Below are positions 1-24,791 of a DNA stretch of 24,791 bases, piece by piece. The stretch lies in the IMG/VR virus record IMGVR_UViG_3300030331_000425, positions 1 to 24,791 of that record. One strand, written 5' to 3'. The notes under the pieces were generated by a model. The model ran no database searches, had not been told where the DNA came from, and worked only from the letters and a program-made list of their open reading frames with translations. Position 1 is the stretch's first letter. Each line of letters opens with the position of its first letter. This DNA comes from a virus. The position numbers were made by a program, and so were the translations under genes.

Positions 1-47
1 AAAAGTCTATTCTCTAAAAAAGTGGTTGCTGCATTTGCTGTTGCCAT
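1..47 (-). CDS. 5' end of a phage protein, cut by the window edge
   Basis: Only the first 15 codons are inside the window. The start ATG (45-47) is preceded by AGGAG six bases upstream, and this ribosome site overlaps the stop codon of the gene at 57-704. The visible N-terminus begins MATANAATTFLENRLF. I recall marine phage proteins with a similar opening near the end of the head-tail connector block, often labelled as hypothetical or tail-related, but the visible part is too short to assign a function. The last gene seen in the direction of transcription. Confidence 0.6.
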   Translation of the reverse strand, partial: MATANAATTFLENRL

Positions 48-56
48 TTTCTACTC

Positions 57-704
57 CTATGTCCTTTGTGCTCTCGGTAGTCCTTGTCTGTAAGCATCCT
101 CGTTTTCTCTTGCTTCTGCTAAATCTTTAAGTCTTTGTAAATAAAAAACATAATTTTTTTCATACTGTGCAATTACATCAGGCTCACCTTTCATATAATA
201 ATAAGCTTCTATTAACGATCCGTAAAGTAAAGCAAAAGGTGCATTCGTACTTAGCCATGTTGTTCCATCATCTGCACCAGCAGTAATACTTGTGGGCCTA
301 TAATAATAATGTAATTCAAGTGTATAGTTACTGTCGGGAGTTGGGGCTACAATAAAGTTATTTGTATCAAATCTAGCATAATATTTTGGTAATCCAGTTG
401 TGGATGATGCGGGTGTATATTCTCTTAAGTAATTAACATCTTTTTGTAATAAAAAACTTTCAGATCCAGATGTAGTTATTTGCAAAGAAAAAGATGCTAG
501 ATAATCACTTGGCACTGTTAAAAAAGCATCTGATGACGTAAATGCACTTGTTACATTTTTTCTAAAAATATCTAAGTCAATACCTTTAAATATTTTTTCT
601 TCAGCAGCTTTTATGAAATTTGATAGATTATTTTCAAAACTAGTTTCACTGTTATCTGTATAATCTTTAATAGCTGTTTTAAGTGTTGCAAGTGTAAAGC
701 TCAT
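57..704 (-). CDS. Probable head-tail adaptor (SU10-adaptor-like)
   Basis: 215 residues. The N-terminal part (about 1-45) is a helical segment with the pattern AIKDYTDN..FENNLSNFIKAAEEKIF, followed by a beta-rich middle and a second helical region (about 150-205, with PFALLYGSLIEAYYYMKGEPD). This layout resembles the connector/adaptor proteins that dock below the portal ring in short-tailed phages such as SU10. Its position downstream of capsid and portal genes fits. The start overlaps the stop of the preceding gene by one base (TAATG), so translation is probably coupled. The family assignment is by remembered pattern, not by search; another head-completion protein is possible. Confidence 0.6.
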   Translation of the reverse strand: MSFTLATLKTAIKDYTDNSETSFENNLSNFIKAAEEKIFKGIDLDIFRKNVTSAFTSSDAFLTVPSDYLASFSLQITTSGSESFLLQKDVNYLREYTPASSTTGLPKYYARFDTNNFIVAPTPDSNYTLELHYYYRPTSITAGADDGTTWLSTNAPFALLYGSLIEAYYYMKGEPDVIAQYEKNYVFYLQRLKDLAEARENEDAYRQGLPRAQRT

Positions 705-1195
705 TAGCTTGTTATTGATGTTGGTCCTGCACTAGCAAGTCCTCCACCACCTTTCTGAGTGATTGTTGCGGTTACTCCTGATGAAAACGAATAATTGTTC
801 GTATCTATATTTGTGATTGTAAATCCAGAAGCAGAGTTAATTGTTGTTGCAGCTATACCTCCAACACTAATTGCATCTCTAAATCTAACTGTATCGCTTG
901 TTGATCTGCCATGATTTGGCTCATTAACTGTGATTGTTGCTGAACTAACAGTCGTAGAAAATGCGTTTAATGGCAACAAATTAGGCACTGATGTTTCAGT
1001 TCTGTCAGGCCTAGCATCTCTTATTGCCTCATTATCAGCTCTTACGTTTGCAGGCTCTAGTTGTGAATGTTTTTCTTCGTACTCATCTTTACCAACAATA
1101 GATCCATTCCACTCTTTTCGAGTGTCTTTGATTTTATATCTAAAACCAGACCTATCAGATATTCTATAAGCATATTTTCCACTAGCAAAAGCCAT
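704..1195 (-). CDS. Structural-block protein with beta-rich C-terminal domain
   Basis: 163 residues from ATG at 1195; an in-frame TTG lies one codon upstream, but the ATG overlaps the previous stop (TGATG). The first 65 residues are charged and rich in Arg and Lys (SGKYAYRISDRSGFRYKIKD, then EWNGSIVGKDEYEEKH). Residues 80-150 look like a small beta domain with alternating Ser/Thr and a G-x-x-x-T-I-N turn, like the FCCH-type domains often annotated in marine phage proteins. I do not know its function; a minor virion or connector protein is likely from its position between two adaptor-like genes. A 14-bp match to the palindrome of the GC-rich array lies inside this gene (788-801). Confidence 0.6.
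   Translation of the reverse strand: MAFASGKYAYRISDRSGFRYKIKDTRKEWNGSIVGKDEYEEKHSQLEPANVRADNEAIRDARPDRTETSVPNLLPLNAFSTTVSSATITVNEPNHGRSTSDTVRFRDAISVGGIAATTINSASGFTITNIDTNNYSFSSGVTATITQKGGGGLASAGPTSITS
788..801 (-). repeat. Isolated copy of the array palindrome variant inside a gene
   Basis: Minus strand reads CGAACAATTATTCG, identical to the variant seen at 21410, 21464 and 22393 in the array. Here it is coding sequence (Asn-Asn-Tyr-Ser), so a chance match is possible, but an exact 14-mer match elsewhere in 25 kb is unexpected. Confidence 0.45.
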
Positions 1196-1863
1196 CAACC
1201 TACCTTATAATAATCTAATTTTGGCACTACATTGAACGCAGATCTATCTCTATCTTCAGCCATTGCTCTATCAAACTCTTCTTCATAGACAGTTTTTAAC
1301 AACTGAATCCTATCTGGTGCTCTTTTCATAGCTATATAATAAGCCAAACCAGCGGTAAAACACGGAAAAAATCTAAATGGTATTTCCATTGTGTTTACTT
1401 GTGTATCGGCATCTTGTATTCGTGTTAGTGCATCATAAACAATTACATCTGTGCTGTTTTCAGGTGTAGGAAACAACTTAAGATTAGGCGTAATTTGCCT
1501 ATCTAAAAAATATTGCGTAGGTCTTCCAGTTGAGGTTTTGTTTGGTAAGTTTAAAAAAGCATCACGACTAATTCTTGTCATCGTAAAATCTGTGCCACTA
1601 CGCCTTACAACTAAAGACAATATATCTATTAAGTCAGTTCCAAGACTATATTCAGAATCATCTGCTGTAAGAGCCTGTGTCCTCTGCTCAATTGTCCACT
1701 GGTTAAGTCCACGATTTGCCCAATCTGCCAACATGATATTGATAGAACGCCTTGCAGTTTGCAAATCGTAGCCTGTCTTAGCTTCTAATCCACATCTTTC
1801 AAAAGCTTCCTCAATATACTCAGCTACATCTAATTCGAAGTTTGTTGAGCTTGATGTTGCCAT
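1195..1863 (-). CDS. Probable head-tail connector / adaptor protein
   Basis: 222 residues. The N-terminal 50 residues are helical (FELDVAEYIEEAFERCGLEA, then TARRSINIMLADWANRGLN), followed by a beta-rich middle (75-140) and a final helical part with FRFFPCFTAGLAYYIAMKRA. This helix-sheet-helix order is shared with the protein at 57-704 and is typical of the ring proteins that complete the phage head under the portal. Two adaptor-like paralogues in one head-tail block suggest two stacked rings. It begins four bases after the stop of the preceding gene, so it belongs to the same transcript. The fold assignment is inference from pattern and context. Confidence 0.6.
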   Translation of the reverse strand: MATSSSTNFELDVAEYIEEAFERCGLEAKTGYDLQTARRSINIMLADWANRGLNQWTIEQRTQALTADDSEYSLGTDLIDILSLVVRRSGTDFTMTRISRDAFLNLPNKTSTGRPTQYFLDRQITPNLKLFPTPENSTDVIVYDALTRIQDADTQVNTMEIPFRFFPCFTAGLAYYIAMKRAPDRIQLLKTVYEEEFDRAMAEDRDRSAFNVVPKLDYYKVG

Positions 1864-1866
1864 GTT

Positions 1867-2535
1867 TTAATCCTTATATAAATTATCAAACGTAACACTA
1901 GGGTCCATATAACTATTATCACACTCTGCGTTATGAATCCACTGACTTGGTTTAAAATCAGGTGCACCATCACCAGTTTCCCACAAGGCAGGACTTGTTG
2001 CACGAACTCTATTATTAGGTAATGCTACTATATTTCCAGTCCATTTACCAGCATCAGTTAATTCAATAACATGACTTTGTTTATGTTGTGCGGGGTCGTC
2101 AGCTATATCAGATTCTGTATAATCTACAGTAAAAAGATATTTTCCTGTGTAAAATTTACCATCAATCTTACATTTCCAAGGACTTGAACTTACTCTATCC
2201 ATTTTAATTATTGAGTGATAATGTGAGCTACAATCCCAAGGTTGAACTAAATGAACAAGCATAGGCTCTGGCCATTCTTTTAGAGGGGTGTCTGCAACTA
2301 AAGCTGTAATTGGCATTCTAGCCCACATAGCACCACCGTTCACGTTTTGACTTTCATCAAAATCTGACTCACAACCTGTAAATATAACTTGAAAACTCAA
2401 ACACCTATCAGGTACAGTTGTGACTGCTATAGCCATAGCGTGTAAAAATTCTCCGTGGTATTTTTCGTGGTTGTGTGTGTACTCTTTTCTCACCCAACAT
2501 TTAAAATGAGGGATGTTACTTTGCAAATAGGGCAC
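1867..2535 (-). CDS. Conserved-looking phage protein of unknown function
   Basis: 222 residues from a GTG start that follows directly on the stop of the Lys/Gly-rich gene (TAA then GTG). The sequence is mixed alpha/beta with many aromatic residues and several His and Cys (HFKCWVRKEYTHNHEKYHGE near the start; a second WDCSSHYHSIIK near residue 100). A conserved Cys/His content could bind metal, but no known motif is complete. It resembles proteins I recall in the structural block of uncultured marine phages, none with a known function. No signal peptide or membrane segment is seen. Confidence 0.6.
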   Translation of the reverse strand: MPYLQSNIPHFKCWVRKEYTHNHEKYHGEFLHAMAIAVTTVPDRCLSFQVIFTGCESDFDESQNVNGGAMWARMPITALVADTPLKEWPEPMLVHLVQPWDCSSHYHSIIKMDRVSSSPWKCKIDGKFYTGKYLFTVDYTESDIADDPAQHKQSHVIELTDAGKWTGNIVALPNNRVRATSPALWETGDGAPDFKPSQWIHNAECDNSYMDPSVTFDNLYKD

Positions 2536-2787
2536 TTATACACGACCACCTTTAGCAAAACCCTTTTTCTTCATACCAGCAGCTCCGCCTTTGGCAAAAC
2601 CCTTTTTCTTCATAGCGGCACCACCTTTGGCAAAACCTTTTTTAGCCATACCACCACCACGCATTTTCTTTGCAGCCATGCCGCCGCCTCTCATTTTTTT
2701 GGGCTTTGCTTCGCCACCCTCCATCATTTTAGCGGCTTTAGCTAGTTCTTTTGACATAGCCATCATTTTTCTTGGACTCATTGCCAT
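2536..2787 (-). CDS. Small Lys/Gly/Met-rich repeat protein
   Basis: 83 residues, strongly basic and low-complexity. The second half is built of near-tandem units: MRGGGMA twice, then KKGFAKGG three times, ending in GGRV. A clear AGGAG lies seven bases before the ATG. The gene overlaps the end of the 183-residue gene by 10 bases. Such a protein could bind DNA or another acidic virion component, but this is inference only. It shares the Gly-Gly-small/hydrophobic motif seen in several other proteins of this window. The DNA repeats that encode it could expand or contract by slippage. Confidence 0.6.
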   Translation of the reverse strand: MAMSPRKMMAMSKELAKAAKMMEGGEAKPKKMRGGGMAAKKMRGGGMAKKGFAKGGAAMKKKGFAKGGAAGMKKKGFAKGGRV

Positions 2788-3329
2788 TTTAGTCTCCTAT
2801 AGTAGTTTTCACGTTGCTTATAAATGTCTTCAACATTGTACTTATCATAATAATTATCATAATATCCAAGTTTCTTCAATTTATTTGCACTTTTTTGAAG
2901 CTTACTTAGTCTTTGTACGAATATTAAAGAATATTCCTCACTGACAACTTCCTCAAAAGAACCATCATCTATAAGCTCATTTACGTCATCATCAGGGTGG
3001 AATCCCATCAACCAAATATCTCTTTGGTTAAATTTATTTTGATGTATTAATTCATTTAAATTTGTTAAATTATTATGAAAAACATCATTATTTTCAAAAC
3101 ACAAATCAATTACAATTATTAAATCTTTTGAGTCATGAAATTTATTAATTAGAGAATAAACTATGTCGTAACTTTCTGTGGTTTTAAGAGCAAAACCTAC
3201 TTTTTTATTTTTCCAGGCACTTTTAGCATAAGGGCAAGATGGTAAATTATTATAATTTTCATTAGGTATTTCTAAAGCATGCTTGGACCATTGACGTATT
3301 TCTTGACAAATTTTATGTTCTATGTTCAT
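2778..3329 (-). CDS. Unknown soluble alpha/beta phage protein
   Basis: 183 residues. An N-terminal part contains LPSCPYAKSAWKNKKVGFAL, then a predicted beta strand (DLIIVIDLCFEN, about 87-98), a strand-like IWLMGFHPDDDVNELID, and a C-terminal Tyr/Lys-rich helix. The alternation of hydrophobic strands and charged helices suggests a Rossmann-like or other alpha/beta fold, but I recognise no catalytic motif. The start overlaps the previous stop by four bases (ATGA). Neighbouring small basic proteins give no functional hint. I would leave it as hypothetical. Confidence 0.6.
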   Translation of the reverse strand: MNIEHKICQEIRQWSKHALEIPNENYNNLPSCPYAKSAWKNKKVGFALKTTESYDIVYSLINKFHDSKDLIIVIDLCFENNDVFHNNLTNLNELIHQNKFNQRDIWLMGFHPDDDVNELIDDGSFEEVVSEEYSLIFVQRLSKLQKSANKLKKLGYYDNYYDKYNVEDIYKQRENYYRRLKWQ

Positions 3330-3604
3330 TTCTTTTTTCTTCTCGCAGCTTGAACTCTTCTTGGCTTACCCGCTGGTTGACCTAATCTTTTTTTCTGTGA
3401 AATACGTTTTCTTTTTTCTGATGCAGACATTTCTGATGCAGTTTTTGGTGTCTTCGATGAAATACGTTTAGTTGGTCTGCAATAAGGAGTTCCACGTTTT
3501 TCACCCTTTTGTCTACCACACTTTTTACCAGTTCTTTGATCTTTCCAATCTTCCTTAAACCATCGTTTAAGAGCAAGACCAGCTTTTGTTTTACGGACTG
3601 CCAT
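3326..3604 (-). CDS. Small basic protein, DUF5872-like
   Basis: 92 residues, very basic. It begins MAVRKTKAGLALKRWFKEDW and contains a KKCGR..GTPYCRPTKRISSKTPKT segment and a final KKRLGQPAGKPRR. I recall this pattern as the DUF5872 family of marine phages and large algal viruses; the name is from memory. The two cysteines about 13 residues apart could bind metal or form a disulphide. TAATG overlap with the preceding gene shows coupling. A structural or DNA-binding role is possible given the charge; the function is unknown. Confidence 0.65.
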   Translation of the reverse strand: MAVRKTKAGLALKRWFKEDWKDQRTGKKCGRQKGEKRGTPYCRPTKRISSKTPKTASEMSASEKRKRISQKKRLGQPAGKPRRVQAARRKKK

Positions 3605-3891
3605 TATCTAAACTTTGTAATCTTTCTTCGATTGCTCATTACTGCACCACAACCTCTTGCAATATTAGGATTTTTTGATGGTCTTTTAACTTTACCTTTT
3701 GATACGTTACCGCCATTAGCCATAGTGATAACGCCACCCTCTGCTTTTTTCTTGGCTTTCTTTTTTTTGCCACCAGTTCCATAATTTGCTGCACCTACCT
3801 TTCGGCATTTAGCAATGGCTCCTGATGCATAAGCTGAGGGAAAAACTCTGTAGCGAGCTTTTACTTTATGATAACAAGCGTCTTTAGGCAT
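3604..3891 (-). CDS. Small basic Cys-containing phage protein
   Basis: 95 residues. The first 36 residues (PKDACYHKVKARYRVFPSA then YASGAIAKCRKVGAANYGTG) form a compact conserved-looking module seen, as far as I recall, in marine phages and algal viruses beside DUF5872-like genes. A Lys-rich linker and two Gly-Gly motifs follow (AEGGVITMANGGNV), and the tail reads IARGCGAVMSNRRKITKF. It overlaps the next upstream gene by 8 bases. The charge suggests nucleic-acid contact, but no function is known to me. Confidence 0.6.
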   Translation of the reverse strand: MPKDACYHKVKARYRVFPSAYASGAIAKCRKVGAANYGTGGKKKKAKKKAEGGVITMANGGNVSKGKVKRPSKNPNIARGCGAVMSNRRKITKFR

Positions 3892-4069
3892 AATATCTTC
3901 CTTTCAATACTTTCCAACATGTACACCAGTATTTTCTTTTCATGCACTGTGGACAATCTTTTAATGGTTCACCTTTTGCTCTTAAAACTTCTCCTTTTTT
4001 TAGAGGCACAATGTGCTTTTTCAGAAAATCCTTTAGGTCTTCTGCAATTGATTTTCCTTTTCCTAGCAT
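3884..4069 (-). CDS. Tiny protein with CPxC and CxC motifs
   Basis: 61 residues. A basic, amphipathic N-terminal half is followed by four cysteines (C39, C42, C49, C51) in the form CPQC...CTC, a likely zinc site. It overlaps, in a different frame, the 55-residue ORF at 3969-4136 by about 100 bases. Its ATG has GGAAG nine bases upstream. If only one of the two overlapping frames is real, the late part of this one (from about residue 25) is not duplicated by the other and still carries the cysteine motif. The function is unknown. Confidence 0.5.
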   Translation of the reverse strand: MLGKGKSIAEDLKDFLKKHIVPLKKGEVLRAKGEPLKDCPQCMKRKYWCTCWKVLKGRYYA

Positions 4070-4136
4070 TGCTCCACTTCCTTTTTTGTGGTGGTTTTGA
4101 GATCTGCCTGGACATTTGTGATCTGCCCATAACCAT
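3969..4136 (-). CDS. Tiny basic protein with a CxxPKGFSxKAHC motif
   Basis: 55 residues, found by reading the gap. Translation gives MVMGRSQMSRQISK, then KINCRRPKGFSEKAHCASKK and a Lys/Arg-rich tail. The Cys-x3-Pro-Lys-Gly-Phe-Ser-x-Lys-Ala-His-Cys module looks like one I recall in small phage and algal-virus proteins; the Cys/His set could bind zinc. The ATG shares a base with the stop of the preceding 52-residue gene (TAATG), which supports coupled translation. It overlaps the 61-residue gene at 3884-4069 out of frame. Confidence 0.5.
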   Translation of the reverse strand: MVMGRSQMSRQISKPPQKRKWSNARKRKINCRRPKGFSEKAHCASKKRRSFKSKR

Positions 4137-4294
4137 TAAAAAAACTTCTCAAGAACTGCCACCCCTATTATAACTCCATAAATACCCCATAACCGAGTAT
4201 CAAGTTTGTTAAGTTTGTTGTTAATGCCATCAAATCTAGCATTACATACTGACTCATGTTTTTCCAACATTTTTAATAATTCTTTACTTGTCAT
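4136..4294 (-). CDS. Small coiled-coil membrane protein, XhlA-like
   Basis: 52 residues, found by reading between longer genes. An N-terminal charged helix (MTSKELLKMLEKHE), a second heptad-like stretch (FDGINNKLNKLDTRL) and one C-terminal hydrophobic segment (WGIYGVIIGVAVLEKFF) give the layout of XhlA-type haemolysin/holin-helper proteins. It would sit in the inner membrane with the N-terminal helix in the cytoplasm. The ATG directly follows the stop of the 94-residue gene, with GGAAG eight bases upstream. A role in lysis is inference from layout; the main holin candidate lies elsewhere (9534-9929). Confidence 0.6.
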   Translation of the reverse strand: MTSKELLKMLEKHESVCNARFDGINNKLNKLDTRLWGIYGVIIGVAVLEKFF

Positions 4295-4579
4295 CTAACA
4301 CTTCCATCTTCTTCTAGCTTGTCTTAAACGACTATTGGGATTTTTAGCCGCTTTAGGAAATTTTTTCATTTGACCTGCCGACCTCGCACAAAATGACTTT
4401 CTTCTTTTTGCTGCTTTGCTACCAGGTTTAACTTTACCTGTAACAGCGGTTTTTAACTTGCTGCCTGGATTATCTTTACGATATTTTGCAACACCTGCTT
4501 TTGTCATTCCCGCCCCCTTTTTTGTGGGGCGGAAATACTTTTTAGTTTTAGGCGGTTGCTTGTCAGGCTTCCTTGCCAT
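4295..4579 (-). CDS. Small basic protein, DUF6321-like
   Basis: 94 residues, almost half Lys/Arg plus Gly/Ala. Key segments are GAGMTKAGVAKYRKDNPGSK, LKTAVTGKVKPGSKAAKRRK, SFCARSAGQMKKFPKAAK and a C-terminal RLRQARRRWKC. I recall this as a recurrent family in marine phages and large algal viruses (DUF6321, name from memory). The paired cysteines (SFCAR and terminal WKC) are typical. Strong charge suggests binding to DNA or an acidic surface. TAATG overlap couples it to the preceding gene. Function unknown. Confidence 0.65.
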   Translation of the reverse strand: MARKPDKQPPKTKKYFRPTKKGAGMTKAGVAKYRKDNPGSKLKTAVTGKVKPGSKAAKRRKSFCARSAGQMKKFPKAAKNPNSRLRQARRRWKC

Positions 4580-4983
4580 TATTCATAGCTCTTTCTAACT
4601 TGCATAATGATAGTATAGCTATCTGCTGATGAATGACCTACTGTAGTAAACATAATATCACCAGTTACACCAGAACTTGCAGGATTAGTTAATCCTCCAA
4701 AAGATGTATAATCGTGATGTCCACTTTGGTTTTCACCCAGCTCAATGCAAAAGTCGTCTGTTGAGGCATCAAATAAAACTTTAACTTTCATGCCGTTACA
4801 CTGCCACCAAATTTTTTCAATGGTGGCTCTAGTGCAAGATTCTCCTCTAGCGTTTGTTGCTAGAGCAGAAACATCAACTTTTTTTACCGCACTTTCACCT
4901 GTTCCGTCAGAAATATTAGTAAATTTCAAAACGGCATTTTGATGTCCGTCAACTAAAGTTTGTGAGGTAACTGCGTCTGCCAT
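4579..4983 (-). CDS. Probable virion protein, beta-rich
   Basis: 134 residues, no membrane segment, rich in Ser, Thr, Gly and Asp. It begins MADAVTSQTLVDGHQNAVLK and is mostly short beta strands, as in small capsid or decoration proteins. A consensus AGGAG lies seven bases before the ATG. It lies between another beta-rich virion candidate (4996-5625) and the small basic proteins. I recall the same opening in uncultured marine phage contigs, without an experimental function. Virion location is inference. Confidence 0.6.
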   Translation of the reverse strand: MADAVTSQTLVDGHQNAVLKFTNISDGTGESAVKKVDVSALATNARGESCTRATIEKIWWQCNGMKVKVLFDASTDDFCIELGENQSGHHDYTSFGGLTNPASSGVTGDIMFTTVGHSSADSYTIIMQVRKSYE

Positions 4984-4995
4984 ATTACTCTCCTA

Positions 4996-5625
4996 TTAAT
5001 AAACTGAATATTCAATTTCCAGAGTTGCACGGAAAGCAGTTAAGGCTGTATCACAAGCAGCACCTGCACATAAATACAAATTTTTACTTGCTATAGCAGC
5101 ATTTATATTTGGCTCAAACACATGAAAAGTGCCAGCAGTCGCATCTAAATCTATATCTATTTCTGTTACTGAATCTGTTGCAGATATTCTTGGATTAAAA
5201 GAAGCTACTCCTGCACCAACAATCTCTGTTCCAGATGATATTGCAGTATTAGTTGCAGTTCCAGATGTTGCACTTAGTTGTAGATTAGCTACTGACTGTG
5301 CATCACTTGCTGCCGCAGTTGTAATACCTATAACCACTTTATGAATGAAAAACTTACTTGCAGTTACTAAAGCATCTGGATGATCAGTATTTAATTCACC
5401 GAGCTCAACAAGAACATCATCGTCTGCGTAAGTAACTGATCCTGCATTAGTATCGGCAAGACTTATTGCAAATGTTTGAATTTTTCTTGTACCCATAGAT
5501 ATTAGTTGTCCAGTTGAATTAACTGAAAAACCAGTTTCTGTTATAGCACCACTTGTGCCGTCTTTATTGATTACATTGAATCCACCCTCGGAACGGACTG
5601 GACCCGAAAAAGTTGTATTAGCCAT
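4996..5625 (-). CDS. Probable virion / head decoration protein
   Basis: 209 residues, beginning MANTTFSGPVRSEGGFNVIN. The sequence is low in charge and rich in Ala, Thr, Ser and Asp, with alternating strand patterns, as expected of a capsid-surface or tail-fibre-like beta protein. AAGGAG lies seven bases before the ATG. It is the first gene after the major capsid terminator, so it may depend on read-through or on a weak local promoter. Opening residues match a recurring type in marine phages placed just after the capsid gene. Function is inferred from position. Confidence 0.6.
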   Translation of the reverse strand: MANTTFSGPVRSEGGFNVINKDGTSGAITETGFSVNSTGQLISMGTRKIQTFAISLADTNAGSVTYADDDVLVELGELNTDHPDALVTASKFFIHKVVIGITTAAASDAQSVANLQLSATSGTATNTAISSGTEIVGAGVASFNPRISATDSVTEIDIDLDATAGTFHVFEPNINAAIASKNLYLCAGAACDTALTAFRATLEIEYSVY

Positions 5626-5651
5626 GTTAATCTCCTTGTCTTGGCCAATGT

Positions 5652-5667
5652 CGAACTTAATTGTTCG
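5652..5667 (-). promoter_or_regulatory. Palindrome-like site between capsid terminator and next gene
   Basis: Minus strand reads CGAACAATTAAGTTCG: the array half-site CGAACAATT, two extra bases, then the second arm GTTCG. It is in the only sizeable intergenic gap of the late structural block, directly after the capsid terminator and 27 bases before the next start codon. A weak -10-like TATAGT (minus strand, about 5680-5685) lies just upstream with a poor -35. Together they could form a controlled promoter; this is inference. Confidence 0.45.
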
Positions 5668-5689
5668 TCAAGGTAATTTAACTATACAC

Positions 5690-5717
5690 AAAAAAAAGGG
5701 GTCTGAAAAGACCCCTT
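5690..5717 (-). terminator. Intrinsic terminator after the major capsid gene
   Basis: A perfect 9-bp stem (AAGGGGTCT at 5696-5704 with AGACCCCTT at 5709-5717) closes a four-base loop. On the minus strand the stem is followed by a U run (A's 5690-5695 on the plus strand, eight including the stem end). It lies 20 bases after the stop of the capsid gene. It would end or thin out transcription there, giving more capsid mRNA than downstream mRNA. Confidence 0.9.
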
Positions 5718-5736
5718 ATAAAATATGTAAATATTT

Positions 5737-6648
5737 TTATGCGGCTCCTGGAGAACCAAAGACACATCTTGGATCTGAAAAACCAAAGGCATAACGCTCT
5801 CTAGCTTTATATCTCATGTTACCTGTGTCAAAGTCAGCTTCCATGCTTGTGCTCAATGGTATTCTTTCGAAATATTTGAAACCATTAGGAGCATCTGTCT
5901 TTAAGAAAAACGCATCTGTATCAGTTAAGAAATGATTGATGGTATAACCATCTGGTATCATTCCTCTGTTTTTAATAGCGTTTAAATCATTATCAGATGT
6001 ACCAACTCTTAGAGTTGACTCAAGCAGTCTGTCTGCAACAAATTGCAATGCAGGTGGAACAATTAACTTCATTCCTCTTAATGCAACAATCATGTTTCTT
6101 TCATCAACAAATTGTGAAATGTCAATCAAAGCATTTTCTAATGATGTTTCATTTAGATCTGCCGCAGTTGATGGTTCATTTCTAAATGTACCACCACCAC
6201 CTAATGGATGGTCTGTTGCACAAAGCTCTTTGCCATCACCACCTGCAAAACTTGAATCAAACGCATTGTTTAACACAGCAGCAGCTTTGACTTGCTTTGT
6301 GTGAGACATTGATCTTGCTAACGCTCTTGTATATCTAGCTCCAAGTTGATCATACAAATTGTCTTCCATTGCCTCTTCTGTCAATGCAAAAGCTAATGCA
6401 ATAGTTTCCATTGTATATCTTGAAGTGTAGACTTCGTTTGCTTGATCAAACTGTACTCCAGCACCTTCTGACTTTGTTGAAGCATTACCAAATCCACTTA
6501 ACATGACCTCTTCTTCAAATGCTCTATCTGAAGATTCAGTTTCAAAGATTTCAGTATGCTCTTGATCATAACGATCATATTCCATGCCGAATAAAGCGTT
6601 AAGACCAGGTTCTAGTTCTTTAACTAGTTGTGCTCGTGATATAGCCAT
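5737..6648 (-). CDS. Major capsid protein (HK97-type fold, Mu gpT-like)
   Basis: 303 residues, near the usual size of an unprocessed HK97-fold shell protein. N-terminal helical arm (RAQLVKELEPGLNALFGMEY), then an E-loop-like region (45-80, with FEEEVMLSGFG), then a long spine helix (about 85-130, TIALAFALTEEAMEDNLYDQ) and a mixed A-domain with LIVPPALQFVADRLLES and a C-terminal strand YKARERYAFGFSDPR. No N-terminal cleaved delta domain is evident; a separate scaffold protein is encoded at 7726-8643. It follows a probable decoration gene and is followed by a strong terminator, as is common for the most abundant virion protein. Recognition is by pattern; I am confident of the class. Confidence 0.85.
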   Translation of the reverse strand: MAISRAQLVKELEPGLNALFGMEYDRYDQEHTEIFETESSDRAFEEEVMLSGFGNASTKSEGAGVQFDQANEVYTSRYTMETIALAFALTEEAMEDNLYDQLGARYTRALARSMSHTKQVKAAAVLNNAFDSSFAGGDGKELCATDHPLGGGGTFRNEPSTAADLNETSLENALIDISQFVDERNMIVALRGMKLIVPPALQFVADRLLESTLRVGTSDNDLNAIKNRGMIPDGYTINHFLTDTDAFFLKTDAPNGFKYFERIPLSTSMEADFDTGNMRYKARERYAFGFSDPRCVFGSPGAA

Positions 6649-6661
6649 AATCTAATCTCCC

Positions 6662-7246
6662 TTACGCTAATCCAGCAGACTTCTGTCCAAAGATGTGGTT
6701 TTGAATCACAACATAGACGTTAGTCGCATCTGATGAAACATCGTTATTTTCTGGATCTTGAGATATATCAATTGCTTTCACTGATAAGTTTTGCGTGGTT
6801 GCACCATCGCTAACATTTAACTCAGCACCAGAAATACCTGTTACAGTAGACCCTGCACTTGTATAAACAATGTCAAAGTTACCAAATAAATCTGCAATTG
6901 GAAATGCAGCATTACATTGAATTTCAAAGATAACATTTGGGTCATCTATAATGAAAGCCTCAATGTCTGAAGCATTTGTACTTGCAGGATAAAAGTTTGA
7001 AAAAGTTTCCTTCTTCGTGGTTGGGTCGGTAAACCTACAACCATTGAACACTCCAACTATAGGTACTGTACCACCATCAGCGTGTACTTCAATACCGCCT
7101 CCAGTTACTTGAGCAACCATGTCGCCCTGAAAAATACTAGTCCCGTAATTGGCAGCAATTCTATATCGGCTTTGACCACCAGTCCAAGGTGCACCACCTA
7201 TCATTCTGATTGGTCTCATACCGAAAGCAGCATCTTGATTTGCCAT
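6662..7246 (-). CDS. Probable capsid decoration / cement protein
   Basis: 194 residues, mostly beta, starting MANQDAAFGMRPIRMIGGAP. The N-terminal Ala-Phe-Gly-Met-Arg-Pro pattern followed by a beta-rich body with Gly-rich turns (QVTGGGIEVHADGGTV) is typical of small head proteins encoded next to marine phage capsid genes. AGGAG lies seven bases before the ATG. It lies between the scaffold-side genes and the capsid gene in the same transcript. Trimeric cement function is inference. Confidence 0.65.
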   Translation of the reverse strand: MANQDAAFGMRPIRMIGGAPWTGGQSRYRIAANYGTSIFQGDMVAQVTGGGIEVHADGGTVPIVGVFNGCRFTDPTTKKETFSNFYPASTNASDIEAFIIDDPNVIFEIQCNAAFPIADLFGNFDIVYTSAGSTVTGISGAELNVSDGATTQNLSVKAIDISQDPENNDVSSDATNVYVVIQNHIFGQKSAGLA

Positions 7247-7271
7247 TTTACTCTCCTAAGTAAGAATTTTA

Positions 7272-7724
7272 TTAACTTTGTCTCTTGCCACCAAAGTGCA
7301 CTTGAGACTTTCTTTCCTTTGATATTGGCATTGCAGGATTTGACTCTTTCATTAAATCTCTATCAACAGCCTCCATCTGGGTATCTGTCTTATTCCTAAA
7401 GTAAGCATTTCTTTCTTCTACTATTTCTTCAGGAATCCGTGCTAATAAAAGTCCTCCTTGACCAATTACTCCAGCATTTTTGCCTTCATCAATCACGGGA
7501 AATTCTGCATCTGGATAGTCCTCTGCACGCACAAGTTCATATCCCTCTCTTTGCCGCTTATGAACATTAGCTTTATCATCATAGTCCATAACTCGTTCTC
7601 TAATCCACCTATGCTTATAACCTATAGGTGCTGGTGGAGCATCTAATTGATTTGGCGGTGTCCAACCTTTTTTTCTTTCCTGTTTTTCACGAGTTGCAGA
7701 CTCTCGACTGGTTCTATCCACCAT
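7272..7724 (-). CDS. Charged head-block protein of unknown function
   Basis: 150 residues from ATG 7722-7724, chosen because AAGGAG lies eight bases upstream; a longer frame extends into the scaffold gene but lacks a ribosome site. The N-terminus is basic (DRTSRESATREKQERKKGW), the middle has GYELVRAEDYPDAEFPVIDE, and the end has MKESNPAMPISKERKSQVHF. It is highly charged and probably extended. Its place between scaffold and decoration genes suggests a part in head assembly. I recall similar proteins next to scaffolds in marine phages, with no known role. Confidence 0.6.
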   Translation of the reverse strand: MVDRTSRESATREKQERKKGWTPPNQLDAPPAPIGYKHRWIRERVMDYDDKANVHKRQREGYELVRAEDYPDAEFPVIDEGKNAGVIGQGGLLLARIPEEIVEERNAYFRNKTDTQMEAVDRDLMKESNPAMPISKERKSQVHFGGKRQS

Positions 7725-7725
7725 A

Positions 7726-8643
7726 TTAAGCTCCTTTCCTGGTTTCGATTTTAGATACCTCTTTTGCATATTGCTCTAAAGGTATTCTCATTTTTTTAGC
7801 AAATGCAACCTGTCCAGGGGTAAGTTCAATTTGCTTTTTCCGCCCACTAGTAACGGCTTTGCCGTTTGCAGGTGCGACAGTTTGGGCGACTTTTCTGTCA
7901 CTCTGAAATTTTTGCGGAAACTCAACTCTAAGTCTTTTATCTATTTCATTGTAATAGTCGTCTGTTGATGGGTCAAAACCCTCACCTACTACTATTTCAT
8001 GTAAAGCTTGAGCACCTCTAGTCATAACCATATCTTTAGCGAACCAAGTATTTTTATCTAACCATGATTGTAGTTTTGGATCTACTTCTTGATTTTGCGG
8101 GGCCTGCCTCTGCGAGTTTTGAGGTTGTCCCTCATTTTTTTCAGCTCCTGCATTTTCGGTTCTAAGTTTTTGTAGTCTGAGTCTTTCATCCTCAATAGCG
8201 AGTTTACCCATGAGCTTAGTTGCCTCAGACATTTTTTCAGCATCTCCAGCATCAAAAGCCTCCTTATAAAGTTTTTTTGCTTGTTCAGATTGTGCTTCAA
8301 TCCTGTTACCAAACTCAGAAGTATATCCAGTATTAAGTTGTTCAAGTTTTTTCTGAAGTTCTTCATTTTGTTTTTTCTGTTCTTCAGCATATCGATAAGC
8401 AGCATCAGCTTCCTCTAAAGCTTGTTTTCTTTTAGCTGTAAGTTGATTTATACGCTTTTGTACATTTTCAGAATACTCATCAAGCTCGTCATCAGATTGT
8501 TCAGTGCGAACATTTGTTCGCTCTTCTTCTTTTTCAACGACTGGTTTAGTATCTATATTTTTTTGATCACCATCCTCAATATCAACTAAGACATTTTCTT
8601 CGACAGGATTTTCTTCTTTTACTTGTTCTTGTATGTTATCCAT
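7726..8643 (-). CDS. Scaffolding protein
   Basis: About 305 residues from the ATG at 8643, which has GGAG six bases upstream; an earlier in-frame ATG at 8655 overlaps the GroES-like stop (TAATG) but has no ribosome site. The N-terminal 60 residues are very acidic (EEENPVEEN, DGDQ, EEER), followed by a long coiled coil (about 60-160, RINQLTAKRKQALEEADAAY and KLEQLNTG), a Gln-rich linker, and a basic C-terminal part. This acidic head, coiled coil and basic capsid-binding tail is the usual layout of phage internal scaffolds. It lies just before the capsid genes. Contains a near-copy of the array palindrome (8507-8520). Confidence 0.75.
   Translation of the reverse strand: MDNIQEQVKEENPVEENVLVDIEDGDQKNIDTKPVVEKEEERTNVRTEQSDDELDEYSENVQKRINQLTAKRKQALEEADAAYRYAEEQKKQNEELQKKLEQLNTGYTSEFGNRIEAQSEQAKKLYKEAFDAGDAEKMSEATKLMGKLAIEDERLRLQKLRTENAGAEKNEGQPQNSQRQAPQNQEVDPKLQSWLDKNTWFAKDMVMTRGAQALHEIVVGEGFDPSTDDYYNEIDKRLRVEFPQKFQSDRKVAQTVAPANGKAVTSGRKKQIELTPGQVAFAKKMRIPLEQYAKEVSKIETRKGA
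8507..8520 (-). repeat. Isolated near-copy of the array palindrome inside the scaffold gene
   Basis: Minus strand reads CGAACAAATGTTCG, one base from the array consensus. Flanking G and C extend it to GCGAACAAATGTTCGC, with only the central bases off dyad symmetry. It is coding here (Arg-Thr-Asn-Val-Arg). Confidence 0.4.
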
Positions 8644-8654
8644 CATGCTCTCCA

Positions 8655-9125
8655 TTATACATACGAAATATCTGTTGGATCAAGTATTTTCGCAATAATA
8701 TTATCATCATTTATAAGTCTTAACTCAAGACCCTCCACTTTGAACCTATTTCCAGCATATCTACCCATAAGTACCCATTCTTTCTCAGAACAGTATGGTC
8801 CATTTGGGAATTTTTCAGAATCCAAATATGCGTCAGGCCCTAACTTAACTACATATGCTACTACTGTTGCAAAACTTTCACGCTCTCTCGTAGCGTCAGG
8901 AATAAACACTCCACCCTTAGTTTTTTCTTTAGGGTAGTAGGGTATTACTAAAAGTCTGTAACCAGTTGGCTGTGGTAATCTGTCCAAAGTTGATTCATCT
9001 AATTTAGAGGGGTCGTTTTCATTTTTACTTGTCTCTTCCTTAAATGCTTTAGTGATTGGAGAAGGTGTTGGATTTATATTTTTTTGTGCCAAAATCCTAT
9101 TGGGCACATAAAGTTTTTTAGTCAT
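8655..9125 (-). CDS. GroES-like co-chaperonin
   Basis: 156 residues from ATG 9123-9125 (an in-frame TTG lies two codons upstream). After a 50-residue polar extension, residues 55-150 match the Cpn10 barrel: GYRLLVIPYYPKEKTKGGVF covers the first strands and the mobile-loop region that would contact GroEL, then VVKLGPDAYLDSEKF, and RLINDDNIIAKILDP as the closing strands. T4 gp31 is a precedent for a phage co-chaperonin needed to fold its capsid protein; this one sits directly before the scaffold and capsid genes, which fits the same task. It would work with the host GroEL in the cytoplasm. The N-terminal extension is longer than in bacterial GroES. Confidence 0.8.
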   Translation of the reverse strand: MTKKLYVPNRILAQKNINPTPSPITKAFKEETSKNENDPSKLDESTLDRLPQPTGYRLLVIPYYPKEKTKGGVFIPDATRERESFATVVAYVVKLGPDAYLDSEKFPNGPYCSEKEWVLMGRYAGNRFKVEGLELRLINDDNIIAKILDPTDISYV

Positions 9126-9309
9126 CTTCAATGCCTTTCATCGAGGTTCTTATTTCTTCTATTACCCAAGTCATGCCTCGTATCTGACCTGTAATAAACC
9201 GATAGTCCTCTATTGAGTCTATCGAGCCATCTGCTAAAGACTGTGTTAATTCTTCTTGTCTTTTGCGAATGTTCTTTAATAAATATTCCGCTAATTTAAT
9301 TCCATCCAT
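9118..9309 (-). CDS. Small helical protein of unknown function
   Basis: 63 residues from ATG 9307-9309, preferred over an upstream GTG because it sits one base after the stop of the 52-residue cysteine protein. The sequence is fully helical: MDGIKLAEYLLKNIRKRQEE, an Asp/Ser turn, then FITGQIRGMTWVIEEIRTSM. This length and pattern recur in phages beside co-chaperonin or connector genes, as far as I recall. It overlaps the GroES-like gene by eight bases. No function known. Confidence 0.6.
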   Translation of the reverse strand: MDGIKLAEYLLKNIRKRQEELTQSLADGSIDSIEDYRFITGQIRGMTWVIEEIRTSMKGIEDD

Positions 9310-9310
9310 T

Positions 9311-9469
9311 TTATAAATCTTCTTCTTGATATAAATTAGCACACATAGGACATTTATATTCTTTAAATTTATACATTCCTACAGTCGGTATTGGTTCTTC
9401 ATGCACTATTTCTTTCATGGCAATTTTATGAATCCAACAAATTTTAACTGATTTTTCTTTTTCATTCAA
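9311..9469 (-). CDS. Small Cys/His protein, possible zinc ribbon, TTG start
   Basis: 52 residues, found by reading. Translation from a TTG that overlaps the preceding stop (TTGA) gives NEKEKSVKICWIHKIAMKE, a Gly-Met-Tyr middle, and EYKCPMCANLYQEEDL. One Cys-x2-His-type pair and one CPMC pair could hold a zinc ion. Its stop is one base before the next ATG, supporting a real gene. An internal ATG at the AMKE methionine would give a 35-residue version that keeps only the CPMC pair. The function is unknown. Confidence 0.55.
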   Translation of the reverse strand: MNEKEKSVKICWIHKIAMKEIVHEEPIPTVGMYKFKEYKCPMCANLYQEEDL

Positions 9470-9537
9470 AGTCTAGGTTTTCCTTCATGATCTAACATAC
9501 TTTTCATAGCAAGTATCCAAAGTTCATCATATGTCAT
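9466..9537 (-). CDS. Possible 23-residue coupled peptide
   Basis: The ATG overlaps the stop of the holin gene (ATGA) and the frame runs 23 codons (MTYDELWILAMKSM, then LDHEGKPRL) to a TGA that overlaps the TTG start of the next gene. It may be a real small peptide or only a coupling bridge between holin and zinc-ribbon genes. Without conservation data I cannot separate the two. Confidence 0.4.
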   Translation of the reverse strand: MTYDELWILAMKSMLDHEGKPRL

Positions 9538-9929
9538 TTGGTTAGTCCTTTCTGCTTTTCATATGTCCTAAGTCCTCCGATGCCAAGCATTCCGCCGAGA
9601 ACAGTTAAAAGTGTACCCATATCAAATTCAGGAAGTTCTGGTAGTTCTGCACCAGCAAAACTTGCACCAAATATAATTAGATCTTTTACGATAAAATGAT
9701 AAGCAAAAGCAATCGCACAGACCCACCCAACAGCGGGTCGCCAGCCGCCCTTAAATATAGAGCCACTTGCTGCCTCTGCTTTGTTAATCTCTAACTGAGC
9801 AAGCAGTGCCTCCTGGGCATGTTTTTCAGACATCGTGGCTATCTCGTGGGCGAGCTTCGCCTTCTGATCTGCGTCTGGAATAAATTTGTCTAGTAGTCCA
9901 GTGACTGGACCTATTAAAGCTTGTAACAT
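9534..9929 (-). CDS. Holin, 3-TM superfamily (GTA-holin-like)
   Basis: 131 residues. An amphipathic N-terminal region and a charged helix (20-55, Ala/Glu-rich) precede GGWRPAVGWVCAIAFAYHFI, the hallmark of the 3-TM holin family, then a second hydrophobic stretch (about 83-92) and a third (TLLTVLGGMLGIGGLRTYEK). Holins open the inner membrane at the end of infection to release or activate the lysin. No endolysin gene is visible in this window. GGAGG lies five bases before the ATG, a strong ribosome site. Confidence 0.8.
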   Translation of the reverse strand: MLQALIGPVTGLLDKFIPDADQKAKLAHEIATMSEKHAQEALLAQLEINKAEAASGSIFKGGWRPAVGWVCAIAFAYHFIVKDLIIFGASFAGAELPELPEFDMGTLLTVLGGMLGIGGLRTYEKQKGLTK

Positions 9930-9938
9930 TGCTACCTC

Positions 9939-10136
9939 CTAATAAACCTTAACTTTTTTATCATCAAGACTTGGTATGAGTTTACACATACACTCATAAT
10001 TTTCAACTTTAATCGGAACTTCTATTTTTTGCCTACTTAATCTTTCAGAATAATACAAACAATCATTTATATTTTTAAAATAAATACCGCCATTAAAATT
10101 ATCATTTAAATAGCACATAAGCATAAATACAGTCAT
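9939..10136 (-). CDS. Small hypothetical protein
   Basis: 65 residues, overlapping the previous gene by four bases (ATGA). It starts MTVFMLMCYLNDNFNGGIYF and ends with a Cys-x-Cys pair (YECMCKLIPS) and a basic tail. The hydrophobic start could be a weak membrane anchor or a beta strand. Similar short proteins occur next to holins in marine phages in my recollection; no function is known. Confidence 0.55.
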   Translation of the reverse strand: MTVFMLMCYLNDNFNGGIYFKNINDCLYYSERLSRQKIEVPIKVENYECMCKLIPSLDDKKVKVY

Positions 10137-10423
10137 TTTTTTCTTGCACGTTTCAATGACTCTTTAGCAGATTTTGCTATTTTTACAACCTCTGTTTTTT
10201 TCATTACTTTTGCCCTTTGTTCCATTACTGTTAGTATTTGGATCTTTCTTGCATAAGGCTTGTTAATTCTTTTAACTTTTGAGACTGTCGCTCTAGCATC
10301 TGCTGGAGTAGCAAATTTAATTCTAACTGTATCTTTAGGGTTTTCGTCAGTGTATAAACGTCTACCAGAACCTTTTGGTTTTTTTCCAGTTCCAACTTTA
10401 GGATCTTTTTTTGTTTTTGCCAT
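10133..10423 (-). CDS. Small Lys-rich protein
   Basis: 96 residues, strongly basic. It starts MAKTKKDPKVGTGKKPKGSG, followed by RRLYTDENPKDTVRIKFATP and ADARATVSKVKRINKPYARK. The middle half looks folded (alpha/beta, with a helix ADARATVSKV), unlike the low-complexity ends. The pattern recurs in marine phage contigs as I recall. Nucleic-acid or acidic-protein binding is plausible from charge only. Overlaps its neighbour upstream by 26 bases. Confidence 0.65.
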   Translation of the reverse strand: MAKTKKDPKVGTGKKPKGSGRRLYTDENPKDTVRIKFATPADARATVSKVKRINKPYARKIQILTVMEQRAKVMKKTEVVKIAKSAKESLKRARKK

Positions 10424-10547
10424 TTTTATATCTTTTGCTTTGATCTTTTTTTATTTTTGTCAAAACTTTCGCCTGCTTCGCATGTAGCTTAGACGCTTTT
10501 CTTAATCCACCTATAACTTTTTTTAAAGGTTTTGTATAATGAGGCAT
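10398..10547 (-). CDS. Tiny Lys-rich protein
   Basis: 49 residues, found by reading. Starts MPHYTKPLKKVIGGLRKASK and continues with LHAKQAKVLTKIKKDQSKR; the tail is pure Lys/Arg/Asn. AGGAG lies seven bases before the ATG, which is as good as any ribosome site in the window. It overlaps the next gene by 26 bases. The protein is one long amphipathic basic helix. Function unknown. Confidence 0.6.
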   Translation of the reverse strand: MPHYTKPLKKVIGGLRKASKLHAKQAKVLTKIKKDQSKRYKNGKNKKRS

Positions 10548-10568
10548 TTTAATCTCCTAAAATTAAAT

Positions 10569-10802
10569 TTAATTTTTTTCTTTTGTGTTGTTGTTAAAAT
10601 TATCTCCCTTATGTTCGTGACCCATCCATATACCAAAAACGCCTGTCATAACGCCCATGACAACTGATACGAACGCTGATTGACTGGCAGTTGGGGAATC
10701 GAGTTGCATGAACCATTCTGCACATCTCCACGACATAATCGTACTTACAAGCATCATCAGTCTAGGAAGGATCTTCCATTTCAAAAACGTCTCTACATTC
10801 AT
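10569..10802 (-). CDS. Small membrane protein with two hydrophobic segments
   Basis: 77 residues. Segment one is about residues 13-32 (PRLMMLVSTIMSWRCAEWFM), segment two about 41-60 (SAFVSVVMGVMTGVFGIWMG), with a polar C-terminal tail rich in Asn and Lys. Two short membrane passes and a charged tail fit a small holin or holin-modulator. It follows a single-pass protein by an ATGA overlap. Lysis involvement is inference from size, topology and nearness to the 3-TM holin. Confidence 0.6.
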   Translation of the reverse strand: MNVETFLKWKILPRLMMLVSTIMSWRCAEWFMQLDSPTASQSAFVSVVMGVMTGVFGIWMGHEHKGDNFNNNTKEKN

Positions 10803-11008
10803 TTCATTAACAACTCATTTAAACCGAAACCTTCTAAAAGAATAAGGGTAAAGAATAATAATAAAATACCACCTGCTATTAGCTTACCAGAAAAATTTGT
10901 AGAACCAATCTTTATTGCTACAAATTCATTGCTTAATATCCTCAAAGATAGTTCAAAACTATTCTCATCAATTTTTACGTTTATCGGTTTTTTCTTTTCT
11001 TCTGTCAT
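10799..11008 (-). CDS. Small single-pass membrane protein
   Basis: 69 residues: a polar N-terminal 40 residues (MTEEKKKPINVKIDEN) followed by one membrane segment near residues 43-62 (LIAGGILLLFFTLILLEGFG). Overlaps the next gene by four bases. It is likely an inner-membrane protein with a cytoplasmic head. It may belong to the same membrane/lysis group as the two-pass protein at 10569-10802. No known family recognised. Confidence 0.55.
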   Translation of the reverse strand: MTEEKKKPINVKIDENSFELSLRILSNEFVAIKIGSTNFSGKLIAGGILLLFFTLILLEGFGLNELLMK

Positions 11009-11010
11009 TT

Positions 11011-11163
11011 TTATTTAACTGCACTATTTAAAGAATTTATTACATCATCAATATTTGGCTCTTTTTGCCAAGGATTGTAAACACATTTAAATTTTTTAGG
11101 ACACCAACTCTCTATCATCATTTCGTAAGTTTCATTTCCGCCTTTATAAATACAAGCCATCAT
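11011..11163 (-). CDS. Tiny cysteine-containing protein
   Basis: 50 residues, found by reading. The ATG overlaps the stop of the coiled-coil membrane gene (ATGA). Sequence: MMACIYKGGNETYEMMIESW, then CPKKFKCVYNPWQKEPNIDD and a short helix. Three cysteines (about residues 4, 21, 27) could bind metal or form a disulphide. Coupling and the lack of any other gene in this gap support it; function unknown. Confidence 0.5.
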   Translation of the reverse strand: MMACIYKGGNETYEMMIESWCPKKFKCVYNPWQKEPNIDDVINSLNSAVK

Positions 11164-11759
11164 ACCAGTTTTTGATTTAATTCTTTTTGCAAGTCTACAA
11201 GTAGTATATTTTTTTTTTTGATTTTACCCTGCCATATTTTTTGTCGTTTTGTATAGTCTTTAGGTTTATAAATATAGCCCTCTGTCATGTGTATGTAATT
11301 ACTTGCTCTCGATTCTTTAATCCATATACCAGCAACTAAAACAACAAATCCACCTACAATACAAGCAACTATAAACCAGGTAACTGCTTCACCTATTTGT
11401 CTTCTTAACTGTTGTTGTTTATAAATTGTTTGTTGTCTTTCTTTGCGTATTTGACCTTCCATTTTTAAAAGGTCGTCATAAGCTTGTGGCCCATAAGTCA
11501 TGTTCAGAAACATCTTGAGTTCGTACCTTTGTTCCTCAAGTTTCTTCTTGGCTGCATAAGCAGAGAGAGCTGCCTCCTCAATTGATCCAGCCTTAAACAA
11601 CTTGCCAAACAGGGGAGGATTTTTTGCTTGTTTTTCAGCGTTATCAACATCAGATACAGCTCCCATCCAGCGTCCGATATCTCCAGACATTTGTTCCAAA
11701 TCACGACCTACCGAAAAACCCTGTTTTATTGCCGTAAATGCTTTTGAGGCTACTCCCAT
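11160..11759 (-). CDS. Coiled-coil protein with one membrane segment
   Basis: 199 residues. A helical N-terminal half (FTAIKQGFSVGRDLEQMSGD; EEAALSAYAAKKKLEEQRYE) is followed by a Gln/Arg-rich coil (GQIRKERQQTIYKQQQLRRQ), one strong membrane segment (about 127-147, VTWFIVACIVGGFVVLVAGI) and a basic C-terminal tail. The layout suggests a membrane-anchored helper or an internal virion protein that enters the envelope on infection. I recall similar proteins in marine phages but no tested function. Confidence 0.6.
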   Translation of the reverse strand: MGVASKAFTAIKQGFSVGRDLEQMSGDIGRWMGAVSDVDNAEKQAKNPPLFGKLFKAGSIEEAALSAYAAKKKLEEQRYELKMFLNMTYGPQAYDDLLKMEGQIRKERQQTIYKQQQLRRQIGEAVTWFIVACIVGGFVVLVAGIWIKESRASNYIHMTEGYIYKPKDYTKRQKIWQGKIKKKNILLVDLQKELNQKLV

Positions 11760-11798
11760 AGCTATTGATATTGTTACTGGATCTATCGCATGACTCCA

Positions 11799-12038
11799 TT
11801 AAAATACGCCCTGAAACCTTTGTGGCCTGGCTATCGGTGAAAATTTTTTAATCACGCCTCCACTACTCTTTTTTTGTGGATTTTTTTGATTTTTTTTTCG
11901 GCTTGCTAATTTTGGCTTTGATTTCCCCGCTTTCGACAACGCTATCGCTACTGCTTGTTTCTGTGGGTACTTCTCTTTCTTCAACTTGCGAATGTTCTTG
12001 CTTATTGTTTTCTGGCTCGATCCTTTCTTCAACGGCAT
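11799..12038 (-). CDS. Small basic protein, [12 protein letters not shown]-type
   Basis: 79 residues beginning [20 protein letters not shown], with [20 protein letters not shown]. This Gln/[11 protein letters not shown] signature is widespread in small phage and bacterial proteins (DUF6496-like, from memory). The tail ends with [25 protein letters not shown] lies six bases upstream of the ATG, inside the overlapping 86-residue gene. The two genes share about 176 bases in different frames; both have good ribosome sites. Confidence 0.6.
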
Positions 12039-12123
12039 TTACTACTCCTTCTTTTGCAAGTCTTCTTTGTCTTTTCTTTTCTTTTTCAACTTCCCAAATT
12101 TTTTCTCTTATTGAACTAACCAT
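11863..12123 (-). CDS. Small charged protein overlapping the next gene
   Basis: 86 residues, starting [20 protein letters not shown] three bases after the portal stop, with AAGGA six bases before the ATG. The first 30 residues are a basic/acidic helix, the middle is acidic and Ser/Glu-rich, and the end is Lys/Ser-rich ([13 protein letters not shown]). It overlaps the 79-residue gene out of frame by about 176 bases. Position and ribosome site favour a real gene; the function is unknown. A mostly disordered protein. Confidence 0.5.
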
Positions 12124-12126
12124 AAT

Positions 12127-14526
12127 TTATCCTTTCATAGCTTTCATTGCAGCAATATCTCTGGTTGTTTGATCTCTTTGATTAGCTAAATCTTCTTGTT
12201 GATCTAGTCTTTGCTGGTCAAGTAACACATCATTTCTTTCTTTTTCTTTATCAAATGTTTGCTTTTGATCAAATTGATCTTGCTTTTGTGCTATTTCTTG
12301 ACCTCTTAATGCTAATTCTTGCTTTCTAATTGTTACAAGAGGATCCTCATTTGGTGGCGGTGTTAACGCTTGTGCATATTGTTCTTGTATTTCAGATGCT
12401 AACTCTGCACTGCGTGACGCTACTTGATCTTGCATTGCCTTCATAGCATTTGGATCTTGCTGCATAATCATTTGTTGTTCTGGTGGTATTGTTGCCATAA
12501 CCTCTTGTTGTGCTTGTAAATCAGCCATTAAAGCTATGTGCTCAGATATATGCCCCTGTAGTGTCATAAGTATAGCAGCATTAGCTTGTGCAACAGGTGT
12601 GCTCATCATAGCTAAGTGTGCAGTTATATGAGCTTGATGATTTTGCTCTGGAAAAGCAGTTAACATAGCACCTTTTAAAGCTTCTTGATTTTCTTTGGCA
12701 GGATTCATAGGCATAGGTTGAGGAGGTGGTTGCAAAACAGCATCAATATTATTGACACCTAAAGCCTCATACATTTTTCTGTATGCTTGATACATTCCAT
12801 TGGGACCATGAATATCAGGATTACTTTGTGCTAGTTGCAGTTGTGTTTGTGCCAAAGCAATGCGTTGTGACATAGAAAAAATATTAGGATCAGAAACTGG
12901 TAATATATCTATTCTATCATCAAAATCTGTTTGTTTGATCTCAGGCGGTGCTCCAGGTACTTGATATGGATACATAGGCACATCCATAGCAAATATACGA
13001 GCTAATAATTTAAACTCTATCTTTTGTGAATAATGCAAACGCTTGTGTATTGCAGACATGACTTTTGTGCCACGTTCCATAATAGCCATTGTTGTGCCAA
13101 CTGGTGCATTGCCTTGCATCTCACCAACTTTCATGTCAGCCATAGATGCAAAGCGTCTACCAGAGTCTATTAAAGTACCAAGTAGTGAATACAAGGTTTG
13201 AGATGGCTCCTTAAATGGTAATGGCATAATCGCTTGACGCAAATCCATACCAACCATATCTACATCTCTGAACTCGCCAGGATTTAGCGGAGACTCATCA
13301 TCTCTAATCCTTGCACCTCTTGCTTTAAATCCTGCAGGCAAGTTAGATAATGTGCCTGCGTCAATTAGTTGTCTTAGAATTGATGTTGATGCTCTTGAAA
13401 GTCCACCTATCATATGAGTAAGGCCAAAGCCATAAAAGCCAAGACCAGGTAAGAACTTATAATGAACAAAATAAGGGATCTTCCTACGGAACGGATCACC
13501 TTCATTGAAATTCCTTTTGATTGATAATATTTCACCAGATTTCTCCACTATGGTAACGACATAGGGCATCTTTAATCCAGTGGGTTCTCCATCTTGGCCA
13601 ATATCTTCAAAGCCAATTAAATCTAAATCTGTGTGAACTTCATATAATGTTAACTCTTCGTTGTAACTAGAACCTTTTTCTACGCCTTGTATGTCATCAA
13701 TTGTTTCCTTGACCTCATCATAGTTTGATCCTCCGCTATCAGATGAGGGTAAATCTATATCTTTGTAAAACCCCTGCAATTGTAACTTTCTAATCTCATT
13801 TTTATCCATACGGACAACATGAGTAATGCGTGTAGATGTTTTAAGGTCTGTTGCATTGTAAGGAACAATTAAATCCTCTGCATGAACAAACTTAGAAACA
13901 GCTCTCTGCATTGAAGGGTCAAAGTAAATTTTTTTAAATGCTGAACCTACAATTGGAAGATAAAATAACATTTGATCTAACTCTGGATCATACTCTTCCA
14001 TTTCATAAGTTATTTGATAATTCATGTAATTTTTAACACGCTCTGCTTGTGCGAGTAACTCTGGGTTTTCTGACCCCACAATGTGTGTTCTTACAGGTCC
14101 ACTTGCTGGTAGCATTTCTCTGTATGCTTGTGCTTGAAACTGTGTAACGCTTTCTGCTAATAATGGGTGAACTACGCCAGATGCCCCCTCAAAAGGCTCT
14201 GCTCTATCCTCATAGTTCATGCCTAGTAGTTCTAAACCACCTTTGTACTGATCTTCCCAATCTCTTCTTGATGATATGTCTTCATCAATATCTCCAGTTA
14301 TATCGCTTGATATTACACCTAACTCACTTTCGTCTATGTATTCTGCTAAGTTGGCATTAAATGGCACTGGCATTGATGCTTCAAGTTGCTCTTGCATCTC
14401 GCCTATTATTGCAGATCCGTCTTCTAACTCTGTTACGCCAGGTGTTATTTCAGTCTCAGAAACAGATACTTGAACACCTTGAGGTAAATCTACGTTTTCA
14501 ACACCATTTACTTTTTCAATAGCCAT
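12127..14526 (-). CDS. Portal protein
   Basis: 799 residues, the size of portals of P22-like and SU10-like short-tailed phages. Early part: acidic leader, then WEDQYKGGLELLGMNYEDRA and PFEGASGVVHPLLAESVTQF, the conserved wing region. Middle: FDPSMQRAVSKFVHAEDLIV, then PYFVHYKFLPGLGFYGFGLT and the helical stem/clip region SILRQLIDAGTLSNLPAGFK. The last 200 residues are Gln/Met/Ala-rich helix (about 650-799), as in portals with a long barrel. Twelve copies should form the ring at one head vertex through which terminase packs DNA. It lies just after the terminase gene block. Confidence 0.85.
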   Translation of the reverse strand: MAIEKVNGVENVDLPQGVQVSVSETEITPGVTELEDGSAIIGEMQEQLEASMPVPFNANLAEYIDESELGVISSDITGDIDEDISSRRDWEDQYKGGLELLGMNYEDRAEPFEGASGVVHPLLAESVTQFQAQAYREMLPASGPVRTHIVGSENPELLAQAERVKNYMNYQITYEMEEYDPELDQMLFYLPIVGSAFKKIYFDPSMQRAVSKFVHAEDLIVPYNATDLKTSTRITHVVRMDKNEIRKLQLQGFYKDIDLPSSDSGGSNYDEVKETIDDIQGVEKGSSYNEELTLYEVHTDLDLIGFEDIGQDGEPTGLKMPYVVTIVEKSGEILSIKRNFNEGDPFRRKIPYFVHYKFLPGLGFYGFGLTHMIGGLSRASTSILRQLIDAGTLSNLPAGFKARGARIRDDESPLNPGEFRDVDMVGMDLRQAIMPLPFKEPSQTLYSLLGTLIDSGRRFASMADMKVGEMQGNAPVGTTMAIMERGTKVMSAIHKRLHYSQKIEFKLLARIFAMDVPMYPYQVPGAPPEIKQTDFDDRIDILPVSDPNIFSMSQRIALAQTQLQLAQSNPDIHGPNGMYQAYRKMYEALGVNNIDAVLQPPPQPMPMNPAKENQEALKGAMLTAFPEQNHQAHITAHLAMMSTPVAQANAAILMTLQGHISEHIALMADLQAQQEVMATIPPEQQMIMQQDPNAMKAMQDQVASRSAELASEIQEQYAQALTPPPNEDPLVTIRKQELALRGQEIAQKQDQFDQKQTFDKEKERNDVLLDQQRLDQQEDLANQRDQTTRDIAAMKAMKG

Positions 14527-14528
14527 GA

Positions 14529-15632
14529 TTATCTAAGCTTAAACTTTCCACCCGCTCTCGCAGCACCCATGCCTCTACAGACACCGCCGCCAGAACCCAT
14601 CTTTACAGGCCCACCTGCCTCAAATTTTTTAGCTAAAGTAGGATTCATCTTTTCTTGCACCGCCTCTGGTAACTTTGAAAAACCTTTAAACTTTTTTGGA
14701 ACAGCACCACCATCTTCCATTCTTGTGGCAATACCCATCATCCTGTTCATTCTATCTCGATCAACATCAGATATATTTGCTGTTCTTCCCATTAAACGTC
14801 TTAACATTGCCCTCTCAGCATCAGACATTGTTGAAGCTTTTTCGCCAAGAATTTGCATCATCATTGCACGATCAGAATCAGATGTTGCTCCACCTTCTTG
14901 CATCTTTTTAGCTTTTTTCATAGCTTCCTCATTAGTTTTAGCCACTCTTTTGCTAAACTCTTCATTTAAGATAATAGTCTTATCAGCTCTAAATGGATCT
15001 TTTTTGGGCCTCATCTTTGGCTTTGGCACGTTACCGCCATCTTTCATCTCTTTAGCCTTAACTTTTTCGATTGCTTCCATAAGTCCGCCATCTTTTTTGT
15101 TTGGAATAAATTTTATACCGCCCTCTGGCTGGACTGATATTGTACCATCTTTGAGTCTTTTCTTGCCTGTTTGTCTAATCCTACCATCTTTATCAACTTT
15201 AATTATAGGTCTTACTGAACCACCATCTTTTGCCATAGTTATTGTCTCCTTCTGAATACTCAAAGCACTCCCAGGTTTTGGTGTAATATCAAAAGTCTGT
15301 GGCTTTGCTTTTACCTTACTTGTTTTTGCTATTTTTTTCAAACGCTTTGTAAGGATGGCATCTTTCTTTTTCTGCATATCAACTGTCTTAATACCAGTTT
15401 TACCCTTACCAAAATCAGAAACCATCTTAGCTAAACCCTTTAATGGATCTACCTTACCACCTGTTTTAAGAAGTTTTAACTGCTTCATTTTAGTGGTATC
15501 AATGACTTTTATCTTTGGAGTTTCTTTTTGTTTCATCGGTGGCATCCTTCTTCCAAAATACTTGCCAGGAACTGGTTGACCTCTTTCTTCTAACTCTCTG
15601 TAAGCTCTCCTTCTATCTGCTTCATCTGACAT
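14529..15632 (-). CDS. Lys/Gly-rich protein with three tandem repeats
   Basis: 367 residues between terminase and portal. Mostly disordered and basic, with many Gly-Gly motifs (KTGGKV, KDGGSV, KDGGLM, KDGGNV, QEGGAT, EDGGAV, EAGGPV). Residues 251-305 hold three tandem units of 18-19 residues built on S-D-x-[DE]-R-x-x-M-x-x-x-x-G (SDSDRAMMMQILG, SDAERAMLRRLMG, SDVDRDRMNRMMG). The tail reads GGGVCRGMGAARAGGKFKLR, like other small proteins here. It might be an internal virion or DNA-condensing protein; that is inference. TGATG overlap with terL shows coupling. Confidence 0.6.
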   Translation of the reverse strand: MSDEADRRRAYRELEERGQPVPGKYFGRRMPPMKQKETPKIKVIDTTKMKQLKLLKTGGKVDPLKGLAKMVSDFGKGKTGIKTVDMQKKKDAILTKRLKKIAKTSKVKAKPQTFDITPKPGSALSIQKETITMAKDGGSVRPIIKVDKDGRIRQTGKKRLKDGTISVQPEGGIKFIPNKKDGGLMEAIEKVKAKEMKDGGNVPKPKMRPKKDPFRADKTIILNEEFSKRVAKTNEEAMKKAKKMQEGGATSDSDRAMMMQILGEKASTMSDAERAMLRRLMGRTANISDVDRDRMNRMMGIATRMEDGGAVPKKFKGFSKLPEAVQEKMNPTLAKKFEAGGPVKMGSGGGVCRGMGAARAGGKFKLR

Positions 15633-17101
15633 CAGTAATACTCCATCTTTCTTCTGTAAGCGGGTTCAAACTCCTCATCGTCTGGTGTAGCTATAAAACC
15701 ACCTTGTCTGAATCTTAGTATAGCCTGTGTCATCGAATCTGCCAAGTCATCATGATCACCATGTGGAAAACTCGCACATTCCTCAACAACCTCCTCTGCA
15801 AAATTTGCATCTGGTCTCCAAACCATACCACTTTCAAACACAGGTGCACAAGCATTCATTCTAGCAAACTTATCAGCACCCTTGCTTGGCGTAAATGGCG
15901 TAACTGGAACACCCATACGTCTTAACTCTTGTGTTAATGGCGTGCCACTTGCTTTCTGCTCTATCAAAATCATGTCAGGATCATATGCCTCGGACAACTC
16001 CATTGCTTTTTGCTTGAGTTCTGGAAAATCCCATCTGCCTTTTTCTGCGTCAAGCAAGATGATGGCATCTCCTTCTCCATCAACTGGAGTAAAAATACCC
16101 CAAGTAGTAATAGCACTATAATCAGAACGCTCATTTTTTGTGAACGCTGTGTCGTAGGACTGTATGACATACGAACAGGCAGGTGGGTTATCAGGATTCC
16201 AAACATTCCACCACTCCCTTTTTATTATCGCACCTTCTTCAGCAGTTGGGTTCTGCATATATTGTGCGTTCCATTTACCTACAGGAATAGATGCCTTAAC
16301 GCCCTCTAACTCTTCTCTGCTCCAATATTCTGGCCATAATACATTATCTGTATCTGGAAAAATAGCAGGGAACTCCACGATCTCCCATTTATCAGCTCCG
16401 CCTTGTGCCTGCTTTTGTAATACTCTAGCAGTTAAATCTTTAATACCCCATCTTGTCATAACGATAATTATAGAACCGCCTGGTTGCAGTCTTTGTCTTG
16501 GACCTGATGTATACCAATCATAAATACTGTCCAAAGCCGTTGGACTTAAAGCATCTTGTTCTGATACTGGATCATCAATGATAAGTAAATCCGCACCTCT
16601 ACCAGCTAAAGCACCGCCTACACCAACTGCATAATACTCGCCACCTTTGTTCGTTGACCATCTACCAGATGCTTTTGCATCCGCTGCCAACTTAACATCT
16701 GGAAATACATCACGAAAGTCATCGCTATCAATTAAGTTCTTAACCTTACGACCAAAGCCAACTGCTAATTCTGCCGTATGTGTTGCTTGTATTATTTTTA
16801 AATCAGGGCGTTTGCCCATAAGCCAAGAAGGAAATAAATAACTCGCAAACTCAGACTTTGTATGTCTTGGCGGCATATTGACAATCAAACGCTTAATCTT
16901 ACCATCAGCTACTTGCTGTAGTTTATCTGCATATATCTTATGATGCCTGCCCTCAATGAAAGATGGCCATATGCGTTTGACAAAATCTATATACTTATCT
17001 TGACTTGCTTTCTGCTTTTCAAGCATTGAAAGTCTGTCTAGCATGGGAGCTATCTTAGATAACTCATCATCACTTAAATATTCTGCAAACTCTAGGTTCA
17101 T
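15632..17101 (-). CDS. Terminase large subunit
   Basis: 489 residues, standard size. ATPase part: Walker A-type PPRHTKSE at 77-84, Walker B LLIIDDP at 172-178, coupling-type TRWGIKDLT at 216-224. Nuclease part (RNase H-like): YDTAF with Asp317, LIEQKASGTPL with Glu381, and GDHDDLADS with Asp449 to Asp452. All key residues are present, so the motor and nuclease should be active. It docks on the portal and packs and cuts DNA. The small subunit is unusually distant, at 22579-23106, with about 5.5 kb between. Confidence 0.93.
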   Translation of the reverse strand: MNLEFAEYLSDDELSKIAPMLDRLSMLEKQKASQDKYIDFVKRIWPSFIEGRHHKIYADKLQQVADGKIKRLIVNMPPRHTKSEFASYLFPSWLMGKRPDLKIIQATHTAELAVGFGRKVKNLIDSDDFRDVFPDVKLAADAKASGRWSTNKGGEYYAVGVGGALAGRGADLLIIDDPVSEQDALSPTALDSIYDWYTSGPRQRLQPGGSIIIVMTRWGIKDLTARVLQKQAQGGADKWEIVEFPAIFPDTDNVLWPEYWSREELEGVKASIPVGKWNAQYMQNPTAEEGAIIKREWWNVWNPDNPPACSYVIQSYDTAFTKNERSDYSAITTWGIFTPVDGEGDAIILLDAEKGRWDFPELKQKAMELSEAYDPDMILIEQKASGTPLTQELRRMGVPVTPFTPSKGADKFARMNACAPVFESGMVWRPDANFAEEVVEECASFPHGDHDDLADSMTQAILRFRQGGFIATPDDEEFEPAYRRKMEYY

Positions 17102-18795
17102 GTTCCTGTTGCTAAGAAATCGTCAACCGCTTTTATTAATCCACCATCTTTAGCGGCAACTATTGGTTTTGCAGGCACACCAGTTAATAATTCAATTAAC
17201 TTGTTTAATTCACCACTGTCAAATCCTATTGGCTCAATTTTTGATGTCGCTGGTGCAAAAGGACTTGCAACAACTGTTGGTGTGTCAGTTGGTGTTCCTT
17301 TTATTGGCATTCCACCAATTACATTCGGCGGCAAGTCATCTTTCTTTTCTTCTTCTTTTTTTAACACTAAAGGTTTTATTACTGGTTCATCTGAATCACC
17401 ACCTAAGTCTAAAGGTGCGTTAAAATCCATACCACTTCTAACTGCACCAGTAACAGGATCTCTTGATCCAGTAATTCTGCCTTGACTATCATAGATCGGA
17501 TCAAAGTTTCCAGATGCTAAGTCAGATAAAATAAAATCTTTTGCCTTCTGCTCTGCAAAGTTTAAACCTGTTGTAACAAAACTTGGAATTTTACTCATTA
17601 TACCACCACTAAATTGTGTAGGCCTTTTGTCGAGTTGTTGCAGTTGAGACGCTAAATTTTTGTTTTGAAACACACCTAGAGTGTCCTCTCGTGGATCATC
17701 AGAAAATATATCTGATCCACTTGTTAATGCGTCTGCAAATTCTTGTGATAACCCCATGTTCTCATCAAAACTGTCAGATGTATCTTCTTGACCATCATCA
17801 CTACTTCCAAAATCCTCAGATGGACCAAAGGCATCTTCGAAACCAGAATAATCGACATCTCCACCTTCAAACATATTTTGTACTTGACCACCATTTTCGT
17901 ACAATACTTTTCTCATAGACCCAACTGGAGTTCCATCTTCAAAAAAGAAACCTTCATCCCTGTCTTCTGCTGGCCTTCTAAATAATTCAATATCACCACC
18001 TGGACCATCAGATCGATTTACAGTGTCTATCTTATCAATTGGCGGGTCTCTAAAAAAATCTAAAATATTTATAGGTTCTAAACTAGGTGGTCTTTTTGCA
18101 AGAGCTGCATCTATTGCAGCTTGCTCTGCAGGAGATTTTACATCTCTTTGCATATTTCTAGACATTGCCTCTTCGTAAGTGTAATTATAATCTTTAGTTG
18201 AATCACCAAATCCAAGGTCATCAATTAGTTTGGCAGGTTCAGTCATTTTCTGTAGTCCCTCAAAAGGATTACTAGGTGTAAATATAGGCATCTCACCTAA
18301 ACCAGGTCTCGTATTGGTCATAGGTGGTTTTAAATTTTGTGTTGGTGGTAATGATACGCTTGGCGAAGAAGTAACTTGTGGCGGAGCTGGCGTTGATGTC
18401 AAACCGCCTCCACCTGTGCCTGATCCAGAGCCATTTAAATTAAATCTCTGCTTTGCCATCTGCTCTATTTCTTCAATAAATGGCTGAACTTGAGTATCAT
18501 CAATTCTCTTTGATAAAAAATCTCCGTAACTCGCTAATGGACCACCTGCAAAACCACCTTCTTGCATCATCTGCACTGGTGGGTTGAAAATGTCAATATC
18601 AGACATTGTGGGTGCCAAGGTTGGGGCTGAGGCACCCACCATAGGTGCTAATGGAGGACTCGCCGCACCATTCATATTCTTCAAAAACGTGCTAAAATTG
18701 CCACGACTAGTGGCCGTTGTGTCTAATTTTACTTGTGGTGGCTGTGCTGGTGCGGGTGGGGTCGGCATAAAACCGCCCATAGGTCCATTGGCCAT
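17098..18795 (-). CDS. Large Pro/Gly-rich phage protein, unknown function
   Basis: 565 residues from ATG 18793-18795 (a TTG lies one codon upstream). Low-complexity Pro/Ala N-terminus (MGGFMPTPPAPAQPP), a Gly/Pro linker near 125-160, an acidic region near residues 320-370, and repeated Gly-Gly motifs (QEGGFAGGPL, ENGGQV, FEGGDV, KDGGLI). The last gene before terL, overlapping it by four bases. No enzyme motif is seen. Possible internal or portal-associated virion protein. GGAG eight bases upstream lies inside a hairpin (18801-18828). Confidence 0.6.
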   Translation of the reverse strand: MANGPMGGFMPTPPAPAQPPQVKLDTTATSRGNFSTFLKNMNGAASPPLAPMVGASAPTLAPTMSDIDIFNPPVQMMQEGGFAGGPLASYGDFLSKRIDDTQVQPFIEEIEQMAKQRFNLNGSGSGTGGGGLTSTPAPPQVTSSPSVSLPPTQNLKPPMTNTRPGLGEMPIFTPSNPFEGLQKMTEPAKLIDDLGFGDSTKDYNYTYEEAMSRNMQRDVKSPAEQAAIDAALAKRPPSLEPINILDFFRDPPIDKIDTVNRSDGPGGDIELFRRPAEDRDEGFFFEDGTPVGSMRKVLYENGGQVQNMFEGGDVDYSGFEDAFGPSEDFGSSDDGQEDTSDSFDENMGLSQEFADALTSGSDIFSDDPREDTLGVFQNKNLASQLQQLDKRPTQFSGGIMSKIPSFVTTGLNFAEQKAKDFILSDLASGNFDPIYDSQGRITGSRDPVTGAVRSGMDFNAPLDLGGDSDEPVIKPLVLKKEEEKKDDLPPNVIGGMPIKGTPTDTPTVVASPFAPATSKIEPIGFDSGELNKLIELLTGVPAKPIVAAKDGGLIKAVDDFLATGT

Positions 18796-18800
18796 CAAAA

Positions 18801-18828
18801 ATCTCCAAATTTAACGTCTTTTGGAGAT
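18801..18828 (-). promoter_or_regulatory. Hairpin covering the ribosome site of the first late gene
   Basis: A perfect 9-bp stem (ATCTCCAAA at 18801-18809 with TTTGGAGAT at 18820-18828) closes a 10-base loop. On the minus-strand RNA the second arm is AUCUCCAAA's partner UUUGGAGAU, which includes the GGAG of the 17098-18795 gene, followed by a short U run. It may limit translation, act as a weak terminator after the Xre-type gene, or both. Confidence 0.6.
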
Positions 18829-18837
18829 AGTAACTTA

Positions 18838-19245
18838 CTAAGTGGCTTTTTGCAATAGCATTGTCATCTCTCTATTGCTCTGATCTAACAACCTTGTTAC
18901 CCAAATCTCGTCTTGACGCTTATCAGCCTCGCCTATCGTGTGCTCTATGGCGTTGCAAAGCTTCCAAATACGCTGTTCTTCATGTTTTGTTAGTGGGTTT
19001 TTGTTATTATCAAAAGATTTTACCTCTTTTGTGGCTTTTTCAGCCTTTTTAGTGTCAGTATGATACAAAACTGCAAATTTTACCGCCTTTGGTATGCGAT
19101 TTTGACCAGATTCATAACATCTGTAGCCCCTCTCGCTCAATCCTAACGTCTTTGCAAAGTCTATCTGACTCAATCGTAGCTCATTTCGGTGTTTTTTTAA
19201 TATTTCACCATCCCAATCGCTATAACTCGTATCGCTTTTCTTCAT
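18838..19245 (-). CDS. Xre/Cro-CI-type helix-turn-helix regulator
   Basis: 135 residues. A helix-turn-helix of the lambda-repressor type covers about residues 15-65: ILKKHRNELRLSQIDFAKTL, GLSERGYRCYESGQNRIPKA. The rest is helical and charged with no protease-like domain, so a LexA/CI-type self-cleavage is not expected. It would bind DNA as a dimer. It is the only clear DNA-binding regulator in the window and a candidate for the operator-like promoter spacers. The start overlaps the previous stop by four bases (ATGA), so it shares the promoter at 19482-19510. Confidence 0.8.
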   Translation of the reverse strand: MKKSDTSYSDWDGEILKKHRNELRLSQIDFAKTLGLSERGYRCYESGQNRIPKAVKFAVLYHTDTKKAEKATKEVKSFDNNKNPLTKHEEQRIWKLCNAIEHTIGEADKRQDEIWVTRLLDQSNREMTMLLQKAT

Positions 19246-19475
19246 TCTACCCTCTTTAGTAGTTTGTTTTGAATTAAATCCTCAACCAACTCCTCATCAG
19301 TGCCATATCTCATGTATTTGCCACTCCAATCACACGCTATTTCAGCAAAACCTTTGCGAAAATCATCGTGAGTTTTGTAATAAGCCTCTGAATCTGCATA
19401 CAATTGCTGCACAATCTCTTTTGGAGTGCCCTGGTATACATTATCGGACATTGGTTCTAAAATATATTTAATCAT
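19242..19475 (-). CDS. Small acidic protein in the regulator operon
   Basis: 77 residues from ATG 19473-19475; another ATG at 19451 would give 69 residues (MSDNVYQGTPKEIVQQLYAD). A longer frame to 19583 would run across the promoter and is unlikely. The sequence is mixed helical (PKEIVQQLYADSEAYYKTHD) with no known motif. The promoter start point is predicted right at the first ATG, so translation is leaderless or begins at the second ATG. Function unknown; paired with the Xre-type gene. Confidence 0.6.
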   Translation of the reverse strand: MIKYILEPMSDNVYQGTPKEIVQQLYADSEAYYKTHDDFRKGFAEIACDWSGKYMRYGTDEELVEDLIQNKLLKRVE

Positions 19476-19481
19476 ATTAAG

Positions 19482-19510
19482 TTTATAGGCTTTGATTGCC
19501 GAAAGGTCAA
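19482..19510 (-). promoter_or_regulatory. Promoter P1 for the Xre-type regulator operon
   Basis: Minus strand: TTGACC (19505-19510), exactly 17 bases, TATAAA (19482-19487). Immediately upstream lies a run of A and T (19511-19535) like an UP element. The spacer TTTCGGCAATCAAAGCC shares ten bases in a row (TCGGCAATCA) with the spacer of promoter P2. It probably starts transcription of the small acidic protein and the regulator and may feed the late block. Confidence 0.8.
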
Positions 19511-19608
19511 GAAATTTTTTTATAAAATTTTTTTGCCCAGCGTATTTCAAAAACCTGGGGGCCGTTTGAGGGGAACTCGGCAAAAAGGTATTACCGCCGA
19601 CAATATAT

Positions 19609-19640
19609 AAAAAAAGGTGGGTATATACCCTATACCCACC
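19609..19640 (-). terminator. Intrinsic terminator after the amidoligase gene
   Basis: Perfect 10-bp stem (GGTGGGTATA at 19616-19625 with TATACCCACC at 19631-19640), five-base loop. On the minus strand it is followed by seven U (19609-19615). It lies 43 bases after the amidoligase stop and separates that unit from promoter P1. Between stop and stem two direct repeats of TACCGAATT (19653, 19669) occur. Confidence 0.85.
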
Positions 19641-19682
19641 CGATTATATCGGTACCGAATTAATACGATACCGAATTTATTT

Positions 19683-20891
19683 TTATGATAATGCTACAAT
19701 TCTTTGATCAAAATAGTTAGCTAGATCTTGACTAATATTTTCATAAACAAAATCAGCTACGTTATAATCAGTAGTAATGGAACCTAAAGACATTCTTGTT
19801 AAAGTTTCTCCATCGTTAATTTTATATCCGCATAAATCATGCTGACCTTGGCTCGATCCATTTTCATAACCATATGAATGTTGGGTTAAACACGTAACCG
19901 CTTTTTGTGTTCTGTATTTTCTTTTAATGGTATTAACTGTACGAGCTACTGAACCTCTACAATTAATATCACATTCTAGCATAATCTCTTGAACCGTTGC
20001 TCCTTGCGGTCTTGATGCTATTTCATAAAACTTAAATAACTTTGTACGAGGTCTAAAGATATTTGACATTGTAAACTCTTCAACATCACCGCTATTAGTT
20101 AGCTTAACTCTATTTTGATAGCTATGATTAAACATACCTAACATTAAATGAGCAAAGTTATTTATCTTATTAAAGTTTAATGTTCCGCTATGTTGCCTAA
20201 CCTCAATAGTATTTTTTGAGATATAAGTTTTATTAAGATTAACAGAATAAAATTTTGTTAGGTAATTATTCATTCGTCTATCATTAACCGCATCATCACA
20301 ATATATAGCTTTTTGTAATTGCTCAACATTAGTGCTATTTTTAATAGGATCTAGATAAGCATAACTTATTGGCATACACATTCTATTCATACGTCTAGAC
20401 TTAGGTAACATAGAAGATATTTTATTTTGATGTTTACAATATCTATAAACAAAATCTTTAATAACCTCAAAATTAAGCATTTCCATATTTTCACATTGAA
20501 AGTAAAAATTTCTATGTTGTTTAAATCTCTCAATTGATTGTTCAAAAAAATCTTTTTGAGAAATATTAATAGGTCTTAAACCTATATGAACATGATGACC
20601 GCAAGATTGTTTAACCTTACAACCTAAAGTTTCATCTAAATAATTATAAAATTCTTTTAGAAATTTTTCTGTATATGGCGAACCTATTTCTAAAGGTGGG
20701 AGTTTAATTTCACAACCTGTTTCTCCTAAATATTCTCGATCTACTTTAGGAGCTAAGAAACTATATTTTTCATGATTAGATAAAATATCGGCCATTTGAT
20801 GTTCATTATATTTTAAACATTCTATTTCTAGACCCATAGCTAAACGTATACTGTTAACGTCTAATATTTTGTTATGTGTTATTATATCCAT
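19683..20891 (-). CDS. Amidoligase-family protein (COOH-NH2 ligase) with HTH-like tail
   Basis: 402 residues. N-terminal two-thirds match the Amidoligase_2 type (glutamine-synthetase-like fold): GLEIEC at 20-25, CEIKLPPL at 60-67, CGHHVHIG at 97-104, and TIEVRQHSGTLNFNKI at 228-243; the Glu, His and Arg of these motifs form the expected metal/ATP site. Such enzymes join a carboxyl group to an amine using ATP. Residues about 285-360 (GATVQEIMLECDINCRGSVA, RTVNTIKRKYRT, GYKI) look like a winged helix. The substrate is unknown: a peptide, a host protein, a polyamine or a cell-wall part. The family is known beside AIG2-type cyclotransferases, and one is present at 23841-24293. AAGGA lies ten bases upstream of the ATG. 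Confidence 0.75.
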   Translation of the reverse strand: MDIITHNKILDVNSIRLAMGLEIECLKYNEHQMADILSNHEKYSFLAPKVDREYLGETGCEIKLPPLEIGSPYTEKFLKEFYNYLDETLGCKVKQSCGHHVHIGLRPINISQKDFFEQSIERFKQHRNFYFQCENMEMLNFEVIKDFVYRYCKHQNKISSMLPKSRRMNRMCMPISYAYLDPIKNSTNVEQLQKAIYCDDAVNDRRMNNYLTKFYSVNLNKTYISKNTIEVRQHSGTLNFNKINNFAHLMLGMFNHSYQNRVKLTNSGDVEEFTMSNIFRPRTKLFKFYEIASRPQGATVQEIMLECDINCRGSVARTVNTIKRKYRTQKAVTCLTQHSYGYENGSSQGQHDLCGYKINDGETLTRMSLGSITTDYNVADFVYENISQDLANYFDQRIVALS

Positions 20892-20939
20892 TGTTATTTT
20901 TCCTTATATTGTTTTAAAATGTATATAGAGTGTCGCATA

Positions 20940-20971
20940 TATAGGTAATGAATGCAAGTTATAATTGTTCG
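20940..20971 (+). promoter_or_regulatory. P4: promoter-like element at the left edge of the array
   Basis: Plus strand TATAGGTAATGAATGC (20940-20955) differs by one base from the spacer of promoter P3, and a perfect TATAAT follows (20960-20965), running into the half-site AATTGTTCG (20963-20971). No -35 is present, so promoter strength is doubtful. It might drive rightward transcription over the array, or serve as an operator for the leftward amidoligase gene. Confidence 0.4.
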
Positions 20972-21115
20972 TTTTTGTTGATTTTTAGCGTTTTTTTTAC
21001 CTATTATGTAAACGATTGAGCTATATAAATTATTCAAAAAATATTAATTTTTTTAAAATTATCGGCCATTTTGCTGGATTGTTCGCTTTTTGGATACTGG
21101 GCTTCAGGTAGGATA

Positions 21116-21570
21116 TGGGCCCGACCTGAACCCGACCCGAACATTAGCCCCGACTGGCCCGAGCCCGACCCGAACACCGAACAATTGTTCGGTTTTTACA
21201 GGTGCAGCAGGTCTGGCCTCCACGCCAGGTAGTCCAGGGGATACTGGTTGAAGGGATGCCCAGACCCGATACCGAACAATTGTTCAAAACAGCCTGACCC
21301 GAAGGCCCGAAGACAGTCTGGGTAAGCTGGGCAGCTCGGCGTAAAGCGAACAATTGATCGGTTACAGCTTCGCTGCAGGTCTGGGCACTAGGCCCAGCTC
21401 AATATAAAGCGAACAATTATTCGTTTTTGTGGAGGCTGCAGGTCAGGCCCAGGACTGGCGTAGCGAACAATTATTCGATTTTCTGACCCAGGCAGGTCTG
21501 GACCCGAACAAAAAAAACCCCGAGCCAGAAGCTCGGGGCTTATAATTTGCACGCATGCCCGAACAATTCG
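21116..21570. repeat. Palindrome array, block A
   Basis: GC-rich segment. 14-bp elements on the plus strand: 21178 CGAACAATTGTTCG (perfect 18-bp dyad 21176-21193), 21273 CGAACAATTGTTCA, 21347 CGAACAATTGATCG, 21410 and 21464 CGAACAATTATTCG, and a truncated one at 21560. Spacings are 95, 74, 63 and 54 bp. Degenerate, inverted half-sites lie outside the left end (20963, 21078). The left arm CGAACAATT never varies; the right arm does. Spacers carry GCAGGTCTGG and small hairpins such as CTGGGCACTAGGCCCAG (21381-21397). The left border (21116-21180) is a run of CCCGAN hexamers. No protein-coding signal is convincing. Confidence 0.9.
21510..21538 (-). terminator. Intrinsic terminator after the acidic protein gene
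   Basis: Perfect 8-bp GC-rich stem (CCCCGAGC at 21518-21525 with GCTCGGGG at 21531-21538), five-base loop, then eight U on the minus strand (21510-21517). It lies 50 bases after the stop of 21588-21944, inside array block A, and stops leftward transcription before most of the block. Confidence 0.9.
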
Positions 21571-21587
21571 GGGGGTGCAAAACCTGT

Positions 21588-21944
21588 TTAAAATCTGCTA
21601 ATGATAAAAGGAAGTTCCTTTTCATCATCATTCTTGCCTTGCCAACAATCAGGTAAGATAACGCTGGTGTAGTAATCCAAGCATAGTTTATCGCCTCCTA
21701 ATACTTGGTCGTAAGTGTCTCCGTAGTCATCCTCAAACTCTTTCCAGTTTGCGTATTCTGTATAATCGCAACAGATAGCCACAACGTCCAGCTCAATTTG
21801 TTTGTTGTCCATGCACTCGCTGACCTCCCAAAGATAATCATATAGTGCTTTTAAACCCTCATAAGAAAAATGGTTCTTATAAGTGTCCCATTTTCTAAAA
21901 GCATCGATAAACTGATGCTCGTTAATAGTTTCTACAATTGCCAT
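21588..21944 (-). CDS. Small acidic phage protein inside the palindrome island
   Basis: 118 residues, very acidic (about 27 Asp/Glu against 10 Lys/Arg). It begins MAIVETINEHQFIDAFRKWD, then FSYEGLKALYDYLWEVSECM, ELDVVAICCDYTEYANWKEF and an acidic stretch EDDYGDTYD. This type (TIN-x2-x-F-x2-AF..., FSYEGL.ALYDYL, LDVVAICC-[DE]-Y-[ST]-EY) recurs in phages and plasmids as a hypothetical protein. The charge could mean DNA mimicry, as in anti-restriction proteins, but this is not shown. GGAG six bases before the ATG; own promoter (21978-22006) and terminator (21510-21538), with array blocks on both sides. Confidence 0.75.
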   Translation of the reverse strand: MAIVETINEHQFIDAFRKWDTYKNHFSYEGLKALYDYLWEVSECMDNKQIELDVVAICCDYTEYANWKEFEDDYGDTYDQVLGGDKLCLDYYTSVILPDCWQGKNDDEKELPFIISRF

Positions 21945-21977
21945 AATAGACTCCTTTTGTTTTTGTTTGTCCTTATA

Positions 21978-22006
21978 TATATAGTCAATGATTGCCGATC
22001 AGTCAA
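21978..22006 (-). promoter_or_regulatory. Promoter P2 for the acidic protein gene
   Basis: Minus strand: TTGACT (22001-22006), 17 bases, TATATA (21978-21983). The spacer GATCGGCAATCATTGAC contains the dyad CAATCATTG. Long A-runs on the minus strand (22018-22036) upstream look like an UP element. It drives the gene at 21588-21944; the start point should fall near 21971. Confidence 0.8.
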
Positions 22007-22071
22007 CAGGTAATTTATCTTTTTTTTATTTTTTTTCAGAACTGGGGCAACTGGGGCCTCGCTGCCAGAAG

Positions 22072-22560
22072 CGAACAATTGTTCACGCTGTCTTCAGGCA
22101 GCAGGAACAAGCTGGGCAGTCTGGGCCATCGGCTGCGTAAGCGAACAATTGTTCAAAGTGCTTCCCAGGCAGCAGGGCCTTGTCTGGTTGGAACTGGTCA
22201 TTAGCTGCGTAAATGAACAATTGTTCGTAATCCCGAACAGCAGCAGGCCCGAGCCTCCCTGGTTGAACTGGTGGATCTGGGTACAGGGCGAACAATTGTT
22301 CAGAACCCGACAGGCTGCGTGACCTGCTGGACCCCGAAGCCCGAACAATTATTCACTTTAGGCAGCAGGTGAAGGCCTGGGTGTCCCGAAACCGAACAAT
22401 TATTCGGTCTGGGCAGCAGGTTGAACCAGGCTGGGCAGGAACCCGAAAAGCGAACAATGGCTGTTTTCTGCGGGTTTGGTGGTAACCCGAAGCCCGAAGT
22501 ACCCAAGCATCAGCCCGAGCCCGAGGTCTGGGCAACCCCGAACCCGACTGCCCGAGGCAC
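22072..22560. repeat. Palindrome array, block B
   Basis: Elements on the plus strand: 22072, 22142 and 22289 CGAACAATTGTTCA; 22214 TGAACAATTGTTCG; 22342 CGAACAATTATTCA; 22393 CGAACAATTATTCG; a left half-site at 22451. Spacings are 70, 72, 75, 53, 51 and 58 bp. Spacers share GGCAGCAGG about 10 bases after each element, then CTGGG or CTGGTT, and in two cases GCTGCGTAAG just before the next element. The right border (22485-22556) is again CCCGAN-rich. The region ends 20-30 bases from the terS stop. Several frames stay open on the minus strand, but only because the repeat units lack stop codons. Confidence 0.9.
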
Positions 22561-22578
22561 CCCCGCAAGTGTTTTCTG

Positions 22579-23106
22579 CTAATTTGTGGGTTTTACGCTA
22601 CTATGTTCTATCGTATTTGGGTCGTTATGGGTAGTGTTCGCTATTTTCATGCGTTTATGGGCAAGTTCCTGAAATTCCTGTAGTTTTGTCAGTATTTGTT
22701 CTCTTGTCATAGTGTCTGCCTGTTCATGTAGCACATGGGCCTTATTTACAAGCAATCCTGTAGCCTTTAAGCGTAGTTCTTCAGCCCGAATAGCCTCACC
22801 AAACTTCCCGCTCTCCCAAGCCTCATTTCGTATCTTTAATAAATCCCGCACCGACTTCTCAATTGTTACCCCGAATCGACTCCGAGCTTCCTCCCGCATC
22901 TCTTGATAACGCTCTTGGACAACTGGGTTCCGAAGCAGCCTAACTGCATCTACTCCAGGGTTAGCATATCCCGCTGCTCTCGCTGCAGACGTCTGCGTCA
23001 TATCTTTGTGCATGAAGTTATCAAGAAAAGCTTGTTGTTTATCTGTTAGTCTTTTCTGACCAGATAGCCTTCGCTCCCTAGACAGATCTTCACCTACTCT
23101 TGGCAT
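22579..23106 (-). CDS. Terminase small subunit (Terminase_2 type)
   Basis: 175 residues from ATG 23104-23106, chosen for GGAG five to six bases upstream; the longer frame from 23121 has no ribosome site. Residues about 18-70 hold the helix-turn-helix: KRLTDKQQAFLDNFMHKDMT, QTSAARAAGYANPGVDAVRL, LRNPVVQERY. A coiled oligomerisation part follows. The small subunit recognises the packaging start site and regulates the large subunit. Here terL is about 5.5 kb away, and the palindrome array starts directly after this gene, so the array is a candidate for its binding region. This last point is inference. Confidence 0.8.
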   Translation of the reverse strand: MPRVGEDLSRERRLSGQKRLTDKQQAFLDNFMHKDMTQTSAARAAGYANPGVDAVRLLRNPVVQERYQEMREEARSRFGVTIEKSVRDLLKIRNEAWESGKFGEAIRAEELRLKATGLLVNKAHVLHEQADTMTREQILTKLQEFQELAHKRMKIANTTHNDPNTIEHSSVKPTN

Positions 23107-23269
23107 TAGTTCTCCTTTCATTATCTAACTCGGCTATTTTATCTTTTAGTTGATTTATAATAGGTCTAAAATATTTTGGTTTACGGATGCTTCTTAAATA
23201 TTTTTCGTGGCGAGTTTCTAACATCGTGTAATGTAATAGTCGTAATCCTAATTGTTTTCTTTTGTTCAT
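23090..23269 (-). CDS. Small basic coiled-coil protein before terS
   Basis: 59 residues, found by reading. Starts MNKRKQLGLRLLHYTMLETR, then KPKYFRPIINQLKDKIAELD and a basic tail. The second half is a good heptad pattern (IINQLKDKIAELDNE). It overlaps the terS start by 17 bases, so the two are translated together. Ribosome site is weak (AGGG nine bases upstream). It might be a partner of terS; function unknown. Confidence 0.6.
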   Translation of the reverse strand: MNKRKQLGLRLLHYTMLETRHEKYLRSIRKPKYFRPIINQLKDKIAELDNERRTNAKSR

Positions 23270-23317
23270 TTCAAAGATCCCTTAATCTGCTTTTTGCTAA
23301 CAATGTATATAGGGTAT

Positions 23318-23360
23318 GGGGCGGGTTACTTACCGCCCCCCTATACCCCCTTATAGGGGG
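23318..23360. other. Two mutually exclusive GC hairpins
   Basis: Stem 1: GGGGCGG (23318-23324) with CCGCCCC (23333-23339). Stem 2: CCCCCTATA (23337-23345) with TATAGGGGG (23352-23360). They share bases 23337-23339 and so cannot form together. No U-run follows on either strand. This is a possible attenuator or protein-binding structure upstream of the terS genes. Confidence 0.5.
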
Positions 23361-23529
23361 TAAGTTCGGTAAGTTGGTAAGTACCAATAAAATCAATGAC
23401 TTAGGAAGCATAAAATACTTACCAAGGGCTTTCGTAACCTCGGTAAGTAAATTAGATATACATATATAAAACAATGACTTACAACTTACCATGAATTTTA
23501 CTTCCCGTGGTAAGTTCGTAAGTGTAAGT
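23328..23529. repeat. GTAAGT/ACTTAC repeat cluster
   Basis: About eleven copies in 200 bp. GGTAAGT at 23359, 23368, 23376, 23442, 23509; GTAAGT variants at 23517 and 23523; ACTTACC at 23328, 23417, 23484; ACTTACA at 23477. Two tight triplets have 6-9 bp steps (23359-23382 and 23509-23529). No supported gene lies in 23270-23532. The layout is iteron-like; origin or operator function is inference. Confidence 0.75.
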
Positions 23530-23532
23530 AAA

Positions 23533-23841
23533 TCACTCATAAATGACCAGGACTTTCTCATCATTTGTTCGCTTAAACCAGCTGCCTGCGTTGGTGCATT
23601 CGTACCCAAGTTTTTTCATAGTTCCCCAAGTTACGACAAAGCAATAATGGCAATCATTAGGTCCAGTTCCAGCTTTCTTAAAGCAATTAAGCTTATGGTT
23701 AATGTCCACACTATGGACCCGAGTGATACCTTTTTCTGTGGCACAACCGAGGCAAATAGTTTTGTTATTCAAAACCAACTCTCGGTTGCGTAAGATTTGT
23801 TCGCTACACTCAGTGCAGCGGATCAGATCAACGTTAATCAT
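23533..23841 (-). CDS. Small zinc-binding-type protein
   Basis: 102 residues with eight cysteines. C9-x2-C12 and C30-x2-C33 (RCTECSEQIL and TICLGCATEK) look like a zinc ribbon; C53, C64, C67 and C82 (NDCHYCFVV) could form a second site. The rest is mixed. TAATG overlap couples it to the AIG2-type gene upstream. It may bind DNA, RNA or a protein. I do not recognise a named family. Confidence 0.6.
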   Translation of the reverse strand: MINVDLIRCTECSEQILRNRELVLNNKTICLGCATEKGITRVHSVDINHKLNCFKKAGTGPNDCHYCFVVTWGTMKKLGYECTNAGSWFKRTNDEKVLVIYE

Positions 23842-24293
23842 TAGCTACCTACCTTTCTAAATACATCTAATTTATTTTTTTGCATTTGGTCGGCCTCATG
23901 CACTGCCCAATTAAGATAATCAGTATCAAGGCCAAAATCTTCATAACCCTGGGCAATAGTGTTGAAGTAATGAGCGGCGGGCAATGCCACACCTTTATTA
24001 CGCATAACATAAATCATTACTTTACCATTAACACCTGGAATATCTAAATCGACCCTAATCTTTTTATACAAGTATGGATAGCCCTCGAATCTATCTAAGG
24101 ACTTCTCACATTCTTTGGTGATTTTCCATAAGCCAATAGGCACTTGTGCGTCTTTGTCCTTAACAATGTCTGCAACACCATTAAAGACAAGCCTAAAGCC
24201 CTCGAGCATGAAGCTAATCATGGGTTGGGCTTTGGGGCAACGCACTGCCATATTGTCTTTATTTAGATTGGCACCATAAGCACCATAATACAT
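23841..24293 (-). CDS. AIG2 / gamma-glutamyl cyclotransferase-fold protein
   Basis: 150 residues, standard size. N-terminal YYGAYGANLNKDNMAVRCPK is the family's substrate-loop signature (usually YGSNL; here the Ser is Ala). KSLDRFEGYPYLYKKIRVDL carries the likely catalytic Glu70. The C-terminal helix region (YFNTIAQGYEDFGLDTDYL) also matches. Known members remove gamma-glutamyl groups from amines or peptides as 5-oxoproline. With the amidoligase at 19683-20891 it could form an add-and-remove pair for a glutamyl-type tag; this is inference. Overlaps both neighbours by one base (TAATG). Confidence 0.75.
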   Translation of the reverse strand: MYYGAYGANLNKDNMAVRCPKAQPMISFMLEGFRLVFNGVADIVKDKDAQVPIGLWKITKECEKSLDRFEGYPYLYKKIRVDLDIPGVNGKVMIYVMRNKGVALPAAHYFNTIAQGYEDFGLDTDYLNWAVHEADQMQKNKLDVFRKVGS

Positions 24294-24448
24294 TATGATA
24301 ACTCCTCTAAGGTACTTGAGATTTTATCAATAGTTTCTTGACCACTTGTACTCATTCTATCGTAATCAAAATACAAATCGTCAATTAACTTACTGACTTT
24401 CTCTAAATCTTTTTTAGTAAAGACTTTAACTTTTACTAAGTTTTCCAT
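24293..24448 (-). CDS. Small helical protein, first gene after promoter P3
   Basis: 51 residues, found by reading. MENLVKVKVFTKKDLEKVSK, then LIDDLYFDYDRMSTSGQETI and a short helix. AAGGAG lies six to seven bases before the ATG. TAATG overlap with the AIG2-type gene supports coupled translation. It is a charged helical protein with no recognised motif. Confidence 0.65.
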   Translation of the reverse strand: MENLVKVKVFTKKDLEKVSKLIDDLYFDYDRMSTSGQETIDKISSTLEELS

Positions 24449-24482
24449 AACATACTCCTTTCATTTAAAATGTTATCCTGTA

Positions 24483-24511
24483 TTTATAAGCAATCATTAC
24501 CTATATGTCAA
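24483..24511 (-). promoter_or_regulatory. Promoter P3 for the AIG2-type operon
   Basis: Minus strand: TTGACA (24506-24511), 17 bases, TATAAA (24483-24488). A perfect -35, one mismatch in -10, optimal spacing. The spacer TATAGGTAATGATTGCT agrees with the P2 spacer at 11 of 17 positions and nearly repeats at 20940-20955. The start point should be near 24476, about 28 bases before the first gene. Confidence 0.85.
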
Positions 24512-24515
24512 TAGA

Positions 24516-24626
24516 TTAAATTGTTTTAATCCATTCAACAAACTTCCTGTAATACCGAACAAACAAGCTCGGCTTTTTGTGAATTGTTGTTTTATGAATA
24601 TGTAACTTTAAATATTTAGTGTTCAT
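24516..24626 (-). CDS. Possible 36-residue basic peptide
   Basis: MNTKYLKLHIHKTTIHKKPS then LFVRYYRKFVEWIKTI. AGGAAGAG lies about seven bases before the ATG, which overlaps the end of the preceding frame. The stop is close to the -35 of promoter P3. It may be real or a chance frame; the good ribosome site favours it. It contains an array-type half-site (CGAACAAAC on the plus strand at 24546). Confidence 0.4.
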   Translation of the reverse strand: MNTKYLKLHIHKTTIHKKPSLFVRYYRKFVEWIKTI

Positions 24627-24791
24627 ATTGCTCTTCCTTTTTAATTAAATCACAAACATATTCGTGACCATGTTCACCAAATTTTTCTTTAACCAGGATC
24701 AACGCTTGTTTGTTCGTTTTACCTTCATCTGTTAATAGACTACCGAAATATTCTTCGACTTCAATTAAAAGATTGTTTTGATAAGCAGTCA
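24616..24791 (-). CDS. 3' part of a small phage protein, start outside the window
   Basis: The frame is open from the window edge for 57 codons to a TAA (24616-24618): LLIEVEEYFGSLLTDEGKTN, KQALILVKEKFGEHGHEYVC, DLIKKEEQYEH. A mostly helical, charged sequence with no recognised motif. It overlaps the 36-residue frame by 11 bases. The start is not visible, so length and family are unknown. Confidence 0.5.
   Translation of the reverse strand, partial: TAYQNNLLIEVEEYFGSLLTDEGKTNKQALILVKEKFGEHGHEYVCDLIKKEEQYEH

Follow-up and report, generated by a model that had tools for sequence, protein, structure and literature searches.

The stretch of DNA analysed here (the window) was a 24.8-kb virus record classed as linear, with three promoters located on its minus strand. 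P1 (19482..19510; TTGACC-TTTCGGCAATCAAAGCC-TATAAA, reading from 19510 to 19482), P2 (21978..22006; TTGACT-GATCGGCAATCATTGAC-TATATA, reading from 22006 to 21978) and P3 (24483..24511; TTGACA-TATAGGTAATGATTGCT-TATAAA, reading from 24511 to 24483) all possessed a 17-nt spacer between the -35 and -10 boxes. The first-pass annotation had described the same three promoters, with TCGGCAATCA common to the P1 and P2 spacers and with P2 and P3 identical at 11 of 17 spacer positions, and all of this was confirmed. A simple promoter scan of the window did not list P1–P3 and revealed no promoter excess; the three were omitted because the scan demands T as the last base of the -10 box.

An A/T-rich UP-like tract (19511..19534, minus strand), conserved in the P1 orthologues, was detected upstream of the P1 -35 box. 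The first gene after P1, orf77 (19242..19475, minus strand), had its ATG 6 nt behind the -10 box and was followed by the gene encoding an Xre/HTH_19-type DNA-binding protein of 135 aa (18838..19245, minus strand), a candidate repressor and autorepressor. The structural genes (57..18798, minus strand), encoding a 566-aa protein, TerL, portal, capsid and others, were colinear with P1-orf77-xre and lay behind them. No terminator was called between orf77, xre and the structural genes, all of which run in the same direction, and no TTGAC-type promoter with the dyad described below was present inside 57..18798. P1, assigned in the first-pass annotation to a regulator operon, leads into orf77 and xre and then into the structural genes. 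P2 preceded the gene for an acidic 118-aa protein (21588..21944, minus strand), and P3 a group of minus-strand genes (22579..24449) comprising a small ORF, an AIG2/gamma-glutamyl cyclotransferase (AIG2/GGCT) protein (23841-24293), a zinc-finger protein (23533-23841) and TerS (22579-23121).

The core of the P2 spacer had been annotated as a dyad of 9 bp. The symmetry was real, but the element was 13 bp long (GGYAATSATTRCC) and anchored to the -10 box. The complete word, found in several matches from viral contigs, was GGCAAT-S-ATTGCC (GGYAAT-S-ATTRCC), a 13-bp dyad with a central C or G that ended exactly at the -10 box; comparison with relatives showed that GGYAATSAWWG is half of it. The window contained imperfect versions of this word, with 4/6 dyad pairs in the putative P1 operator GGCAATCAAAGCC (19488..19500), 5/6 in that of P2 (GGCAATCATTGAC, 21984..21996) and 4/6 in that of P3 (GGTAATGATTGCT, 24489..24501), all on the minus strand. 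At P1, the left half and the outer GG/CC were kept, and the right half was degenerate in all relatives.

A fourth copy, overlooked in the first-pass annotation, was found at 20944..20956 (plus strand, GGTAATGAATGCA). This putative operator, read on the minus strand as TGCATTCATTACC followed by TATATA, was located upstream of a gene encoding an amidoligase-like protein (PF12224; 19683..20891, minus strand) and had no clear -35 box. The window thus carried four copies of GGYAATSAWWG versus 0.24 +/- 0.51 in shuffled sequences, none of which reached four, and no occurrence of the same word read backwards. These window statistics were weak in themselves, as the motif was picked after the sites had been seen, and its reality was settled by the independent relatives that carry it. 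Loose matching was uninformative, since the full dyad with three mismatches was observed 15 times in the window against 15.05 expected.

The search of 2.9 million viral contigs with TTGAC-N5-GGYAATSAWWG-N2-TATA returned 25 stretches, compared with four (two distinct sequences) for a reversed-spacer control. In 18 long records, picked for carrying the motif or xre, there were 29 motif matches and no control matches. The 35 distinct non-P1 operators had on average 4.0 of 6 complementary pairs versus 1.5 in shuffles, and none of 20,000 shuffles reached 4.0. Among 23 P1 orthologues, 12 had a central C and 11 a central G; neither A nor T occurred there, a pattern that a site read from both strands should show. 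A column-shuffle test of covariation within the dyad came close to significance for the central and outer pairs only; most dyad columns were nearly fixed, which accounts for the weak signal elsewhere. The contigs with dyad sites ranged from about 32 to 51% GC. Single matches in unrelated viral contigs (L004/L022, the L005 group, L020, L021, L024 and L025) were set aside as chance or unexplained; some of them fell inside long ORFs, and no Xre homologue was found in these contigs. A near-perfect dyad promoter was also noticed at position 2494 of a phage contig (L011) in which no DNA similarity to the window was detected and which encodes a generic 87-aa HTH protein (5230-5493) with a different recognition helix.

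The window virus was related via its portal and terminase to the Pelagibacter phages HTVC027P and HTVC023P, to phage 023Pt_psg01 and to DSL-LC04. In two long records of relatives, nearly every intergenic TTGAC-type promoter had the dyad in register. These promoters were designated P1–P7: equivalents of P1, P2 and P3, a fourth promoter, two promoters before small-gene clusters and that of the replication operon. One of the seven had a 16-nt spacer, and its dyad was still anchored to the -10 box. In these two records, a few weaker noncoding matches, perhaps not promoters at all, were without the dyad, as were all of the coding matches, and the dyad sites were essentially restricted to promoters. 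Across 43 family loci, the GG of the dyad was in register in 68 of 92 noncoding promoter matches versus 3 of 32 coding ones, most of the remaining noncoding matches being second readings of the same promoter or a dyad shifted by one base.

An out-of-sample set of about 48 loci was fetched by distant Xre homologues (about 31–36% identity) with the DNA motif unused, although 3 of the 18 proteins in the alignment behind this search came from motif-related loci. The dyad core GCAATSATTGC, scored as GYANTNANTRC with one mismatch allowed, was present in 36 of the 43 distinct noncoding promoters of this set and in 10 of the 22 assigned to coding DNA, where some intergenic promoters have probably been miscalled. 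It often formed a perfect GCAATGATTGC adjoining TATATA. Several distant loci had P1 equivalents with GCAATCTTTGC, and in many others the scan called none upstream of xre. These loci confirmed the dyad promoters out of sample. The enrichment of the motif at other promoters of the phage group, named in the first-pass annotation as the check to be made, was strong. That annotation had also placed three operons under common control; the operator reading gained support, but this scope was too narrow, as the same dyad lies inside nearly every recognisable TTGAC-type promoter of the window virus and of more than 70 relatives. No dyad promoters were seen in the cultured relatives HTVC027P, HTVC023P, CRP-902, DSL-LC04 and 023Pt_psg01, and no Xre homologue was found in the cultured relatives lacking the dyad.

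Among 29 loci encoding a close relative of the Xre-type protein, 28 were examined for an upstream promoter, and P1 was detected in 27 of them, 26 with a strict TTGACC-17-TAT arrangement and one (L040) with TACAAC as the -10 box; the 28th (L052) does not contain the P1 region. The spacer word of the P1 orthologues was GGCA(A/C)TSANNNCC, preceded by the conserved A/T tract before the promoter. The first ATG lay about 6–8 nt behind the -10 box, so close that the mRNA of the first P1 gene is probably leaderless. A coherent change of the operator with Xre divergence (GGCAAT to GGCACT) was rejected because a genome with the altered P1 had retained GGTAAT at P3. The small gene upstream of xre, orf77, had no significant match in Pfam or PHROG.

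The HTH_19/HTH_3 match of the whole Xre-type protein in Pfam was slightly under the cut-off. In eight long records scanned as DNA, this protein was the only HTH_3 protein above the cut-off in six and the best HTH_3 match, below the cut-off, in the other two. The protein possessed a Cro/C1-type helix-turn-helix; its AlphaFold model comprised helices H13-22, H27-33 and H38-45 with a pLDDT of about 90 and a C-terminal half of low confidence, and residues R20, Q27, S37, R39, Y44 and E45 were invariant over the HTH in the alignment. Its profile or model weakly resembled C-proteins, P22 C2, 434 and Aca1/Aca2/Aca10 in the PDB, with no match at E below 0.001. A partial survey of ten further proteins from the two long records, mainly small early-region unknowns, revealed no recognisable regulator domain. 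Two distant Xre proteins had no match in any phage of the annotated collection. The xre gene was located directly behind P1, the most conserved site, and was co-conserved with the dyad; in one relative (L008), no dyad promoter was present directly upstream of it. All dyad genomes with a confirmed Xre form one lineage, so the co-occurrence may reflect shared descent. The earlier proposal of the protein at 18838-19245 as the candidate binder was supported by this co-occurrence, by the gene position and by its being the sole recognisable HTH_3 protein.

Judging from sequence, the spacer dyad is best regarded as an operator for a dimeric repressor made by the phage, the likeliest candidate being the Xre-type protein from the second gene behind P1, which would shut the early promoters (probability about 0.7). 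The dyad takes up the spacer as far as the -10 box, so that the repressor dimer and RNA polymerase would be mutually exclusive at the promoter. Xre would accumulate after infection and jointly shut the early/middle promoters, that is P2, P3, the amidoligase site and, in relatives, also the promoter of the replication operon, and it would throttle its own promoter P1 by autorepression. The degenerate right half suggests that P1 should be bound more weakly, one half-site being kept and the other lost, and because this weaker site also leads into the structural genes, the late genes could continue to be expressed while the early operons are off. A MerR-like activator is unlikely, since MerR-type promoters have spacers longer than 17 nt and the spacers here already measure 17 nt. 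The best reading of the compared genomes would be a virulent-type phage with an Xre/Aca2-like autorepressor occupying the spacers and a weakened site retained at P1.

A wider proposal can be put forward tentatively, at somewhat less than even odds: in this marine lineage, which is uncultured and apparently virulent, the whole transcription programme may rely on host sigma-70 promoters and one repressor with its dyad in nearly every spacer, the decay of the site at the structural operon setting the order of shut-off, so that the phage would need no RNA polymerase, sigma factor or antiterminator of its own for its early–late switch. Hardly anything is known about temporal control in uncultured marine podovirus-like phages. 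For the phages described here, the sequence discloses the likely regulator together with its site and almost all of its regulon, which makes the circuit directly testable, and the dyad provides a motif for locating promoters and operons of this lineage.

A second palindrome, GAACAATTGTTC, formed two arrays in the window (21175-21480 and 22070-22405) with 11 copies (at most one mismatch) about 50–100 bp apart, in GC-rich noncoding DNA flanking the P2 gene and adjoining terS. Most Xre-bearing relatives had such arrays and five cultured relatives all lacked them; the arrays are possibly packaging or origin sites. As this palindrome is equally lineage-specific, Xre could bind it instead, with the dyad left to another phage protein, for example an unrecognised DNA-binding protein or a small protein whose gene diverges from the replication promoter. 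Such an arrangement was judged unlikely. In one relative (G001), a 65-aa ORF next to the replication promoter looked ribbon-helix-helix-like by eye, but it had no convincing Pfam or PHROG match; moreover, the arrays lie around P2 and terS and not at P1, the place where the site of an Xre autorepressor would be expected, and xre stands directly behind the most conserved dyad site.

It is likewise improbable that a host transcription factor recognises the dyad and that the phage promoters are plugged into a host regulon. The resemblance of these promoters to host sigma-70 promoters and the spread of the dyad sites over contigs of differing GC content would fit such a factor, but a search of 257 billion bases from bacteria and archaea with the full promoter-plus-dyad pattern, a strict one, gave a single match (a Bacteroidales MAG), and the dyad tracks the phage lineage and its xre gene.

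The anchoring of the word to the -10 box and its presence at nearly all promoters of the group could also be expected of a recognition element of RNA polymerase, i.e., an extended promoter and not the operator of a regulator. This was considered very improbable in view of the two-fold symmetry with a strand-indifferent central C/G and of the related Pelagibacter and Roseobacter phages without the dyad; no sigma-70 element is known to occupy that position of the spacer. Chance resemblance among AT-rich promoters has next to no probability, for although the motif was picked post hoc, single matches in unrelated contigs (L004, L005, L024 and L025) look random and the control pattern also yields a few matches, it was refuted by the out-of-sample distant loci, the shuffles and the noncoding versus coding counts.

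With Xre as the presumed repressor of the dyad promoters, the circuit would be analogous to an Aca-type autorepressor spread genome-wide or to a many-operator phage repressor without lysogeny genes. P22 C2 and the 434 repressor and Cro are Xre-fold dimeric repressors that use short dyads to block sigma-70 promoters. The Xre-type protein had weak profile matches to them, but they act on a few clustered operators of a lysogeny switch, whereas here about one site per promoter was found genome-wide. The temperate Streptomyces phage phiC31 likewise has one repressor and many conserved inverted repeats near its early promoters, but with longer dyads; literature searches on these repeats and on operators of lytic phages gave no results.

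The anti-CRISPR-associated (Aca) families repress a core promoter that contains an inverted repeat (PMC9410906). The window showed a similar design: a small gene is followed by that for a small HTH protein of the phage, and the core promoter before them contains an inverted repeat; the order P1-small gene-xre was found in the relatives holding the region, with a P1 repeat that is only partly symmetric. The PDB chains matched by the Xre profile or model included Aca1, Aca2 and Aca10, the similarity to Aca2 being weak (profile E 0.007, Foldseek E 0.05). In contrast to Aca, described for acr-aca promoters, the dyad here was present at nearly all promoters of the group, and no anti-CRISPR was identified, the small upstream gene having been checked against Pfam and PHROG. 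As no anti-CRISPR link was found and the repression is a prediction, the protein was filed under Xre-type repressors and membership in Aca is not claimed.

In the immunity systems of mycobacteriophages, too, a single repressor is matched by numerous copies of one site throughout the genome (PMC9283540). Their stoperators, however, are asymmetric sites, many of them outside promoters, which stop elongation in temperate phages, whereas the sites described here were dyads essentially only at promoters in the two long records. No tyrosine (PF00589) or serine (PF00239) integrase, as a mark of a lysogeny module in the same genome, was detected in any of eight records, all possibly fragments, of which two exceeded 57 kb.

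Other repeats at promoters were noticed among the relatives. In HTVC027P (L074), two promoters (19224 and 19774) carried a dyad TAGGAT-A-RTCCTA over the -10 box, a hint of the same design with another word. The dyad was not seen in another relative (L028), whose promoter spacers at 148 and 858 contained a direct repeat TATGGGA...TGGGA. The window phage encoded both an amidoligase (19683-20891) and an AIG2/gamma-glutamyl cyclotransferase (23841-24293), each behind a dyad site, and dyad promoters also preceded the genes for an AIG2-like protein (L002) and an amidoligase-like protein (L014) in distant relatives.

What the first reader, a model, noticed from the sequence alone, without database searches (positions are those of the whole stretch)
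21116..22560. Array of 14-bp palindromes in a GC-rich island of an AT-rich phage
Eleven full copies of CGAACAATTGTTCG or one- to two-base variants, plus two degenerate ones, lie in two blocks either side of one gene. Spacing is 51-95 bp, mostly near 55 or 70. The island is visibly richer in G and C than all surrounding genes and has no convincing coding content of its own. Candidate roles: replication origin, packaging site bound by TerS, partition-type centromere, or a decoy array for a DNA-binding protein. I know of no described phage system with this layout.
Basis: partly seen in the sequence, partly recalled or inferred. Interest (0 to 1): 0.9.

Follow-up and report, generated by a model that had tools for sequence, protein, structure and literature searches.

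The report
Operator array for a DNA-binding amidoligase
A marine phage carries a row of identical DNA 'landing pads' next to its packaging gene, and comparison of about 200 relatives shows that the pads come and go with a phage enzyme (an amidoligase) that has a DNA-binding tail, so the pads are probably where that enzyme docks rather than the packaging signal or replication origin they resemble.

Summary
The array is real: 11 copies of CGAACAATTGTTCG (2 or fewer mismatches) at 21178-22406, 0 of 100 shuffles as many. It is a family trait. 78 of 81 non-redundant relatives carry palindromes within 600 bp of terS, in spacers that separate swappable single-gene cassettes. Across 58 unrelated loci the site spacings are helically phased (about 10.6 bp, whole turns, p about 2e-7). 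The full site is a 22-24-bp dyad, TAACCCGAACAATTGTTCGGGTTA in one clade. There is no hairpin covariation, so this is a DNA operator.

It is probably not a packaging site or an origin. Palindromes vanish in three separate TerS clades that keep terS and the GC-rich spacers. What vanishes with them is a neighbouring gene, a glutamine-synthetase-fold amidoligase with a C-terminal winged helix (window 19683-20891, model pLDDT 90), plus its partner GGCT. Every amidoligase-bearing locus that reaches the terS side has palindromes (143 of 143, then 53 of 53 in a second sample); 8 of 8 palindrome-free loci lack it.

Best reading: operators for the phage's own ligase-regulator, BirA-like in logic and possibly controlling the cassette zone. 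Binding and function are inferred, not shown. Palindromes are not preferred recombination joints. Helix-motif co-variation is suggestive only.

The parts
21178..21477 (.). Palindrome block 1: CGAACAATTGTTCG sites at 21178, 21273, 21347, 21410, 21464 (each 14 bp). On the reverse (terS-sense) strand the conserved half reads ATTGTTCG.
22072..22406 (.). Palindrome block 2: sites at 22072, 22142, 22214, 22289, 22342, 22393, directly downstream of terS.
21560..21567 (.). Degenerate half-site CGAACAAT(TCGG) beside the cassette terminator.
22451..22458 (.). Degenerate half-site CGAACAAT(GG).
20964..20971 (.). Half-site ATTGTTCG (reverse strand CGAACAAT) about 75-80 bp upstream of the amidoligase start; by eye it abuts the promoter region.
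   Evidence: promoter assignment by eye, not called by the scan
19683..20891 (-). Candidate array-binding protein: amidoligase (Amidoligase_2, glutamine-synthetase-like fold) with C-terminal winged helix (residues about 284-374).
   Evidence: co-occurrence
23841..24293 (-). Gamma-glutamyl cyclotransferase (GGCT/AIG2), lost together with the amidoligase and the palindromes.
21588..21944 (-). Single-gene cassette (118 aa, phrog_9974) between the two palindrome blocks; other genes occupy this slot in relatives.
21515..21541 (-). Intrinsic terminator of the cassette gene.
21978..22006 (-). Promoter of the cassette gene (TTGACT-17-TATATA), read by eye; resembles promoters before other cassettes.
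   Evidence: (relatives); not found by the scan, whose rule excludes TATATA
22579..23121 (-). terS (Terminase_2), the conserved neighbour at whose 3' end the array begins; not the predicted binder.
18838..19245 (-). Xre-type HTH protein, considered as binder and found not obligatory.

Best explanation
The palindromes are operators for the phage's own DNA-binding amidoligase, encoded beside them. SHOWN: the full site is a 22-24-bp dyad; neighbouring sites sit whole helical turns apart; no compensatory changes occur, so it acts as DNA and not as an RNA hairpin; sites peak in the first 500 bp after terS and fill the spacers around swappable single-gene cassettes; palindromes are found wherever the amidoligase is found and were lost with it three times, while terS and the GC-rich spacers stayed. 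The amidoligase is predicted to be a glutamine-synthetase-fold carboxylate-amine ligase carrying a winged helix. INFERRED: dimers of this protein bind the dyads and line up on one face of the DNA, forming a nucleoprotein array over the cassette zone. There it most likely acts as a ligase-regulator (BirA-like logic) that controls or insulates cassette transcription and possibly its own gene, with the ligase reaction, opposed by GGCT, as the switch. I put about 0.65 on the binder being this protein and about 0.35 on the transcription role.
For: Dyad logo. Helical phasing over 169 spacings from 58 loci, R 0.31, whole-turn phase, Rayleigh p 2e-7, jitter null p 5e-5 or less. No compensatory double changes. 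Position profile peaking 0-500 bp after terS, 6.1 per kb against about 0 beyond 4 kb; 78 of 81 loci. Co-occurrence: amidoligase+/palindrome+ 143, amidoligase+/palindrome- 0, amidoligase-/palindrome- 8. Of 17 apparent exceptions, 12 have an amidoligase cut at the contig edge and 5 end before terL. A second sample fetched by amidoligase alone: 53 of 53 loci that reach the terS side have palindromes, and the 7 with 0-1 sites begin in or close to the amidoligase gene. Three separate losses on the TerS tree; GC-rich spacers persist without palindromes. GGCT and amidoligase are the two commonest genes of array-bearing loci that are absent from palindrome-free ones. Model pLDDT 90.5 with an H-H-H-strand C-terminus; the C-terminal model alone draws mostly winged-helix regulators.
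Against: No binding has been shown. Foldseek hits of the C-terminal domain are individually weak (best E 0.16) and no Pfam HTH passes its cut-off. Palindrome-free loci also lack GGCT and a small gene next to the amidoligase, so another lost protein could be the binder. Loss counts rest on 8 loci, five of them short downstream of terS. Recognition-helix class and outer site bases co-vary only loosely (p 0.02, not corrected for ancestry). Phasing in 9 further loci (13 spacings) had a different phase. Sites show no fixed position against the amidoligase start.
Confidence: 0.5

Rival explanations
1. Packaging site: TerS binds the phased palindromes downstream of its own gene and TerL makes the first headful cut there.
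For: Array starts a median 172 bp after terS in 78 of 81 loci. Helical phasing suits wrapping on a TerS ring. G004 and G017 ends look circular and permuted, as in headful packaging. TerS-pac recognition is poorly understood (PMC4737164, PMC9611059).
Against: Three clades with closely related TerS (63-81% identity to an array-bearing relative) have no palindromes and 0-2 half-sites. Related pelagiphages with divergent TerS have none. Sites extend 3 kb downstream and, in some lineages, upstream of terS.
Confidence: 0.12
2. Replication origin with iterons bound by a phage initiator.
For: Iteron-like phased repeats with AT-rich stretches alongside. The lineage has its own Toprim/AAA_25 primase-helicase not detected in the four relatives without palindromes.
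Against: Repeats lost three times while neighbouring genes persisted. No initiator gene identified. GC skew gives no break, but nearly all genes run one way, so that test is weak.
Confidence: 0.08
3. Operators of another regulator: the Xre protein, a protein of unknown fold, or a host LexA-like repressor.
For: CGAAC-N4-GTTCG resembles Gram-positive SOS boxes (own knowledge). An Xre gene lies close by.
Against: Xre absent from 4 of 17 array-bearing loci spanning terS-terL. The AATT centre is almost invariant, unlike LexA boxes. LexA does not explain loss together with the amidoligase.
Confidence: 0.15
4. Exchange joints for cassettes, by analogy to integron attC sites or T4 PeSL cassettes.
For: Cassettes swap between close relatives; L007 and L008 carry an extra cassette bracketed by the same palindrome that stands alone in the window. 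Alignment ends pile up at palindrome edges (114 against 33 expected).
Against: Exact insertions are no commoner at palindromes than elsewhere in the spacers: 11 of 844 sites against 15 of 840 controls. The pile-up is inflated by conservation of the palindrome.
Confidence: 0.08

Closest known systems
BirA-type ligase-repressors (biotin protein ligase with winged helix)
   Same: A ligase fused to a winged helix, with a palindromic operator near genes it could regulate (own knowledge of BirA; winged helix predicted here).
   Different: Other ligase fold (glutamine-synthetase-like); winged helix at the C-terminus; 3-11 phased sites instead of one operator; phage-borne; regulation untested.
Mycobacteriophage L5 stoperators (PMC6550527)
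   Same: Many copies of one regulator site in a phage genome, mostly away from promoters, with a conserved half oriented with transcription near terS (167:28).
   Different: Stoperators are asymmetric and spread over the genome; these sites are dyads clustered in the terS-terL spacers and phased.
Phage amidoligase (PF12224) plus GGCT/AIG2 pairs (Iyer et al. 2009, cited in PMC10580990)
   Same: Same enzyme families in one phage genome (the pairing is from own knowledge of that paper).
   Different: Other phage amidoligases found align only to residues up to about 287, without the winged helix; no operator array reported. A search for papers with amidoligase, winged helix and phage found none in the library.
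HTVC023P/HTVC027P pelagiphages and 023Pt_psg01 (PMC9599517)
   Same: Related terS, terL, portal and capsid; GC-rich spacers between terS and terL in 023Pt_psg01 and HTVC027P.
   Different: No palindrome and no amidoligase; HTVC027P has GCTTG-type repeats instead.

Membership tests
pac site bound by TerS | Present wherever the cognate terS functions | tested here: not met
   8 loci in 3 clades with close TerS relatives have 0 palindromes.
pac site bound by TerS | Lies in or next to terS | tested here: met
   78 of 81 loci within 600 bp.
pac site bound by TerS | TerS binds it and the first cut maps there | not testable with these tools
   Needs protein and virion-end mapping.
Replication origin with iterons | Maintained in all replicating relatives | tested here: not met
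   Repeats lost three times, unless replaced by another origin.
Replication origin with iterons | Cognate initiator and start point | not tested
   No initiator identified; no read data.
BirA-like ligase-repressor | Ligase domain fused to a winged helix | tested here: met
   By prediction only: AF2 pLDDT 90.5, GS-like fold plus H-H-H-strand C-terminus.
BirA-like ligase-repressor | Palindromic operator tied to the protein | tested here: met
   22-24-bp dyad, perfect co-occurrence in loci with adequate sequence. This is association, not binding.
BirA-like ligase-repressor | Operator controls its own promoter | tested here: inconclusive
   Half-site near the window promoter, but distances to the start are broad across loci.
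Integron-attC-like recombination joint | Insertions occur preferentially at the site | tested here: not met
   11 of 844 against 15 of 840 controls.
RNA hairpin or terminator | Compensatory base-pair changes | tested here: not met
   0-1 double changes at stem positions; no Rfam match.
L5-type stoperators | Asymmetric site, genome-wide, bound by an immunity repressor | tested here: not met
   Sites are dyads concentrated in the terS-terL region; no repressor shown.
Host motif (uptake signal, Chi, LexA box) | Dense in the host genome | tested here: inconclusive
ParB-type centromere | Cognate ParB encoded | not tested
   No dedicated search for ParB was made.

The most novel reading that the evidence does not exclude
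A DNA-tethered amidoligase: the enzyme is loaded on a phased array on the phage genome and conjugates an amino compound onto proteins bound to that DNA (polymerase, terminase or packaging factors), with GGCT reversing the mark, so that phage nucleoprotein is chemically labelled in place.
Probability: 0.12. Interest if true: 0.9.

Novelty: new variant of a known kind. Interest (0 to 1): 0.62.

Why it matters
It gives an uncharacterised phage amidoligase-GGCT pair a concrete DNA target and a testable role, and it shows that an array beside terS that looks like a packaging site can belong to another system. If binding is confirmed, it adds a ligase-plus-DNA-binding regulator with many phased operators to phage biology, attached to a zone where phages trade single genes.

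Tried and rejected
TerS/pac as binder: favoured at first by position, then set aside because the array is lost three times while terS stays. Recombination joint: suggested by the window/L007/L008 comparison and by alignment ends, rejected as a dedicated joint by the matched-control test. RNA hairpin: no covariation. Xre as the obligatory binder: missing in 4 of 17 loci. Genome-wide half-site enrichment: strong in G004 coding sequence (32 against 1.9 by synonymous shuffle, a count that includes a few sites in a spurious ORF over the array) and G001 (8 against 0.9), modest in clade B (42 against 20 outside palindromes) and absent without palindromes (2 against 3), so it is lineage-dependent. The unrelated phage L126/G011 shares the palindrome but no proteins. 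Helix-motif covariation is suggestive only: the helix extraction is imperfect, it missed the window's own helix, and the two calls grouped lineages differently. Promoter scan not above chance. PADLOC: no defence family for the amidoligase or GGCT. A Pfam call failed on wrong coordinates and one script timed out.

Full report
OBSERVATION. The window is a 24.8-kb IMG/VR contig of a marine tailed phage; TerL is 56-60% identical to pelagiphages HTVC023P/HTVC027P and to 023Pt_psg01. The array is as described: 11 sites at 2 or fewer mismatches in two blocks either side of ORF 21588-21944, with 0 of 100 shuffles matching.

CONSERVATION AND PLACE. TerS relatives in IMG/VR mostly carry the palindrome. 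A blind scan for two near copies returned 9 contigs, all of this lineage. In 88 non-redundant terS loci, palindromes reach 6.1 per kb in the 500 bp after terS, none are found in the 500-bp bin covering terS, and they fade by 4 kb. Gene order is terS, array, variable single-gene cassettes separated by palindromes, amidoligase, then terL. By eye each cassette has its own promoter and terminator; the generic promoter scan was not above chance.

NATURE OF THE SITE. The logo extends to a dyad, AANC-CGAACAATTGTTCG-GNTT in clade A and TAACCCGAACAATTGTTCGGGTTA in clade B. Stem positions show no compensatory changes, so hairpins are disfavoured. In 58 loci chosen to share little sequence, 169 spacings cluster at whole turns of about 10.5-10.75 bp, R 0.31, Rayleigh p 2e-7, jitter control p 5e-5 or less. 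A small second set (9 loci, 13 spacings) gave p 0.03 with a different phase, so it does not cleanly replicate.

WHO BINDS. TerS was the first candidate. Eight loci with closely related TerS have no palindrome. They form three separate clades inside the palindrome-bearing tree, keep GC-rich spacers with TTCGGG-like words, and hold 0-2 half-sites. None has the amidoligase by tblastn, and none has GGCT. Among TerS loci with at least 2.5 kb downstream: amidoligase and palindromes 143, neither 8, amidoligase without palindromes 0, palindromes without a complete amidoligase ORF 17. Of those 17, 12 have the gene cut at the contig edge and 5 end before terL. A sample gathered by amidoligase alone gave palindromes in all 53 loci that reach the terS side; the 7 with 0-1 sites start in or close to the amidoligase gene. 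A survey of co-lost genes put GGCT and the amidoligase first, then a small gene beside the amidoligase. Other, rarer genes are also absent from the palindrome-free loci, so the pairing is strong but not exclusive.

THE PROTEIN. The 402-aa amidoligase has invariant E22, E24, E61, H100, R166, E230, R232. Its AF2 model has pLDDT 90.5 and matches glutamate-cysteine-ligase and glutamine-synthetase folds. The C-terminus forms H-H-H-strand; modelled alone it draws mostly winged-helix regulators, each weakly (best E 0.16). Other phage amidoligases found align only to the enzyme part.

HOW IT PROBABLY WORKS. Dimers of the amidoligase bind the dyads in register and build a nucleoprotein array across the cassette zone. 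The most economical role is regulation or insulation of cassette transcription, with the ligase reaction and GGCT as the switch. Binding, dimerisation and regulation are all inferred. Outer site bases differ between recognition-helix classes (p 0.02). This was one of two groupings tried, does not correct for ancestry, and rests on an imperfect helix extraction, so I treat it as suggestive.

REJECTED OR WEAKENED. The recombination-joint idea came from a clean example: the window has one palindrome where L007 and L008 have a cassette with a palindrome at each edge. A matched-control count then showed no preference for palindromes, which outweighs the biased alignment-end count. Xre is not obligatory. 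Half-site enrichment in coding sequence is strong in G004, weaker elsewhere, and absent without palindromes.

VERDICT. Observation confirmed; function reassigned from packaging or origin to probable operators of a DNA-binding amidoligase.

Noticed in passing
L099 (G004:C1:35104-35946): Relative G004 encodes a Mom-family protein (PF25680, E 1e-21), suggesting modified DNA in this lineage.
   Followed up: no
L095:15949-16075 and 16839-16890: Pelagiphage HTVC027P has GC-rich GCTTG-type tandem repeats (partly 7-bp period) between terS and terL, a different repeat in the same place.
   Followed up: partly
L126 / G011:C1:12912-17989: An unrelated 62.6-kb phage has five CGAACAATTGTTCG palindromes in non-coding gaps and shares no proteins with this family.
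   Followed up: partly
G004 and G017 contig ends: G004 has a 25-bp exact terminal overlap; G017 repeats its start about 1.07 kb from its end and its map is permuted relative to G004, consistent with circularly permuted genomes.
   Followed up: partly
window 21178-21191 against L007 and L008: A cassette present in L007 and L008 is absent from the window, the junction being one palindrome with matching outer flanks.
   Followed up: yes
window 5660-5667: Half-site ATTGTTCG in the gap before the major head protein gene is conserved in G001, and a similar context is found in G004 inside a called ORF.
   Followed up: no
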